Shown here: piece by piece, positions 1-61,592 of the stretch
Position numbering within the stretch: the first letter of the stretch is position 1
Layout of the letters: each line of letters begins with the position of its first letter
Origin: Bernardetia sp.
GTDB taxonomy: Bacteria; Bacteroidota; Bacteroidia; Cytophagales; Bernardetiaceae
Assembly (NCBI RefSeq): GCF_020630935.1
Contig: NZ_JAHDIG010000020.1
Span: forward strand, 1-61,592
DNA length: 61,592 bases
Reading direction: 5' to 3'
The notes under the pieces: model-generated
Seen by the model: only the letters and a program-made list of their open reading frames with translations
The model's database searches: none
Told to the model about the DNA's origin: nothing
Made by a program: the position numbers and the translations under genes

Positions 1-59
1 ACCTCATTAGATTCAACCAAAATGGTGCTTCTTATTCACGCACTGTTGTTATAGAGTAA
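1..59 (+). CDS. C-terminal end of a T9SS sorting-domain protein (partial)
   Basis: The third plus-strand frame is open from the window edge to TAA at 57-59 and reads LIRFNQNGASYSRTVVIE. This matches the last strand of a type A T9SS C-terminal sorting domain, which usually ends in a pattern like G-hydrophobic-Y-hydrophobic-I/V-R, a short turn, then K/R-x-hydrophobic-x-hydrophobic. The FG-GAP protein at 52140-55550 ends in the same way. A strong terminator follows 25 bases after the stop, which supports this being a real 3' end. Only 18 residues are visible, so the cargo itself cannot be named. Confidence 0.6.
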   Translation, partial: LIRFNQNGASYSRTVVIE

Positions 60-83
60 AGCTAAATAGTAAAATAAATAAAT

Positions 84-116
84 AAAGAGGCTGTCCATTT
101 TGGACAGCCTCTTTTT
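84..116 (+). terminator. Rho-independent terminator after the partial exported-protein gene
   Basis: A perfect 14-bp inverted repeat (AAAGAGGCTGTCCA at 84-97, its complement at 101-114) with a 3-base loop runs into a T run. It ends the plus-strand gene whose stop is at 59. Confidence 0.85.
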
Positions 117-240
117 ATACAGCCATTATTTGTACTTCTACCTTTTATTTGAGTTTTTTAATGATACGGACAAATTTTGTCATTTAAAGCAGCCTTTTGA
201 ACGTAAAAAAGTGACAAAAGACTTTTTTAGTATTGAATAT

Positions 241-363
241 TAAAGTACTGGACATCAATATACATTTACTGTTCTGCAAGTAGTAGAACAAGGAAAAGTA
301 TTGTGGATTGTTTTTTTTAGTGTAACGACACCAATAATTTTTTATCTTATATCCAGTATTCTA
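241..363 (-). repeat. Miniature inverted-repeat element, copy A (degenerate)
   Basis: This 123-bp element starts TAAAGTACTGGACAT and ends with the complement of TAGAATACTGGATAT, so its termini pair at 12 of 15 positions. Its reverse complement aligns along its length with the element at 32821-32941, including the shared inner block GTGTCGTTACACTAAAA. The flanking 9-mers ATTGAATAT (232-240) and ATTAAACAT (364-372) agree at 7 of 9 positions, as expected for an aged 9-bp target duplication. Confidence 0.7.
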
Positions 364-417
364 ATTAAACATACTCGTTATTTAAAACTACATTTATTAT
401 ATGCAATGTATTTAACA

Positions 418-455
418 CAAAACCCTAAGAACTGTTTCAGATTCTTAGGGTTTCA
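418..455 (-). terminator. Terminator of the alpha-2-macroglobulin gene
   Basis: AAACCCTAAGAA (420-431) pairs exactly with 442-453 across a 10-base loop, about 20 bases after the minus-strand stop at 476. On the minus strand it is followed by TTTTGTGTT, a modest T tract. Confidence 0.65.
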
Positions 456-475
456 TTTATAGTTCATTTTATCAA

Positions 476-3400
476 TTACTCCACTACCAAATTACCTGCG
501 CCGTGATAGGAATGATAAGAAGCATCATACATCGCATCAGCACTTACTAAGCCTACTTTATAGTTTCCTTTCGATACGGCTCTTGTCTGATAGTAATAAT
601 ATTGAGGCTTTTTCTTGCTCACATCAGTAAAGATATTCACACGGTCATCTCTAAAGTCAAAATGTTCTGGCGAAGAAGCATCTTTTATCCAATCAAACTG
701 CTGTCCTCCTCCTAATCTTGGATTTTCTATTTCCAAACCAGCAGGTAACATATCAGTAATCACAACATTTTCAATTACATCTACTGACGTAGAAACTACT
801 TCTATTCTGACCACTACAAGCTGATTTTGTTTAATCTTATCTCCTAGCTCATTACCATTCTTATCAAAATATGTACGACGGACACGAATATTTTTATCTT
901 CTTCGATATATTCGCCTTTCAAACTTATTCCTTCTTTCTCCCAAAAATAATATAAATCGCCTTCTCCACTCGTTTGGATAGTAATTTCCTTATCCAACAC
1001 TTGATTTTTTGTAAGAACGACTGTACCGTTTTCGTAAGCAGAAAGTTTTGAACCACCTGCTGAAATTTGTGCTGTAATATTGCTTTGGTTTGCCTTTCGT
1101 GCAAGCTTTCCTAACGCTAAAAATGTAAAAGCGTGTTCTTGTGTATTGAGATAGCGTTTTGCTCTGTACTGCTCTGAAAGCTGTTTGGCAAGCATTCCGA
1201 TTTGTGGATTTTTTGGGTCTTGCTCTATCAAAACATTGAGGGAAATAGCTTGGTCTCTAATATAAGAATAGAAATTTCCTCCTAAAGACTGCTCTGATTT
1301 TTCCCCAGAAAATGCAGGAGGTAAAACGACATTATAACTTGCATTATCTCCTAAGAGTTTATACGTCGCAGCGAGTAAATAACGAGAATCAATCGCTAAT
1401 AAATGCTTATTGGCTTTATAGTAATTCATTGTCGAAACGTCTTGTTTTCCAGCCATTGCCAAAATGTACATAGAGTAGAAAATAGACTTGTCTGCAATCG
1501 GTCTTGAGGTTAGTTGTCCGTTGATGTTGTAATAATACAAACGCTCGGTTGGCTTGTTTTTGATTTTACCAAGCAAATAATCATGAGCTTTTTCCAATAC
1601 ATCATCACTTACTTCATAACCTGCCTTTTTGGCTTCCATTAAGAAATGCGTAGCATAGACAGTTCCCCACCAACTTGGCTCATGTCCACCTTGCCAGTAG
1701 CTTAATCCTCCTTCGTAAAGCTGCATAGATTGAAGTTTACCAATCGCAAAACGCACATTCTCATCTGGATTGAGGTTGTAACTAAGTGATTTTCCAATAG
1801 ATTCGGCAATATCTTTTACATAGAGTTGAGGGAAAGCACTTGAAGTAGTTTGTTCTACACAGCCATACGGATAACGTACCAAATAATCTAATGATTTGAC
1901 AAACTGCACCATTGGCGATTTGCTCACAACAAGTTTTGCATTAGCAGAACTCGGAACATAATCGTGTTTGAAACTAAGCGTTTTGCTTTTTCCTCCTTCT
2001 ACACTTCCTGCATCGGATTCTTTCAGAAGAGAAGTAAACGGACGAACGGTAATATCTGTTGTTTGATTGAACTTTTCACCTAAAGCTGCCACTTCTACAT
2101 CAATATTTGCCGTTCCGACAGTTTCAATAGCATTGATTTTGAAATTTACTTTTGCTTCGCTATTTGGTTGAATCGTAACGGTTTGAGAAGTAGCTCCATC
2201 TGGAGAAACTCCTCCTTTTGTTTTTAATGTAACGGTAGCTTGTGCCACTTTATCAGTAGTGTTGCTCATCGTTACAGGCATCGTAATTTTGTCTTTCGGA
2301 CTTAAAAAACGAGGAATACCAGCCGAAATAACAATAGGGTCAGCTACTTTCATATTTGCCGTAGCCGAACCAAATTTTGCTCCCTGTACGGCAACTGCCA
2401 TAATTCTCAAATCTCCTGAAAACTGTGGTACATCTATTTCGTAATTTACTTCGCCTTTTGAATTGGTTTTTAATGTTCCAGACCAAAATGACACAGGTTT
2501 TACACGCTTATTTGCCATCGGATTAGTTCGGTTGCCTAAATCATAACCACCTGCACCAAAATTCTGAATGTTTGCCTTAAACTCTGGGTACAAACGCTCA
2601 TACATATCAAATGCTTTTACACCTAACGCTCTTTTTTGGAAGAAATAATTGTATGGGTCTGGTGTTTGGAAATTTTTGATAAGCAAAATCCCTTCATCAA
2701 CGGCTGCAATCGTAACTTCTACATTTTCCATTGGTCTGCCTGTCTTGACGATAATATTCTGTTTTTGAGACGAACGAATACGTTCTGGAACAGTGATTTC
2801 TAAATCAATCTTGTGTTCCTTTTCATTTTCTACTGTAATAGGAATATAGCCGTGAGCCACTGTAAGAGGAACATCTGTATTCGAAAGTGGACGAATAAGT
2901 GTTGCACTTACATAAACATTTGGCAAATGCTCATCTGTAAGAGGAATATCTAACGAAGCCGAACGATTCTGAACATCAACATATTTGTGTTCTATAACAT
3001 TGTCTTTTTCCAATGTAACGAGCATTCGCCCAGAAAAAGGAGCTTTAAAAAGAACTTTTGCCGTTTCACCAGCATTATATTTCTTTTTATTTAAAGTAAT
3101 ATCAATCTGTCCAGCTTTATCAACTTTGAAAGAAGAATTGGAAACTGAGCCATAATAATACGCATAGAAATTGGTAGAAACGTAGGTTTCAGCTTCTGGA
3201 AGAAAAACACGCACCTCATAACGAGAAGAAATTTTTGGTGTGAAGGTAATAGAAGTTCCAGAAGGATTAATTTGCATCTGCTTATCATATTCTACAATTT
3301 CCTTATACTTAGAAACATACGTATAACGGTCATTATAATCTCGTTCCAAAACTGTCTGCCAATCATAGCGAATTACTTGTACTTTTGCCTTTGCAGAAAT

Positions 3401-5950
3401 GGCTTTTCCCTCATAATCCAAAGCAATTAAAGGAAAATTCAGAGGCTGATTTAATCCAATCCAATAATAATCTAATCCTTTTATTCCTAAGAAATAAGGT
3501 TGTGTAATGATGTCAAAACTCTTGCGTGAACCCACAGGACGACCTGTCTCATCAAAAACGGTGGTGTAAAATGTTCCTTGCATCAAGCCAAGATTTTTGA
3601 AAAACTCTGGAATTTCGACACTTTCATTTACTTTTCCTTGTAAATCTGTCTCTCCAGTATTTTCGTATTCTTCATACGATGGCATATTGTTGCCAATATT
3701 GAGGAAGAAATTGTAATCCTTGTATTTTGCATCTTTAGCTTGAAATGCCTTTTTGTTGTAGGTCATTCGCACTTCATAATTTCGCTCTGCTGCTGGAGGA
3801 CCGAAAAGATTTGTAGCTGTAGCTTCTAAATTTATGGCTTGTCCACTCTTTATAGATTTTTCATTAACATCTGAAACTACTTTTATACGCTGTGGCATAA
3901 ACTCTTCTACATTGATGTTTCTTGAAGCAAGCAAAACATCATTAGACGTATAAACTTCAATCGTATAGCTTCCTGTTACACTCGTATTTGGAAGTGGAAT
4001 GGTAGCTGCAAATGTTCCTTCTTCTGAAAGGCGATTTTGTTTTTCAACTAACTTTCTACCATTTGGCATCAATATTTTCCATTTTACAGGAATTTGCCCT
4101 ACACTTTTCCAATCATCCCAATTTCTAATAATGGCTTTAAAACTAATTTTTTCATCTGGACGATATAAATTTCTTTCTGGGTAGATGAAAGATTGATAAC
4201 CTCCTCTAGTTGGATAAATACCGTCAGTTTCAAATCCGTAGGTCGAAACTTCATTTTGTGATAAATGAATGTAGCTAAAATCGTTTCCTTTCTGCGCTGT
4301 GATGAGACGGAAATTATATTTTTCTTCTAATTTATTTAAGCCTGTAAATTTGGCTACTCCGTTAGCGTCTGTTCTTGTAGTTTGGATAGTTTGGTTACTC
4401 GTACTGATAAGGCGCATTTGAGTTCCTTCCTCTGGAGTAGCATCCATAATAGAATTGGTAAAGACAAAAATCTCATCATCACTTCTACGAACAATGAAAC
4501 CCAAATCAGACACACAAACAATTTGACGGTCTTTTACCCAACGGTCGTCTTTTGAACGCACTACCACATAATAAATTCCTTCAAACGGACGGTTATCACT
4601 CGCCACCACCTCACGCATATCAATTGCATAACTGCTGCCAGCCTTTTTGAAATCTGTGATTTTCATATCTTTTCTCAAGACCAAATCACCATAATTTTGC
4701 TGGTCATTACCATAAAAATAGCTATCCATATCAGAGTAATCGTATAGACCAACTACCTCTCTCAAAAAATGCTGAAGGTTATTTTCATAAATTTTGTAAA
4801 CTTCTAATTCCACTTCATCAAATCCATAAATATTTACGCCTATATTGCGCTCTCCTTTAGAAGTTAAGTAGGAAGCCTTACCATCTACAAAGTTTATTTC
4901 TTGCTGTGCTCCTCCAAAAAGCAAAACGTGTTGATATTCGGCTGCGAGTTTTGTTCCAAAAACTCCTTTCAAATTCTCTTTTATTGTAAGCTGATAATTT
5001 GTCTCCTCCTTAAAATTAGCTTTTACTAAAAATCCTGCATCCGTTTTTTCTATTTCTGTACGAAGCTGTGGTGTAATAGAAATAAGGTCTTTGATTTGAG
5101 CTTCGTTTTGCTGTACGCTTTGATTGGTCAGAACTCTCACTATCATTTTCCCATTCATCTTGTACGAACTCACTTGCGTAATTTCAAAAGTCTGTGGGTC
5201 TGGAATGTCTGTTTTATACGACATTGCTGGTGCTGTGCCGTCGCCTTTTTCCATTTTCAAACCTTCTTTGATTTTGATAGAAAGTTTTTTTCCTGCAAGT
5301 TCTTTGCTATCTGTGGTAGTTGGCTTTACGACCAAACGAATATTTTTTCCTGCTTCACTACTTTTTAGGCTATATTTTGCCTCTGTTCCGTTTCCACTTT
5401 CAGAATTTCCCAATGTAGAAAGCGAAAGCAAACTATTCAAAGCACTAGGATTGATTTCATAATTAAAAAGTAGGTTTAAAAGTAATTCTGGCGAGCCATT
5501 CGCATCCGTACTCCAGTAGGCTTGCGCTGTCGAAAGGTCAAGATAAGGTGTATGAAATTCAAATTTTTTCTCTTTATCCACCTCAACATTTTTCTTTGTC
5601 AGTTCTGCAATCAAATTTTGAGTGAGCTTTACTTGGTATTTTGTATTGGGAGAAAACCCTTCATCAGGCGAGAAAATAAGTGTTGTTGGGCTTGTCCATT
5701 TGAATTTCCCTTTTACTTTTGGATTTATATCTAAATACTCAATTTCTTGCCATACATCTAGCTGTTCTGGCTTGGCAATCGCTTGATTGAAGGTAAAAGT
5801 AAGATTTTGTTGGAGGGCAATTTGCTCACCAAAATTTTGGTCAATGACTTGTAGCTTTTCTGTAGTGGCGCAAGAGACAAGCCAAAGTAAGAATCCTATT
5901 CCTAAAACAGAGAAGACAGTTTTATAGGATTTGTTAGTTAAATTGTTCAT
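476..5950 (-). CDS. Alpha-2-macroglobulin family lipoprotein with thioester motif
   Basis: Bacterial alpha-2-macroglobulins are thought to trap proteases entering the periplasm, using a bait region and an internal thioester. The 1824-residue length fits the large bacterial family. Residues 1-27 form a lipoprotein signal peptide with lipobox LVSC and lipidation Cys27. The thioester motif CVEQ lies at Cys1364-Gln1367 in the context PYGCVEQTTSS, so the thioester can form. A typical MG2-like segment (YPERNLYRPDEKISFKA) lies near residues 590-610. The C-terminal third has the alpha-helical thioester domain and receptor-binding-like strands. It has its own terminator at 418-455. No penicillin-binding protein 1C gene, the frequent neighbour in proteobacteria, adjoins it. 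Family assignment is secure; the target protease is unknown. Confidence 0.95.
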   Translation of the reverse strand: MNNLTNKSYKTVFSVLGIGFLLWLVSCATTEKLQVIDQNFGEQIALQQNLTFTFNQAIAKPEQLDVWQEIEYLDINPKVKGKFKWTSPTTLIFSPDEGFSPNTKYQVKLTQNLIAELTKKNVEVDKEKKFEFHTPYLDLSTAQAYWSTDANGSPELLLNLLFNYEINPSALNSLLSLSTLGNSESGNGTEAKYSLKSSEAGKNIRLVVKPTTTDSKELAGKKLSIKIKEGLKMEKGDGTAPAMSYKTDIPDPQTFEITQVSSYKMNGKMIVRVLTNQSVQQNEAQIKDLISITPQLRTEIEKTDAGFLVKANFKEETNYQLTIKENLKGVFGTKLAAEYQHVLLFGGAQQEINFVDGKASYLTSKGERNIGVNIYGFDEVELEVYKIYENNLQHFLREVVGLYDYSDMDSYFYGNDQQNYGDLVLRKDMKITDFKKAGSSYAIDMREVVASDNRPFEGIYYVVVRSKDDRWVKDRQIVCVSDLGFIVRRSDDEIFVFTNSIMDATPEEGTQMRLISTSNQTIQTTRTDANGVAKFTGLNKLEEKYNFRLITAQKGNDFSYIHLSQNEVSTYGFETDGIYPTRGGYQSFIYPERNLYRPDEKISFKAIIRNWDDWKSVGQIPVKWKILMPNGRKLVEKQNRLSEEGTFAATIPLPNTSVTGSYTIEVYTSNDVLLASRNINVEEFMPQRIKVVSDVNEKSIKSGQAINLEATATNLFGPPAAERNYEVRMTYNKKAFQAKDAKYKDYNFFLNIGNNMPSYEEYENTGETDLQGKVNESVEIPEFFKNLGLMQGTFYTTVFDETGRPVGSRKSFDIITQPYFLGIKGLDYYWIGLNQPLNFPLIALDYEGKAISAKAKVQVIRYDWQTVLERDYNDRYTYVSKYKEIVEYDKQMQINPSGTSITFTPKISSRYEVRVFLPEAETYVSTNFYAYYYGSVSNSSFKVDKAGQIDITLNKKKYNAGETAKVLFKAPFSGRMLVTLEKDNVIEHKYVDVQNRSASLDIPLTDEHLPNVYVSATLIRPLSNTDVPLTVAHGYIPITVENEKEHKIDLEITVPERIRSSQKQNIIVKTGRPMENVEVTIAAVDEGILLIKNFQTPDPYNYFFQKRALGVKAFDMYERLYPEFKANIQNFGAGGYDLGNRTNPMANKRVKPVSFWSGTLKTNSKGEVNYEIDVPQFSGDLRIMAVAVQGAKFGSATANMKVADPIVISAGIPRFLSPKDKITMPVTMSNTTDKVAQATVTLKTKGGVSPDGATSQTVTIQPNSEAKVNFKINAIETVGTANIDVEVAALGEKFNQTTDITVRPFTSLLKESDAGSVEGGKSKTLSFKHDYVPSSANAKLVVSKSPMVQFVKSLDYLVRYPYGCVEQTTSSAFPQLYVKDIAESIGKSLSYNLNPDENVRFAIGKLQSMQLYEGGLSYWQGGHEPSWWGTVYATHFLMEAKKAGYEVSDDVLEKAHDYLLGKIKNKPTERLYYYNINGQLTSRPIADKSIFYSMYILAMAGKQDVSTMNYYKANKHLLAIDSRYLLAATYKLLGDNASYNVVLPPAFSGEKSEQSLGGNFYSYIRDQAISLNVLIEQDPKNPQIGMLAKQLSEQYRAKRYLNTQEHAFTFLALGKLARKANQSNITAQISAGGSKLSAYENGTVVLTKNQVLDKEITIQTSGEGDLYYFWEKEGISLKGEYIEEDKNIRVRRTYFDKNGNELGDKIKQNQLVVVRIEVVSTSVDVIENVVITDMLPAGLEIENPRLGGGQQFDWIKDASSPEHFDFRDDRVNIFTDVSKKKPQYYYYQTRAVSKGNYKVGLVSADAMYDASYHSYHGAGNLVVE

Positions 5951-6159
5951 AGAAATTTGATGTATATGTCGTTGGTGAGGATACCAACAACGGCGAAGTT
6001 AGAATTTAGGTAAAATTTGGAAAACATTTATAATTGTTAATACGATGCCATTTAGCAAAAAATTGCATATCAAAAGTTAGTATTTTTTTAGATTTTTTCC
6101 AAAAAACACCTTAACAATAAAAAGTTTATTTTTATGTTCTTGGCAAGAAAAAACATAAC

Positions 6160-8229
6160 TTACTCTCTCTCTTCCTTAATCTGTGAAATTGCTATTTCTA
6201 TATTTTTCTTTATGGATTCTATTCGCTGTGTAAGTTCGCTTATTTGGCTTCCTTGAGAAAGCATTCTTCGAAGTTGATTTATCTGTGTTTCTAACTCCCT
6301 TACTTCCAAAAGACGTAAAGTCGCACGCACTTTATGATGTACTAAAGCAAGTTGGGTTTCATAATCTGGAAGATGTGTAGATTCCAAAATTCTATTAAAC
6401 TCTATCAAATCAGCTTCACTAAGTTCTAAGAGCTCAGCATAAAATGCCTTATCTGCCCCTGCAAGATTTTTGAAGTAAGAATAATTTAGATTTTGCTTAA
6501 CCAAATTATCATTTGAAGCCTCCTTTTGTAACTGTAATTGTGTGTAACTGTGTTGAGCAATTTTTTGATACAACTCATTTGGATTGAAAGGTTTACTTAA
6601 AAAATCATTCATTCCTACCTGTACGATTCGCTCTCTTTCATTGAGCAGAGTAGAGGCTGTTAGGGCAATGATAGGTGTAAACTTATCTGTATTTGCCTCT
6701 AAGAGTCTAATTTGGCGAGCTGCCTCATATCCATCCATAACAGGCATTTGCAAATCCATCAGAACTACATCAAAATCGTGTTTTTTAAATAAATCTAAGG
6801 CTACTTGTCCATTTTCTGCGACATAAAACTTAGCTCCCCAAGTATTGAGAAATTTCTTTACCAAAATCTGATTGACTTTATTATCTTCAACAATCAGAAT
6901 ATTTACTCCTCTTAGGTTTTTGATATTTACGGTATCAGGAAGATGAGTGGCAATAGGCTTTGATTTTCCTATTTTAAAACCTAGTTGGAAACTGAAGGTA
7001 GAACCCACCATAAGCGTACTCATTACATTGATAGTTCCTCCTTGCAACTCTACAAGTTGTTTTGTAATAGCAAGTCCTAAACCCGTACCTCCATATTTAC
7101 GAGAAGTGTCTTCTTCTGCTTGGGAAAAATCTTCAAAAATAGCATTAATTTTTTCTGGTGAAATGCCTATTCCTGTATCTGAAACAGCAAAAAGTAGTTC
7201 TACTTTTTCAGTTTTGTGATGTAAAAGTCTCGTAGTAATAGTAACTGTTCCTTCTTCTGTAAACTTTATAGCATTTCCAATAAGATTATTTAAAATTTGA
7301 GAAAGACGTGTTGAATCTCCAATAAGTGCATTTGGTATATTTTTATCAATATTGGTACGAAGCAATACATTTTTTTCATCGGCTCTAGCCTTAAAAATTT
7401 CTACTGTATTTTGGATAAGTGCTGGTAAGTCAAACTGAGTTTGTTCAAAAGCCATTTTTCCAGCTTCCATTTTAGAAATATCCAAGACGCTATTGATAAG
7501 TGAAAGAAGATTTTGCGCCGAAAACTCCAATATTTCAATATTTTCAGCCATTTCTCCTTCTAGCTTATCGCTTTTGAGCAAGTGCGTCATGCCTATAATA
7601 GCATTTAGAGGTGTTCTAATTTCATGGCTCATGGTAGAAAGAAATTGTTCTTTCATTTTTGTAGCAGCTTCTGCTTGCTCTTTTGCTTTTTTCAAATCTT
7701 CGTTGGTAGCCATTAGTTCAGCTGTGCGCTCCTTCACTTTGCTTTCCAAACCTTCATTTGCTGTTTTGAGAGCATTTACTAACTGTCTGTTTTCTGTACG
7801 AAGTGCATACGTTTCAAGAGCTTTGTCTATAGTAAGGAGCATTTCGTCTTTGTTCCATGGCTTTACCAAATACCTAAAAATACCACACTTATTGATAGCA
7901 CGCATAATGTCTTCCGTGTCACTATAAGCTGTCAGAATGATACGCACCGTATTAGGAAAACTTTCAGCTACTCTTTCCAAAAATTCAACTCCTGTCATCT
8001 CTGGCATTTTTTGGTCAGAAATAACAAGTTGAATATCGTTGTTTTCTAAAATCTCTAAACCTTCTTTTCCAGAGATGGCTGTAAAAATTTTGTAATGTCT
8101 TCTAAACGAACTCTTGAAAATACGCAAATTACTTTCCTCATCATCTACATATAAGATAGAAGATGTCTTTTTAGAACTGGCTTGTGTATTATTAGGTAAT
8201 ATGGTTGTGTTATGTGTGGAATCAGACAT
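6160..8229 (-). CDS. Hybrid sensor histidine kinase: REC-HisKA-HATPase-REC-Hpt
   Basis: This is a cytoplasmic phosphorelay protein with no membrane segment. Domain order: an N-terminal receiver (about 22-140, acceptor Asp72 in SDQKMPEMTG), a coiled coil (about 145-195), HisKA with phospho-acceptor His202 in STMSHEIRTPLNAIIGM, an ATPase domain (N box near 316-324, DTGIGISP at 351-358, GTGLGLAI at 381-388), a second receiver (about 442-560, Asp492 in LMDLQMPVMDG), and a C-terminal Hpt-like helical segment with candidate His632 in LVHHKVRATL. The N-terminal receiver suggests input from an upstream kinase rather than from a ligand. All catalytic residues are present. No dedicated response regulator lies beside it, so the output is unknown. 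Confidence 0.93.
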   Translation of the reverse strand: MSDSTHNTTILPNNTQASSKKTSSILYVDDEESNLRIFKSSFRRHYKIFTAISGKEGLEILENNDIQLVISDQKMPEMTGVEFLERVAESFPNTVRIILTAYSDTEDIMRAINKCGIFRYLVKPWNKDEMLLTIDKALETYALRTENRQLVNALKTANEGLESKVKERTAELMATNEDLKKAKEQAEAATKMKEQFLSTMSHEIRTPLNAIIGMTHLLKSDKLEGEMAENIEILEFSAQNLLSLINSVLDISKMEAGKMAFEQTQFDLPALIQNTVEIFKARADEKNVLLRTNIDKNIPNALIGDSTRLSQILNNLIGNAIKFTEEGTVTITTRLLHHKTEKVELLFAVSDTGIGISPEKINAIFEDFSQAEEDTSRKYGGTGLGLAITKQLVELQGGTINVMSTLMVGSTFSFQLGFKIGKSKPIATHLPDTVNIKNLRGVNILIVEDNKVNQILVKKFLNTWGAKFYVAENGQVALDLFKKHDFDVVLMDLQMPVMDGYEAARQIRLLEANTDKFTPIIALTASTLLNERERIVQVGMNDFLSKPFNPNELYQKIAQHSYTQLQLQKEASNDNLVKQNLNYSYFKNLAGADKAFYAELLELSEADLIEFNRILESTHLPDYETQLALVHHKVRATLRLLEVRELETQINQLRRMLSQGSQISELTQRIESIKKNIEIAISQIKEERE

Positions 8230-8269
8230 TTTATAGATTTTCTTATCAAAGATATTTTTTTATTATCAG

Positions 8270-8788
8270 CTAATATTTCTTTATAGAATTTATTTCTTTT
8301 CGTATTTGATTTCTAGTTAAAAAATTCCATTTACTTGTTCTCCCATCAAAAATAAATCTTGCACTTGGTATGTACCCTCCCTCTACTGAATCACAAAAGT
8401 CAGTGGCTAAAGTTATTTTTTTTCTACTCATAGAAACAATTTGAGTAGTGCGTATATCCACATCGATAGTATCTTCACTTAAAACACGATGGCAAATATG
8501 ATAAATGATTTTACCTGAGTTTTGCTTAAATGGTTTTTCTAATACAGAATAATAACTTGTTGTGTTATCAAAAAATATAAATTGATTTAGTTTGCTTTTT
8601 TGATTTGATAAATGTTTAGAAAAATCTGTCTGAACAAGAATTTCACTTTTATCCTTCTCTTCTAGCTCATCTGAAAATACAGAAAATAATGTCTTTTGGT
8701 AAAATGTAATCAACAAAGAGTCAGCAACATTTTGCCCAAACGAATATTGTGATAGAAAGAGCAATACAAAAATAATTAACGTCCTCAT
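8270..8788 (-). CDS. Small secreted protein of unknown function
   Basis: I do not recognise the family. The longest frame begins at a TTG overlapping the upstream stop. The ATG at 8786-8788 is the better start because it places a typical signal peptide (MRTLIIFVLLFLSQYSFGQ) at the N terminus, giving 172 residues. The rest is a mixed strand-helix protein with no membrane segment, so a periplasmic or outer-surface location is likely. Its start lies 27 bases after the stop of the RNA methyltransferase gene, so the two are probably co-transcribed. The histidine kinase gene follows 41 bases downstream. Confidence 0.75.
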   Translation of the reverse strand: MRTLIIFVLLFLSQYSFGQNVADSLLITFYQKTLFSVFSDELEEKDKSEILVQTDFSKHLSNQKSKLNQFIFFDNTTSYYSVLEKPFKQNSGKIIYHICHRVLSEDTIDVDIRTTQIVSMSRKKITLATDFCDSVEGGYIPSARFIFDGRTSKWNFLTRNQIRKEINSIKKY

Positions 8789-8814
8789 CAAGTTATAGTT
8801 AGTTCTTAGAAAGT

Positions 8815-9351
8815 TCAACTAAATATATTCATTTTTTCAGTACAATGCCAAAGTATTATGCCCAAACTTACAGAAACATTTAATGAATGCTTTGTACCAA
8901 ATTGAGGAATTTCTAAAGCAGTATCACAGTTTTGTAATACTTCTGCATCTACTCCAAAGGCTTCATTTCCAAACACAAAAGCATATTTTTCTTCTTGATT
9001 TGGTAAAAAATCACCAAGTTTCTGACTTTCTGTGGTTTGTTCGATAGCAGTAATACTATATCCCTTTTGGCGAAGTGCATCAATGGCAGCATTTGTTGTC
9101 TCAAAATACTCCCACTCTACCGATTCTGTTGCTCCTAAAGCCGTCTTTTGAATCTCTCGGTGTGGAGGTTTTGCTGTGATACCACAAAGCATAATTTTCT
9201 CAATAGAGAATGCATCAGATGTTCTGAAAGCTGCCCCCACATTGTGTGCGCTTCTGACATTGTCCAATACAATAACGATGGGTTGCTTTTTTTGTTCTTT
9301 AAATTCTTCTATTCCAATTCTGCCCAAATTTTCTAAAGAGAGTTGTTTCAT
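8815..9351 (-). CDS. SpoU/TrmH-family RNA 2'-O-methyltransferase
   Basis: This 178-residue protein is close to the minimal SPOUT methyltransferase size. The three family motifs are visible: motif 1 with LDNVRSAHNVGAAFRTSDAF near 29-48, motif 2 with FVFGNEAFGVD near 130-140, and motif 3 with EIPQFGTKHSLNVSVSLGI near 147-165. The knotted C-terminal half binds S-adenosylmethionine, and the motif 1 Arg and motif 3 Asn/Ser are the usual catalytic residues. Substrates of the family are tRNA or rRNA riboses. No N-terminal RNA-binding extension is present, so the exact target cannot be read from the sequence. Confidence 0.92.
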   Translation of the reverse strand: MKQLSLENLGRIGIEEFKEQKKQPIVIVLDNVRSAHNVGAAFRTSDAFSIEKIMLCGITAKPPHREIQKTALGATESVEWEYFETTNAAIDALRQKGYSITAIEQTTESQKLGDFLPNQEEKYAFVFGNEAFGVDAEVLQNCDTALEIPQFGTKHSLNVSVSLGIILWHCTEKMNIFS

Positions 9352-9432
9352 TGAAGATTTATATAATATGTGATAATTAATGACAAATTTACACGTTTTT
9401 TAAGAATTTAGCATTATCAGAAGCAGACTTTG

Positions 9433-10041
9433 CTATGCTCTTCTTTTTTTCTTTCTATAATTGGTAGAAGGAATATATCCTCCTCTGAATAGCTTTCCTA
9501 TATTCATTTCCAATTTTTCTGAAAAGGTTTTCTGACAGGTAATTTCCATTTTCTCAAAACCTTTTATGGCTAACTGTGCTGTTGCATCACTATCTGAACC
9601 TGCTCTATGGTGGCGAAAATAAATTTCATTTTGGTTACAAAGCGTCTTTAAATCGTAGCGAGGCATATCTGTCCAAATTTTTCTAGCAAAAAGATAGCTA
9701 CAAGAATATGACAAATCTGGATAAGGCAAATTATAAGAATCTAATGTTTTACGAAGCACTGAAAAATCAAAACTAGCATTATGGGCTATCAAAAATTGAT
9801 TTTCCACCAACTCTTTCAGTTCTGACTCCCAAAGCTGGTCAAAACGAGGCTGCTCCCAAACATCGGCTGCCGTAATGCCGTGGATAGAAATATTGATAGG
9901 GTCAAAATGATTGATTTTAGGACGAATGAGCCACGATTTTGTTTCTGTAATTTCGTTATCTTTGACAAAAGTAAGTCCTATTTCACAGGCACTATTTCTG
10001 TATTTATTTGCTGTTTCGAAATCTATTGTTATAAAATCCAT
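9433..10041 (-). CDS. DEDDh 3'-5' exonuclease (DnaQ/epsilon-like)
   Basis: The exonuclease fold is clear from its three metal-binding motifs: Exo I with Asp7 and Glu9 (TIDFET), Exo II with Asp92 (AHNASFD), and Exo III epsilon with His145 and Asp150 (HHRAGSDSDAT). At 202 residues it is a single-domain protein lacking any BRCT or polymerase fusion, so a repair or RNA-trimming exonuclease is as likely as a polymerase III proofreading subunit. It ends in a basic tail (YRKKKRRA). It lies 81 bases upstream of the RNA methyltransferase gene on the same strand. Confidence 0.92.
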   Translation of the reverse strand: MDFITIDFETANKYRNSACEIGLTFVKDNEITETKSWLIRPKINHFDPINISIHGITAADVWEQPRFDQLWESELKELVENQFLIAHNASFDFSVLRKTLDSYNLPYPDLSYSCSYLFARKIWTDMPRYDLKTLCNQNEIYFRHHRAGSDSDATAQLAIKGFEKMEITCQKTFSEKLEMNIGKLFRGGYIPSTNYRKKKRRA

Positions 10042-10241
10042 TTTTAAGTCTTGTAATTATACTATTAAAATATATTTACAAAAATAGCTGTATTTTTTAA
10101 CAAAGTGCTAATTTTATAAGAAATACAACTCTTCCCTCACAAATCGAAACACAAGAAACTATAAATAAAATAGCAAAAGAGACCCAAAAAACGAGAGAAA
10201 AAGAGACATTATGTGGTAGTTTTTGGAGAGGTTCTATTAAA

Positions 10242-10318
10242 TTATCACAGTTAATTTTATAATGTTCATTTCTCTATAGGGTTGAGTGGACAAATCCAAC
10301 CCTATGGAGAAATAGATA
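10242..10318 (+). repeat. Hairpin repeat, second family, copy a
   Basis: It begins TTATCACAGTTAATTT, as does the copy at 50594, and contains a 17-bp stem (10268-10284 with 10297-10313, one G-T wobble) built on ATTTCTCYATAG and its complement. The same stem core occurs at 34785-34819 and in the copy at 50594-50721. Confidence 0.7.
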
Positions 10319-10339
10319 CAATCTAATTTTCAATTTTTT

Positions 10340-10391
10340 CCTGTTCTTTGACTCACAGAACAGTAAATATCTATAGCTTTCCAGTACTCTA
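10340..10391 (+). repeat. Miniature element, truncated right half (copy D)
   Basis: CCTGTTCTTTGACTCACAG onward aligns with 32891-32941 and ends in the terminal repeat CCAGTACTCTA. The left half is missing, replaced by the second-family hairpin repeat, and no target duplication is visible. Confidence 0.65.
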
Positions 10392-10398
10392 ATTTGAA

Positions 10399-11529
10399 TT
10401 ATTCTTCTTTCAATATTGTATTGAATATTTTATCCATTGTTTCAATCATTGCTTTTGCTGTTTCTGTTCCACTTTGGTTTGTGATGATAAAAGCTCCTAA
10501 ATTATGCTTTGGAACAATAAAAATATAACATTGCGACCTAGGAACTCCTCCATGATGTAGATAATATTTTCCTAGTTCTTTATCAGACAAATCTATCTCC
10601 CAAAAATAAGCTAGTTCATTTGTTGAATCGGCTTTAAATAGCGTTCTATGAGATTCTTGTACAGTTTTATCATTTTTTAGCTGATATTTTATAAAACCAA
10701 GCATATCAGGTACTGTAGATTTGATATTTCCTGCTGCTCCCCAAGGCAATTTTCCCATAGGAAGAGTGATATTTGGGTTATCAACATGGTAGCCTACCAC
10801 AATGTCCTTAGCATCAACATTTACTTTTGTGTTGTTCATTCCTATTTCAGTAGAAAGAAATTCAGTCAGCAACTGCTCATAGTCTTTTTTATATACTTGT
10901 TCTAATAGATGAGCCATAAGCTCTACTCCTGCACTTGAATAGGAATATTTTTCTCCTAATTGAGAAGTTACCTTGATAGAATCTAAGTCTTTTAAGAAGG
11001 AATTTTTATCATAATTTTCTAGTACTTGATGTATCTTTGAAGGCGTGTCGTAGTTTACAAAATCATCTAGTACAGGATTTAATTCCAAAGGTAGCATATT
11101 AGGCAAAGTGCTAGTATGTGTTAGTAGATGCTTTATTTTTACAGGCTGATTCTGATAGCTTAGATTAGTATATTTTTTATCCAAATATTTATTTACGCTA
11201 TCCTCAACATCTATTTTTCCTTCTAATACGGCTTTTGCCACTAGCGTTCCTGTTATTACTTTACTCAACGAACCAATTTCATAAATTGTCTCATTATTGG
11301 GTTTGTTGTTTTTGCCTTTTTCTATTTCTCCATAATGTCCTATGTATTCTTTTCCATCATAAAATATCGCAATAGAAGTAGAATTTATAAGAGGCTTCTC
11401 AATCATTTCTTTTGCTACTGGCTCTATGATTTCTGATAAATCAATTTCTTTTTTATTTTCTAATTGTTTTGGTTTTTCATTACAACCTAAAACTATCAAA
11501 GAGAGAATAAGCAAAAAATATTTAGACAT
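10399..11529 (-). CDS. Serine hydrolase lipoprotein of the class C beta-lactamase fold
   Basis: A lipobox (IVLGC, Cys16) shows export as a lipoprotein. The nucleophile motif SxxK is Ser87-Leu-Ser-Lys90 in the context EIGSLSKVITGTL. The second motif is Tyr197-Ser-Ser (family YxN or YxS), and HHGG near the C terminus is the third, KTG-like, motif. The 376-residue length fits single-domain members, which include esterases, D-aminopeptidases and peptidoglycan-related hydrolases as well as beta-lactamases. Nothing here predicts antibiotic hydrolysis. It stands alone, with repeats on its 3' side. Confidence 0.9.
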   Translation of the reverse strand: MSKYFLLILSLIVLGCNEKPKQLENKKEIDLSEIIEPVAKEMIEKPLINSTSIAIFYDGKEYIGHYGEIEKGKNNKPNNETIYEIGSLSKVITGTLVAKAVLEGKIDVEDSVNKYLDKKYTNLSYQNQPVKIKHLLTHTSTLPNMLPLELNPVLDDFVNYDTPSKIHQVLENYDKNSFLKDLDSIKVTSQLGEKYSYSSAGVELMAHLLEQVYKKDYEQLLTEFLSTEIGMNNTKVNVDAKDIVVGYHVDNPNITLPMGKLPWGAAGNIKSTVPDMLGFIKYQLKNDKTVQESHRTLFKADSTNELAYFWEIDLSDKELGKYYLHHGGVPRSQCYIFIVPKHNLGAFIITNQSGTETAKAMIETMDKIFNTILKEE

Positions 11530-11590
11530 TTTGGTACTATTATTTTGAATTTGGAAAAATACACTACTACGAATTTATAAAAAAACACTT

Positions 11591-12700
11591 TTAATGAACT
11601 ACCTTAAACTGCTTTCCTGGAAGAGCTTTTACGATGCCTTTCATTTCCATCATCAATAATTGGCTAGCAAGCTGCCCCAGTGGAATTTGTGTCTTGATAG
11701 AAAGGCTATCTATTGCCATTGTACCACCATCTTCTTCTAGTTTGTTCATGATGATTTGTTCTTCCATTGTAAGCTGTCCTACTGATTTTTTTATAGGTTT
11801 TGTAGTTCGTTCGTCCAAATCCCATTTCAAAATATATTCTATATCTTCAACAGAAGTATAAATATGAGCTTGGTGGTTTCGAATGAGTTTATTACAGCCT
11901 TCTGAAGCCATAGCTTCCAAATTACCAGGTACAGCAAACACTTCACAGTTGTAGTAATTGGCGATGTTTGCTGTAATGAGTGCGCCTCCCTTTTTGGCTG
12001 CCTCTACCACAATCAAAACATCAGAAAGTCCTGCAATAACACGATTACGTTGAGGAAAACGAGAAGGGTCTGGCATCGTTCCAAAACAACCTTCTGTCAA
12101 GAGTCCTCCTTGGTCTATCATATCAAAGGCTGTATTCTTGTGAGCAGGAGGATAAATTTTGTCTAATCCATTTGCCATAACACCTACTGTGTCTAATCCA
12201 CATTCAAGACTAGCTTTGTGTGAAAAAATATCTATTCCATACGCCAAACCACTTATTATCAAAGGATTATATCTAGTCAAATCTCTGACTATTTTTTGTG
12301 TCATTGCTTTTCCATATTCTGTGGCTTTGCGTGTTCCGACAATACCCACAGTTTTTTGAGCATTCAAATCTGCATTGCCTTTGTAGTAGAGAATATAAGG
12401 AGAGTCTTCGTGTCTAAGCAGGCGTTTTGGATAACCTTTGTCTGTATAAATCAATATTTTAACATCTTCTCTTTCGGCAATCGATAATTGTTTGTTTGCC
12501 TCTTCTAATGCTTGTGATTTATTTTCTTTGATAGATTTTATAATTCGTTGTCCTACATTGGGAGCTTTCAGAAGCCTAGAAGAAGGCGCACTAAAAACCT
12601 CTTCGGCAGAGCCACAATAACTGACCAATGTTTTGGCTGTTTTTGCCCCCACATACGGCAACAGCGATAAAGCAACTTGAAACTGACGACTATCAGACAT
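11591..12700 (-). CDS. dprA: DNA processing protein DprA
   Basis: DprA binds single-stranded DNA entering the cell and loads RecA during natural transformation; many non-transformable bacteria also keep it. The 369-residue protein has an N-terminal helical SAM/HhH-like region (to about residue 70), the Rossmann-like DprA core (about 80-285) with VGIVGTRKATEYG, IISGLAYGIDIFSHKASL, FPQRNRVIAGLSD and GGALITANIA, and a C-terminal winged-helix domain (about 305-369). Length and motif order match full-length DprA, so it is probably functional. No other competence gene is nearby. Confidence 0.95.
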   Translation of the reverse strand: MSDSRQFQVALSLLPYVGAKTAKTLVSYCGSAEEVFSAPSSRLLKAPNVGQRIIKSIKENKSQALEEANKQLSIAEREDVKILIYTDKGYPKRLLRHEDSPYILYYKGNADLNAQKTVGIVGTRKATEYGKAMTQKIVRDLTRYNPLIISGLAYGIDIFSHKASLECGLDTVGVMANGLDKIYPPAHKNTAFDMIDQGGLLTEGCFGTMPDPSRFPQRNRVIAGLSDVLIVVEAAKKGGALITANIANYYNCEVFAVPGNLEAMASEGCNKLIRNHQAHIYTSVEDIEYILKWDLDERTTKPIKKSVGQLTMEEQIIMNKLEEDGGTMAIDSLSIKTQIPLGQLASQLLMMEMKGIVKALPGKQFKVVH

Positions 12701-12801
12701 AGATATATAAACAAAATGAAAAATTGAATGGCAAATTACTGAAATTTTTAGCTAAAACTATCATGTCATTCTACACTTTTAGTGATTTTTTATACAGAAT
12801 T

Positions 12802-12844
12802 GACAAAATAAAACTCTCTGCATTCATAGAAAATACAGAGAGTT
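12802..12844 (-). terminator. Terminator of the small duplicated-domain gene
   Basis: AACTCTCTG (12812-12820) pairs with 12836-12844 across a 15-base loop. On the minus strand the hairpin is followed by TTTTATTTT, about 20 bases after the stop at 12865. Confidence 0.7.
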
Positions 12845-12864
12845 CTGACTTACTTTTTATGAGC

Positions 12865-13188
12865 TTAGTTTGCTTTTAAAGTAGTGTCGTTGTCTAATAA
12901 TTTTTCATTATCAGCATCTGCTACTTGTACAGCAATATCAAACTTTTCTTGAAAAAGTTTTTCAAATTCTTCAATACTCATTTCAGATGGCATGTCAAAT
13001 TCGCCTAAACCTGCAAGAGACTCACGCTCATCTGCTACCTCTCCCAAACGAGCCTTATCGTCTGCAAAGCGTGCGCCACGTCCTGCGTTGTTGCCTTTAT
13101 AGACACGCAATGAATAACCAAAAGTTTCTTTAAATTTTTCTTTGAGTGTATTTACAGTCATACGACCATCTACTTTGAATGTTGCCAT
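12865..13188 (-). CDS. Small acidic protein made of two tandem repeats
   Basis: I do not recognise a named function. The 107-residue protein has no signal peptide, so it should be cytoplasmic. It appears internally duplicated: residues 4-50 (MTVNTLKEKFKETFGYSLRV, then a FADD-xx-RL tail) align with residues 64-107 (MSIEEFEKLFQEKFDIAVQV, then a LLDNDTTL tail). Each unit looks like strand, helix, strand, as in a compact alpha-beta fold. It has its own terminator at 12802-12844. The rlmI-like gene lies 123 bases upstream on the same strand with a hairpin between, so it is probably transcribed alone. Confidence 0.8.
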   Translation of the reverse strand: MATFKVDGRMTVNTLKEKFKETFGYSLRVYKGNNAGRGARFADDKARLGEVADERESLAGLGEFDMPSEMSIEEFEKLFQEKFDIAVQVADADNEKLLDNDTTLKAN

Positions 13189-13230
13189 AACTTTCTAATT
13201 TTTTGAGTGTTAGTTAAATTGAGTGATAAA

Positions 13231-13263
13231 AATATTGACTGACATAGTCTTTTTACGTCAGTC
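13231..13263 (-). terminator. Probable terminator of the rRNA methyltransferase gene
   Basis: GACTGAC (13237-13243) pairs with GTCAGTC (13257-13263). On the minus strand an AT-rich tract with TTTTT follows, between the stop at 13312 and the start at 13188. The stem is only 7 bp. Confidence 0.4.
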
Positions 13264-13311
13264 TTGCCGTTATTGATATGTCCACCAACGACAGACTTCA
13301 ATTTACTAAAA

Positions 13312-14586
13312 TTATTCTACTTGCAAAACCAAACCTTTCAAATATTCTCCCTCTGGATGATAAATATTAATAGGATGGTCTAACGGCTGTGTAAGTTGAT
13401 GCACAATTCGTATTTTTCGCCCTGCTTCAGCTGCTGCCGTAAAGACAAATTTTCTAAATAAGTCTTTACTTACACTTCCCGAACATGAAAAAGTAAATAC
13501 TAAACCTCCACTTTTTACTTTTTTAAAGCCTAACTCATTCAAATTGATATATCCTCTAGTTGCCTTTGGCAATGAACGTTTATTTTTAGCAAAAGCAGGT
13601 GGGTCAAGAATAATAATATCAAACAAATCATCATTTTTATCTGCTTCTGCTTCATTTTTTAATGCTTTCAAATACTCAAAACAGTCTTGAGCTATGGCTT
13701 CATGATTTTTATTTGCTCTCATCAAACTATCAAAGTTTAGAGCTACATTTTGCTCTGCTGCCTCTGTGGCTTCTTTAGAAATATCTACCGAAACTACACT
13801 TTTTGCCTCTCCAGCAATGGCATAGACACTAAACCCTCCTGTGTAGCCAAAACAGTTCAAGACAGATTTTCCTTTGGAGTATCTTTTTACTAAATCTCGG
13901 TTTTCTCGTTGGTCTATGAAAAAACCTGTTTTTTGTCCATCAACCACATCAACTTTGAATTTCAGATTATTTTCCAAAACTTGAATAGGCATTAATGGAA
14001 TATCTTTTTCTGTCTGATTTTCTGCCAGTTGCCAGCCTTGCTGAACTTGACTATCATCATCTCCAAAACCTTCAATATTGCGTGTACTTTCTTTGATATG
14101 AAGGTAAATATGTTGGATTCCGACAGCACGAAGTCCACTAAAAATATGCTTTGCAATACGTTGCGTTCCTTTTATGAGAAGCTGAACTGAAGCCACTGTA
14201 TCATAGACATCTACGATAACTCCAGAAAAAAAATCGCCTTCTGCGTGTAAAAGTCTGTACGCATTAGTGGAAGCATCAATGAGATAATCTTTACGCAAAT
14301 TGTACGCATTTTTTATTTTTTGATGGAAATATGCTTCATCTGCGACAAACTGGTTGTCTTTATCGTGAAAACGAGTAAACTCAAAAATACGACAGGTAAT
14401 CTGGCTTGTTGTATCAAAAAATCCATATCCCAAAATACGTTTTTTGGCATCTTGTACAGCTACAATTTCTCCATTTTCGGCATCTGGCATTTTATGGACT
14501 CCTCCTGAAAATATCCAAGGATGCTGATTCAAAATTGATTTTTCTCTGCCTTTTTTGAGTTGTAGAATAGGATAAGATGTTGTCAT
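13312..14586 (-). CDS. RlmI-like 23S rRNA cytosine methyltransferase (PUA + SAM domain)
   Basis: The family (COG1092) methylates cytosine-5 in 23S rRNA. The longest frame starts at a TTG (14628), but the ATG at 14584-14586 (MTTSYPILQLKKGREKSIL) aligns with the normal family start, giving 424 residues. An N-terminal PUA-like region contains LKKGREKSILNQHPWIFSGG. The central motif VDGQKTGFFIDQRENRD is the family signature. The SAM fold follows with VLNCFGYTGGFSVYA (motif I) and the IIILDPPAFAK motif IV. A C-terminal FTFSCSGSVS segment holds a cysteine near the usual catalytic region. The nearest characterised relative is RlmI (m5C1962), but paralogues exist. Confidence 0.9.
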   Translation of the reverse strand: MTTSYPILQLKKGREKSILNQHPWIFSGGVHKMPDAENGEIVAVQDAKKRILGYGFFDTTSQITCRIFEFTRFHDKDNQFVADEAYFHQKIKNAYNLRKDYLIDASTNAYRLLHAEGDFFSGVIVDVYDTVASVQLLIKGTQRIAKHIFSGLRAVGIQHIYLHIKESTRNIEGFGDDDSQVQQGWQLAENQTEKDIPLMPIQVLENNLKFKVDVVDGQKTGFFIDQRENRDLVKRYSKGKSVLNCFGYTGGFSVYAIAGEAKSVVSVDISKEATEAAEQNVALNFDSLMRANKNHEAIAQDCFEYLKALKNEAEADKNDDLFDIIILDPPAFAKNKRSLPKATRGYINLNELGFKKVKSGGLVFTFSCSGSVSKDLFRKFVFTAAAEAGRKIRIVHQLTQPLDHPINIYHPEGEYLKGLVLQVE

Positions 14587-14726
14587 TTTTTGTAGGTAAT
14601 TTGTTGAGATTTGAGTTTGTAGGTTCAAAGATAGTATTTTTACATTTCTAAGTCAGAACGTAGTAAATGGTACTTTCAAAAATGAATGAACATAATCAAA
14701 ACTAAATATGAGAATAAAAATTTTTA

Positions 14727-15553
14727 TGGTAGTGTTACATTTTGAGTGATACTAGATATTTTTTCGTTGTTTCTTTATTATAATTTACGATAAAATAATA
14801 GGTAAATAAGAAATGGTTGTAGAATGATTTTGAAAAACTTAATGTTATTATAACAAACCTGCCCACTCTTTGTCTCAATGTATTATTCCATCTCTCAATG
14901 TGGTTGGTTTGCCCAGATTCCTTCCCCGCACTATAGTGTTTTCATGTTTTATACTACTTTTTTATAGGCTTTCCAAAAATCAGAATAAGTGATGCTGTGC
15001 TTATAGTTTTGAGGAACATTAATCCATAGTTTCTCACAGCTTTTAGCACTTCTATTTCCTATATAAAAAGCAACGATTTACCTTGTTCTTCTGCACAAAG
15101 CAATCTAAAGCCAACTTTTTAAACTTTTTGCAAAATACAAAACTACATAGTTCGTCCAATTCAAGAACTTCTCCTTCTACACTGTCTAAAAGAGTTGTAG
15201 AAAGCCTATCGACTTGTGTAACTACTTGCTTTGCTTTTTTTGTCTAGCGAAGAATAGTTTGATGTGACACCTCAAACACACGAGCAACACCTCGTAAACT
15301 AGACTTTTCTTGGTAACTTGCACAAGCCGATTCTTTAGTAGATTCACTTGCTCATTTTGAAGATATAACCCTTGAGAATCTACAATCTTTACACCTTGAT
15401 TTAGGATTTCCAAAACCATTACTTCCATTGCGAACTAAGTTCTCTAAACCACATTTACGACAACCCAAAGTAGTTATAAGCATTGAAGAGAATTTAGAAA
15501 ATAAATGAAAAATAATACAAAAATAAAAAATCACTCATAAAATTACACTATCT
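14727..15553 (-). mobile_element. Degenerate IS1-family insertion sequence with intact ends
   Basis: The left end (TGGTAGTGTTACATTTTGAG from 14727) and the inverted right end (AGATAGTGTAATTTTATGAG, ending at 15553) are imperfect terminal repeats. The exact 9-mer AAATTTTTA flanks the element at 14718-14726 and 15554-15562, the target duplication length typical of IS1. The 827-bp length is close to IS1. Its transposase reading frames are broken (next entry), so it cannot move unaided. It sits inside the 3' part of another transposase fragment. Confidence 0.8.
14770..15483 (-). pseudogene. Broken IS1-family transposase (InsA/InsB type)
   Basis: Reading the minus strand across frames gives, in order, an InsA zinc-ribbon (CRKCGLENLVRNGSNGFGNP then CKDC), the helix-turn-helix stretch SLRGVARVFEVSHQTILR, and the DDE domain of InsB with first acidic motif ELDELCSF, second ITYSDFWKAY, and third [15 protein letters not shown]. 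These fall in different frames and are separated by shifts and an in-frame stop where a Trp codon (LRW) is expected. A single InsA-InsB programmed shift is normal for IS1, but the additional breaks make this a pseudogene. Confidence 0.8.
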
Positions 15554-15732
15554 AAATTTTTACTCGCTGCTGCATTCATAAACATTTCTTTAAAATAGTC
15601 ATTTTTTGTCTTTTTATCGGTAGAAGGGTCACAAATATGATAATCAATGGTAAAATATTCTCCATCATTGCCACTAGAATGAACTAAATTAACCACACAA
15701 ATACTTGAAACTAACCCTTTTTCATTGCGAAC
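15554..15732 (-). pseudogene. Fragment of a second transposase (IS4/IS701-like)
   Basis: One minus-strand frame reads VRNEKGLVSSICVVNLVHSS followed by IDYHICDPSTDKKTKNDYFKEMF. This resembles the stretch between the first and second catalytic Asp of IS4/IS701-type transposases, where IDYRIYD and DGKTKN-like motifs recur. About 55 residues remain. The fragment is cut on its N-terminal side by the intact IS5-family element and on its C-terminal side by the IS1 element. The exact family is my recollection of motif style rather than an alignment. Confidence 0.55.
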
Positions 15733-15734
15733 TT

Positions 15735-16653
15735 GTTTAAGAATGTAGATTTATGTTATCAAAAAAGAGGTCAAAATAGTTATCATTGTAAATAACCACA
15801 TTTGCAACGTAACCATTTTTTCCTCTATGTACGTAAACCTATCAAAAAAAATTATAACAGAAAATATTTTACCTTATTTAGAGCAATTTTCCAAAGGTCG
15901 TCGGATAAAAGTCGCTCTTTGGCGTATTATTAAAGCTATTGTTTATCGTTTAAAATCAAGTTGTCAATGGCGAGAACTTCCAATGAAACAATTTTTTGGC
16001 AACATCTCAATTAGTTGGAATACAGTGTATTACCATTTCAATAAGTGGTCAAAACTTGGAAGTTGGAAAAAGCTTTGGACAACCTATTTAGAAGATTATC
16101 GTGGAGAGTTAGATTTTTCTATTTGCCATTTAGACGGTAGCCATACGCTAGCCAAACGAGGGGGAGAAGGTATTGGTTATTCCAAAAGAAAAGCAGGAAA
16201 AACTACTAACATTCTTTTCCTAACTGATAAAAACGGTATTCCTGTAGCTATGTCTGTTCCTATCGCAGGCAATCATCATGACGCTTTTGAGTTGGAAAAA
16301 AATGTACAAACGATGATAGATGATTTGAATGCTTCTCAAATTAGAGAACAAGGCATATTTCTCAATGCTGATGCAGCTTTTGATACGAATGCTTTTCGTT
16401 CGTTTTGTTATCATTTGGAAATAGTGGATAATATAGACTTCAACAAAAGAAATAAAAAAGACCTTGATAATCAACCTTTTAAAGATGAGAAAATGTATGA
16501 ATTAAGATTCGCTATCGAAAGAACCAATGCGTGGTTGGACGCATTCAAGGCACTTATAATAAGATACGAAACTAAAATTCATACTTGGCAAAGCTTACAC
16601 TATTTAGCATTTATTTTGATTGTTGCTAGAACTAGAAAAAAACATTCTTAAAC
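15735..16653 (+). mobile_element. Intact IS5-family insertion sequence
   Basis: Perfect 12-bp terminal inverted repeats (GTTTAAGAATGT at 15735-15746 and ACATTCTTAAAC at 16642-16653) bracket the transposase gene; the right repeat overlaps its stop codon. The 5-mer AACTT directly abuts both ends (15730-15734 and 16654-16658) and may be the target duplication. The 919-bp length fits the family. The left end lies against the transposase fragment at 15554-15732, so this element inserted next to or into older mobile DNA. Confidence 0.75.
15827..16651 (+). CDS. IS5-family transposase (DDE)
   Basis: The 274-residue single-frame transposase appears intact. It has an N-terminal DUF4096-like segment (RIIKAIVYRLKSSCQWRELP) that includes a helix-turn-helix-like region, then the RNase H-like DDE core: first Asp in CHLDGSHT, second Asp in LNADAAFD, and Glu in ELRFAIERTNAWLDAF with the downstream RYE motif. 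It carries both ends of the element as inverted repeats, so it may be active. It is the only complete transposase in the window, but its ends do not match those of the miniature repeats at 29791 and 32821. Confidence 0.9.
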   Translation: MYVNLSKKIITENILPYLEQFSKGRRIKVALWRIIKAIVYRLKSSCQWRELPMKQFFGNISISWNTVYYHFNKWSKLGSWKKLWTTYLEDYRGELDFSICHLDGSHTLAKRGGEGIGYSKRKAGKTTNILFLTDKNGIPVAMSVPIAGNHHDAFELEKNVQTMIDDLNASQIREQGIFLNADAAFDTNAFRSFCYHLEIVDNIDFNKRNKKDLDNQPFKDEKMYELRFAIERTNAWLDAFKALIIRYETKIHTWQSLHYLAFILIVARTRKKHS

Positions 16654-16658
16654 AACTT

Positions 16659-16833
16659 CTAAATTGTACTACTCAACTACTTAAGTAGTTAGCTGGTATA
16701 ATTTTGTTATTTTCAAAAGCTAGTGCAATTTTATAAAAAGTTGAATTTTAACTTTGTCAAGGGTCTTTTCGAAGAAAAAAACAGACCTTGACAATAGTTT
16801 TTATAAACTAAATTGTACTACTCAACTACTTAA
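16659..16833. repeat. 26-bp direct repeat flanking a hairpin
   Basis: CTAAATTGTACTACTCAAC followed by TACTTAA occurs exactly at 16659-16684 and again at 16808-16833. The first copy continues into a 16-bp palindrome (AACTACTTAAGTAGTT, 16675-16690). Between the copies lies a hairpin (TTGTCAAGG(G)TCT at 16754-16766, complement at 16783-16794) followed by a T-rich tract. The second copy ends 5 bases before the ATG of the phosphatase gene. Confidence 0.75.
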
Positions 16834-16838
16834 TAATT

Positions 16839-18014
16839 ATGAAACTAAAAGACATTATACATAAGGTATCACATCAAGGAGAACAAAAATGGGATATTCT
16901 CAAAACTAAACTAAAAACTCGTTTAGGATTAGATGAACCTGTCATGATTTTGCCTTATAGAAGTTTTGGAAACCCTAAAAAAGCCTTTTTTTGGGGTAGA
17001 GTACTAGAAGATGAAAATATAGATGTAAGAGAAGATGATAGGTTTTGGGATAATATTCTTAATACTTATAGAAGGATAGAAAGTGATGAGATTCCGAATG
17101 TACGACTTTCAGTAACCTATCAAGGCATAACAAAGGAAACAAAAACTGATGAGGAAGGATATTTTTTTGTAGAAATAGAATTGCCCGAACCAATTATACC
17201 TCATGAGTCTATGTGGGAAAGAGTAGAATTTAAGCTCTTAGAAAAGGTAAGACCCAATCAAGATGAAGTTACAGCACTTGGTGAAGTTCAAATCCACGAC
17301 GATTTAAAAGAATTTGGAATCATTTCAGATATTGATGATACAGTTCTGCAAACACAGGCAACTAGCATGTTAGCTTCTGCCAAACTAACTTTTTTGGGCA
17401 ACGCACATTTAAGAAAACCATTTTTAGGAGTAGGAGAATTATATGAAGCACTTGTAAAAGGAAGTGATGGAAATCAGCAGAATCCGTTGTATTTTGTATC
17501 TAGTAGCATGTGGAATTTATATGATTTGCTTACTGACTTTTTTGAAATCAGAAGTCTTCCAAAAGCCCCTTTACTTTTGAGAGATTTAGGTTTGGATGAT
17601 AAAATGTTTATAAAAGGCGACCATAGTCATAAAGAAGAAAAGATTAGAAGAATAATGAGTTATTATCCTAATCTAAAATTTATTTTGATAGGAGATAGTG
17701 GACAGCACGATGCTGAAATTTATTATAAGATGTTGCAAGAGGTACCTCATCGTATAAAGGCAATTTATATCCGTGATGTAAGTGGAACTACTAGAGATAC
17801 ACAAGTAAATGAAATAGCTCAAAAAGCAGAAAGGCAATTTGGAGTTCCTTTCCAACTTATAGCTGATTCAGGTGTAGTTGCTATGCATGCAGCAGCACAA
17901 GGATTTATTACCCAAGAAGCTATCACAAAAGTACAAGAAGCTAAAGAAGAAGATAAAAAAGCTCCTCTAACTTTAGAAGAAGCTGTTGTAGAAGGAGACA
18001 TCAAAGTAGAGTGA
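16839..18014 (+). CDS. App1-family phosphatidate phosphatase
   Basis: App1 enzymes are Mg-dependent HAD-type phosphatases that convert phosphatidate to diacylglycerol; the family was defined in yeast and bacterial members are largely untested. In this 391-residue protein the nucleophile motif DIDDTVLQT lies near residues 167-175, followed by FVSSSMWNLYDLL, the basic motif KGDHSHKEEKI, and the acidic motif ILIGDSGQHDAEIY. An N-terminal beta-sandwich-like region (about 60-150) precedes the catalytic half, as in other members. There is no signal peptide. The ATG follows the 26-bp direct repeat directly. It converges on the oxoamine synthase-GNAT fusion gene. Confidence 0.9.
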   Translation: MKLKDIIHKVSHQGEQKWDILKTKLKTRLGLDEPVMILPYRSFGNPKKAFFWGRVLEDENIDVREDDRFWDNILNTYRRIESDEIPNVRLSVTYQGITKETKTDEEGYFFVEIELPEPIIPHESMWERVEFKLLEKVRPNQDEVTALGEVQIHDDLKEFGIISDIDDTVLQTQATSMLASAKLTFLGNAHLRKPFLGVGELYEALVKGSDGNQQNPLYFVSSSMWNLYDLLTDFFEIRSLPKAPLLLRDLGLDDKMFIKGDHSHKEEKIRRIMSYYPNLKFILIGDSGQHDAEIYYKMLQEVPHRIKAIYIRDVSGTTRDTQVNEIAQKAERQFGVPFQLIADSGVVAMHAAAQGFITQEAITKVQEAKEEDKKAPLTLEEAVVEGDIKVE

Positions 18015-18021
18015 TAATAAA

Positions 18022-18064
18022 TATAAAAGTCAATAAGAAAATGGTAATCTTACTGACTTTTATA
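18022..18064. terminator. Bidirectional terminator between convergent genes
   Basis: TATAAAAGTCAATAAGA (18022-18038) pairs with 18048-18064 over 17 positions with one mismatch and a 9-base loop. It lies between the stops at 18014 (plus) and 18073 (minus). Confidence 0.75.
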
Positions 18065-18072
18065 TCTTTATT

Positions 18073-20472
18073 CTAGTAGTTTACAGTTTCCAATACAGCG
18101 TGAGAATAATGTTCTTCGGCTTGTACAAATCCATAAGTAGATTGGATTTCTGCTCCTACTTTCTTTTTTTCCATTTCAGCAGTAAAAGCCAAATCTAAAA
18201 ACGAACACCCTAAATTTTTGGCTCTCAAGACAGATTGATAAAGAATTTGCTTATATACATTAAATTCTCTGACATAATCATAGTTCAAACCTACCAAAAG
18301 CCCACTATATTCTTTTCCATTCTTATAACTAAATAACATGCCCACAGCACCAGCTTTCTTATTGTCTTTCAGATACAATCTAATAATATCATAATTATCG
18401 TCTTCAAACATTCGTTCAAACATCTGATAAGGAAGCTCAAAGACATTCATCTCATACGATTTTTCAAAAACTTGTTGGTAGAGTTCGAAACATTGTTGTT
18501 TTTCTTCTCCAGTTCTTGGCTTTTCATAACTAACTTCAAAATAATCTTTGTAAGCCAAAATTTCTTTTTTCAAACTATATCGATATTTACTACTCAAGGT
18601 TTGTAGATATTCTTCATGCGTATTCCATTTATCTAAATACAAAACGGAGTTATCTAGCAGTTCCATTTTAGCCAAACCAAGCTCTAACATCGTATTTTCA
18701 TACTCTTTGTCATCAATATCTTTAATCATCAGAGTAGATACATTTTCTTTTTCTGCTATTTCTTGAGTGGCTTTCAAAAACAGTTCTAAGGCATTCTTCC
18801 ATTGCTTATGATTCTTGTTGATGTAAAGCGATTTCCCCATTGAAAATACAGAACCTGTCATGAGTTGCTTAGAAGTAAGATAATATGGATTTAATTTTCG
18901 TTCTTCTTCTATTTTCATCGATAGTTTAGCATCACTAAGCATATCATCTTTTATCAAACTGATTGTAAATAAAGAGTACAAAACAATTTGGTTTTGAGCA
19001 TCTGTAACTCGGTAATAATAAAAATCAATATTGTTTTCTTTTTTAGAATGATTAGAAAATGTCTTTTCTAAAGCCAAAAGATTTTGATAAGATTGAGTCC
19101 CCGAATGTCCCATAAACTCTTGCCATTCTTGTTTATCAATTTCCGAAATACTTCTAAATAAAGTTGTCTTTAATGCTTTGTTTTCAAATTTTTCTTGTTC
19201 TTTTTTAGACGAAATGTCAATATTTATTTCTTTGATTTTAAATATTTTAGACACTTCGGCAGTAGAACTGTTTTCTTCTTCCAGTCCCAAAACATATTCT
19301 TTTTGAAGCGTCGTGAGCATATTTTCTAATTCTTCGTACGATAAATTTCTATTTACCATAAAACGAAGTCCACTTTTTTTCATTGGGACGGCAGGAAAAG
19401 CAGCCGAGTTCATATAAAAACCTTTGCTCTTCATTCGCTTGACAATATTACGAGTAATACGTGGCAAACCAACAGGAATAAAAAACAGAGGCGTATCTGA
19501 TTTTTCGTATTGAGGAAGCCCTAATTTTTCTAGCTTGTCGTTTACAAAATCAATTTTATCTTTGATTTCCTTCTGATATATTTCTATGTCTTCTGAAAGA
19601 TGTAGTTTGGCAGAGGCAATAGCAGCTCCCAACATAGGAGGCTGAATAGGTCCTGAAAATATCAGAGTGCTACCACAGTTTTTTACTCGGTTGCGTAACT
19701 CTTCATTTGGAAAAACAAGTACCCCACCAGCAGAAGCAAAAGATTTGTTCAATGAAGTAGCTAATATCATTTTATCATGATGTTCAATTTTGCTTCTTAC
19801 ATAACCCACTCCATTTTTTCCTACCCAACTCATTCCGTGAGCATCGTCAATGTAGAGGTGGAATTGTTTATAGGTATTCATAAAATACTCTAATTCTTTT
19901 AAAGGAGCAGCATCGCCGTACATAGAATAAACGCCATCTGCCAAATACCAAATTTTTTTGTGTTTATTTTGAAGACTCTTGATTTTGCTTTCTAAAGCCT
20001 TCATTGAGTTATGAGGAATAACATAGGTAGGAATTTTTTTAGCTTTCAAAATCTGTGTAGCTAATTGTACGCTAGAGTGAACTTGTAAGTCTAAAATGAC
20101 GGCATCGCCTTCTTCCACCACCACAGGGAGAGCAGCAAAATGTCCTAAAGTAGTGCTTGCACTTGCAATGACTGGTTTTTCAAATATTTTTTCTAAATAG
20201 CTTTCTAATTCTTCATAAATTCCTAGAGAAAGATAAGTTCTTGAGGTTGAAAATTGTGAACCAAATTTTTGCGTTTTTTCGATGATTCCTTCCTTGATTT
20301 TGGAGTGATATTCTAATCCCAAATAACTACAAGAACCAAAATTGATAACTTCTGCATCGTGGATAGTTATTTTACTTCCCTTTATTTCTTCATCAGAAGT
20401 AAAATTATGAACAACACCATGTTGGGCAGCATCAACCAATATCTGATTGAGCATATCAAGACTATTCGCCAT
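18073..20472 (-). CDS. Fusion of alpha-oxoamine synthase and GNAT-like acyltransferase
   Basis: Residues 1 to about 395 form a PLP-dependent alpha-oxoamine synthase, the group with BioF, serine palmitoyltransferase and cysteate acyltransferase: NFGSCSYLGLEYH, cofactor-contacting DDAHG (209-213), and PLP Lys243 in TSLNKSFASAGG. These enzymes condense an acyl thioester with an amino acid. After a linker (about 396-430), residues 430-799 form a GNAT-like region of the BioF2 type. Length is about twice that of BioF, and there is no biotin gene nearby. A role in sphingolipid- or sulfonolipid-type long-chain base synthesis is a reasonable inference for this phylum, with the C-terminal half perhaps N-acylating or transferring a further group; the substrates are not determined by sequence. 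The neighbouring phosphatidate phosphatase is also a lipid enzyme. Confidence 0.88.
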   Translation of the reverse strand: MANSLDMLNQILVDAAQHGVVHNFTSDEEIKGSKITIHDAEVINFGSCSYLGLEYHSKIKEGIIEKTQKFGSQFSTSRTYLSLGIYEELESYLEKIFEKPVIASASTTLGHFAALPVVVEEGDAVILDLQVHSSVQLATQILKAKKIPTYVIPHNSMKALESKIKSLQNKHKKIWYLADGVYSMYGDAAPLKELEYFMNTYKQFHLYIDDAHGMSWVGKNGVGYVRSKIEHHDKMILATSLNKSFASAGGVLVFPNEELRNRVKNCGSTLIFSGPIQPPMLGAAIASAKLHLSEDIEIYQKEIKDKIDFVNDKLEKLGLPQYEKSDTPLFFIPVGLPRITRNIVKRMKSKGFYMNSAAFPAVPMKKSGLRFMVNRNLSYEELENMLTTLQKEYVLGLEEENSSTAEVSKIFKIKEINIDISSKKEQEKFENKALKTTLFRSISEIDKQEWQEFMGHSGTQSYQNLLALEKTFSNHSKKENNIDFYYYRVTDAQNQIVLYSLFTISLIKDDMLSDAKLSMKIEEERKLNPYYLTSKQLMTGSVFSMGKSLYINKNHKQWKNALELFLKATQEIAEKENVSTLMIKDIDDKEYENTMLELGLAKMELLDNSVLYLDKWNTHEEYLQTLSSKYRYSLKKEILAYKDYFEVSYEKPRTGEEKQQCFELYQQVFEKSYEMNVFELPYQMFERMFEDDNYDIIRLYLKDNKKAGAVGMLFSYKNGKEYSGLLVGLNYDYVREFNVYKQILYQSVLRAKNLGCSFLDLAFTAEMEKKKVGAEIQSTYGFVQAEEHYSHAVLETVNY

Positions 20473-20725
20473 TAAAAATAAGTTTTTGAGATAAAGTAGT
20501 AGTAAACTATCTGCTCTTAAAGACAGAACAGAAGTAAGTGCAGTAAGAAGTGGACTTCAAAATTAACACTTTTTTTAAATTAAATGTATTTGGTTATACG
20601 TTGTTAATGTTTTTGGGTTACCTATTTTTTGTACTTTTTCTAGAAAATCAAAAAAGAATTTAAAGTTTGTATCTAAATATTTGGTAATCAGTTATAAAAG
20701 CTGTGAAAAAATCAACTTTATTATC

Positions 20726-21061
20726 TTATGCCTTCCTAACAAACTCTGATTTGAGAGCCATTTTTCCAAAGCCATCAATTTTACAGTCGATATTGTGGTC
20801 GCCTTCGGTAAGACGAATATTTTTTACTTTTGTTCCTGCTTTTACAGGTTTGGGTGCACCTTTTACAGGTAAATCTTTCACAACTACTACACTATCTCCA
20901 TCTTGCAGAGGGTTTCCATTAGCATCTAAAATCTGATTTTCAATAGTCATTGACTCTTCTTTTTCTGCTGGGTTCCATTCAAATCCACATTCTGGACAAG
21001 CGTATAACGTTTCGCTCATTTCATAACCATAAGGGGATGCACAACTCGGACAAGTTTTCAT
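20726..21061 (-). CDS. PhnA/YjdM-family zinc-ribbon protein
   Basis: The longest frame starts at TTG (21094); the ATG at 21059-21061 puts the zinc ribbon at the N terminus as in the family and gives 111 residues. Residues 1-30 carry [10 protein letters not shown] and CPECGFEW, a four-cysteine ribbon. The rest is the conserved PhnA domain with [21 protein letters not shown] and the closing [16 protein letters not shown]. The name PhnA is historical: the protein family is not shown to cleave phosphonates in general. It stands alone and is divergent from endonuclease III. Confidence 0.9.
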
Positions 21062-21180
21062 ATTTTTGAAAAATAAGTGATTAATTTTATTCAATCATAA
21101 AAGTACAAACTTTTAATAAAACTAAGTAGTTGTTTGATAACTACAACAATGTATCTATTCTTTAGCTCATTTTATCTAAT

Positions 21181-21885
21181 ATGAAATTTCCAAAATCTGT
21201 CCATTACAAACCCAAAACAAAAGCCAAGGCGATTGCTAAAATATTGCAAGAGCTTTATCCCAATCCTGCTGTTCCTTTAGACCATCAAGACGCTTATACG
21301 CTGCTCGTTTCTGTGCTTTTATCTGCTCAATGTACTGACAAACGAGTAAATCAAGTAACGCCAATTCTTTTTGAAGAAGCTGATACGCCCAATAAAATGG
21401 TACAACTCACAACGGAACAAATAAAAAGTATTATCCGACCGTGTGGACTTTCCAACAACAAATCAAAGGCAATCCATCGTCTTTCAGAGATTCTTTTAGA
21501 AAAGTACAATGGCGAAGTACCAGACAAAATGAAACTTTTAGAAGAACTTCCAGGGGTAGGACACAAAACGGCTTCGGTCGTCGTTTCACAGTATTTTGGG
21601 CAGCCTGCTTTTCCTGTGGATACACATATTCATCGTTTGGCATATCGTTGGGGACTTTCAAGTGGGAAAAATGTAGTCCAGACGGAGAAAGATTTGAAAG
21701 CTCTTTTTCCTAAAAAAGATTGGAACGACTTACATATTCAGATTATTTATTTTGGTAGAGAATACTGTCCTGCACGTAGTCATAACCCTTTAGAATGTCC
21801 GATTTGTAGCCAGTATGGAAATGTAGAATATCTTGAGAAGTATTTGGAGGAACAGGAGATGAAAGAAGAGAAACATTCTCTTTGA
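21181..21885 (+). CDS. nth: Endonuclease III, with an incomplete iron-sulfur ligand set
   Basis: Nth removes oxidised pyrimidines and nicks the abasic site. The helix-hairpin-helix LPGVGHKTA carries catalytic Lys129, and Asp147 (FPVDTHIHR) is the second catalytic residue; both match the classical enzyme. The 4Fe-4S loop normally reads C-X6-C-X2-C-X5-C. Here it is Cys196-X9-Cys206-X2-Cys209, and the position of the fourth ligand is Val215. The cluster may be absent or use another ligand. The remaining fold and the 234-residue length are normal, so glycosylase activity is still expected. It is followed 56 bases later by menB in the same direction. Confidence 0.93.
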   Translation: MKFPKSVHYKPKTKAKAIAKILQELYPNPAVPLDHQDAYTLLVSVLLSAQCTDKRVNQVTPILFEEADTPNKMVQLTTEQIKSIIRPCGLSNNKSKAIHRLSEILLEKYNGEVPDKMKLLEELPGVGHKTASVVVSQYFGQPAFPVDTHIHRLAYRWGLSSGKNVVQTEKDLKALFPKKDWNDLHIQIIYFGREYCPARSHNPLECPICSQYGNVEYLEKYLEEQEMKEEKHSL

Positions 21886-21941
21886 AAAAATATTTATCTT
21901 GCAGCATATCAAAATTAATTTTTTAAATCAATTATAAAAAA

Positions 21942-22802
21942 ATGACCCCAAAACCAGACTGGAAAGAAATCGAAGAACTCAATACTATCAAATTTGAAGA
22001 TATTACTTACAAAAAATGTGGTGGCGTGGCTCGTATTGCCTTCAACCGTCCAGAAGTTAGAAATGCCTTTCGCCCCAAAACAGTAGGCGAATTGTACAGA
22101 GCTTTTTTAGATGCTCGTGAAGATACTTCTATTGGAGTAGTGCTTTTCTCATCAGAAGGACCTTCGCCAAAAGATGGCGTGTATTCGTTTTGTAGTGGTG
22201 GCGACCAACGTACACGAGGACATCAAGGCTACGTCGATGATGACGGAATGCCAAGGCTCAATATTTTGGAAGTGCAGCGTCTTATTCGCTTTATGCCAAA
22301 GGCTGTGATTGCTGTTGTGAATGGCTGGGCTGTTGGTGGTGGACATAGTTTGCATGTCGTTTGTGATTTGACACTTGCTAGTAAAGAACACGCTATTTTC
22401 AAACAAACTGATGCCGACGTAACCAGTTTTGATGGTGGGTATGGTTCTGCGTATTTGGCTAAAATGGTAGGACAAAAACGAGCTAGAGAAATTTTCTTTT
22501 TAGGGCGTAATTATTCGGCACAGGAAGCCTACGAAATGGGAATGGTAAATGCTGTTATTCCTCATGACGAACTAGAAGATACAGCTTTCCAATGGGCAAC
22601 TGAAATTTTAGAAAAATCGCCTACTTCTATAAAAATGCTCAAATTCGCCTTCAACCTAACGGATGATGGAATGGTAGGGCAGCAAGTTTTTGCAGGGGAA
22701 GCAACACGTCTTGCCTATATGACTGATGAAGCAAAAGAAGGGAGAAATGCCTTTTTAGAGAAGCGTAAGCCAGACTTTAAAGATATTAAATGGATTCCGT
22801 AA
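21942..22802 (+). CDS. menB: 1,4-dihydroxy-2-naphthoyl-CoA synthase
   Basis: MenB closes the second ring of the menaquinone headgroup from o-succinylbenzoyl-CoA. This 286-residue crotonase-fold protein carries the MenB-specific stretches SFCSGGDQRTRG and VVNGWAVGGGHSLHVVCDLTLAS (oxyanion hole), DADVTSFDGGYGSAYLAK with the catalytic Asp, and the C-terminal KRKPDFKDIKWIP that distinguishes MenB from other enoyl-CoA hydratases. Length and motifs match the full enzyme. No other men gene lies in the window, so the pathway is scattered. Confidence 0.96.
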   Translation: MTPKPDWKEIEELNTIKFEDITYKKCGGVARIAFNRPEVRNAFRPKTVGELYRAFLDAREDTSIGVVLFSSEGPSPKDGVYSFCSGGDQRTRGHQGYVDDDGMPRLNILEVQRLIRFMPKAVIAVVNGWAVGGGHSLHVVCDLTLASKEHAIFKQTDADVTSFDGGYGSAYLAKMVGQKRAREIFFLGRNYSAQEAYEMGMVNAVIPHDELEDTAFQWATEILEKSPTSIKMLKFAFNLTDDGMVGQQVFAGEATRLAYMTDEAKEGRNAFLEKRKPDFKDIKWIP

Positions 22803-22803
22803 A

Positions 22804-22873
22804 TCAGTTTCCAGTTATCAGTAACCAGTAATCAGTTGAAATACAAACTTCTCAACATAGTAGTTTGTATTTC
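22804..22873. repeat. Short CAGT-type tandem repeats and a hairpin after menB
   Basis: ATCAGTTTCCAGTTATCAG then TAACCAGTAATCAGT is an imbricated short repeat; a related array is at 60877-60909. It is followed by a 12-bp perfect stem (GAAATACAAACT at 22838-22849, complement at 22862-22873) that could terminate menB. Short degenerate arrays of this style are common between genes in Bacteroidota. Confidence 0.6.
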
Positions 22874-22914
22874 TCTGTGTTGCTCTGTAACTCTGTGTTT
22901 AAAAAATATTTAAT

Positions 22915-23688
22915 TTGAATCAAGACTACTATAAAAATTACTACCACCTAGAACGAAATCATTGGTGGTTTGTGGTGCGTTTAGAAATTTTGAAGCAAGA
23001 ACTCCAAAAAATCATTTCTAAAGAAAAAAAAGAATTACGAATTCTAAACATAGGCATTGCCACAGGAAAAACTACCGAAATGCTGAAGAAATTTGGAGAA
23101 GTAACTTCACTAGAATACGATGCTACTTGTGCTGATTTTGTAAGAGAAAAATTAAATCTTGAAGTTATTGAAGGTTCAGTTTTAGAATTACCTTTTAAGG
23201 ATAATAGTTTTGATATGGTTTGTGCTTTTGATGTTATCGAACATGTAGAAGACGACCAAAAAGCTATTTTTGAGATGAGTAGAGTTTGCAAGCAAAATGG
23301 GAAAATTTGTATTACTGTTCCAGCATTTCAAAGCCTTTGGAGCTACCACGATGAAGTAAACCAGCATTTCAGAAGATATAAAATGAGTGAAGTTGTAAAT
23401 TTATTTGATTTGCAAAGTAAAAAAAATAATTTTACCTGTAAACTACTTCGAAAAACCTATTTCAATTCTTTTTTATTTGTTCCGATATGGCTTTTTAGAA
23501 AACTAAACTTTCTAATTCCGAAACAGTTTATTCGAAAAGGTGCAGGTTCTGATTTTGAAATTTATAAAGAAAATAAAATCTTAGATTCACTTTTAAAAGG
23601 AATTTTCTTGGTAGAGAAAAAACTATTTCGTTATGATATTTCCTTTCCTTTTGGTGTTTCGTTGCTTTATTTTGTAGAGAAAAAGTAA
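22915..23688 (+). CDS. Class I SAM-dependent methyltransferase, TTG start
   Basis: The 257-residue protein has the SAM-binding motif ILNIGIATGKTTEML (motif I, about 41-55), acidic ending LEYDAT, and CAFDVIEHVEDDQKAIFEM (motif IV-like), typical of the Methyltransf_11 group acting on small molecules or surface glycans. The reading frame has an in-frame stop at 22900 and no ATG before the conserved YYHLERNHWW region, so the TTG at 22915 is the only conventional start. The C-terminal half (about 165-230) is basic and aromatic and may contact membranes. The substrate is unknown. Confidence 0.88.
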   Translation: MNQDYYKNYYHLERNHWWFVVRLEILKQELQKIISKEKKELRILNIGIATGKTTEMLKKFGEVTSLEYDATCADFVREKLNLEVIEGSVLELPFKDNSFDMVCAFDVIEHVEDDQKAIFEMSRVCKQNGKICITVPAFQSLWSYHDEVNQHFRRYKMSEVVNLFDLQSKKNNFTCKLLRKTYFNSFLFVPIWLFRKLNFLIPKQFIRKGAGSDFEIYKENKILDSLLKGIFLVEKKLFRYDISFPFGVSLLYFVEKK

Positions 23689-23699
23689 TTTGATTGTCT

Positions 23700-23723
23700 G
23701 CTGTTCTGTGAGCCACAGAACAG
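23700..23723. repeat. Isolated internal hairpin of the miniature element
   Basis: CTGTTCTGTG (23701-23710) pairs perfectly with CACAGAACAG (23714-23723) across AGC. The same sequence, slightly decayed, forms the right-hand hairpin inside the elements at 10340 and 32821. No terminal repeat is present here. It lies 12 bases after the methyltransferase stop and may act as its terminator. Confidence 0.5.
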
Positions 23724-23777
23724 GGAAGTAGTAAATAATTTATCACTTACCATTCATCATTCATAATTTAAAAATCT

Positions 23778-24356
23778 ATGGTAAAAATCCCTAAAGAACT
23801 CAAAGAGGCTATCTGCCAAATGCCTCAAAAAGAAAAAGATAAAATATTGCTACGCTTAGTGGCAAAAGATGAGCTTCTCGTGGCAAAACTAGAGCATCAA
23901 CTTTTTGGAGATGAGAATGAAACAAGAGCATTGGCTGAAGAAATAAAAGAAGAGATTGACAAGATGACAAGTTATGACCACGACACACCAGGTTGGCTCA
24001 TGATGGCGATGCGAAGTGAAAATGGAGATATTACTCGCCATGTCAAGGTAACTAAAGACAAAAAAGGAGAAATCGAACTAACTTTGTACTTGCTATCCCA
24101 AACTTTTAAGAAGCAAAAAGATTTTTTAAAAAAGTATGCCTATCGTGCAGATAAGTTTGGAGGTTATGTTTGTAAGAGGACTGATTTTGTCTTGAAAAAA
24201 ATTATTAAACTTCATCCAGATTTGCAGTTTGATTCTAAAAATGAAGTAGAGTTTATACTTGATTTTCTGCATACTTCAAAAGCAACACAAGCAGATGCAG
24301 TATTACAAAAAATTCCAACAGACTGGGAAGTCTTTTTAGAGAAATATGGAAAATAG
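23778..24356 (+). CDS. Conserved-looking cytoplasmic protein of unknown function
   Basis: I do not recognise a named family. The 192-residue protein has no signal peptide or membrane segment. The first 70 residues are strongly helical and charged (ELKEAICQMPQKEKDKILLR, then an acidic stretch ending EEIKEEIDKM). The middle has PGWLMMAMRSENGDITRHV and a strand pair, and the C-terminal half is basic and helical. The charge pattern would allow nucleic-acid contact, but this is only an inference. It lies between the methyltransferase and YggS genes in the same direction, with gaps of 89 and 76 bases. Confidence 0.8.
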   Translation: MVKIPKELKEAICQMPQKEKDKILLRLVAKDELLVAKLEHQLFGDENETRALAEEIKEEIDKMTSYDHDTPGWLMMAMRSENGDITRHVKVTKDKKGEIELTLYLLSQTFKKQKDFLKKYAYRADKFGGYVCKRTDFVLKKIIKLHPDLQFDSKNEVEFILDFLHTSKATQADAVLQKIPTDWEVFLEKYGK

Positions 24357-24432
24357 GAATCAATTACGACCTGCTAAAGCAGCGAAGCTAATTAAAAATT
24401 ACGAAATATTTATTCAACAAAGTTAATTACCA

Positions 24433-25104
24433 ATGCAAGATGTTATAAAAGAGAACTTAGAAAATATTTTATCAAAACTAGAAAATACAGAGGCAAAATT
24501 GATTGCTGTTACTAAAACGCATCCTGTCGAAAAATTACAGACTTTATATGATTTGGATTTTAAAACTTTTGGAGAAAACCGAGTACAAGAACTCACCGAA
24601 AAATATGAAATGCTCCCAAAAGATATTGACTGGCATTTGATAGGCACACTTCAAACCAACAAAGTTAAATATATTGCGCCTTTTGCCAAGATGATTCATT
24701 CGGTAGAAAGTTTCAAACTCTTGAAGGAAATTGATAAACGAGCCAAACAAAATGAAAGAGTAATTGAATGTCTTTTACAAATGCACATTGCAGACGAAGA
24801 AACTAAGTTTGGATTAGATGAACAAGAACTTTATGAAATCTTGGATAATGAAGAATTGGCAAAACTCCAAAACATAAAGCTAGTAGGCTTAATGGGAATG
24901 GCTACCTTTACAGAGGACGAAAATCAAATCCGTTCGGAATTTAAAAAACTTAAATCTCTTTTTGATAAAGTAAAATCAAATTACAATACAGAAAACATAG
25001 CTTTCAGAGAACTTTCTATGGGAATGAGTGGAGATTATCCGATAGCGATAGAAGAAGGCGCAACACTTGTACGTGTAGGTAGTGCTATTTTTGGAAGTAG
25101 GTAG
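24433..25104 (+). CDS. YggS/PLPBP family pyridoxal phosphate homeostasis protein
   Basis: The single-domain TIM-barrel family binds PLP and keeps the free cofactor pool balanced without known catalysis. Length (223 residues) and motifs fit: LIAVTKTHP with PLP Lys28, FGENRVQELTEKY, WHLIGTLQTNKVKYI, and the phosphate-binding C terminus LSMGMSGDYPIAIEEGATLVRVGSAIFG. The stop lies 9 bases from the stop of the convergent TPM gene, leaving no room for an intergenic terminator. Two PLP enzymes that could draw on this pool, the oxoamine synthase fusion and cysteine desulfurase, are in the window. Confidence 0.95.
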   Translation: MQDVIKENLENILSKLENTEAKLIAVTKTHPVEKLQTLYDLDFKTFGENRVQELTEKYEMLPKDIDWHLIGTLQTNKVKYIAPFAKMIHSVESFKLLKEIDKRAKQNERVIECLLQMHIADEETKFGLDEQELYEILDNEELAKLQNIKLVGLMGMATFTEDENQIRSEFKKLKSLFDKVKSNYNTENIAFRELSMGMSGDYPIAIEEGATLVRVGSAIFGSR

Positions 25105-25113
25105 AACGCTAAA

Positions 25114-26676
25114 TCAAAAATCACTTCCTGCTCCATCTCCATCAAAACTTCCTCCTCCATATCCTGTGTGTGAAGAGTTATTTGAATTATTGTCTCTGTA
25201 ATAATCGTCGTCGTCATTATCTTGCGAAGTATTTTTCGAAGAAGAATATTTGTTATTTTGAGATTTGTAAGAGTTTAAAAGAGAATTGACTGAAGTCTTT
25301 TTTGTATTTGCATATTCCCAATGATTACGAAGATTTAAAAATAAATTGATTGCATCAGTTGAAGGGTCTTCCAATGTTTTTAAGGTCTGTTTGAGAAACT
25401 CACGCTCTTGTTTTCTTTGGTCTTTAGTTTTCAGTTTAGCAGGATAAATACTTTCTAAATTATTATTACTGATGATATGCTTTAACCAGTTTTTAATCTG
25501 TTGAGGTTCTAACTTTTTTGAAAGTTTTGGAGGCAAGAAAGGCAAACGAAGGCGATTTTCCATGTTTTCGAAGTAAACGACTTTATACTTTTCCTTGTAA
25601 GGAATAGTAACAAACTTTTGCATCATACTTTCTCTATATTCTGAAACTAAATTGGGTAAAAGAGTATAAAATTTTTCGGCTTCCTTCCAATATGTATCAT
25701 CCGTTAGATAGGAACGGATTTGTTCAAATTCTTGGCTTTTCTTGAGTTCTTCTTCTGCATATTTTATTTCATTATACTCTATGCGTTTTTTTAGTAATTT
25801 TTTTTCAGTAGCCGTTTTCCAATTTTGAGCAGCTAGTGGTTCGTGTTTGTTATAAATTTGATAGGTGTCTTCTATCATTTTGATTACTTTTTCTCTCTTT
25901 TCAGACTGAATTTTCTGTTGTTCTTTCTCATTTTTCCACCAAATTAAGCTAAATAAAAATATTCCTTGAGTAATTCCACTCATTATTAAACCAATCCAAA
26001 AAGCTTCAACAACAAACAGAATGGTAAGACCAATTACTAGCCAAATAGAAAGAAAAATAAAGCTAAATTTGAATCTACCATCGCCAGCGAAGACTCCTCC
26101 CATAAAAAAGAAGACTACACCAAATAAAATAAATGTCCAAATTTCTTTACTTCCTAGTTTCTCAAAACCTTTTGGTGCAAAGTTATTTCCTAGTTTTTGG
26201 GTAAAGTTAGTTGTGAGTTGGTCTAGGGCAGAATAAAAATCTTGATTTTTGAGTAAAGGTGTGATTTGATTGAGCCACGCTGTTAGTTCTTCTTCTGTGA
26301 TATATTTTTTGATTCCTTTTCCAATTTCTATTTTTATTTTTTGCTCGTTTGTTGCTAAAAGTATTAATACGCCATTATTTTTTTTTGCTTGCCCAATTCC
26401 CCATAAATTAGCTACTTGTAAACTTAGTGTATCTATCGGATAATTTTCTAAGCTAGGAATCGTAATAATCTGTATTTGTGTAGTTGTCCTTTGATTATAT
26501 TCGTGTAGTTTTTCTCTTAATTGTCCCTCCTTTTTTTCTGAAATGATGGAAGAGTAATCTCTCATCAAATCAAAATCAGTTGGTTTTTTCCATAGTGATT
26601 CAATTCCCAAGTAGTTTTGAGCAACTACTTGTCCTATACTTAAAATAAAGAGAAGAGTAAGTAATAATTTTTTCAT
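25114..26676 (-). CDS. TPM-domain membrane protein
   Basis: A signal peptide (MKKLLLTLLFILSIGQVVAQ) is followed by a TPM domain (about 36-165; VVAQNYLGIESLWKKPTDF leads in, with ANLWGIGQAKKNNGVLILLA inside). TPM domains are found in YgcG-like proteins of uncertain function and in photosystem II repair. Two or three hydrophobic segments follow (about 174-245), then a long charged helical region facing the cytoplasm. The tail is rich in Ser, Asn and Asp and ends GYGGGSFDGDGAGSDF, the glycine-rich end usual in this family. It is 520 residues, longer than minimal members because of the extended helical region. Confidence 0.88.
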   Translation of the reverse strand: MKKLLLTLLFILSIGQVVAQNYLGIESLWKKPTDFDLMRDYSSIISEKKEGQLREKLHEYNQRTTTQIQIITIPSLENYPIDTLSLQVANLWGIGQAKKNNGVLILLATNEQKIKIEIGKGIKKYITEEELTAWLNQITPLLKNQDFYSALDQLTTNFTQKLGNNFAPKGFEKLGSKEIWTFILFGVVFFFMGGVFAGDGRFKFSFIFLSIWLVIGLTILFVVEAFWIGLIMSGITQGIFLFSLIWWKNEKEQQKIQSEKREKVIKMIEDTYQIYNKHEPLAAQNWKTATEKKLLKKRIEYNEIKYAEEELKKSQEFEQIRSYLTDDTYWKEAEKFYTLLPNLVSEYRESMMQKFVTIPYKEKYKVVYFENMENRLRLPFLPPKLSKKLEPQQIKNWLKHIISNNNLESIYPAKLKTKDQRKQEREFLKQTLKTLEDPSTDAINLFLNLRNHWEYANTKKTSVNSLLNSYKSQNNKYSSSKNTSQDNDDDDYYRDNNSNNSSHTGYGGGSFDGDGAGSDF

Positions 26677-26815
26677 GGCTGTAAAAGATTAAACATTACT
26701 AATTACGCTAAATTGGTTGTTTTTTTAAATAAAATGCATTTTTCTAAAGCAAGCAATAAAGCAACATTGTGTAATTATAACAAAAAAACTATAGCCAAAC
26801 CTTTTTAGTAGAAAA

Positions 26816-28099
26816 TTATATAGGTTCAAGGTTAGGAATTTCGATATAAAAGAGAGAGCCTTTACCAAATTCAGAGCTTACTTTTACATGCCCATTTATT
26901 TTTTGGAGCGTTTCTTTCAAAATATATAGTCCTAAACCAGAGCCTTTGCTTTCTTCATTGGCTCTATAAAACATATCAAAGATTTTTTTTTGATGTTCTT
27001 TTTCTATTCCTATGCCGTTATCTTGGATGGTTATACAGGCTTTTTCTTTATAAACATTTCCAGTTATTTTGATAAAACGAAACTTTTTACTTTTGTCAGA
27101 ATATCGGAAAGCGTTGGATATAATATTATTAAAAATAATTCCTATACGATATTTATCAGCATAAAATTCTTCTTCTTGATGAATATTGATGCTGATATCT
27201 ATTCCTTTTGCTTCTGGCAAATATTCAAATTCTTTAATCAGTTCGGTTATATATTCTTGCCAGTTTGTTTGTTGTGGTTTTATTTCGATGCGAGAATTAC
27301 GAGAATAATCTAAAATATCCTTTATGAAAGAGTCTAGCTTCAACAGACTTTTTTCTTTTAGTGATTCATAGTGTTTCAATTTTTCTGTATCAGTTTCTAG
27401 CTTTGAAATATTGATAAGTCCTAAAACAGAAGAAATTGGCGCACGCAAATCGTGGCTAACACTATAAACAAAGTTATCTAATTCTTTATTGGTCTTTAAA
27501 AGCTCTGTGTTTTTATCAATAAGGATTTTTTCTGACTCCAAAAGTTTATTGAAAATATTCTGATACGATTTTATAAGTACCCAAACTACCACAGGCAAAA
27601 TGAGCAAAAGAAGAATCATATTCACTTTTCCAAAAATTTTTTCGTGTTCGGAATTAACTTGAGGAAGACGAGGAAATATATCAAAATCAAACAAAACAAG
27701 CATTAGTGCTAAGGCTAAAGGCACAACTGTATGGAAGATTATATATTTCTTATAGCGTATATTGAGTACCGAGGGCAAGAGTAAGATAGAAACAAAAAAG
27801 AGAAAATGCAGATTACTATTTCTTCCAACAGCACTAGAAAAATAAAAAGTAGTAATATTAAACCCTAATAAAAACCAGTGTGCTGCCTGTTCTGTACCTA
27901 AATATTCTTTGATGATAAGTGTCATAAATAGGTAGAAAACTACAATCAGCCAATACCATAAGTTTTGCCATAAGCCTAAGTAAATATCTGGAATAAAACT
28001 CAAGGTTACCGATATAAAGAGAAAGAAGACCAAATAAGTGATATTCTTACTACGCTCTTGGCGTTCGTTTTCCAAAAAAAGACGAATGGCATTTTTCAT
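26816..28099 (-). CDS. Membrane sensor histidine kinase
   Basis: The first 180 residues hold about six hydrophobic segments, with short loops and no extracytoplasmic sensor domain, so the signal is probably sensed in the membrane. A short coiled coil (about 185-208) leads to the HisKA motif NFVYSVSHDLRAPISSVLG with His216. The ATPase domain has the N box (NNIISNAFRYSD), DNGIGIEKEHQ, the F box (FDMFYRA) and SKGSGLGLYI. The protein is 427 residues and complete. There is no response regulator next to it; the TPM gene lies downstream, 139 bases away. Confidence 0.92.
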   Translation of the reverse strand: MKNAIRLFLENERQERSKNITYLVFFLFISVTLSFIPDIYLGLWQNLWYWLIVVFYLFMTLIIKEYLGTEQAAHWFLLGFNITTFYFSSAVGRNSNLHFLFFVSILLLPSVLNIRYKKYIIFHTVVPLALALMLVLFDFDIFPRLPQVNSEHEKIFGKVNMILLLLILPVVVWVLIKSYQNIFNKLLESEKILIDKNTELLKTNKELDNFVYSVSHDLRAPISSVLGLINISKLETDTEKLKHYESLKEKSLLKLDSFIKDILDYSRNSRIEIKPQQTNWQEYITELIKEFEYLPEAKGIDISINIHQEEEFYADKYRIGIIFNNIISNAFRYSDKSKKFRFIKITGNVYKEKACITIQDNGIGIEKEHQKKIFDMFYRANEESKGSGLGLYILKETLQKINGHVKVSSEFGKGSLFYIEIPNLEPI

Positions 28100-28360
28100 T
28101 TTTCTTACAAAAAAAGATAAAGGAACAACTTACTCTAGTTAAAATAAAAAACTATAATAAACATCTTGTGCTAGAAAAAGCAGACTTTCAAACAGAATAC
28201 TATAATTGGGGAATATATGTATTTGCCAAAGTTTTACTTCCTAAAGATAATCAGAATTTAGTTTAATCTATAACAATCAAATCATAATCTTTCTGTATAT
28301 TGCTTATTGATTTTTGTAATAAAAGTATAATAAAATAAAATGCCAGCAAAAGGACTAAAT

Positions 28361-29125
28361 ATGAACATTGTTTTACTTACTGACTTTGGGTATCAAGATG
28401 GTTTTGTAGGAGTAATGAAAGGTGTTATCAAATCAATTTCTCCACACGCAAATTTGATAGATTTGGCGCACTCTGTTCCAGATTATGATATTTTGCGTGG
28501 CGCATTGCTTTTAGAAGCTCATTATAGTTATTTTCCGAAGGGAACAATTTTTTTGTGTGTCATTGACCCAGGGGTTGGGAGCGACAGGCAGCCTATCATC
28601 GTAAAAAGTGGAGGGTATTATTTTGTTGCACCTCACAATGGAATTTTGGACTTGATTACAGCCCTTGAAGATGTAGAACAATGTATTGAAATTACGAACA
28701 AAACCTATATGCTTGAAAGTGATGCTAATAGCTTTCATGGAAGAGATATTTTTGCACCAGTAGCAGCTCACCTTGCCAACGGAATTTCTATGGAAAATAT
28801 GGGAGAGGAAATTCATTATGATTGGTTTCTTAATTATCCATTCAGTACTTACAATGAAGAGGAAAAAATGGTAACAGGCGAAATACTCTCTTTTGATAAG
28901 TATGGAAACGCACTAACCAATCTTAGAGCTAGAAATAATATAAAATATGGTAAAATATTAGAGCAAAATGCAAGGTTTTGTAATTTTTTCTTGGAAGGTA
29001 GCGACAGATTACCCAATCTTATCAATGGCTCTTTTGGGAGAGTAGAAATATTTGTTCCTGAAGAGAGTGCTGAAAAACAGCTGCGTTTGCGTAAAGGCGA
29101 TGAGGTAATTTTGTACTTAGAATAA
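28361..29125 (+). CDS. S-adenosylmethionine hydrolase (DUF62 / SAM hydroxide adenosyltransferase)
   Basis: This family hydrolyses SAM to adenosine and methionine using activated water and is related to fluorinases and chlorinases. Motifs: LLTDFGYQDGFVGVMKGVI, VIDPGVGSDRQPIIVK, FVAPHNGILDLI, SFHGRDIFAPVAAHLANG and DKYGNALTNL. The halogenase-specific insert loop is not evident, so a hydrolase is more likely. Two starts are possible: the ATG at 28340 or the ATG at 28361, which begins right before ITLLTDFG-like residues as in relatives and has AAAGGA upstream. I choose 28361. The DoxX-like gene follows after 7 bases, so they form one operon. Confidence 0.9.
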   Translation: MNIVLLTDFGYQDGFVGVMKGVIKSISPHANLIDLAHSVPDYDILRGALLLEAHYSYFPKGTIFLCVIDPGVGSDRQPIIVKSGGYYFVAPHNGILDLITALEDVEQCIEITNKTYMLESDANSFHGRDIFAPVAAHLANGISMENMGEEIHYDWFLNYPFSTYNEEEKMVTGEILSFDKYGNALTNLRARNNIKYGKILEQNARFCNFFLEGSDRLPNLINGSFGRVEIFVPEESAEKQLRLRKGDEVILYLE

Positions 29126-29132
29126 CTCTTTC

Positions 29133-29768
29133 ATGACTGACTGGCTACTCAAAATAAAAGAAATCGTTTGGTTACAAATTTTTATAATTTATACTCGTTA
29201 CCTCATAGGAGGCACTTTTGTTTTTGCAAGCCTAATAAAAATAAAAGGACTGCGTTTTACTACCAATAGTGGTGCAGATGCTCCCATTGATTCGGCTTGG
29301 CATTTTTTCGAAACAATGTATCAATCAGGGTTGTATTGGCAATTCTTGGGTTTTGGGCAGCTTGTGGCTGGGTTTTTCTTAATGACACAACGTTATTCAA
29401 AACTAGGAGCAGCACTTTTTTATCCTATTATCCTTAATGTTTTTGTAATCACACTTTCTTATGAGTTTGGTGCAACACCTCTCATCACAGGTCTGATGCT
29501 TTTGGCAAATACTGTACTTCTTTTTTGGGAATGGAATAGCCTAAGAATATTTTTTAATCAATCTCTCATCAGAGACAACCCAAATAGAATAGAAAACAAC
29601 CTCATTTGGCAATGGCTAGGTTTGTTTTTGTTTGTCTTTACAACTTCTTATAGAATCTATACGAATAAATATGATATGTTCTTTTGGTTGGGAACATGTT
29701 TTTTAATAGGGCTAAGTGGATTTGTTGCTTGGCTTTGGAAAAGCAAATTCAAAACGCAAACTGTATAG
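29133..29768 (+). CDS. DoxX-like integral membrane protein
   Basis: Residues 15-40 (FIIYTRYLIGGTFVFASLIK), 65-95, 98-115, 120-140 and 165-205 form about five hydrophobic segments. The first helix followed by a GADAPIDSAWHFFETMYQSG loop and a QFLGFGQLVAGFFLM helix resembles DoxX/DoxD-type proteins, which are linked to quinone or thiol redox chemistry in some bacteria. The 211-residue length fits. It starts 7 bases after the SAM hydrolase gene. A strong terminator overlaps its stop codon. The biochemical role is unknown. Confidence 0.8.
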   Translation: MTDWLLKIKEIVWLQIFIIYTRYLIGGTFVFASLIKIKGLRFTTNSGADAPIDSAWHFFETMYQSGLYWQFLGFGQLVAGFFLMTQRYSKLGAALFYPIILNVFVITLSYEFGATPLITGLMLLANTVLLFWEWNSLRIFFNQSLIRDNPNRIENNLIWQWLGLFLFVFTTSYRIYTNKYDMFFWLGTCFLIGLSGFVAWLWKSKFKTQTV

Positions 29769-29786
29769 GCTTGCGTTTTGAATTTT
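29746..29786 (+). terminator. Terminator overlapping the DoxX-like stop codon
   Basis: AATTCAAAACGCAA (29746-29759) pairs exactly with TTGCGTTTTGAATT (29771-29784) across an 11-base loop that contains the TAG stop at 29766-29768, and continues into TTT. The hairpin's left arm is therefore coding. Confidence 0.8.
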
Positions 29787-29790
29787 TGAT

Positions 29791-29869
29791 TAGAGTATTG
29801 GACATGAACAAATATTTGTTGATGTTTTAGCGCAATACCAACAATTTTTATCTTATGTCTAGCACTCTA
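29791..29869 (-). repeat. Miniature element with exact 9-bp target duplication, copy B (79 bp)
   Basis: The element runs from TAGAGTATTGGACAT to the complement of TAGAGTGCTAGACAT (13 of 15 terminal positions pair). It is flanked by the exact duplicate ATTTTTGAT at 29782-29790 and 29870-29878. Its reverse complement shares AGACATAAGATAAAAATTG and the following GTTGGT/CTAAAACA block with the longer copies, but it lacks their right-hand CTGTTC hairpin, making it a shorter variant. It has no room for a protein. Confidence 0.85.
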
Positions 29870-29880
29870 ATTTTTGATAT

Positions 29881-30399
29881 TTATGCTTTCTTCTTATAGA
29901 TTTTTTTAGTGTCTTCGCCTTCTTTCATCAAGACTAATTTATCATCAGTAATTTCTACGATGGTGTAGTTTACAGGAGCTTTCTCTTTTCCTGCTTTACT
30001 ATCCCATTCCATCATTGTGATAGTTTTGCCATCATCAGACATTGTCCAATAGCCAACTACAGAAGAAGAAATTAAGCCCTCACCTACTTTTCTTTTATAA
30101 GAAAATTTGCTTTTGTTTTTTTTATCCCTTGAAAAAGTAAGCGTTTCGGCAGCAAAATCAGCTATTTTTCCGACATCTCCCTTTAGCTCAATATTTGATT
30201 TGATACCAGAAGCATCTTCTACGTTTTCAGAACCTTTTGCAAGGTTGGCATTTACATCATATTTCCAAGAAGAAGCCATTAGTTTCTCTCCTTCGGCTGG
30301 TATTTTTGCCTTTTTGCTTCCACAAGAAGAAAGATTAAATGATAAAAATAATACAGCTACAAAAGCAGTCAAGAGGTTGAATTTAAGATATGTTTTCAT
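29881..30399 (-). CDS. Lipoprotein of unknown function, lipocalin-like
   Basis: The lipobox LSSC gives lipidation at Cys26. The 172-residue protein then shows alternating strands and loops (MASSWKYDVNANL, TLTFSRDKKNKSKFSYKRKV, GYWTMSDDGKTITMMEWDS, YTIVEITDDKLVLMKEG). This matches the W...Y, T...F..DGT and hL.hs.d.L.L pattern of lipocalin-like exported proteins of Bacteroidota. Ligand unknown. It lies 52 bases downstream of the gene at 30452-32359 and is probably in one transcript with it. The miniature element B lies 11 bases beyond its stop. Confidence 0.75.
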   Translation of the reverse strand: MKTYLKFNLLTAFVAVLFLSFNLSSCGSKKAKIPAEGEKLMASSWKYDVNANLAKGSENVEDASGIKSNIELKGDVGKIADFAAETLTFSRDKKNKSKFSYKRKVGEGLISSSVVGYWTMSDDGKTITMMEWDSKAGKEKAPVNYTIVEITDDKLVLMKEGEDTKKIYKKKA

Positions 30400-30451
30400 G
30401 AAAATTAAAAGTTAATTGATAAATAAATTTGATTAATTTTTGAGAAGATTT

Positions 30452-32359
30452 TTATTCCCACTCATGGCATTTTGATATATTTTCTTTTTTCATTAGGTAA
30501 CCAAACTCACCCCTTCCACTAAAAAGGGTTTTGTCTCCGCTCATTTCGAAAAGACTCGGAATTTGGTCAATGGCAGTAAAATTCCAAACTGTTCCATTTA
30601 CTTTTTTGAAAAGTCCGATAGGAATAATTTCTACTGTTCCGTTTGGACGTTCGATAGCAGCCCATCCACTTGTTGCATAACCGATGACTGGATGAGGCCA
30701 TTTAGCATCTTTTACTTCACTGGGTGTATCTGTATGGACGAACTTCAATAGCTTTCCATATTTTCCGAAGCCTTCTAGGTTTGAAATCATTTTTCGGTCG
30801 TCTCTACAAGCCTGTGGCATTGTTGCTTCAATACGTCTTTGGAGAAGTTTATCGAAAAGTGATTGAATTTCAGAGCGACTTGCTTCATTCATTTCAAAAA
30901 CAAAAGTATTATAACCTATTTCAGTATTAGTATTTGCCATTTTATCTCTTGTAAAGCCTATTTCTAGTTCGTGAGAACCATTTGGAAGATTGAGTAAAAA
31001 TTTCAATATGTTTAAATGAACATCGTATTGATAACCACTTTTGTAGTCTAAACTTTCTGGATTTGGAAAAACATTAAAACCGATTGCTCCATTATTTTTC
31101 AAAAAGGTTTCTTCGTCTTTTTTCCAAACAAATAGTTTTTGGCTATATGTAAAACCATCTTTTTTTCTCCATTTCATCCCTACATAACGCTGTCCAGAAT
31201 TTAGAGGATTAGGAAAGTAGCCAACTAAAAATTTTCCGTTTTTAGGCGATAAAATTTTACTTGTTTTTTCTTTAGAACCCTCTCCAACAGGAATTTCATC
31301 TTTAAATAAGGCTACCTGTCCCAAATTATTTTTGTGATAATTTCCCTTTATATAAGGAGCTGCACTGATGGCTTTGTTGTAGGTTTCAATGGCTTTTTTA
31401 TGAGCTGCTTTAGTTTCTGCATTTGGATTTACAGTTTCAAAATCTGATGCCAAATCAGCTACTTTTTTGAGGTAGAGCAAACGAGGTTTTCCTTGTACGA
31501 AGTCTTCGCCGTCTTTGGCTGGAGTGATGGAAACGCCTTCTAAATATTGATTGATGATTTGAGGAAATAAAGGATAAATTTTAGGCAAATCTTGATTCAT
31601 AAACTGAATGCCCTTTTTTCCTGCATAACTTGTGCTGATATTGGCTTCTCCATACGTATCTATTTTTTCTTTGATGTCGGATAAGTCATTATTGACAAAC
31701 ATTTGCAACATAGAATATCCTTTCCAGCCCATTATATCATTAATATTACTAATATGAGGAAAGGTTTTGGATTTAAAATATGCCATAGCGTCAAAGCTGC
31801 CATCGTTATTAGACGAGCTAGACGAAGATGAAGCATTTGAGCTAGAGTTAGATTGTGTAGTCGCAACATTTGTGTTTTCTATATTGGCTACAAAGGAATC
31901 AAAAAATACATTGGCTTTTTTCTCATCTATTTTTCCAAGTTGCTTTGCTGTAATGAGTATCCAAATACGATATTCACTCATCCATACACGAATCAAAAAA
32001 TTGTTTGTACCACTTTTTACTTTTGCTTCTTGTCCTTTTAGGTTGCCATTATTGAGTTTTTTTACACTTCCATTGACATTGCCATAACTTGTAAAGGCTG
32101 CATCTATGTGTTCTTGTGGATTTTCGAAGGTAGCATCTCTTGTGATAAATGTTACTCTATATACTTGCTTTCCATCACTGGCTGTAAGGGTTTTGTAATC
32201 GCCATCAGTTTCTGTGGCTGGGTTAGCAGGGAAATTCATTTTAAATTTTCCTTCGCTATAATTATAAGTTTGCCAATCTGCTTTTGCTTCATAGAGTACA
32301 AAACTAAAGAGCATATAAAGCAAGGTTGCTCTAAGGAGCAATTTAATTTTTGATTTCAT
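30452..32359 (-). CDS. Large exported protein with a PsbP-like N-terminal domain
   Basis: A signal peptide (about 1-27, ending YEAKA) precedes WQTYNYSEGKFKMNFPANPA, the start of a PsbP/DUF1795-like domain to about residue 160. A Ser/Asn-rich linker (about 165-190) joins it to a 440-residue C-terminal region that I do not recognise. That region contains SMLQMFVNNDLSDIKEKI, MKWRKKDGFTYSQKLFVWKK, and a final repeat-like set of strands (WPHPVIGYATSGWAAIERPN). No membrane anchor or sorting domain is evident at the C terminus, so the mature protein should be periplasmic. 635 residues. Confidence 0.75.
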   Translation of the reverse strand: MKSKIKLLLRATLLYMLFSFVLYEAKADWQTYNYSEGKFKMNFPANPATETDGDYKTLTASDGKQVYRVTFITRDATFENPQEHIDAAFTSYGNVNGSVKKLNNGNLKGQEAKVKSGTNNFLIRVWMSEYRIWILITAKQLGKIDEKKANVFFDSFVANIENTNVATTQSNSSSNASSSSSSSNNDGSFDAMAYFKSKTFPHISNINDIMGWKGYSMLQMFVNNDLSDIKEKIDTYGEANISTSYAGKKGIQFMNQDLPKIYPLFPQIINQYLEGVSITPAKDGEDFVQGKPRLLYLKKVADLASDFETVNPNAETKAAHKKAIETYNKAISAAPYIKGNYHKNNLGQVALFKDEIPVGEGSKEKTSKILSPKNGKFLVGYFPNPLNSGQRYVGMKWRKKDGFTYSQKLFVWKKDEETFLKNNGAIGFNVFPNPESLDYKSGYQYDVHLNILKFLLNLPNGSHELEIGFTRDKMANTNTEIGYNTFVFEMNEASRSEIQSLFDKLLQRRIEATMPQACRDDRKMISNLEGFGKYGKLLKFVHTDTPSEVKDAKWPHPVIGYATSGWAAIERPNGTVEIIPIGLFKKVNGTVWNFTAIDQIPSLFEMSGDKTLFSGRGEFGYLMKKENISKCHEWE

Positions 32360-32969
32360 AGTAATAGTAATAGATTTTAGTTTTTTTTGAAAGAGTTTTA
32401 AAAATAGTGAAAAGGTAAATTTGGTGTAACAGACTTTTACGTCTTGTTTGATGTTTGAATGTACGGAAACCTATTCAAAAAGGGCAAAAAATAACTGGGA
32501 CAAAACTGGGACAATTTCTTAAAGTGCTTTTAATCAATGTTTTATGGATAGGATGGGAGTTATGTTTTCTAGTAAGAAACAAAGTACAACCTTCTTTTTT
32601 TAAGACAAAAAATCTGAAGTTTTAGCTAGTTGTACTTAAAAATTGCCTTCTTTATTCTTTGAAAACTTCTTAAAATGGTCAATGTTTTTATTTTTGAAGC
32701 CTACATTTTGGATGTATAATCACTTTATCATCAATGTTACTATTTTGATGATTTTGAAATATATTCTTTAAAAAAAGTTAATATATTTACATTATGTTAT
32801 AACAAGAAAAGTTTAATCCTTAGAATACTGTACATGAAATAAAAAGTTGTTAGTGTCGCTACACTAAAACACTAGCGAACGGCACTTTTACCTGTTCTAT
32901 GACTCACAGAATAGCAATATCTATTGATGTCCAGTACTCTATTTAATCCTATTCAAAAATACATTTGTT
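32360..32969. other. Intergenic region between divergent genes, with a miniature element
   Basis: The 610 bases separate two divergent genes. No ORF with coding character was found. It contains a short 11-bp tandem duplication (ACTGGGACAAA then ACTGGGACAAT, about 32493-32514) and the miniature element at 32821-32941. Promoters for both directions must lie here or in the element, but no clear TTG-N17-23-TAnnTTTG match was found. Confidence 0.6.
32821..32941 (+). repeat. Miniature element with exact 9-bp target duplication, copy C (121 bp)
   Basis: The element runs from TAGAATACTGTACAT to the complement of TAGAGTACTGGACAT (13 of 15 positions pair). The exact 9-mer TTTAATCCT flanks it at 32812-32820 and 32942-32950. 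Inside, GTGTCGCTACAC is a small palindrome and CTGTTCTATGACTCACAGAATAG a decayed hairpin. The right edge is only 28 bases from the ATG of the DUF2490 gene, so the insertion must have altered that gene's leader. Confidence 0.85.
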
Positions 32970-33782
32970 ATGTGGCAAAGAATCTCTTTTACTATATGGG
33001 TTGTTAGCCTATTTTTTTCACTACAAAAAGGTGTCGCACAGAGTGAATCAACTGCAAAGTTAGAGGAAACAGGACTTTGGAGTGGTGTATATCTCAAAAT
33101 GCGCTTCAGCAAACATTTAGGCTATTATGGTGAGCATCATTACCGTATGCGAAATAGTAAAGACCATCTATATGGTTTTGTAAATCAGTCTCGTCAAATT
33201 TATAACAGAGCTGGACTCAACCTCTTATTTAGCCCTTATTTTGAAGCTGTCATTGGACCTACCTTTGTTTTGAATTTTACACCTGACCCAGCTTCTTCTG
33301 AATATGAAAAAATGACCGTAGAACCACGTATTTGGCATCAATGGCTCTTTATAATGCCACCTATGGGACGAGTAAAGTTCTATCATCAATTTAGGTTTGA
33401 GCATCGTTGGAAACGCAAAAATAATATAGGAGCATCTCATAAATATACCAACCGTTATCGCTATAAATTTTTTGCCTATGTTCCTATCAATAAAAAGAAA
33501 ATTGGAGTCAAGACACTATTTTTTTCGCCTAGTGCCGAGATTTTTCTTCACTCTGGCAAGTCGGTAGTTTATCATCCTTTTGAAGATTTCAGAACCTATA
33601 ATGGTATTGGTTATGTCATTAATCGTAATTTGACATTTTTTGGGGGACACATGTGGACGTATGGACAAAAAACAACAGGTTTTGAATACAAAACAACACA
33701 TATCATAAGAATAAACCTTTTGGTAGGTTTAGATTTTAGAAGCCTAGAAGAACGGCTACCTCAAATTAATCTTGGATATTAG
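32970..33782 (+). CDS. DUF2490 family outer-membrane beta-barrel
   Basis: A signal peptide (about 1-24, ending GVAQ) precedes a protein dominated by amphipathic beta strands: LWSGVYLKMRFSKHLGYYGEHHYR, NRAGLNLLFSPYFEAVIGPTF, MGRVKFYHQFRFEHRWKR, RYRYKFFAYVPINK, and a final strand ending INLGY. The paired EHHYR and FRFEHR motifs are characteristic of DUF2490. The 270-residue size predicts a barrel of about 12 strands. The function is unknown. A miniature element has inserted just upstream, and a MORN protein gene follows 56 bases downstream, probably in the same transcript. Confidence 0.87.
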   Translation: MWQRISFTIWVVSLFFSLQKGVAQSESTAKLEETGLWSGVYLKMRFSKHLGYYGEHHYRMRNSKDHLYGFVNQSRQIYNRAGLNLLFSPYFEAVIGPTFVLNFTPDPASSEYEKMTVEPRIWHQWLFIMPPMGRVKFYHQFRFEHRWKRKNNIGASHKYTNRYRYKFFAYVPINKKKIGVKTLFFSPSAEIFLHSGKSVVYHPFEDFRTYNGIGYVINRNLTFFGGHMWTYGQKTTGFEYKTTHIIRINLLVGLDFRSLEERLPQINLGY

Positions 33783-33838
33783 ATAGCACTCAACAATTTT
33801 TAGTATTTTGTAATAGTAACTATCAATTCCTATTCTTT

Positions 33839-34717
33839 ATGAAAAAAATATTTTGGATTTCGCTCTTCTCTAATGTTTTACTGCTTGTAGGTTTAGTCTG
33901 GTTTTGGTCTCATAGCTCATCTACTGAAGAGAAATTAATATTTAAAACGCTAAAAACAAGCTATCAAGAGTATTTGAAAAAGGCTAATTTGGCTTTCTTT
34001 GAAAAGAATTACCAAAAATCTTTTATGTATTACTCTCTTGTAGATAGCCTTACAATAGATACTTTAGATTTAGAAGTTAAAGCCAAATATTACGTTCAAT
34101 CTCAAGAAGTTATCAAAGGAAATCTGGACAGTCTTAAATACATTCTGAAAGTTGCCTACACAGGAAGTATGGAAAAGGAAGAAGCACTCAGAAAACTGCA
34201 AGAAGAAATTGTAGAAAGAGACCGACAAATAGATACACTACATCATCAGTTAGATGAAACTAATATTGCCCTACACGATATAGAAGAAGTCAATCAAACA
34301 CTTTCACACAGATTAGAACAAACAGCAGAAGATAAATATCAAGTGCTTGACTTCACAAACAAAGAAAATACAAGTATTAGGTATTATGGTAGGGTTGAGA
34401 ATGATAAAGCCAACGGTTTTGGTATCGGAATTTTTGAAACTGGAGGGATTTATGAAGGAAACTGGAAAAACAATCTGCCTAATGGAAAAGGAAGATACGA
34501 ATGGAAAAATGAAGATGTGTATGAGGGCAATTATGTAGAGGGAAGAAGAGAAGGCTATGGAGTTTATATTTTTTCTTCTCAAATTCGTTATGAAGGCGAT
34601 TGGGTAAATAACCTACGAGAAGGAAGAGGAAAAATGTATTCTCCAGAAGGACAACTCTTGTTAGATGGTGACTGGATGAAAGACAAATTTCAAAAGAATA
34701 AGAAAAAGAAAGATTAG
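33839..34717 (+). CDS. Membrane-anchored coiled-coil protein with MORN repeats
   Basis: An N-terminal hydrophobic segment (about 5-25, LLLVGLVWFWS) anchors or exports the protein. A helical region with a long coiled coil follows (about 100-175, heptads in EALRKLQEEIVERDRQIDTL). The C-terminal third (about 180-285) holds about four MORN repeats: GYYG-like YYGRVENDKANGFGIGIF, GIYEGNWKNNLPNGKGRYEW, DVYEGNYVEGRREGYGVYIF and IRYEGDWVNNLREGRGKMY. MORN repeats bind lipids or proteins in some systems. 292 residues. It ends at the bidirectional hairpin repeat at 34755-34829. Confidence 0.88.
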   Translation: MKKIFWISLFSNVLLLVGLVWFWSHSSSTEEKLIFKTLKTSYQEYLKKANLAFFEKNYQKSFMYYSLVDSLTIDTLDLEVKAKYYVQSQEVIKGNLDSLKYILKVAYTGSMEKEEALRKLQEEIVERDRQIDTLHHQLDETNIALHDIEEVNQTLSHRLEQTAEDKYQVLDFTNKENTSIRYYGRVENDKANGFGIGIFETGGIYEGNWKNNLPNGKGRYEWKNEDVYEGNYVEGRREGYGVYIFSSQIRYEGDWVNNLREGRGKMYSPEGQLLLDGDWMKDKFQKNKKKKD

Positions 34718-34754
34718 ACGCTACTAAGACACTATTTCAAAAAGTACACTATCC

Positions 34755-34829
34755 TGTAAAGTGTGTAAGTTTAAAACTCTGCTTATTTCTCCATAGTGTT
34801 GGGTTTGCTATGGAGAAATGAACTTTACA
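34755..34829. repeat. Hairpin repeat, second family, copy c; likely bidirectional terminator
   Basis: The core stem ATTTCTCCATAG (34785-34796) pairs exactly with 34808-34819, and an outer stem TGTAAAGT (34755-34762) pairs with 34822-34829. The minus-strand sequence GTAAAGTTCATTTCTCCATA matches the copies at 10242 and 50594. It sits between convergent stops at 34717 and 34849, where it can serve both genes. Confidence 0.7.
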
Positions 34830-34848
34830 AAATCATCAATTAAAAACT

Positions 34849-36516
34849 TTACCCTTTGATGAGCTTGTCTCCTAATGACTGCGCTTTTGGATTATTGAAC
34901 CTTTTTAAAAACTGTCCTAACTCTGGGAAAGACACTTTTTTAGGTCTAAATTTTTTAGCAAGTTTTAAATATTCTGCATCTCTAGTTTGAGAATATAAAG
35001 CAACAGCACAAAACAAACGCACATCTTGACGCTCCAAGCCTTTTAGAAGCTCATTTCTAATTTCTTCATTGTGTCGGATAGAGGAAAGCGCAATACTAGC
35101 ACGCATCTGGCGCACTTGTAAAAAACGGTAATTTCTGTTTCTCCACTTAGAAGCTGTTTTGGGCAGAGGTAAGTAAAGTTCTCTAATAAGGGCTGCTCGG
35201 CTTCTCTCATCATTGAGCATAGATAAATTTTGAGCCACATCCATAGATTCTGGTAAATAATCATATTCTAATAAACCAATCAGAACGTCGTGCATATTGG
35301 GCGATTGATTTTTTACCAATGTAGTTGTAACTTCTTTTGTTAGGTTTATCTCTTTCGTATTTTCTAAGAGTTGAACCAACAGCCATTGACCATATTGTGT
35401 TTTGGAAAGCACAGTAATAATATTTTTCTGTTCTCTAGATATATTGTAATGATGATTAAAAGAACGCAATAGTTCAGAGTCAGTAGCACTAGCAGCTAAA
35501 ACGGTAACTAATAAGTTTTGTGTAACAATATCCTTTTCCTCTAATTTTATAGCTAAAGAATCAATCAGATTAGACCATTCTTTCTTTTTACTATAATTTC
35601 TTGTAAGCAATCTATCCAGTAGAAATGCTTTTTCTTCATTAAACTCAAAACGAGCATATTTGGGAATAGAAGCATAAAAATCAGCCTTTTGGTTGTATTT
35701 TGAAGAAGCTAATACCTTTTCTGTATCCTTATTTTGCTCTTTCATTTTAAAAATACGTGCTAATTCTCTATACGTATCAGGATTTTGATTATCAATTTCT
35801 AAAGAGCGATGAAGTTTGGCAATAACTAACTGTTCTAACGAATCTTGTGCTTTTTGAGTAGTTGTCTTGATTTTGGCTTGATAGGTAGCAGACCTTGTAA
35901 GATAAAAACTATTTTCTGGGTAGAGTTCTGCCAATTGTTTGTGATATAGAAAAGCATTATCAAACTCTCTGTTCATTTCGTAGAGTTCTGCTAGTTTTTC
36001 CAAGACATAACTTTCATACGGATAGATTTTATAAGCTGCTTGATAAGAATCAATTCCATTTTGCCAATATTTCAAAAAAGAGGTAGAAGTGTTTTCTAAA
36101 AAATCTTTTTCATACGTTTCCAAATCATTTTCCTTTTCTTCATCAGAATAGGTTGTGAGGTAGATAGAAGGAGCATTTTGTTTGGCTTTATCATAAAAAA
36201 CACTTCCAATATTCATGTGTAAAACATAGTCGGAAGGTTTTCCCTTTAAGCCTTCACTCCAAATATCAATGGCAGCTTTCCACTCTCCCAAGTGGTAGTT
36301 CATTTTTCCCAATACAGAACGAGAATCAGAATCGTCTGGGTCGTGTTCTAGATTTTGTCTCAGCAATATTTTTGCTTCGTTATGATTCCCTGCATTAAAG
36401 AGCGAAATTGCCTCGTCTAAAGAGTGAGGAATAGAAGAGGTCGTTTGAGCTACTGAAACAGAAATGCTAAGGTAGAAACAAACAAAAACACCTAAATTTA
36501 TATATCTTCTCATCAT
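34849..36516 (-). CDS. Secreted TPR protein with HEAT-like C-terminal region
   Basis: The longest frame begins at TTG (36564); the ATG at 36514-36516 gives a normal signal peptide (MMRRYINLGVFVCFYLSISVSVAQ) and 555 residues. TPR repeats span about residues 30-280: SLDEAISLFNAGNHNEAKIL, SVLGKMNYHLGEWKAAIDIW, and later repeats with PYESYVLEKLAELYEMNREF. The C-terminal half (about 300-540) is all-helical with alternating residues like HEAT repeats (SIRHNEEIRNELLKGLERQD). It ends IKG with no anchor. A scaffold in the periplasm is likely; no partner can be named. Confidence 0.82.
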   Translation of the reverse strand: MMRRYINLGVFVCFYLSISVSVAQTTSSIPHSLDEAISLFNAGNHNEAKILLRQNLEHDPDDSDSRSVLGKMNYHLGEWKAAIDIWSEGLKGKPSDYVLHMNIGSVFYDKAKQNAPSIYLTTYSDEEKENDLETYEKDFLENTSTSFLKYWQNGIDSYQAAYKIYPYESYVLEKLAELYEMNREFDNAFLYHKQLAELYPENSFYLTRSATYQAKIKTTTQKAQDSLEQLVIAKLHRSLEIDNQNPDTYRELARIFKMKEQNKDTEKVLASSKYNQKADFYASIPKYARFEFNEEKAFLLDRLLTRNYSKKKEWSNLIDSLAIKLEEKDIVTQNLLVTVLAASATDSELLRSFNHHYNISREQKNIITVLSKTQYGQWLLVQLLENTKEINLTKEVTTTLVKNQSPNMHDVLIGLLEYDYLPESMDVAQNLSMLNDERSRAALIRELYLPLPKTASKWRNRNYRFLQVRQMRASIALSSIRHNEEIRNELLKGLERQDVRLFCAVALYSQTRDAEYLKLAKKFRPKKVSFPELGQFLKRFNNPKAQSLGDKLIKG

Positions 36517-36751
36517 CGATTGTTCATCTAAATTCAAAATATATCCAAAAAAGGATATGTACAAGATAGAGAAATAAAATAAAATTCTGAAATTTAGCTT
36601 TTATTCAATATATTGTTTTATATAGCTTGTTGTCTATTCTAAACGAAAATAAATTGATTCTAGTTGCAATAGCTTTTAAGAATAATATATTTATTGAAAA
36701 ACTGGATTAAAAAGACGCTAAAAACTAAAACGTTTTAGCAAAAAAAAGGTG

Positions 36752-38407
36752 CTAATTAATTTTGCTCAAAATCTCCATCATTTCCTCTTCTGAATCTACT
36801 TCCAAACGCTGGCGCAAACGATATTTGCCCTTTCTCACACTTTCTTCCGAAATTCCCAAAATAGCTGCCATTTCATACTGTGAAAGACCAAGTTTTAGTA
36901 GGGTAGCAATTCGTTTTTCGGCTTTTGAAACTTTGGGAGATTGTTTTTCTAATTCTTCAAAAAAATGAGGATGTACTCGTAAGAAAGTTTGTTTGTAGTT
37001 TTGCCAGTCTTCTTCTGTCAAGATTCGACTACCTATAAGTTCTTCAATTTTTTGTCTTTTGAGCCTGTCTTCTTCTTCCTGCGATTCTTTTAGGGTAGAG
37101 AGTTCTTCTCTAAGTTCGCTTAGGATAAGATTCTTCTGAAGTAGGTTGTTAGTGTGTCGCTCTAATCGCTCTTTATACTGTTCTATTTGTTGCTGTTTTT
37201 CTCTTAGTTCTAGCTCTTGAACTTGCTTTTCTATTTCTTTGAGAGAAATATCTCTTTTGTGTCTTGTTCTTTGAAGCTGTAAAAGTAATAGCAAAACGGC
37301 TGTTGTGATTATAGCAATTATTAAAACTAAAATATTTCTAGTTTTGGTAGCTTTTTCTCTTTCTTTGAAAAGGAATTGTTCTTGTTGTAGTCTTTCTATT
37401 TCGTTTTGCTTTTTTTCATTTTGGTATTTTTGTTCCAGTTCGTTCAATACCTCTGCATTAGTCATTTCTATTAAGCTATCACGCAATTTCCTGTATTTTT
37501 CTAATACCTCAAAAGCATTTTTATAATCTTCACTTAAATAAAGTGCATAGCTTAAATTTCGATGGGCATAAATTGAAGAGCGAATATTTTGCGTTGCTTT
37601 GGCATGCTCTAACCCTTTATTGGCGTATATTTCAGCAAGGTTGTATTTTCCTGTCTTGAGTGCTACATCTGTTAAACCATTATAGATTTTTCCAATGTTT
37701 TTTTGATTTTCTTTAGGAGTAATTTCTAATGCTTTTTGATAAGCTGTTTCAGCTTTGTCTAAGTTTTCCATGCGTTGATAGAGATTGCCTGTGTTGAGAT
37801 AAATGCTTCCTCTATCATTTGGTTGTAGGTTGGGTTCTTCCAAACACTTTTCAAAATAAGTTTCTGCTTCATCAAACTGTTTTGTCTTAGAGTATAACGT
37901 AGCCAAAGTGAAGTACACTTTGTATAAACCATTACTATTTTCATTTTGAGCAATTTCGATAGCTTCCTTTAGGTAGCGTTCAGATTCTTTAAACTCTTGT
38001 TGTCTAAAAAATAAAATTCCTATCTGCCTATATACCTCTACAATAGAACTTTTGGGTAAATGCTGTTCTTTATATTTAATTGCCTTTAAAAAATATTCCA
38101 TTGCCTTATCTACATCAGCTTTTTCAGAATACACAATTCCAGTATTCTCATAATTGGTAAAAACACCTCTTTTAAAATCTATTTTTTGAGCTAACTGCAA
38201 TCCTTTATCAGCATATAGTAAAGCTGAATCTATATTTCGAAGGCACATTTCAAATGCCAGTTCGTTATACAGGTTTACTTTTGTTGTATCAGTTGTTGTG
38301 TTTTGTAACTCCCTTTGTAGAGAGTCAATTTGAGTTTGAGCAAAGGAATTTTTGGAGAATAGAAATAGGATAAGGAAAGAAAGAAAAATAGGGTAATTCA
38401 CATTCAT
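36752..38407 (-). CDS. TPR-transmembrane-HTH regulator
   Basis: The 551-residue protein combines a signal peptide (about 1-24), six to seven TPR repeats (about 30-320: YENTGIVYSEKADVDKAMEY, TLATLYSKTKQFDEAETYF, and more), a short coiled coil, one transmembrane helix (about 355-378, ILVLIIAIITTAVLLLL), a long coiled coil (about 380-465) and a C-terminal LuxR-like HTH (about 495-551) with SKAEKRIATLLKLGLSQYEM, AAILGISEESVRKGKYRLRQ. It is a transmembrane one-component regulator: external TPR sensing is coupled to a cytoplasmic DNA-binding domain. The class is frequent in Bacteroidota. The target genes are unknown; the nearest divergent gene is the cysteine desulfurase gene, 230 bases away. Confidence 0.88.
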   Translation of the reverse strand: MNVNYPIFLSFLILFLFSKNSFAQTQIDSLQRELQNTTTDTTKVNLYNELAFEMCLRNIDSALLYADKGLQLAQKIDFKRGVFTNYENTGIVYSEKADVDKAMEYFLKAIKYKEQHLPKSSIVEVYRQIGILFFRQQEFKESERYLKEAIEIAQNENSNGLYKVYFTLATLYSKTKQFDEAETYFEKCLEEPNLQPNDRGSIYLNTGNLYQRMENLDKAETAYQKALEITPKENQKNIGKIYNGLTDVALKTGKYNLAEIYANKGLEHAKATQNIRSSIYAHRNLSYALYLSEDYKNAFEVLEKYRKLRDSLIEMTNAEVLNELEQKYQNEKKQNEIERLQQEQFLFKEREKATKTRNILVLIIAIITTAVLLLLLQLQRTRHKRDISLKEIEKQVQELELREKQQQIEQYKERLERHTNNLLQKNLILSELREELSTLKESQEEEDRLKRQKIEELIGSRILTEEDWQNYKQTFLRVHPHFFEELEKQSPKVSKAEKRIATLLKLGLSQYEMAAILGISEESVRKGKYRLRQRLEVDSEEEMMEILSKIN

Positions 38408-38492
38408 AAGAGTAGTAGTTGTTTTGAAAGGCTTAATTTATGCTATTTTCTGCTATTCTTATTCAATTTAGTACAAAAACCAGAATACAAAA

Positions 38493-38523
38493 TTGAGTTT
38501 TTTGGAAAATCTCTGTAACTTTG
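38493..38523 (+). promoter_or_regulatory. Putative promoter of the cysteine desulfurase gene
   Basis: TTG (38493-38495), a 20-base spacer and TAACTTTG (38516-38523) match the Bacteroidota promoter form TTG-N17-23-TAnnTTTG. It lies 114 bases before the ATG at 38638. The match was found by eye. Confidence 0.5.
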
Positions 38524-38637
38524 CAAGCCTTACTATTTAATTAAGTAATTCATTATCAGTTTGTTACTGATAAAAGATAATACATTTCTTTACAAAACAG
38601 TCTATCCCAATACTGTTTATATATATTTTACCAGCTT

Positions 38638-39807
38638 ATGAGTTTAGTTTCTTCTTCCTCTCGCATTTATTTAGACAACGCAGCTACCACTAGGTTAGAC
38701 AAAGCTGTTTTAGATGAAATGATGCCGTATTTAACAGAGCATTTTGGAAATCCGTCTTCTACACATTCTACAGGGCGTATCGTAAAATCGGCAGTAGAGA
38801 AAGCTCGTAAGACTGTTGCAGGTCTTTTGAATACATCGCCAGCCGAAATATTTTTTACTTCTGGAGGAACAGAAGCCGATAACACTACCATTCGTTGTGC
38901 TGTTCGTTCGCATAACTTAAAACATATCATTACTTCACCTTTAGAGCATCATGCTGTTTTACATACTGTTGAAGAATTAGAAAAAAGAGGAGAAGTAAAA
39001 GTAAGTCTAGTAAATATTGATAAACGTGGAAATATAGATTTGAACCATTTAGATGAACTTTTGAGTAAAAACGAACGCTCACTTGTTTCTCTTATGCACG
39101 GAAATAATGAAATTGGAACAATTACAGACCTCAATGCCGTAGGAGAAATCTGTCAGAAATATGATGCTATGTTTCACTCTGATACTGTTCAGACGATGGG
39201 ATATTATGAAATGGATTTGCAAGCATTGCCTGTTCATTACATTGTAGGTTCGGCACACAAGTTTCACGGTGCAAAAGGTGTTGGCTTTTTATACATTAGG
39301 CACGATGCAGGTTTTTGCCCATTCCAAACAGGTGGGGCGCAGGAGCGCAACATGAGAGGAGGAACAGAAAACGTAGCTGGAATTGTAGGATTAGCAAAAG
39401 CACTAGAAATTTCACTTTCAGAGCGTGAAAATCATAAAAAACACATTCTTTCTCTGAAAAGCAGAATGATAGACCAGCTAAGAGCTAATTTTGGAGAAGA
39501 TATTCATTTTAATGGCGAATCTGGAAATCTTGAAAAAGGTTTGCCAAAGGTACTCAATGTGCAGTTTCCAAAATCAGATATGGGCGATATGCTTTTATTC
39601 AATTTGGATATTCAAGGCATTTCTGCATCAGGAGGAAGTGCGTGTTCTAGTGGTTCAGAAATTGGTTCACACGTCTTGACAGCTCTTCAAAACGACCCTG
39701 CTCGTCCTTCAGTACGTTTTTCATTTAGTAAATACAATACAGCAGAAGAAATTGATTTTGTAGTAGAGAAAGTAAATGAAATTTATGCACCTGTATTGGC
39801 AAAATAG
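38638..39807 (+). CDS. Cysteine desulfurase (IscS/NifS-like)
   Basis: The enzyme takes sulfur from cysteine as a persulfide for Fe-S clusters and thiolated tRNA. Motifs: IYLDNAATTRLDK, FTSGGTEADN, PLEHHAVLHT, MHGNNEIGTI, PLP Lys208 in GSAHKFHGAKG, and catalytic Cys336 in SGGSACSSGSEIGSH. The 389-residue length and the acceptor loop suit the class that includes IscS and NifS. No IscU, SufE or tRNA-thiolation gene is adjacent, so the acceptor is undetermined. It has its own promoter match upstream and terminator downstream, indicating a single-gene unit. Confidence 0.96.
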   Translation: MSLVSSSSRIYLDNAATTRLDKAVLDEMMPYLTEHFGNPSSTHSTGRIVKSAVEKARKTVAGLLNTSPAEIFFTSGGTEADNTTIRCAVRSHNLKHIITSPLEHHAVLHTVEELEKRGEVKVSLVNIDKRGNIDLNHLDELLSKNERSLVSLMHGNNEIGTITDLNAVGEICQKYDAMFHSDTVQTMGYYEMDLQALPVHYIVGSAHKFHGAKGVGFLYIRHDAGFCPFQTGGAQERNMRGGTENVAGIVGLAKALEISLSERENHKKHILSLKSRMIDQLRANFGEDIHFNGESGNLEKGLPKVLNVQFPKSDMGDMLLFNLDIQGISASGGSACSSGSEIGSHVLTALQNDPARPSVRFSFSKYNTAEEIDFVVEKVNEIYAPVLAK

Positions 39808-39830
39808 ATTTTCAAATTTTAGAAAACTTC

Positions 39831-39865
39831 AAACTCACAAGGCTTTATGCTTTGTGAGTTTTTTG
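39831..39865 (+). terminator. Terminator of the cysteine desulfurase gene
   Basis: AAACTCACAA (39831-39840) pairs exactly with 39852-39861 and runs into TTTTTT. The loop is 11 bases. Confidence 0.75.
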
Positions 39866-39874
39866 ATTTAAAGA

Positions 39875-40423
39875 TTATCTGTTATTTGAATGCAAACGAC
39901 TAAGTGTTTCTGGAGTCATGCGAAGATAGGCAGCAATATATTTATGAGGAATTTCTTGAAAAAGATGAGGACTACGTTCATAAACACGTTGGTAGCGTTC
40001 GGCTGGGGAATTATGAAGCAAATCAATTTCTCTTTCTAGCTGTTGTAATATTAGTTCTTCTAAAAGTAACTGCCACAATCTAGTATATTCTGTATCAGCA
40101 AAAACAAAGGCTTTGAAATCATTTTTATTCATTCTAATAACTTTTGACTTGCGAATTGCTTCGATAGAATAAATAGTAGGAGTATCTCTAAAAAAAGAAT
40201 CTAAAACAGCCACCAACGAACCACGATAAGCAAAACGAGTAGTGTGTATTTCATTTTCACTCTCCACACAGATACGCAATGCACCACTTTCTACATAATA
40301 AATCCAATTATCAGTGCTGCCTGTTCGAACGAGAATATCATTTCTTGAAAGAGTAATATCTTTATCCCATAAATGAGAGGCTTTTTTATCTATGGCTTGC
40401 TTGAGAATTTCTATTGGATTCAT
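39875..40423 (-). CDS. Crp/Fnr-family transcription regulator
   Basis: The longest frame begins at TTG (40474); the ATG at 40421-40423 (MNPIEILKQAIDKK) is chosen because the extra residues are hydrophobic and overlap a terminator. The 182-residue protein has a cyclic-nucleotide-binding-like barrel (about 15-120) with VRTGSTDNWIYYVESGALRI and a short C-terminal DNA-binding region ending HKYIAAYLRMTPETLSRLHS. The short C terminus without a full wing is typical of many Bacteroidota Crp-like proteins. The ligand is unknown, and the canonical cAMP-contacting RxS signature is not evident. Confidence 0.88.
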   Translation of the reverse strand: MNPIEILKQAIDKKASHLWDKDITLSRNDILVRTGSTDNWIYYVESGALRICVESENEIHTTRFAYRGSLVAVLDSFFRDTPTIYSIEAIRKSKVIRMNKNDFKAFVFADTEYTRLWQLLLEELILQQLEREIDLLHNSPAERYQRVYERSPHLFQEIPHKYIAAYLRMTPETLSRLHSNNR

Positions 40424-40442
40424 AATCAAAAGTAGAAAAAGA

Positions 40443-40481
40443 TAAAAAAAAAGACCTTTGGAGTTGTATTTCAAAGGTCTT
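40443..40481 (-). terminator. Terminator of the BON-LysM gene
   Basis: AAGACCTTTG (40451-40460) pairs with CAAAGGTCTT (40472-40481). On the minus strand it is followed by a run of T. It ends the gene at 40506-40997 and lies just before the Crp-like ATG. Confidence 0.75.
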
Positions 40482-40505
40482 ATACTACTTTAAAAAGCTG
40501 AAAAA

Positions 40506-40997
40506 TTATTTTGCAGGAATACGCAATACTTGCCCTGGATAGATAAGATTAGGGTCTTTGAGCATTGGTTGGTTGGCTTCAAAAATAGTATTGAATGCCT
40601 TCACATCACCATAAAATTCTCCTGCAATTTTAGACAAACTATCGCCTTTCTTAACCGTATAAAATTGAGCTTCTTGCTCTGGCTGTTCTACCTCAATTTT
40701 ATCTTCCACAATAGAAACTCCTTCTACATTTCCGATGGCTAAGATAATTTTCTCACGCTCTGCGTTGGTTTTTGTTTTTCCTGTAACAGTTACAGACTGT
40801 CCAAAAGCAAGGTTTAAGTTTTCTACTGGAATATTTAGTGCCAGCACTTCATCCTTTAGAGCTTCTAGTTTTGACTTTTCTACCTTTTGTTCTTCTTCTA
40901 TGTGTTTTGCAATTTGAGGGTCTGGAGCTTGTCTTTTTTCCTCTTTTTTACCAAAAACTTTTGCACCTGCTTCTTTAATGAATGAAAATAATCCCAT
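40506..40997 (-). CDS. BON-LysM protein (Kbp/YgaU-like)
   Basis: Kbp of E. coli is a cytoplasmic potassium-binding protein with the same two domains. Here the 163-residue protein starts MGLFSFIKEAGAKVFGKKEE, the family's typical amphipathic N terminus. It has a BON domain (about 42-100, VTVTGKTKTNAEREKIILAI) and a C-terminal LysM (about 112-161, YTVKKGDSLSKIAGEFYGD, YPGQVLRIP). There is no signal peptide, as in Kbp. The whole length matches. Potassium binding is inferred by family, not shown by sequence. Confidence 0.92.
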   Translation of the reverse strand: MGLFSFIKEAGAKVFGKKEEKRQAPDPQIAKHIEEEQKVEKSKLEALKDEVLALNIPVENLNLAFGQSVTVTGKTKTNAEREKIILAIGNVEGVSIVEDKIEVEQPEQEAQFYTVKKGDSLSKIAGEFYGDVKAFNTIFEANQPMLKDPNLIYPGQVLRIPAK

Positions 40998-41623
40998 AAT
41001 GTTCTAAAAAAAATAAAAATTGTGTATTAAAAAAATAAAGTTGAAAAAATAGAAATGTATAGGTTCTAGTTTTTTCTGCTCAAAAGATAAGAAAAAGATT
41101 TTTTAGACAAAAATACGAAGCAAACTAGCCAAATAGCTCACTTTGCATCTATAAAGTTATTAAAATGAAAAAAATAAAAACATGAATAATAAATCAGATA
41201 AACCTAGTTTAGTATTTAATAAATACAAAAAAAAGGTCATATATCTTGAAAAAATTTTACAAAATCTATTGTTATTAAAAAAACTTTGTTATTTTTGCCA
41301 TACGAGCAATTAACTTTATATACTATATTCTTGAATATCATTTTTATATAAAAAATGAAAATCATATACATTCAACTCCCCAAATAGTAAAAATAGCCCT
41401 TACTTATTTTGACTAACACAAATTGGCAGATGAATGAGAGAAGAATATCATAAAAGCAAAATAGTTTTATCAGAAAATTGATAATAAAAAATAATATTAT
41501 GATTTTCTAATACTATTTTAAATACCAATCTTCTATCAAAATCCCCTTATATATTTTTTTAGAGATTATATTTTTTGCTTGCTAATTTACCCAAAGTAAT
41601 TATACTATAAATTTTTTAATGTT
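40998..41623. other. Long AT-rich intergenic region with a promoter match
   Basis: No gene is supported in these 626 bases between divergent genes, although AT-rich chance ORFs exist. There is one good plus-strand promoter match (41269-41297) and, on the minus strand, a TATTTTTG element (complement at 41108-41115) about 110 bases before the BON-LysM start but with poor spacing to TTG. The rest of the leader, about 330 bases, is unusually long for the short gene at 41624. Confidence 0.5.
41269..41297 (+). promoter_or_regulatory. Putative promoter upstream of the gene at 41624
   Basis: TTG (41269-41271), an 18-base spacer and TATTTTTG (41290-41297) fit TTG-N17-23-TAnnTTTG. If it is the real promoter the transcript has a leader of about 320 bases. 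Confidence 0.4.
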
Positions 41624-42079
41624 ATGACAAAAACTGTCAATTTTAGTGAACAACAACTCGCAGAGATTACAGCTCGCTATGAGCGTCGTTTGGCTGCCAT
41701 TACAAAAGAAGCAGAGGATATTCGTGCTGTCCTGACACGCTTGAAAGGAGAAGAAAGAAGCAGTAGTTTTAGTACTGGAGAAAGAGGTGTACGTCGTGGA
41801 CGCATCCAGTGGGAAAAATTTATCTTAGATAAATTACAAGATAAAAACGAACTTCTATTCAAATATGAAATGCGTGATTTGGCTTTCGAAGACGACCGTA
41901 TTGGCGACCGTAGCGCAATTCAAGTAGATAGAGCTTTATCAGCAGCACTTTATAAGCTCAAAGACCGTATTCAAAGTTACAATGTACCAGGAAAGAAAGG
42001 ATATGCTTATGGCTTACCTGAATGGTTTGAGAAAGATGGTAGCGTAAAAGAAGAGTTTGCAGACAAAGAGTGGGATTAA
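41624..42079 (+). CDS. Small cytoplasmic protein, possible winged-helix DNA binder
   Basis: I do not recognise a named family. The 151-residue protein begins with a helical coiled coil (about 8-45, QQLAEITARYERRLAAITKE). A basic linker (GERGVRRGRIQWEKF) leads to a helical region and IQVDRALSAALYKLKDRIQS, then VPGKKGYAYGLPEWF. The last part resembles the recognition helix and wing of winged-helix proteins (helix, basic turn, KGY-YGLP hairpin). This is an inference from pattern only. It is flanked by a 626-base leader region and a strong terminator, so it is an independent transcription unit. Confidence 0.8.
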   Translation: MTKTVNFSEQQLAEITARYERRLAAITKEAEDIRAVLTRLKGEERSSSFSTGERGVRRGRIQWEKFILDKLQDKNELLFKYEMRDLAFEDDRIGDRSAIQVDRALSAALYKLKDRIQSYNVPGKKGYAYGLPEWFEKDGSVKEEFADKEWD

Positions 42080-42107
42080 TCCTACTTTGTAATAGTTTTA
42101 TACAAAA

Positions 42108-42147
42108 AAAGGCTTTCTAATATTCATATTGGAAAGCCTTTTGCTAT
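42108..42147 (+). terminator. Terminator of the gene at 41624
   Basis: AAAAGGCTTTCTAATA (42108-42123) pairs with 42128-42143 across a 4-base loop, with one G-T wobble, in a 16-bp stem ending in a T run. Confidence 0.85.
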
Positions 42148-42219
42148 TTATTATGAGTTGTACATTATTTATAAATTTTAGAAAAAAATGATAGAAGAGA
42201 CCTAAATAATTATTTTTTA

Positions 42220-42253
42220 TTGAAAGTAAAACTTAATGATTTATGTATATTTG
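42220..42253 (+). promoter_or_regulatory. Putative promoter of porV-porU
   Basis: TTG (42220-42222), a 23-base spacer and TATATTTG (42246-42253) match the Bacteroidota form at its spacing limit. It lies 88 bases before the porV ATG, and no other promoter match precedes porU. Confidence 0.45.
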
Positions 42254-42340
42254 TCTAGGTGGTTCAGACCTCTCTAATTATTCGTTAGTATATTCAACAT
42301 TATATCTAGTTCATTTTCTTCCTCTGTTTATATAAATAAA

Positions 42341-43537
42341 ATGAGTTCTATTTCTTCTCTTGGTATAAAATTATTTGTTTCTCTTTTAGGTTGGCTTGTC
42401 ATTTTGAGTCTGCTGCCTACTTTTGCACAAGCTCAAAATGCTCCCAAATATAGCAATGAGTTTCTAGCTATTGGAGTGGGAGCGAGAGGCTTGGCAATGT
42501 CTGGAACGCCTGTATCTTTTACTGACAATGTAACAGCTGCCTATTGGAATCCTGCAGGTTTGTTGCGTTCAAAGGAGCAATATGAGATTTCTTTGATGCA
42601 TGTCTCTTATTTTGGGGGGATTGCAAATTACGATTATGGAGGTTTTTCGGCTGCCATTGATTCTACCAACAGAATTGCCTTTTCTGTTATTCGTTTTGGA
42701 ATAGATGATATTCCTGATACACGCTTCTTAATAGATGAAAATGGAAATGTAGATTATAATAATGTAGGTTCGTTTGCTGAGGCATCTTATGCATTTATGT
42801 TTTCTTATGCTCGTGCTATGAGTTTAAAAATCAAGGAGCGAGAAGCAACCGATGAGAAAGAGTACCGTCCAGAACAAAAGTACCCTATCTATTTAGGAGC
42901 AAATGCAAAAGTTGTACATCGTTCGGCAGGTATTTTTGCTACTTCTTGGGGATTTGGACTTGATATAGGTATGCAAACACAAATTAAGAATTGGCAAATT
43001 GGGATAATGGGAAGGGATATTACAGGAACATATAATGCCTACTCTTTCAATAGTGATGCTGTAAGAGAAACATTTTCAAATACAGGAAATGAGATTCCTA
43101 CAAACTCTTTAGAGGTAACATTACCACGCCTAACCCTAGGAGCTTCTTATCCGTGGCGTACCAAAAATAGTCAGTTTGGTGTTTTGGGAAGTATTGGATT
43201 AGAAACAACTTTTGATGGAAGAAGAAATACAGTCATCAGTACAGATTTTGCTTCTATTGCGCCTACATTTGGTGTAGAGTTAGACTATAAAAATACAGTC
43301 TATTTGCGTGGAGGTTTAGGTAATTTTCAGCAAGTTACAGACTTCGACCGTAGTAAATCTTGGACATATCAACCCAACTTTGGTGTTGGTATTGTAGTTA
43401 AACAGTTTGTAATTGATTATGCCATCACAAATGCCTTTGATGATTCAGTTGTGCCTTTTTCTCATGTTTTTTCTCTTCGTTTTTTGTTTAATCAACAACA
43501 GATAAACTCTTTAAAAGCATCTGGTAGGAAAAAATAA
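42341..43537 (+). CDS. porV: PorV-family outer-membrane protein of the type IX secretion system
   Basis: PorV is an outer-membrane barrel of the FadL type that shuttles T9SS cargo to the sortase PorU. The 398-residue protein has a signal peptide (about 1-31, ending AQAQ), then the family start YSNEFLAIGVGARGLAMSGT and the FadL-like plug motif NVTAAYWNPAGLL near residues 66-78. Barrel strands follow to a terminal FSLRFLFNQQ strand. The porU gene starts 74 bases downstream. Some genomes encode a second PorU-PorV pair, so this may be the paralogue rather than the main pair; that cannot be decided here. Confidence 0.9.
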   Translation: MSSISSLGIKLFVSLLGWLVILSLLPTFAQAQNAPKYSNEFLAIGVGARGLAMSGTPVSFTDNVTAAYWNPAGLLRSKEQYEISLMHVSYFGGIANYDYGGFSAAIDSTNRIAFSVIRFGIDDIPDTRFLIDENGNVDYNNVGSFAEASYAFMFSYARAMSLKIKEREATDEKEYRPEQKYPIYLGANAKVVHRSAGIFATSWGFGLDIGMQTQIKNWQIGIMGRDITGTYNAYSFNSDAVRETFSNTGNEIPTNSLEVTLPRLTLGASYPWRTKNSQFGVLGSIGLETTFDGRRNTVISTDFASIAPTFGVELDYKNTVYLRGGLGNFQQVTDFDRSKSWTYQPNFGVGIVVKQFVIDYAITNAFDDSVVPFSHVFSLRFLFNQQQINSLKASGRKK

Positions 43538-43611
43538 TAAGAAACTAAAATAAAGAAAGATAATCATAACAAAGATCTATTTACGATTTATAAAATTTAT
43601 TCATTGTAGCT

Positions 43612-46600
43612 ATGAACAAACATATATATACTTTTTTATTTGCTTTAGGAATAGTATTTTCCTTTTCTAATAAAATACAAGCTCAGTTATATTTTCCTCC
43701 TGCTGACTTTAGTCAGTATATGGATTGGATAGATTATGACAAAACATATTATAAACTTGTGGTTGATGAAGATGCTATTTATAGAATAGGGTTTCAAGAG
43801 ATTTTAGATGCTGGTATTCCTGCGTCTATTGACCCACGCCGTTTGCAAATCTATTACCACGGCAAAGAAATACCCATACGAGTATTTGGGGAAGGGGATG
43901 GACGTTTAGACTCTTTAGATTATATAGAGTTCTATGGTAAACGAAGAGATAGCGATCATGATAAATTGCTTTATCCAAATCCTAGTCAACGACCTACACC
44001 AGAAATATCCTTGATGGGTTATAACTCTGTTTACTTTCTTACCTACACTCTTTCTTCAACAGAACAGGTAAAGCGAATGGAGACATTTTATGAGGCAAAT
44101 ACTCAAAACTTAGAGCCAGAACCCTATCACCTAGAATATCAAACACAGAATTTTAGTTCAAGCTATGTTTTAGGACCTTTATATCCTTTGAGTTTTTTTT
44201 CTTCTAGTGGACGAGGATGTTTATTAAGTGATTATGAAGACGGCGAAGGAGTATCTGGAGCAAGGTTAGCAAGAGGGAAAGGTGCTGTGCAAGGTTTGGC
44301 TGGTATATCGATAGTAGATTACGTACCAGATTCTCTACAGAACTCTGAAATAGGCTTTGGTATTATGGGGTTAGTAAACCTAGAACATAAAGCACGTTTT
44401 TACTATCGAAAAGGAGGAACATCAGAAAATATTTTTATAGAAGAAAAAGAATTTAAAAACTATGAAATTGCTAGAGTAAAGAAAATACTTCCTGATTCAG
44501 TTGGTTTTATGGAAGATGGAAGAGTAGAGTTTTATATCGAAGATATGGTAGCATCTGCAGGAGCAGGACAATTGAGTTATACAGGAGGGTATGTGCAATA
44601 TCCACAAGCAACTAAAATGAATGGTGAAGAAGCTAAACGTTTTTATCTACAACCAAATAGTCAAGGCAAATCTTATGTAGAAGTACAAAACCCTACGGAA
44701 TTTAGTCGTTTTTTTGATGTTACTGACCCACAAAATGTTGTTGAAATAAAAGCAGATAGTTTACAGAATAAGAGAGCTATGATAGTTCCTAAAACCAGTA
44801 CAAATAGAGTATTGTATGCTTTAGCTGGAACAAAAAGAGTAAACTCCATTACTAAAGCGAACTTTACACCTATCACAGGTTTAGAAGCAGACTATGTTAT
44901 CTTAACAGCTAAAAATTTGAGAGAAAGTTTTGGAGATATTTCAGACCCAGTACAAGAATATGCAAATTATCGTGCTAGTGAACAAGGTGGAAATTACACT
45001 CCTCTAGTAGTAGAAATCAACCAACTTTATAATATATTTTCTTATGGAGAAACTACACCTTTGTCTATTCGTCGCTTTGCAAATTATGTTTTGACAAATG
45101 GTAATGCAAAGTTTCTCTTTATTTTAGGTAAAAGTGTAGGAGTTCACGAGGCAGATCCAAATAGCAATGATATTCCTCCTTTCGGTTATCCAGGGTCTGA
45201 CCACATGCTTACAGCAGGTATAGTAAATGGTGGACTAGAACCTGCACTTGCAACGGCTCGTTTGTCTGCCAAAACACCAAAAGAAGTCATAGATTATCTC
45301 AATAAAGTAAAAGAACACGAAAATTTAGAAGGTGACCAAAGTTGGAGAAAAAGACTTTTACATCTGAGTGGAGGCTACTCTCCTTCTGAACATGCTAGTT
45401 TCAAACGCTATGTAGAAGGTTTTGAAGATATTGCAAAAGGAGAATATTTGGGTGCAGAAGTGAAAACACTTTCAAAGAAAACCACAGATTTTATTGAGTT
45501 TATTGACATTTCAGAAGAGTTAAATAATGGAGTATCAGTTATTACCTTTTTCGGACATGCTGGTGTAAACTTTACGGATATAGAGGTGGGTTATGTAAGC
45601 CAAAGTCCTGAGTATAGTAATAAAGGACGTTATCCACTAATGTTGGTAAACGGTTGTGGTACAGGAAATGCTTACGGTTCAAACCGTTCATTAGCTGAAG
45701 ACTGGACACTCACACCAGACAAAGGAGCTATTTTATTCCTCTCTCATGGAGAACTTGGTTTTAGTGGACAGCTTCGCCTTTATACACAGACATTTTATGA
45801 GGAGGCATTTACAAAAGCAGAAAATTTGAATGAACCCATTGGCTTGGTCATGCAAAAAATGTTACGTACTTATATAGCAAGAAATGGCTTTCAGAATGAA
45901 ATAGCTAGAGCAGCAGCACAACAAATTACTTTGCACGGAGACCCTGCTGTTCGCCTGATTCCTATAAGTAAGCCAGATTATCAGATAAATAATTCTCGTG
46001 TAAGTTTAGTACCTGTCAATAATGAAGACTTTGTAAATGCAAATAGTGATAAGTTTAGAGTACAGATAGTAGCCAGCAATTTAGGAATTATGGATATTCA
46101 GAATCGCCGAATTAGTGTTCGTGTAAGAAGAACCTATCCAGATGGTACAGAAGATTTTTATTCTGTAAAAGATTATCCTTCTATCGCTAATGAGGATACT
46201 TTATACTACGATATTACAGTTGGTCCTGACCAAAAAGCAAAGGCAATAGGAATAAATAAGTTTGAAGTGTTTTTAGATTATCTTGAAGATATTGATGAGT
46301 CAGATGAGACCAATAATTACGCTAGTTTTGAATATTTCCTGCAACGTGGAGCAATGGTTACCCTTGCACCCAAGGAATATAGCATAGTAAGTAACACTAC
46401 TCCAACTCTTATTGCACAAAATAGCAATCCGTTTACAGATGTTAGAAGCTACGAATATGAAATAGATACTACTCATTTGTTTAATAGTTCTGTTAAGAAA
46501 ACGATTGTTTTACAAGATTATATTACTACTGAATGGAAGGTAGATTTACCTATTTTGGCAGATAGTACAGTATATTATTGGAGAGTGCGTTATGCAGACC

Positions 46601-48627
46601 CACAGGGAGAAGATAATCAAGAGTGGGCTACTTCATCTTTTATTTACATTAATAATAGTCCTGCTGGATGGTCTCAGAGCCATGTGGCACAGTTTGATAA
46701 AGCTACTCTACAAGGACTTTCTTATCCGAAAGAAACAGGACAGTGGCAATTTCAAGACTATTCACTGAACTTTGAAATACAAGCTGCTGGAGGTGCTTCT
46801 GCTCAAAGAGGGAATTATTTTATCAAGATGGATGGTGAAACTCTAACCAGTGGAGATTGTAATAAAGGTCAGCTTTTAGTATTGGCAGTAAATAGTCGTA
46901 CTGGCGCAGTATATAATCCTAAGCCTGCTGCTGGCTGTGACCCTTCACTTGCCGTTGCTGGGTTGCCTTATCTTATTCTCAATTATCTAATAGATAACAG
47001 TACATTAACAGATTATGTTGCCAATATGCGTAGTCAAGATTATATAATCATGATGAATAGTATTAATAGTGGCAAACATAGTGCAGAAGCAACAGTTCTT
47101 GCTCAACTTGGCTTTACACAAGCTCAAATTAGTCAGTTTACAGCAAGAGCTAATGATGCAGCTTTTGTTTTGGTAGGTAGAAAAGGTGCGCCTGCTGGTT
47201 CTGCACTACTATTTAATCTTCAAACAAGAAATGATGTTATCAATGAATCTTTTGTTTTGAATGGACTTACAGACAATGGTACTGTTACTTCATCTTTGAT
47301 TGGACCTGCTGCTAGTTGGGGAAATATGTTCAGACAATTTGATACTAGAGGTGCAGATGAGTGGCAACTTGATGTATTAGGTGTGAATTTTAATGGAGCA
47401 GAAACTGTCTTAGAGCAAAATGTTAGAGAAGATAATTATGCTTTAAATCAGATAGATGCTAATCAGTATCCATATCTAAAGTTACGTGCTACGTTGAGTG
47501 ATTCTGTTGATAGAACTTCGCCACAACTAGACCGTTGGCAAGTAATTTATAGAGAAGTTCCAGAAGGTGTTTTGCTGTATGACACGCTTTCCTATCGTCA
47601 GAATACTAATCCTCAAGTATCAGCTGGCGATTCGGTAGATATTGGATTCCGTTTCCGTAATATTTCTGGAAGTGATTTTTCTAGCCCTTTAGTAGTTCGT
47701 TATACAGTTAGAAACGATGATACTGGACTTACAACAGAACATTTTGATACGCTTTCAACTCTTGCAAGAGGAGAAGAACTTGCCTTTAGTGCCAAATTCT
47801 ATTCTTTAGACTATTTTGGAGATAATTTGCTTACTGTATTTATGAATCCTAGAATACAAGGCGAACAGATTTATGAAAACAATATCTTACAGGCGAGCTT
47901 TACAGTTGTACCAGATAATGTAAATCCAGTATTGGATGTAGCTTTTGATGGTATAAAAATTATGGATGGCGATATTATCTCTCCAACACCACTCATTGCG
48001 GTTCAGCTAAGAGATGAAAATAAATTCTTGATACGAGAAGATACTGTTGGAATTAATCTTTACTTGAGTAAGTGTGATAGCTGTGAACGTGTAAGGCTCA
48101 ATTATGATGGTCAGAATGTTCAATATTTTGCCTCCCAAGATAATAACTTCCGTTTAGAGTATCGACCAGAACGTTTAGAGGATGGAAAATATACTCTCAT
48201 TGTAGAAGCAGAAGATGTAAGTGGAAACCGTGCTGGAGCAGAAGATTACAAAGTAAACTTTGAAGTCATAAACAAATCTAGTCTGACACACTTCTATCCA
48301 TATCCTAATCCATTTTCTACGAACATGAAATTTGTCTTTACACTTACAGGAGCAGAAGTGCCAGACGACATTCGTATTCAGATTATGACCATTACTGGAA
48401 AAATCGTCCGAACTATTACAAAGGACGAGCTAGGAGCAATACGGATTGGAGACAATGTTTCAGAATTTTCGTGGGATGGAACAGATGAATATGGCGATAA
48501 GCTCGCCAACGGAGTTTATCTCTACAAAGTAGATATTCGTAATAATCAACTTAGCTTCGAACACCGAGAAACAGCCAAAGATAATCTCTTTAAGAAAAAC
48601 ATTGGTAAAATCTATATTATGAGATAA
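43612..48627 (+). CDS. porU: PorU-family C25 peptidase (T9SS sortase)
   Basis: PorU removes the C-terminal sorting domain of T9SS cargo and attaches the cargo to the surface. The 1671-residue protein has a signal peptide ending IQAQ. An N-terminal beta-rich region (about 25-420) leads to the C25 gingipain-like peptidase domain (about 424-790) with catalytic His649 (TFFGHAGVNF) and Cys682 (LVNGCGTGNAYG). Two CARDB-like beta domains (about 815-910 and 1320-1440) and a C-terminal FlgD-like Ig domain follow (about 1556-1671, YPYPNPFSTNMKF, FSWDGTDEYGDKLANGVYLY). It is longer than the roughly 1100-1300 residues usual for PorU, resembling the longer variants. Both catalytic residues are present. 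Confidence 0.9.
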   Translation: MNKHIYTFLFALGIVFSFSNKIQAQLYFPPADFSQYMDWIDYDKTYYKLVVDEDAIYRIGFQEILDAGIPASIDPRRLQIYYHGKEIPIRVFGEGDGRLDSLDYIEFYGKRRDSDHDKLLYPNPSQRPTPEISLMGYNSVYFLTYTLSSTEQVKRMETFYEANTQNLEPEPYHLEYQTQNFSSSYVLGPLYPLSFFSSSGRGCLLSDYEDGEGVSGARLARGKGAVQGLAGISIVDYVPDSLQNSEIGFGIMGLVNLEHKARFYYRKGGTSENIFIEEKEFKNYEIARVKKILPDSVGFMEDGRVEFYIEDMVASAGAGQLSYTGGYVQYPQATKMNGEEAKRFYLQPNSQGKSYVEVQNPTEFSRFFDVTDPQNVVEIKADSLQNKRAMIVPKTSTNRVLYALAGTKRVNSITKANFTPITGLEADYVILTAKNLRESFGDISDPVQEYANYRASEQGGNYTPLVVEINQLYNIFSYGETTPLSIRRFANYVLTNGNAKFLFILGKSVGVHEADPNSNDIPPFGYPGSDHMLTAGIVNGGLEPALATARLSAKTPKEVIDYLNKVKEHENLEGDQSWRKRLLHLSGGYSPSEHASFKRYVEGFEDIAKGEYLGAEVKTLSKKTTDFIEFIDISEELNNGVSVITFFGHAGVNFTDIEVGYVSQSPEYSNKGRYPLMLVNGCGTGNAYGSNRSLAEDWTLTPDKGAILFLSHGELGFSGQLRLYTQTFYEEAFTKAENLNEPIGLVMQKMLRTYIARNGFQNEIARAAAQQITLHGDPAVRLIPISKPDYQINNSRVSLVPVNNEDFVNANSDKFRVQIVASNLGIMDIQNRRISVRVRRTYPDGTEDFYSVKDYPSIANEDTLYYDITVGPDQKAKAIGINKFEVFLDYLEDIDESDETNNYASFEYFLQRGAMVTLAPKEYSIVSNTTPTLIAQNSNPFTDVRSYEYEIDTTHLFNSSVKKTIVLQDYITTEWKVDLPILADSTVYYWRVRYADPQGEDNQEWATSSFIYINNSPAGWSQSHVAQFDKATLQGLSYPKETGQWQFQDYSLNFEIQAAGGASAQRGNYFIKMDGETLTSGDCNKGQLLVLAVNSRTGAVYNPKPAAGCDPSLAVAGLPYLILNYLIDNSTLTDYVANMRSQDYIIMMNSINSGKHSAEATVLAQLGFTQAQISQFTARANDAAFVLVGRKGAPAGSALLFNLQTRNDVINESFVLNGLTDNGTVTSSLIGPAASWGNMFRQFDTRGADEWQLDVLGVNFNGAETVLEQNVREDNYALNQIDANQYPYLKLRATLSDSVDRTSPQLDRWQVIYREVPEGVLLYDTLSYRQNTNPQVSAGDSVDIGFRFRNISGSDFSSPLVVRYTVRNDDTGLTTEHFDTLSTLARGEELAFSAKFYSLDYFGDNLLTVFMNPRIQGEQIYENNILQASFTVVPDNVNPVLDVAFDGIKIMDGDIISPTPLIAVQLRDENKFLIREDTVGINLYLSKCDSCERVRLNYDGQNVQYFASQDNNFRLEYRPERLEDGKYTLIVEAEDVSGNRAGAEDYKVNFEVINKSSLTHFYPYPNPFSTNMKFVFTLTGAEVPDDIRIQIMTITGKIVRTITKDELGAIRIGDNVSEFSWDGTDEYGDKLANGVYLYKVDIRNNQLSFEHRETAKDNLFKKNIGKIYIMR

Positions 48628-48635
48628 CCACACAA

Positions 48636-48667
48636 AAAAAGCACAAAACTACGGTTTTGTGCTTTTT
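48636..48667. terminator. Bidirectional terminator with a UACG tetraloop
   Basis: AAAAAGCACAAAAC (48636-48649) pairs perfectly with 48654-48667, closing C(UACG)G, an extra-stable UNCG tetraloop, when read on the plus strand. It ends porU and, on the minus strand, the small gene whose stop is at 48672. Confidence 0.9.
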
Positions 48668-48671
48668 GTTT

Positions 48672-49055
48672 TTAGTAAGCCATTTTCTTTGTAAAGAATT
48701 GCTCTTTATTACTTTTGAAGCGAATAAAATATACGCCTTTAGTTTCTATGAATGGAATTTTTATTTCATTCTTAAAGTCAGAGACATATACTGTATTGAG
48801 TTTTTTCCCTAACACATCTATAATTTCAATATATTCTATCTTGACTTTATCGTTCCACTTTATATACACTATATCTTTTTGTGTAATTACTTTTAAGTTT
48901 TCAAAGAAGGCTTTTTTCTGTTCTTCTTCTAGTGATAAAACAGTCTGTTTTCTAATTTCTGCTTTAGCTGAACCTCCTCCATCTCCTCCTGTAAATTGGG
49001 CATATATAGAAAAAGGAAGTAACATTAAAAAAATAAACAAGATAACTGATTTCAT
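48672..49055 (-). CDS. Miniature secreted protein made mostly of a T9SS sorting domain
   Basis: The longest frame starts at 49091, but the ATG at 49053-49055 starts directly with a signal peptide (MKSVILFIFLMLLPFSIYAQ), giving 127 residues. The last 75 or so residues look like a T9SS sorting domain: VIYIKW-like strand, EYIEIIDVLGKKLNTVYVSD, IKIPFIETKGVYFIRFKSN and the closing EQFFTKKMAY. Between them is a short Gly-rich and helical stretch (FTGGDGGGSAKAEIRKQTVL). A mature cargo of only about 30 residues would remain after processing. It converges on porU and shares its terminator. Confidence 0.75.
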   Translation of the reverse strand: MKSVILFIFLMLLPFSIYAQFTGGDGGGSAKAEIRKQTVLSLEEEQKKAFFENLKVITQKDIVYIKWNDKVKIEYIEIIDVLGKKLNTVYVSDFKNEIKIPFIETKGVYFIRFKSNKEQFFTKKMAY

Positions 49056-49112
49056 AGAAATTAATTGAAATTTTAGTTTATCATTTATCATTAATAGTGT
49101 GTCGTTTAAAGA

Positions 49113-50579
49113 TTAGAGTTTTATAATCTCAATACCTACTTTTCCAGTAGCTTTTACATATATGCGAATATGTTCTTTATCAACTTGGATAAAACGAGGT
49201 AAGAGGTCAAAATCTTGTAAGTCAAATAATGCTGTTTTTCCAGTTTTTCCTTTTGAAAGTGCAGTTTGGATAATATTTGGAAGTTTTTTTATATAATTAT
49301 CCATAGGCAAGACAAGTAGCTTTTGGATTTCTTCCTTCACAGTAGCTTTGAGCATCCAGTCGGCAGCTGTGAGTAAATATTCTTCACTCTGTAAGTTATA
49401 ATCAAAATTGTCGAAGTGTAATGACTTATCTAAAGAATCAAAACGAGGAGTACCATTAAGATAGATGGTACTGTTTACGTCGCCTGTTATTTGGAGCTTC
49501 ATAAATAATTGTTTTCCACTTCCAAAAACCTCTACATCATTTATTTTGAGTTTATAGTCTGTATTCGGCACAATCAACACAGTATCTTTTACTTGCTCAC
49601 TCAACAAATCATTAATAGCCTTATAAGGAAGCTCTCCCCTCAAATTCAATTCAAAATCATTCTGATTAGAATTTAATAAGTAGTTTTGTTTCAATGAAGG
49701 AAGTTTTTTGAATGCAACACTAGGCTTTTCTCCTTTTTTCTTTGCCACAACAGTTCGTAGAAATGTTTTTAAACGAGTAGTAATAAAGAGTTTTTTATCC
49801 TTTCCCTCAATTTTACTAGCTTCAATTTGTATGGGTTCTGCCAAAAGCCATGTTCCATTACTTATTTTTTTCTCAATCAAGATAGGTTCTTGGATTTTTA
49901 TCCATATTTTACTGACTTCTTTCTCTATTATTTTAAGGTTTGAAGTGGCTTTATCTATTACTCTTTCTAAGTCATTTTTTTTCTGTAAGAGTTGACTCTC
50001 TAACAGTCCTGCCAAGTCAAAATTAATACCCAATACTTTGAGTTTAGGCTTTTTTATCCATTCAATTCCAGTATATTTTGTTTGAGTTTCTAGTTTCCAG
50101 TCTGAGTTGAGGTTTATCTCTGAACGAAGCTGTATGCGTAGTGAAAAATCTATTTCTTTTGTTTTTTCTATTTTCTTGCCAAAAAATCTAGTTTTGAGCA
50201 TTCTTTTAGACACCCAAATATGAAGAGGAACAGAATAATACATTACGTTTTCTTTGACTGATATTTTAATATTATCAACCTTTTTTACTCTAATTTTTAA
50301 TCCATCACTCTGTTTGTCTTCAAAACTTTGGTCTGCATAGAGTGTTCCCTTGATGGCTTGATTTATCTTTTGCTCAATTTGTTCTACACTAAAAGCTATT
50401 GGTACTTCTAAAAAAGAAATTTGATGTTCGATAGCTTCATCAAAAGGTAATATTTTAGGAGCAGTATTTTCCTTTTTATTCTTACAAGAAGATATAAACA
50501 ACACAGTCAATAGAAAACTAAGTATCAACAGAGCTTGCTGATTATTTCTTTTTATATAAAAATAAATCTTAGTTTTCAT
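49113..50579 (-). CDS. DUF4403 family lipoprotein
   Basis: A lipobox (FISSC) gives lipidation at Cys32. The mature protein of about 456 residues is beta-rich, with two similar halves of BPI-like character: an N-terminal segment ILPFDEAIEHQISFLEVPIA, the strand pair IKVDNIKISV, and the C-terminal FDLQDFDLLPRFIQVDKEH. The strings TDYKLKINDVEVFGSGKQLF and STIYLNGTPRFDSL are typical of DUF4403. Related lipid-binding folds suggest a role in lipid trafficking at the outer membrane, but no function is known. 57 bases separate it from the miniature cargo gene downstream. Confidence 0.85.
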   Translation of the reverse strand: MKTKIYFYIKRNNQQALLILSFLLTVLFISSCKNKKENTAPKILPFDEAIEHQISFLEVPIAFSVEQIEQKINQAIKGTLYADQSFEDKQSDGLKIRVKKVDNIKISVKENVMYYSVPLHIWVSKRMLKTRFFGKKIEKTKEIDFSLRIQLRSEINLNSDWKLETQTKYTGIEWIKKPKLKVLGINFDLAGLLESQLLQKKNDLERVIDKATSNLKIIEKEVSKIWIKIQEPILIEKKISNGTWLLAEPIQIEASKIEGKDKKLFITTRLKTFLRTVVAKKKGEKPSVAFKKLPSLKQNYLLNSNQNDFELNLRGELPYKAINDLLSEQVKDTVLIVPNTDYKLKINDVEVFGSGKQLFMKLQITGDVNSTIYLNGTPRFDSLDKSLHFDNFDYNLQSEEYLLTAADWMLKATVKEEIQKLLVLPMDNYIKKLPNIIQTALSKGKTGKTALFDLQDFDLLPRFIQVDKEHIRIYVKATGKVGIEIIKL

Positions 50580-50593
50580 AACTGGTAGTAAAC

Positions 50594-50721
50594 GTTATCA
50601 CAGTTAATTTAGTAAAGTTCATTTCTTCATAGTCTTAGATTTGTAAAGCTAATGATATGGAGAAATAGATATGATTTTTGATAAATTACTGACAATCAGA
50701 TGTGTAAAAAAACGTGATAAC
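50594..50721. repeat. Hairpin repeat, second family, copy b, with terminal inverted repeats
   Basis: GTTATCAC (50594-50601) at the left is exactly inverted at the right as GTGATAAC (50714-50721), giving a 128-bp unit. Inside, ATTTCTTCATA pairs with TATGGAGAAAT with one wobble. The left part TTATCACAGTTAATTT is shared with the copy at 10242. No clear target duplication flanks it. Confidence 0.65.
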
Positions 50722-50735
50722 CTTTAAAATAAAAA

Positions 50736-51413
50736 TTATTCTAAGGGTAACATATAAATAACTTCTTTTACCCAATACAAACTTCTCAAATATTCTAATG
50801 ATAAAGGACGTAGTTCAGAATCAATTTCGATGACTAAACACGCTACTCCTCTTTTTCCTTTTCTACTGACATTCATGGTTGCGATATTACAATCATCGTT
50901 GGCAAGAATATTTGAAATAAAGGCAATGCTGCCTGTTTTATCATCTGCAAATATTAGTAGGGTATAAAGTCCTGTTGTAAAACCTGCTTCATAGCCATTG
51001 ACTTCTTCAATTTCGATGAGTCCACCACCTCTGCTAATACCTAAAACTTCAATATTGCGTTCACCTTTTCTTAGTTTTAAGCGTATAGAATTAGGATGAA
51101 AAATAGAGGCATTGCCGACTGAACGAAACGTATATTTTAGTCCTGCTTTTTTAGCCTCATCGAAGGAAGTCTTGATACGAATATCATCTGTTGCAAAACC
51201 AAGAAGTCCTGCTATGATGGCTCTGTCGCTGCCATGCCCTTCATAAGTTCTAGCAAAAGAGTTATAAAAAACAATCTCAGCTTCTTCTGGAGTACTGCCC
51301 AAAATATCGATAGCTGCCAAACCAAGACGAACTACTCCTGCTGTATGAGAGCTAGAAGGACCAATCATAATAGGACCAATCATATCGAAGATACTACTTT
51401 TTTCTGTTGCCAT
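50736..51413 (-). CDS. sdaAB: L-serine ammonia-lyase, beta subunit
   Basis: Serine dehydratase of the iron-sulfur class turns L-serine into pyruvate and ammonia. This 225-residue protein is the beta chain: SIFDMIGPIMIGPSSSHTAG, FYNSFARTYEGHGSDRAIIAGLLG, and an HPNSIRL segment, followed by a C-terminal ACT-like domain (about 145-225) with FADDKTGSIAFISNILANDD and the RKGKRGVACLVIEID stretch. The alpha chain with the cluster cysteines is absent from the window and must be elsewhere. Two TAnnTTTG-type elements lie on the minus strand upstream (51462-51469 and 51476-51483), but neither has a matching TTG. Confidence 0.92.
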   Translation of the reverse strand: MATEKSSIFDMIGPIMIGPSSSHTAGVVRLGLAAIDILGSTPEEAEIVFYNSFARTYEGHGSDRAIIAGLLGFATDDIRIKTSFDEAKKAGLKYTFRSVGNASIFHPNSIRLKLRKGERNIEVLGISRGGGLIEIEEVNGYEAGFTTGLYTLLIFADDKTGSIAFISNILANDDCNIATMNVSRKGKRGVACLVIEIDSELRPLSLEYLRSLYWVKEVIYMLPLE

Positions 51414-51540
51414 TGTTCTAATAATTATTTTTTGTGTTGTATGCTTGTTATTATAAAACTACAAAATTACTGATACAAAAGTAGGTTTTGAAAAATGAAT
51501 TATTGAGCTATTATAAATTGATATTCAGAATAAAGTATAA

Positions 51541-51578
51541 AAAAACCTTTCTATTTTCATAAATAGAAAGGTTTTTAC
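51541..51578 (-). terminator. Terminator of the lipocalin-like lipoprotein gene
   Basis: AAAAACCTTTCTATTT (51541-51556) pairs perfectly over 16 bp with 51561-51576 across a 4-base loop. On the minus strand it is followed by TTTT. Confidence 0.85.
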
Positions 51579-51597
51579 TAGTACTTATAGAGTTTTA

Positions 51598-52026
51598 CTA
51601 TATTCTTTCAAAAGTATAACGATAAGTAGCAGTCATCTTACCTGGTTTTGCTACTTGCCATTCCCAGCTCATTGTGTTGCCACCAATACCAGTAACATTC
51701 ACTTCTGCTCCAGGATTAAAAGTTATGAAAGACCCATTTACATTGTAAGTACCTACCAAATCATCAGTAGGGCTTGTAAAGTTATTTGGGTTAGTCAATA
51801 CATAAGTGCCTGTAGAGTTCAATTTAATAGCAAAGCCAGCAAAATCAGCTGGTTCTGCTGTTTCTCCTGTAAAAGTAGCACTTACAAGTTTCCACTCTCC
51901 TACATAAGCTGCATTTGCATTATCATCGTCGTTGCTATCGTTTGTCAAGCTAGAGCAAGATGTAAAAGCTCCAACACCTATAAATAGTATAAATAGAGCA
52001 GCTATACGCAAATAATTAAATTTCAT
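51598..52026 (-). CDS. Lipocalin-like lipoprotein
   Basis: The lipobox FTSC gives lipidation at Cys24. The mature part of about 118 residues shows the small beta-barrel pattern of exported lipocalin-like domains: YVGEWKLVSATFTG, FAIKLNSTGTYVLT, LVGTYNVNGSFITFN and MTATYRYTFERI. An Asp/Asn-rich linker (about 28-40) follows the anchor, as in many surface lipoproteins. The ligand is unknown. The gene has a strong terminator of its own. Confidence 0.85.
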   Translation of the reverse strand: MKFNYLRIAALFILFIGVGAFTSCSSLTNDSNDDDNANAAYVGEWKLVSATFTGETAEPADFAGFAIKLNSTGTYVLTNPNNFTSPTDDLVGTYNVNGSFITFNPGAEVNVTGIGGNTMSWEWQVAKPGKMTATYRYTFERI

Positions 52027-52093
52027 ATAAATTTGTATTTTAAAGTTTTGATATTAATAATTACAATTTGAATTGTATTTATAAGAAGTTTTC

Positions 52094-52132
52094 AAAAGTA
52101 GAATTACTCTCAAAGAGAATAATTCTACTTTT
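52094..52132 (-). terminator. Terminator of the FG-GAP protein gene
   Basis: AAAAGTAGAATTA (52094-52106) pairs exactly with 52120-52132; the inner bases also pair partly. It lies 8 bases after the stop at 52140. Confidence 0.8.
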
Positions 52133-52139
52133 AGTATAA

Positions 52140-55100
52140 TTAGCGTACAACACTTACTTTTTGTTGATAGATACCTTGTGCTGTTTCTACACGAACGATA
52201 TACATACCAGAAGCAACATTACCTAAGTTAATAGAAGTTTGAGTGTTACTTAAAGTTGTTGTATAAACTTGCTGACCAGAAAGGCTTACTACACTTACAG
52301 AAGCAGAAGTAGAACCATCTTGTAGTTTAAGACTAAATTCACCGTTGTTTGGATTAGGGAAGAAAGCAAATCCAGCTTTTTGTTCGTCTTCCTCTCCCAA
52401 TACGATAGAAGGCTTAACAGTTACTGTGTTAGAGTAAGTTCCATAATCACCGTCTACATAAATAGGACGTACTTTGAAATCAACCTTCTGACCATTTGTT
52501 AATCCTACTACTTCATAGCTAGTATTTAGACTATAACCAAATAGTAAGTATTGTCCAAACTGACCTGGATCTCCATACACTTCATACTCACGAACAGGAC
52601 GAGAGCCTGTAGTATGCCAAGTTAAGTTAGCTGTATTGTAACCAGCAGTACCAGAAAGAGTAATTGAAACTTGATCAGAACAAGCAACAGATACATTGAA
52701 TGTATTACTTTCACAACCAGTAGCGCTAGTTGCTACTACAGATACTTCTTTAGGACCATAATTAGGAAGTGCTAAAGGATCAACTTCAAGAGAAGTCCCT
52801 GTTCCGACAGTATTACCATCAGAGTCATACCAAGTGAAGTTCAAGTCACTCAATAAGTAATTACTTGATTCTACAGTTAGAGTTACTGGCTGACAAGAGA
52901 ATACTGATGTTCCTTGTGTTACTAAAATATTAGGAGTATCTTTTACTGTTCTTGTAGATGCAGTTACTTGACAACCTGTAGAAGTAGTAGCTCTTACTGT
53001 ATAGGTTTGAGCATCTGTAGATGGAAGGGTATAAGTAGCGCCTGTTCCTACTACATTGCCATTAACCAACCATTCTAATGTAAGGTCGCTCAATGCAAAG
53101 TTACTAGATGCTACACTTATAGTACTTACTTCACAAGAATTGACAGTAGAACCTTCTACAATAGATATAATAGGAAGATTCTGAATTACATCAACTGTAG
53201 GCTCATTAGAATCACAACCTGTAGGAGATGTTGCTCTTACAGAATATGTTTCTGTACTGAGCGAACTCAACGTAAATGTATCACCTGTAGCTACTTGGTT
53301 GTTGTTTGAATCATACCATCTAATAGTAAGGTCACTCAATGCAAAATTACTAGAACTTACACTCAATGTATTTGTCTCACAAGAGAAAATCTGACTTCCT
53401 TGTGTAATTGAAATAACAGGATTTTGTCTAACTACGTTTATTGTAGGCTGATTAGACTCACAGCCAGTAGCTGTTACTACTGCTTTAGCAGAGTAAGTAT
53501 CTGAATCTAATGAAGGAAGAGTGATTGTTGTTCCTGTACCTACGACGTTATTATTACCATCATACCAAGTCACAGTAAGGTCACCCAAAGCAACATTACT
53601 AGAGCTTATGCTTAGAGTGTTTGACTCACAAGACAAAAGAGGAGCGGTTTCTACAATTGATATAGCAGGAATTACTTTTTTATCTGTAAAAACATATAAG
53701 TTTTCACCTTTGTTACCAACAAACCCTTCAAATCTTCCATCCTGATCTATATCCACGATAGTAGGAGAGAAGTCAGTCTCATTGGTAGTATTTGGGTTGA
53801 TTAGACCTAAAGATGTATTTCTGTCCACAAAGCTTGGAGCAGCAGGTGTTCCTATGTTTTGGTAATAAGTAATATCACCAATATTACCTGCAATTAAATC
53901 AAAGTCGCCATCTCCATCTGCATCAAATTCACTGAAACGGTTATAATACCCTGTTACTCCAGCTAAAGGTACTGGAGCTGCAAAGTTTGGAGCAGTAGTA
54001 GTTCCTGTATTTTGAAAATATAAACCACCATCTAAATTTGCTCCACCTGCTACTATATCTAAATCACCATCATTATCTAAATCTACAAACTCTGGAGTTT
54101 GTACATCTGCTGTGCCTGTAAGTCCAAACGAGTTACCAAAAGCTGTAAGAGCAAAGTTGAAGTTCTGAGGAGTTCCTATGTTTTCAACAAAGAAGATTGC
54201 TGGAATATTAGACGATCCCCACATTAGGTCTATATCACCATCACCGTCAATATCACCTAAAGTTGGGTGTAACTGCTCAACAGCTCCACCATAACCAAAC
54301 AAAGTTACTGCTGGTAAGAAATCAGGCTGAGTAGCTGTTCCTACATTTTCATAATACTGAACTTCTCCAGCTTTGTTTCCTACTAAGAAATCAATATCTC
54401 CATCTGCATCCATATCTGCATAATCTATGGCATTATATTCGCCAGATAGAGGAGTTAGACCAAATGGATATCTTTGAAATACAGGATTCGTTGCTGTTCC
54501 TATATTTTCGAAATAGACTTGTGATTCGTCACTACCCGTTATCATGTCCAAGTCACCATCATTGTCTATGTCTTGAAAGTCTGGTGTAGCATCGTCGGCT
54601 ACAGCACTCAAGCCAAATGGGTTTACTTGTTGAGCTCCAAAGTTAGGGGCTGTACTACTTCCAGTATTTTCAAAGTAATTGAAGCCTCCGCCAGTATCAC
54701 CTATCATCATATCTAGGTCTCCGTCGCCATCTAAATCAGCTAGAGTAGGGGCTGCATACGAACCAACATCTACTATACCCCCTGGATTATCAGAAACAAA
54801 CACGAAGTTAGGAGCAGTAGCTGTTCCGTCATTTCTGAAGAAAGACGTGTTACCTGGGAAGTTTCCTATGAAAAGGTCAAAGTCTCCATCGCCGTCTATA
54901 TCAGCAAAGTCAGGAGTTGCATTTTCACGATCTAAAATTCCGAATTGGTTCGTTCCAACGAGGTTGTAGTTTGGAGCTGTAGCTGAACCAACATTCTCAA
55001 AGTACAATGTACCATCATATTCAGTACCTATGAAAGCATCCAAATCACCATCAGCATCAATATCCACGAACTCAGGGGAAAGAACACCATAAGAAGGGTT

Positions 55101-55550
55101 GATATTATTTCCACCTAATCCATTGGGGTTGACAGTTGGTCCTGTCCAAATAGGATTGGTATTAGTTCCTGTATTTGTAAATAAATAAATAGCACCAGAG
55201 GTAGTAGCACCAAATGCTGAAAAGCCATCACCCGTTACAACATCAAAGTCTCCATCACCATCATAATCAACAAAAGTTGGAGCACTATTTCTATCATTTA
55301 TGTCTGATAGACCATTAGGATTAGTTACAGGACCACCAACAAGAGGTATTTCCTCAAAAACAGGAGGACAGTCAAGAACCTGTGCTTGAGCATCTGTTGA
55401 AGATAGAGCAAAAGAAGATGTAGCCGCTATTGCAGCAGCCTTCAGTGCATTACGCTTGAAGTTAAGATTTAATTGATGTAGATTAAAATTGCTTATGTAT
55501 TCTGTGCAATAACTACTCAATGAAGTATGTATATTTTTTTTATTTTTCAT
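52140..55550 (-). CDS. Secreted FG-GAP/Ig protein with T9SS sorting domain
   Basis: This is a surface or secreted T9SS cargo of 1136 residues. About ten calcium-binding FG-GAP/VCBS units (about residues 85-620) carry DxDGDGDxD motifs such as FVDYDGDGDFDVVTG, FADIDGDGDFDLFIG and LGDIDGDGDIDLMWG; the last is degenerate (IVDIDQDGRFEGFVG). Four Ig-like repeats of about 80 residues follow (about 640-955, each with SCxxNTLSxSSSNxALSDLT), then an FN3-like domain (about 960-1052) and a sorting domain (1053-1136) with FFPNPNNGEFSLKL, ASGMYIVRVETAQGIY and KVSVVR. The N terminus is odd: about 30 polar residues precede the hydrophobic core (NALKAAAIAATSSFALSS, then AQAQ). Probable adhesin; ligand unknown. 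Confidence 0.9.
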   Translation of the reverse strand: MKNKKNIHTSLSSYCTEYISNFNLHQLNLNFKRNALKAAAIAATSSFALSSTDAQAQVLDCPPVFEEIPLVGGPVTNPNGLSDINDRNSAPTFVDYDGDGDFDVVTGDGFSAFGATTSGAIYLFTNTGTNTNPIWTGPTVNPNGLGGNNINPSYGVLSPEFVDIDADGDLDAFIGTEYDGTLYFENVGSATAPNYNLVGTNQFGILDRENATPDFADIDGDGDFDLFIGNFPGNTSFFRNDGTATAPNFVFVSDNPGGIVDVGSYAAPTLADLDGDGDLDMMIGDTGGGFNYFENTGSSTAPNFGAQQVNPFGLSAVADDATPDFQDIDNDGDLDMITGSDESQVYFENIGTATNPVFQRYPFGLTPLSGEYNAIDYADMDADGDIDFLVGNKAGEVQYYENVGTATQPDFLPAVTLFGYGGAVEQLHPTLGDIDGDGDIDLMWGSSNIPAIFFVENIGTPQNFNFALTAFGNSFGLTGTADVQTPEFVDLDNDGDLDIVAGGANLDGGLYFQNTGTTTAPNFAAPVPLAGVTGYYNRFSEFDADGDGDFDLIAGNIGDITYYQNIGTPAAPSFVDRNTSLGLINPNTTNETDFSPTIVDIDQDGRFEGFVGNKGENLYVFTDKKVIPAISIVETAPLLSCESNTLSISSSNVALGDLTVTWYDGNNNVVGTGTTITLPSLDSDTYSAKAVVTATGCESNQPTINVVRQNPVISITQGSQIFSCETNTLSVSSSNFALSDLTIRWYDSNNNQVATGDTFTLSSLSTETYSVRATSPTGCDSNEPTVDVIQNLPIISIVEGSTVNSCEVSTISVASSNFALSDLTLEWLVNGNVVGTGATYTLPSTDAQTYTVRATTSTGCQVTASTRTVKDTPNILVTQGTSVFSCQPVTLTVESSNYLLSDLNFTWYDSDGNTVGTGTSLEVDPLALPNYGPKEVSVVATSATGCESNTFNVSVACSDQVSITLSGTAGYNTANLTWHTTGSRPVREYEVYGDPGQFGQYLLFGYSLNTSYEVVGLTNGQKVDFKVRPIYVDGDYGTYSNTVTVKPSIVLGEEDEQKAGFAFFPNPNNGEFSLKLQDGSTSASVSVVSLSGQQVYTTTLSNTQTSINLGNVASGMYIVRVETAQGIYQQKVSVVR

Positions 55551-55594
55551 ATTGAAAAGTTTTGACTGAGAGAAGATTATTTTTTATGGAAGAA

Positions 55595-55999
55595 TTACTC
55601 ACCAAATTCGTTTTTAACGCCTACGAGAAGACTCTCTAAGTTTTGAGTAAATAAAGTGTATTGTGAAGACGAAAGATTTTCTTTCATTCTTTTTTTATAC
55701 TCTTGATGGAGTCTTGCATTCAAATCGTTCAGTTTTACTTCTCTCTGAGGATTTGTTACATTAGCCATGCGTCTTGCTAAAGGAATCTCTTTCTCGAAAT
55801 ATCTCTCATTGAGTTCATTAATTGCTATTTTTTGTTTTGGTTTCATGTCAGTAATCAAAGCCTCCATTTGACTGGTCATGAATTCAGCTCTTTGTTTGTG
55901 CTCAGTATTCTCAACTGTTGTTGCTTGCAGTGTCGTCGTTTGAGCAAAAGCTGCAACTCCTACAAAAAGCAGCAAAAATGTTAAAATAATTTTCTTCAT
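55595..55999 (-). CDS. Small periplasmic helical protein
   Basis: A signal peptide (about 1-20, ending AFAQ) precedes about 114 residues that are almost all helix: HKQRAEFMTSQMEALITDMK, PKQKIAINELNERYFEKEIP, LNDLNARLHQEYKKRMKENL and SSSQYTLFTQNLESLL. The pattern resembles Spy/CpxP-like periplasmic chaperones, but their LTxxQ motifs are not clearly present, so the link is only a suggestion. It lies 44 bases upstream of the FG-GAP gene on the same strand and is probably co-transcribed. A minus-strand TATATTTG element lies at 56057-56064. Confidence 0.7.
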   Translation of the reverse strand: MKKIILTFLLLFVGVAAFAQTTTLQATTVENTEHKQRAEFMTSQMEALITDMKPKQKIAINELNERYFEKEIPLARRMANVTNPQREVKLNDLNARLHQEYKKRMKENLSSSQYTLFTQNLESLLVGVKNEFGE

Positions 56000-56178
56000 A
56001 TCAGATATGATTTAGGTTTAGGGTTAGTTAAATTATACACTTGATGTAAGTTAGCACAAATATATAAATTCTTTTGAAAAAAAATGAAAATTTAGTTTTT
56101 TATGTTTGATAGTTTAAAGCTGTCATATTTGCCTATTACAGATTGAGTTACTAAAATAGTAAAACGTCAATAAAAATA

Positions 56179-58311
56179 TCAAAGAGGTTTATAAGCTACT
56201 TTTTGCTCTGTAAAACTAATAAGGTAAGGCTTTAGGAATTTATCCGTAAAACGAAACATAGTATTATGGTCTTGAGGAATTTGCCATATTCCATATTTAT
56301 AACCTGCATCAAGGAAACAATTTACGGCTTTACTAATAAGATGTATGAGAAGACTTTTTTTCTGAAGACCTAAGCTTTTGAAATCTACAAAAGAGCCTGT
56401 AAATTCAATGGTATCTTCCTTTATTTTATGGGTAATTATCCAGCCTACTATTTTGCCCTCTCGTCTCAATACTACACTAGTATCCAAACTTATCAAATGA
56501 GGAGATTGAAAAGGTGATACAATTTCTGGATACCAGTCTTGTTTTTTCTTCTTTTCTAGAATTACTTTTTTCTCTACTTCAGTTACATCTTTCCACATTC
56601 CTATTTCCATATTTAAAGGTAGAGGAGGAAGCTTTTTAAGCCAAGGAGCCGTATTGATAGAATCATTAGATGCCTTACAAAGACTAAGCTTTACTATTGG
56701 TTTTTCCCATTTTTGTTTGTCTATTATAGCTTCTATTACGTCTTTTTGTGTCCAGTCAGAGACATAGTCCATTGCTAAACCTTGCAGTTTTACCTTTTTT
56801 GCAATGTTCTGAGCTTTTATCAACAATTCCTTTCCAATTCCTAAACTACGATAAGGAGGAATTATGTACCAGCTAAGAACCTTTCCCACACCATTAGGAA
56901 GAGCCTCCAAGATAAGACAACCTACTTGATGCTGACCATTATGAGCTATTATAGCCATTAATGGCTCATTTACTTTACGAGTTTTTGCTAATTGCTCTAG
57001 TTTGGGGAATGTTAGTTTTCCAAAGTGCTGAATGACTTGTTGTAAGGAGATATTTGCACTTGCTTGATACTTAATGGCTTCTTTTGAGGTAGCAGCCATA
57101 TTTGGTTTTTTGTGTTGGGTAGGACGTTTTGGTAAAGGTTTATTTGTTGGAAATGAAGAAAGTGCTTGACTACTATAAGCCGAAGGGTTGTTATCCTCCA
57201 ATGAGCTCAATGCTTTAAACTCTACATTATCATTTTCTTTTTCGATAGCAATAAAACTACAAATATCTCTATTACGAATATCTATGGTAGAAGGACGTTT
57301 TGTGTTTTGTAGAACCTCTACATCATAAAGCTCTACTATATTCCCTTCATATTCTAAACTATGAAGTACATTTCCTGTATTTATATCCACAATGAAAACT
57401 CCACACTTTGGCTCAGCTTTTCTGTTTTCTAAAATTTCTTCTAATGGAAGACCTGCAAAAGTACGTTCGTGTCTTGGTTTTGAGAGACCAATAATAGCAT
57501 AATTTTTATAAAAAGCTAATCCACGCAAAAAACCATCAAGCCATGTAATAGGAACAAATTTTTTATCTTCTACATAGCCAAACTGTCCTTTACCAGCATT
57601 TAAAACCCATAGTTTATCTTGATAATAACGAGGAGAATGTGGCATAGAAAGTCCTTCTGCCAAGACTTCATTATTTTGAATATCCATCACAACTCCACCA
57701 TCTTTTCTGTGTTCTCTCCATTCATCCAGTCTATCTGTTTGACCAACCATTGTAACATAGCGAGGTTTGCCATCACGCATTGCCATACCATTGAGATGAC
57801 AACGGTCTTCTGAAACCATTTTGGTAATAAATGGAGGTGTCCAGATAGGTTTGAAATTATATTTCTCACTGATTTGAGCAATACAGTTGTATCTTGTATT
57901 TACAAACACAATATTTCCATTTTCATCTTTAGAAATATCATGTGCATCCAAGTCTCCTGTCGTAAATGCTTGACGAGGAATATATACTTTATCAGCTTCC
58001 TTGTGTATTTGTCCTTCTGCAAGGGCATTCTCAAAACGCCAAAGAAGAAAACGAGTACTCAAATAAAACGAGTTTTCAGATTCTACATGTAATCCCATCG
58101 CTCTGTCAAATGATTTTTCAGAGACAAATAAGTGTTTGGTAGTGTCTCGCCCAACTAAAAACAGTTTGTTGGTTTGATAAGTAGAAATAGCCAAACTAAT
58201 TTCTTCTTGATGTAGCCATTCTAAAAAATCAGAATTGTAATGTAGTGTTGTTTCTGATTCTGTTTTATGGGATAGTATATTATCTGTGGATTTAGTAGTT
58301 GATGTTGGCAT
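56179..58311 (-). CDS. TIGR03032-type domain fused to two GNAT-like domains
   Basis: The N-terminal 350 residues match the TIGR03032/DUF4915 group of unknown function: FLEWLHQEEISLAISTYQTN, LHVESENSFYLSTRFLLWRF, and GLSMPHSPRYYQDKLWVLNA with GKGQFGYV. A Ser/Pro-rich linker (about 380-410) leads to a GNAT domain (about 415-545) with the acetyl-CoA loop PPYRSLGIGKELLIKA near 485-500, and a second GNAT-like half (about 545-710) with VVLRREGKIVGWIITHKI. The second half lacks an obvious RxxGxG/A loop. The combination suggests acylation of something the N-terminal beta-propeller-like domain recognises. Substrates are unknown. It lies between rpoZ and the 55.6 kb operon. Confidence 0.82.
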   Translation of the reverse strand: MPTSTTKSTDNILSHKTESETTLHYNSDFLEWLHQEEISLAISTYQTNKLFLVGRDTTKHLFVSEKSFDRAMGLHVESENSFYLSTRFLLWRFENALAEGQIHKEADKVYIPRQAFTTGDLDAHDISKDENGNIVFVNTRYNCIAQISEKYNFKPIWTPPFITKMVSEDRCHLNGMAMRDGKPRYVTMVGQTDRLDEWREHRKDGGVVMDIQNNEVLAEGLSMPHSPRYYQDKLWVLNAGKGQFGYVEDKKFVPITWLDGFLRGLAFYKNYAIIGLSKPRHERTFAGLPLEEILENRKAEPKCGVFIVDINTGNVLHSLEYEGNIVELYDVEVLQNTKRPSTIDIRNRDICSFIAIEKENDNVEFKALSSLEDNNPSAYSSQALSSFPTNKPLPKRPTQHKKPNMAATSKEAIKYQASANISLQQVIQHFGKLTFPKLEQLAKTRKVNEPLMAIIAHNGQHQVGCLILEALPNGVGKVLSWYIIPPYRSLGIGKELLIKAQNIAKKVKLQGLAMDYVSDWTQKDVIEAIIDKQKWEKPIVKLSLCKASNDSINTAPWLKKLPPLPLNMEIGMWKDVTEVEKKVILEKKKKQDWYPEIVSPFQSPHLISLDTSVVLRREGKIVGWIITHKIKEDTIEFTGSFVDFKSLGLQKKSLLIHLISKAVNCFLDAGYKYGIWQIPQDHNTMFRFTDKFLKPYLISFTEQKVAYKPL

Positions 58312-58490
58312 TATCTAAGTGCAGGTACAGTATAATTGATAATAGCTTATGTTTAACTAAGCTAGTTTGGAAAATAAAGTCATAAGTCATTGCTTATCAA
58401 GTATAAAAATATAGTTATTCTTGTTAATCAGTTTTGATAAACAACGCCGAAAAATACGTATTAATCGTTGCTTTAAAAAATTTTTATAAA

Positions 58491-58526
58491 AAAAGCAGTC
58501 AATTAACTTTGTTTGACTGCTTTTAT
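58491..58526 (-). terminator. Terminator of rpoZ
   Basis: AAAAGCAGTCAA (58491-58502) pairs with 58513-58524 over 12 bp across a 10-base loop, 8 bases after the minus-strand stop at 58533. Confidence 0.75.
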
Positions 58527-58532
58527 ACGCTT

Positions 58533-58883
58533 CTATGAAGCAGTATTATTGTCTTCTTCTTGACGGTAGCGAAAATATATTTTCCCTTCTAAAAGTTCGT
58601 CAGTAGCCAAAGACGTAGATTTTGGCATACGTTCGTATTGACGAGAGACCTCAATCTGTTCTTTGTTTTCAAAGACTTCTTCTAAAGAGTCTGTTCCGAT
58701 ACTAAACTCTGAAATTTTTTGATTCAACTCTTCTTTTGTTTCTGTTGAAATCTGACGAGAGCGTTTAGCAATAACAGAAATAGATTCATACAGATTACCT
58801 GTCGCTGCAATAATGGCTTGTACATCACGAGTTTGAAGAGCTGCCGTTTGAGTACGACGAAGATTAGGTTTTTTAGCTGACAT
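58533..58883 (-). CDS. rpoZ: RNA polymerase omega subunit, Bacteroidota type
   Basis: Omega helps assemble RNA polymerase. Bacteroidota omega is about 110 residues and diverged from the enterobacterial form. The 116-residue protein shows its signatures: GNLYESISVIAKRSRQISTE, then KEELNQKISEFS, LEEVFENKEQIEVSRQYERMP, and ATDELLEGKIYFRYR. The N-terminal 25 residues are variable and basic. The bamD gene lies 67 bases upstream, matching the bamD-rpoZ order common in this phylum; there the next gene is usually coaBC, which is missing here. Confidence 0.9.
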   Translation of the reverse strand: MSAKKPNLRRTQTAALQTRDVQAIIAATGNLYESISVIAKRSRQISTETKEELNQKISEFSIGTDSLEEVFENKEQIEVSRQYERMPKSTSLATDELLEGKIYFRYRQEEDNNTAS

Positions 58884-58950
58884 ATTTATATAAATTGGAT
58901 TGTTTTATTTAGTATTAGTATAACTTTAAAAAATAGAAAAGCAAATTGTT

Positions 58951-59841
58951 TTACTCAGATTCTCCTGCAGAGCCTTCTGAAGTCGTAATTTTTTTAGGGT
59001 CTTTCTTTTCTTTTGTATCAATGATTTCTCCCTTCTCTATGTTTCTGAGAGCTTTTTCTATATTATCATAAATGTTTTCAGCGTCTTTAGCAAATTTACT
59101 TTCTGGATAACGGTCTATCAAATAAAAATAGTACGTTTTAGAAATTTCATAACGCTCTTTTTGCTTGCTATAAATACTGTTTTTTGCTAAATCATATTCA
59201 GACTTTAAGCGCAAATAAGCAGCTTCTGGAAGCTGTGGAGCATCTGGGTAATCTTTTTGAAAGTTTTCTAGGGCAATTACAGCAGCTTTATAACGACCTA
59301 AGTTGTAGAACAATTCTGCGTTTTCGAAGGCTTTAAGTTCTAGTTTTGCTCTAAGTTCATCCAAATGTTTGCTTGCTCTTTTAGCGTAGTCTGTATCTGG
59401 ATAGGTATTGATTACATCTTGGAAAGCTTGAATGGCTTCCTTTGTGCTTTCTTGGTCTAGGTGAGTTCTAGGTGAATCTTTATACAATGAAAAAGCATTC
59501 ATAAAATAAGCTTCGACTGCATTCGGACTTCTACGGTAGGTAAAGTAAAAGTTTTTGAAATAATAAGCAGCTAAAAGATACTGTTTCTGATAAAAATGAC
59601 AATAAGCATATTTAAACTGAATGTCTTCTGCTCTTGGGTCGCCTTTTACTATCGGTACTACATCTTCCCACAACAAACCTGCACGGTAGTAGTCTCCTTC
59701 TTCATAATATTTTTGAGCTGCCTTATCACGTACACGCCAGTTAGGGTCTGACATTGCTTTTGTAAATTTACTACAAGAGCTAAATACGCCTGTACCTAAT
59801 ACTGCACAGAGCAAAACAACTATTAATTGTATGTTTTTCAT
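58951..59841 (-). CDS. bamD: Outer membrane assembly lipoprotein BamD
   Basis: BamD is the essential TPR lipoprotein of the Bam complex that folds outer-membrane barrels. The lipobox FSSC places lipidation at Cys23. TPR units span about residues 38-265: KAAQKYYEEGDYYRAGLLWE, FKYAYCHFYQKQYLLAAYYF, AFQDVINTYPDTDYAKRASK, and FYNLGRYKAAVIALENFQKD. The 296-residue length fits Bacteroidota BamD. The C-terminal tail is charged and Ser/Glu-rich. It is followed by rpoZ in a probable operon. The T9SS barrels encoded at 42-48 kb would depend on this complex. Confidence 0.92.
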   Translation of the reverse strand: MKNIQLIVVLLCAVLGTGVFSSCSKFTKAMSDPNWRVRDKAAQKYYEEGDYYRAGLLWEDVVPIVKGDPRAEDIQFKYAYCHFYQKQYLLAAYYFKNFYFTYRRSPNAVEAYFMNAFSLYKDSPRTHLDQESTKEAIQAFQDVINTYPDTDYAKRASKHLDELRAKLELKAFENAELFYNLGRYKAAVIALENFQKDYPDAPQLPEAAYLRLKSEYDLAKNSIYSKQKERYEISKTYYFYLIDRYPESKFAKDAENIYDNIEKALRNIEKGEIIDTKEKKDPKKITTSEGSAGESE

Positions 59842-59891
59842 TGGAACAAATTTCGTTTTTTAGTAGTACGCTTTTGAAAAATACTTTGCTA

Positions 59892-60263
59892 TTATTCTAA
59901 ATTTAATTCTATCATAAACTCATCAATAACATCTATACCATAAATTTCTTTCGCTGTTTTTTCTACAAATTCGATACAAGCATTATACTCTTCACTTGAA
60001 TTAATACTTGTCTTATAAGTATAATTTCCTTCTTTTGTAGGTGAATTCCAACCTAAAGTCAGTAAACGCTGATGTTGAGAAGAACTCAACTGGTTTTTGG
60101 TAGGAAGAAAATTATTAGAAACAGCTTCAAAGAATAGATGACTTGAATAAAACTCTCCTGCCACTTGGATATAGTAACTTTTTGATAGATTAATAATCAA
60201 AAAGTTTTGAGTTCCACCTTCTTCAATTAAGCGTTTTAGAAAACTATGTAGTACACTTTCCAT
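59892..60263 (-). CDS. TY-Chap/YbjN-like small protein
   Basis: The longest frame begins at TTG (60314); I choose the ATG at 60261-60263 (MESVLHSFLKRLIEE), giving 123 residues. Visible motifs: FLIINLSKSYYIQVAGEF, FFEAVSNNFLPTKNQL, LLTLGWNSPTKEGNYT and a C-terminal helical stretch (CIEFVEKTAKEIYGID). This EAVSN-FLP and LGW-P pattern resembles the TY-Chap N-terminal domain and related YbjN/type III chaperone-like folds, thought to help protein partners. The match is from memory. It lies 50 bases upstream of bamD, likely in the same transcript. Confidence 0.65.
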   Translation of the reverse strand: MESVLHSFLKRLIEEGGTQNFLIINLSKSYYIQVAGEFYSSHLFFEAVSNNFLPTKNQLSSSQHQRLLTLGWNSPTKEGNYTYKTSINSSEEYNACIEFVEKTAKEIYGIDVIDEFMIELNLE

Positions 60264-60407
60264 GAAAATAAGAGCTTTTAAAGAATTGGTAGTGAGAGAG
60301 TTATGAAAGGTCAATAATTAGATTACAACAAATTTTTCAATTTGCAAAGATACGATAATATAATTTGATATTCAATTATTGTACTCTTTATCTCTTGTTA
60401 TATTCGC

Positions 60408-60872
60408 TTAAAAATGAACGATTTGTAAGAAATAGAGAGTTACAAAAGCACCACCTAAAAGAATTATTCCGACTGTAAAGCCAATAAAAAATGTCGAAAT
60501 TGAAAAGGGAGGTTTGTTTTGGTTTTCTAGTTCTTCTATTACTCGTTGCCTTTCCGTAATCTGCTGTTCTAATGCTTCAGCTTGTTCTAAGCGTTGTCGG
60601 CTGTCTTCTTCTCGGTCGTTAATCTCTGTACGTAAGGCTTCGATAGTTCGCTGCGTGCTTTCTGTCATTTCTTTGAGTTGTGTGAGGTATTCTTCTCCCC
60701 AAAGTCCGTTTCTCCAACGCCTATAAGCTAATTTTTCTGATTTGTCTGCTGTAAAGACAACCCACAAGAAAGCAATTAGGATAATAATAAAAAAAAGACC
60801 TGCGATGCCTACAAAGGCAGCCAATAATTGGTCTTGCATAAGCCTTTCCCAAAATAGATTTAAAGTTTCCAT
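60408..60872 (-). CDS. Small membrane protein with a central coiled coil
   Basis: I do not recognise the family. The 154-residue protein has two transmembrane helices (about 17-40, LAAFVGIAGLFFIIILIAFL, and about 126-150, TFFIGFTVGIILLGGAFVTL) joined by a cytoplasmic coiled coil (about 65-118, TESTQRTIEALRTEINDRE). The pairs of charged residues suggest a hairpin of helices like membrane-tethered scaffolds. The ATG is preceded by short CAGTTACC-type repeats (60877-60909). Confidence 0.75.
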   Translation of the reverse strand: METLNLFWERLMQDQLLAAFVGIAGLFFIIILIAFLWVVFTADKSEKLAYRRWRNGLWGEEYLTQLKEMTESTQRTIEALRTEINDREEDSRQRLEQAEALEQQITERQRVIEELENQNKPPFSISTFFIGFTVGIILLGGAFVTLYFLQIVHF

Positions 60873-60876
60873 GTTT

Positions 60877-60909
60877 CAGTTACCAGTAATGCAGTTACCA
60901 GTAATCAGT
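60877..60909. repeat. Short CAGTTACC-type tandem repeat upstream of the gene at 60408
   Basis: CAGTTACCAGTAAT occurs twice in tandem (60877-60890 and 60892-60905, separated by G) and is followed by CAGT. A related array lies after menB at 22804. It occupies the leader of the downstream minus-strand gene. Confidence 0.65.
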
Positions 60910-60993
60910 AAAAAATACTATTACTTAAAATAACTATAGTGATGAGGAATATAATTTTGTAAGTCAATTAATTTACTCTTGACAAATACCAAT

Positions 60994-61275
60994 TTAAACA
61001 AAAAAAGGCATAAACCATACAGAAAGCAAGATAAGAATTGAACCGATAAGTCCAAAATAGGAAACAGCTTGAAGTCCATTATCTAAACTCTTAAAGCCAC
61101 TCAAACTAAGCAAAATAGCCATCAGACCACAAGTAGAGAAAAGCAAAAGTACTGTTGTGTGGTGTAGTGCAGTAGCAAATATTTCCATTGTATCTACAGC
61201 TTGTCGCATTTGGTAAAGCACATAAAACATAGAAGCTACCAAGCCAGCACTAACATAAGGAGAAAATCTTTTCAT
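60994..61275 (-). CDS. Small membrane protein with three transmembrane helices
   Basis: The 93-residue protein is almost entirely hydrophobic with three helices: about 8-24 (AGLVASMFYVLYQ), about 40-60 (TTVLLLFSTCGLMAILLSLS) and about 70-90 (YFGLIGSILILLSVWF). The loop FKSLDNGLQAV lies between the last two. I do not recognise the family and no catalytic residue stands out. It is upstream of the coiled-coil membrane gene on the same strand, with 121 bases between. Confidence 0.72.
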   Translation of the reverse strand: MKRFSPYVSAGLVASMFYVLYQMRQAVDTMEIFATALHHTTVLLLFSTCGLMAILLSLSGFKSLDNGLQAVSYFGLIGSILILLSVWFMPFFV

Positions 61276-61592
61276 TGAAGTAGTTTTATTTAAAAATCAG
61301 TCAAAGATAGGATTTTCTATCCATTTTATAGCGTTTTGCTACTCTTCAAAAAACGTGTTTTTACATTGCTCTCCGTTTTTGGGAGAAAATTAGAAATAAT
61401 ATCTACCATAATGGCTTCAAACTTATTTTAAAGTTTGATTGTCAGTTATTTAGTGAAAATTAAATTGTATCTAAAGGTTTACTCTTCTCAAAAATGCTTT
61501 GATAAGTCAAAAGTTTTCTCATTTTCGCTAGTAAAACAACGTGAACTCGGTATTACTGAGGAATAAACACACTAGGTTTTTGAGGGTAAAAA
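61276..61592. other. End of window, no gene recognised
   Basis: I see only AT-rich DNA without a coding frame, terminator or repeat match. Any gene that begins past 61592 cannot be judged. Confidence 0.5.

What the first reader, a model, noticed from the sequence alone, without database searches (positions are those of the whole stretch)
29782..32950. Miniature transposon-like repeat family with exact 9-bp target duplications
Two copies (29791-29869, 79 bp; 32821-32941, 121 bp) have terminal inverted repeats near TAGAGTACTGGACAT and are bracketed by exact but different 9-mers (ATTTTTGAT and TTTAATCCT). That is direct evidence of transposition. A third copy (241-363) has the same termini and a decayed duplication (7 of 9). 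None can encode a protein. The ends do not match the IS5-family or IS1 ends in the window, so the autonomous partner is elsewhere. The two length classes differ by loss of the CTGTTC hairpin.
Basis: partly seen in the sequence, partly recalled or inferred. Interest (0 to 1): 0.72.

Follow-up and report, generated by a model that had tools for sequence, protein, structure and literature searches.

The report
IS4-driven miniature transposon carrying REP palindrome
These short repeats are genuine non-coding jumping elements, probably moved by a borrowed IS4-type transposase, and they carry the palindrome of a second, unrelated transposase system, which also sits inside other miniature transposons with different ends in the same marine bacterial genus.

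Summary
The window lies in a draft genome of the genus Bernardetia. The copies belong to a large family (M1): the end motif has 165 genome hits against 27 for a reversed control, and 53 of 93 M1 elements in the loci held have exact 9-bp duplications (0.1 expected). Two own-genome copies have related empty sites. The predicted partner was found in three congeners: a 1208-bp IS4-type insertion sequence (373-aa transposase, YREK signature) with ends TACAGTACTGGACAT and 9-bp duplications; two copies bound a 13.6-kb composite transposon. No copy was found in the window's own draft, where M1 copies are divergent; a sister genome shows a recent burst.

The unexpected part is the interior. One M1 stem-loop is a REP-like palindrome that flanks a gene for a REP-associated tyrosine transposase in three Bernardetia genomes, including this one. 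The same palindrome lies in at least three other MITE families with unrelated ends and other duplication lengths (3, 8, 10 bp). Conversely, M1 ends enclose other palindromes in other species. Ends and cargo seem to be exchanged as modules; how the palindrome enters the elements is unsettled.

The parts
29782..29790 (.). left 9-bp target duplication of copy A (ATTTTTGAT)
29791..29869 (.). copy A, 79-bp M1 element without the CTGTTC hairpin
29818..29842 (-). REP-like palindrome of copy A, degenerate
   Evidence: sequence; alignment
29870..29878 (.). right 9-bp target duplication of copy A
32812..32820 (.). left 9-bp target duplication of copy B (TTTAATCCT)
32821..32941 (.). copy B, 121-bp M1 element
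32846..32876 (+). REP-like palindrome of copy B, left end taken at GTTG
   Evidence: sequence; aligned
32892..32914 (+). CTGTTC palindrome of copy B
   Evidence: sequence; aligned
32942..32950 (.). right 9-bp target duplication of copy B
241..363 (.). copy C, 123-bp M1 element, flanks 7 of 9
10334..10391 (.). copy D, right part of a truncated M1 element (left boundary approximate)
15729..16659 (+). IS5-family element with the ends of another REP-carrying MITE family (M2); its own flanks show no 3-bp duplication

Best explanation
M1 is a non-autonomous DNA transposon (MITE). Its 15-bp inverted ends are, most likely, recognised in trans by the transposase of a 1208-bp IS4-type insertion sequence, which inserts the element at a 9-bp staggered cut. 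Shown: the family, the fixed 9-bp duplications, related empty sites, and an IS in three congeners with ends matching at 14/15 and the same duplication length. Inferred: that this transposase moves M1, and that the partner has been lost from the window's genome (it may only be missing from the draft). The interior is cargo. One stem-loop is the REP-like palindrome of a REP-associated tyrosine transposase (RAYT) system present in the same genome; the other is a second palindrome. The same REP lies inside at least three other MITE families with unrelated ends, and M1 ends enclose other palindromes in other species, so ends and palindromic cargo have been reassorted in the genus. The route I prefer, inferred only, is recombination between MITEs at shared palindromes.
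For: 53 of 93 M1 elements in held loci with exact 9-bp duplications, 0.10 expected. Related empty sites for two G000 copies and one G004 copy. IS with matching ends; IS4-type transposase by Pfam, NCBIfam and the YREK spacing. Same ends around different interiors with exact 9-bp duplications in G001, G002 and G006. REP copies or variants on both sides of a RAYT-like gene in G000, G006 and G001. The same REP inside M2, M3 and M4, with 3-, 8- and 10-bp duplications. Two M2 copies of G002 also hold the CTGTTC palindrome of M1.
Against: No IS4 copy was found in G000, G004, G005 or G006, so co-residence with the MITEs of the window is not shown, and G004 shows a recent M1 burst without a visible partner. 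IS and M1 ends differ at position 3, and I found no M1 element that shares IS sequence beyond the ends. The transposase is below NCBIfam's IS4 cut-off and the RAYT proteins are a few bits below both curated cut-offs. M2-M4 were found with the REP as query, so the share of those families that carries it is unknown; 9 of 60 sampled REP sites had no recognised end and 13 only one. Covariation in the stems is weak.
Confidence: 0.85

Rival explanations
1. The RAYT enzyme itself installed the REP: it processed single-stranded REP hairpins and inserted them into MITEs that already existed, so M1-M4 carry independent REP insertions and answer to two transposase chemistries.
For: A RAYT-like gene flanked by the REP exists in G000, G006 and G001; the REP also occurs without recognised MITE ends (9 of 60 sites); the stretch shared by the families is about the palindrome plus a few bases.
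Against: No empty MITE of the same family, identical but for the REP, was found; M1 and M2 also share a T-rich linker and in places the CTGTTC palindrome, which points to exchange of longer pieces.
Confidence: 0.3
2. Repeated capture at birth: REPs are common between genes, and MITEs that arise when two IS ends flank a short intergenic piece often enclose one. No special link between the systems.
For: At least 30 scored matches to the REP in each of five congeners; M1 interiors differ between species and are palindromic in those read.
Against: The same REP, at 0-2 edits over 26 bases, in four families with different ends is a lot for chance capture; but REP density outside MITEs was not measured.
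Confidence: 0.25
3. The elements are REP/REPIN repeats spread only by the RAYT, and the outer repeats are incidental.
For: REP and RAYT are present.
Against: Fixed 9-bp duplications outside the 15-bp ends, and the same ends around interiors without this REP.
Confidence: 0.02
4. The hairpins are kept for a function in RNA, such as transcript ends or stability, and mobility is history.
For: All three full window copies lie between ORFs; the three helices stay paired in about 95% of cells and 4 of 8 pairs of the REP stem show changes on both sides.
Against: Covariation is weak: 7 of 34 pairs with double changes against 3.3 in shuffles (14 of 500 shuffles reach it) and 3-9 in slid controls. G000 copies average 85% identity.
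Confidence: 0.1

Closest known systems
Bacterial MITEs derived from DDE insertion sequences (RUP, NEMIS, ERIC, Nezha are named as such in PMC3733652; IS231-related mobile insertion cassettes are recalled, listing only)
   Same: Short, non-coding, inverted ends, fixed target duplications, many copies, candidate partner IS
   Different: Interior is a REP palindrome shared with MITEs that have other ends; interiors change between species while the ends stay
IS4 family, nearest the IS4Sa subgroup by the table of PMC2266710 (passages)
   Same: YREK signature, 1208 bp (IS4Sa 1150-1750), 9-bp duplications (8-10), A at position 2 and T at position 9 of the ends
   Different: Ends start with T, not C; NCBIfam IS4 score below cut-off
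REPtron with RAYT subclass 2.6 of Bacteroidetes (PMC6006769, passages)
   Same: About 179 aa, NHIH, WQ, flanked by palindromes with copies elsewhere in the genome
   Different: Third motif YIHANP instead of YIH[QN]NP; the palindrome also lies in four DDE MITE families
REP dimers inside longer palindromes in Anabaena variabilis and Halothiobacillus neapolitanus (PMC3733652, section 7 read whole)
   Same: REPs regularly embedded in one longer repeat
   Different: That section names one host palindrome per REP family and mentions neither target duplications nor a partner transposase; here four families with different ends and duplication lengths
BrickBuilt, a MITE with an internal minisatellite in Porphyromonas gingivalis (PMC4596501, abstract)
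   Same: Bacteroidota MITE whose interior is another repeat class
   Different: Interior is a tandem 23-mer, not the REP of a RAYT

Membership tests
MITE | short, no coding capacity | tested here: met
   79-123 bp, longest stop-free frame 40 codons in the three window copies
MITE | terminal inverted repeats with a fixed-length target duplication | tested here: met
   53 of 93 elements exact at 9 bp, 0.10 expected; other lengths at or near expectation
MITE | multicopy with related empty sites | tested here: met
   41 near full-length matches, only 40 of 122 candidates scored; three related empty sites
MITE | ends shared with an autonomous element | tested here: met
   14/15 with the 1208-bp IS of G001, G002 and G003; no copy found in G000
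MITE | moved by that transposase | not testable with these tools
   needs a transposition assay
IS4 family (partner) | Y-(2)-R-(3)-E-(6)-K signature in an uninterrupted transposase | tested here: met
   YYLRWKIECLFRHLK in a single 373-aa ORF; definition from PMC2266710
IS4 family (partner) | target duplication of about 10 bp | tested here: met
   9 bp at 3 of 3 single copies whose flanks were read; the two G001 copies have it only at their outer sides
IS4 family (partner) | score over NCBIfam's IS4 cut-off | tested here: not met
   111.8 bits against 152, best-matching family; Pfam DDE_Tnp_1 58.4 against 23
IS4Sa subgroup | ends CA------T | tested here: not met
   TACAGTACT: A2 and T9 agree, T1 instead of C
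REP/REPtron (RAYT subclass 2.6) | tyrosine (HUH) transposase gene flanked by the palindrome | tested here: met
   3 of 3 RAYT-like genes found in Bernardetia loci stand between copies or variants of it; downstream copies in G001 are degenerate
REP/REPtron (RAYT subclass 2.6) | score over the curated cut-off of REP_Tyr_transpos | tested here: not met
   74.6-76.1 bits against 80, full-length match, E 2.5e-21 to 7e-21; Y1_Tnp 22.0-22.7 against 23
REP/REPtron (RAYT subclass 2.6) | motifs NH[LIV]H, WQ, YIH[QN]NP and about 179 aa | tested here: inconclusive
   NHIH, WQ and 179 aa (193 in G006) agree; YIHANP differs at one residue
REP/REPtron (RAYT subclass 2.6) | enzyme cleaves the palindrome | not testable with these tools
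   needs an in vitro nuclease assay
Canonical REP | 5' GT[AG]G tetranucleotide at the foot | tested here: not met
   none at the foot in the copies read; PMC6006769 says subclass 2.6 lacks it
REPIN | two REPs in inverted orientation as the unit | tested here: not met
   one REP plus an unrelated palindrome in G000 and G004; G001/G006 interiors look like inverted pairs, not tested further

The most novel reading that the evidence does not exclude
One REP palindrome has been installed, perhaps by its own RAYT enzyme, in MITEs driven by at least four different DDE transposases, giving two-engine elements: the palindrome is multiplied by whichever DDE system is active and can pass between MITE families. 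REP spread in this genus would then depend mainly on borrowed DDE transposases rather than on the RAYT.
Probability: 0.3. Interest if true: 0.8.

Novelty: new variant of a known kind. Interest (0 to 1): 0.6.

Why it matters
How REP palindromes spread is an open question (recalled; PMC3116915 and PMC6006769, seen in passages, propose RAYT-driven mobility). Here the same REP lies inside elements whose insertion is recorded by target duplications of four lengths, which offers another and testable route: hitch-hiking in DDE MITEs. It also shows MITE ends and interiors combined in different ways between species of one genus, with a partner IS found for one family (IS4-type) and a probable one for a second (IS5).

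Tried and rejected
Paired ends 1557 bp apart in L232: rejected as partner, they are two separate M1 copies around unrelated genes. DDE_Tnp_1 genes of the own genome: three matches, one of them the window IS5; none is bounded by M1 ends. The 40 smallest contigs C114-C153 as carriers of a collapsed partner: three loose end-like matches, of which one (C132) is a truncated M1 copy; no partner. Contig edges C103, C82 and C28 first looked like the partner because they share a sequence joined to the palindrome; a piece of it matches IS110-family genes of congeners, and it stays unresolved. Orthologous empty sites for copies A and B: not testable; the ORF beside B has no match in the 6 other genomes of the genus searched, and the gene on the other side of A is not near the four close orthologues of its neighbour. 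A 33-bp exact match to the IS in G004:C72 was not followed up. The PDB sequence search with the G000 RAYT gave nothing significant (best E 0.043, a capsid protein; IS200-type transposases at 0.6).

Literature. Listings only: (one search returned only papers on transposable elements in general). No paper of the held library contains both Bernardetia and insertion sequence. Whole-word RAYT + MITE + REP gave 2 papers: PMC3733652, passages and all of section 7, and PMC2817692, passages. Passages only: PMC3116915, PMC6006769, PMC2266710. Abstract and outline: PMC4596501. That a REP shared by several MITE families is unreported rests only on these searches of an open-access library. IS231-type cassettes, Tn10 architecture and the duplication lengths of the IS5 family are recalled; ISfinder was not at hand.
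Full report
OBSERVATION. A fourth, truncated copy lies at about 10334-10391. The window is contig C20 of a 153-contig, 4.75-Mb genome, 97.4% complete. Its genus is Bernardetia (Cytophagales): of genomes that the tool calls same-genus, G006 has a contig of the length of one in Bernardetia sp. MAG-102 (242,655 bp), and G004 has contigs of the number and length of those of CAKZOK01, an uncultured Cytophagales bin.

FAMILY. The 121-bp copy B gives 41 near full-length matches in the own genome, itself included; only 40 of 122 candidates were scored, so this is a lower bound. The 15-bp end has 165 hits at up to 2 mismatches against 27 for the reversed motif, which suggests roughly 70 elements (my division). 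In own-genome loci 30 of 64 candidate pairs have exact 9-bp duplications, 0.05 expected; over all loci held at that point 53 of 93, 0.10 expected. The loci were fetched by similarity to the element, so these shares are those of the better-preserved copies; the pair lists include a few overlapping alternatives. Among 38 exact duplications A is commonest at position 1 (23) and T at position 9 (24); the surroundings are 75% A+T.

EMPTY SITES. I joined 60 bp on each side minus one 9-mer for the 38 of 67 full-length copies with exact duplications and searched all loci held. Three related empty sites are convincing: the G000:C23 copy (91% over 57 bp in G000:C68, CTTATTTTT once), the G000:C5 copy (77% over 110 bp in G000:C29, AAATCGTAT once; a second match at window 50607-50725 lacks five bases at the junction), and a G004 copy that sits in a REP palindrome, of which free copies are the empty site. 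The other matches spanning the junction were self-matches, near-identical repeats of one side, or weaker and not examined. Orthologous empty sites for the window copies could not be tested.

PARTNER. A search of five congeners for the end motif showed pairs 1208 bp apart with ends TACAGTACTGGACAT. The element encodes a 373-aa transposase with DDE_Tnp_1 (1.1e-15) and best NCBIfam match transpos_IS4_2 (3.6e-32, but 111.8 bits against a cut-off of 152). It reads YYLRWKIECLFRHLK, the Y-2-R-3-E-6-K spacing given for IS4 in PMC2266710. Three single copies whose flanks I read (two in G002, one in G003) have exact 9-bp duplications. By protein search there are 2 near-identical full-length copies in G001, 5 in G002 and 1 in G003, none at E up to 1e-10 in G000, G004, G005 or G006; the next relatives are 34% identical (59 genomes). 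A DNA search of those four drafts gave only short or weak matches, with 40 candidates scored per genome. The last of the 153 G000 contigs, which look sorted by size, is 1520 bp, so a collapsed repeat of 1.2 kb could have been dropped. Of seven contig edges that run into an M1 end, six continue as M1 interior and one (C73) stops at the motif.

COMPOSITE TRANSPOSON. In G001 two identical, inverted copies at 84560-85767 and 96968-98175 have ATTCCCAAA at both outer sides and unlike inner flanks: a 13.6-kb composite transposon with the layout of Tn10 (recalled). It splits a PhyH-type gene, whose halves match model positions 2-147 and 145-213. Two of three cargo ORFs scanned have weak RHS-repeat matches, one over and one under the cut-off.

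AGE. The 47 oriented full-length G000 copies are all distinct (mean pairwise identity 85%; 24 with exact duplications). Of 20 copies in G004 loci six are identical (mean 97.5%; 14 exact). So M1 moved recently in G004, and for long little or not at all in G000.

INTERIOR. The first stem-loop (free form GTTGTTGGTGTCGCTACGCTAAAACACCAACAAC) accounts for the matches listed in five congeners without full-length M1 of this type; each has 30-33 matches with 30 candidates scored. I took 60 of those sites (20 G001, 20 G003, 15 G002, 3 G006, 2 G005). With loose end motifs 25 lie in M2 (ends GAAGTTGTTTAAGAAT), 10 in M3 (GGTGGTGTTGTACAAAGTATGA), 2 in M4 (CAGGGTTTTCTTATAAAA), 1 in a possible M5; 13 have one end only and 9 none, one of these beside a RAYT gene. 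L445 and L458 are the same site in two genomes. Duplication lengths differ by family: M2 3 bp (26 of 44 candidates, 2.5 expected; the 44 include chance pairs), M3 8 bp (7 of 12, 0.0 expected), M4 10 bp (of 4: two exact, one 9/10, one exact if shifted by a base). The window holds an IS5-family element with M2 ends (15729-16659; transpos_IS5_3 138 bits, cut-off 110; no 3-bp duplication of its own). So there is a candidate partner for M1 (IS4-type) and for M2 (IS5); none was found for M3 or M4 in the loci held.

REP AND RAYT. I scanned the frames of 347 loci, mostly Bernardetia (1.07 Mb), for a PNHxH-type motif: four proteins, one (L360) from another genus, three from G000, G006 and G001. All three genes stand between copies or variants of the palindrome, the downstream ones in G001 being degenerate. 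They match REP_Tyr_transpos over the full model (74.6-76.1 bits, cut-off 80) and Y1_Tnp just under its cut-off. Length and two of three motifs fit RAYT subclass 2.6 of Bacteroidetes, whose REPs are called atypical; the third motif differs by one residue (PMC6006769).

CARGO. M1 ends with exact 9-bp duplications enclose other palindrome pairs in G001 and G006 (L345, L346) and in G002 (L321, L326); one G006 element (L330) has no duplication. M2 copies L450 and L454 of G002 hold the CTGTTC palindrome of M1 beside the REP, and L197 and L231 of G004 hold it without the REP. By eye M1 and M2 also share a T-rich linker after the REP. In 50 aligned M1 copies the helices are paired in 95% of cells (29-48% in slid controls); double changes occur in 7 of 34 pairs against 3.3 in shuffles, but 3-9 in slid controls, so covariation is weak.

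MECHANISM. Shown: insertion with a 9-bp duplication, tied to the ends and not to the interior, and a matching IS4-type element in congeners. Inferred: mobilisation in trans, loss of the partner in G000, and the route by which the REP entered the MITEs. I prefer exchange between MITEs at shared palindromes, then insertion by the RAYT, then capture at MITE birth; the data do not separate them.

VERDICT. As a MITE with a partner IS this is a new member of a known kind. The REP cargo shared by MITE families with different ends and duplication lengths is a variant that I did not find described in the searches listed; the nearest precedent seen is REP dimers inside longer palindromes (PMC3733652, section 7).

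Noticed in passing
L348 (G001:C1:83500-99500), 1061-14676: 13.6-kb composite transposon bounded by two inverted identical IS4-type copies, with 9-bp duplication ATTCCCAAA, splitting a PhyH-type gene; cargo includes ORFs with weak RHS-repeat matches.
   Followed up: partly
L108 end (G000:C103), L110 start (G000:C82), L109 start (G000:C28); L151 1490-1520 (G002): Three contig ends break at the same base of the REP palindrome and continue into one shared sequence; a piece of it matches IS110-family genes of congeners, and in G002 a similar junction lies about 300 bp before an IS110 transposase gene. An IS110-type element may use the REP as target.
   Followed up: partly
L096 (G000:C17) 1209-1519; L173; L090: A further repeat with ends near TAACGTGAACTCGG; one copy seems nested inside an M1 element, giving a 311-bp M1 with an 8/9 duplication.
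   Followed up: no
window 10253-10328; L091 60-110 (G000:C60): Another palindromic repeat (ATTTCTYYATAGG type) next to M1 copies; in the window it adjoins the truncated copy D.
   Followed up: no
L222, L235, L247, L250, L259 (G004): M1 copies of 146-172 bp in which the CTGTTC hairpin region is partly duplicated or triplicated; four of the five keep exact 9-bp duplications.
   Followed up: no
L445 (G002:C5, 20,323 bp) and L458 (G006:C30, 20,388 bp): The same M2 insertion in the same context on small contigs of two congeners, perhaps a shared plasmid.
   Followed up: no
window 29745-29785: A perfect 15-bp inverted repeat followed by a T-run, like an intrinsic terminator, overlaps the target duplication of copy A.
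   Followed up: no
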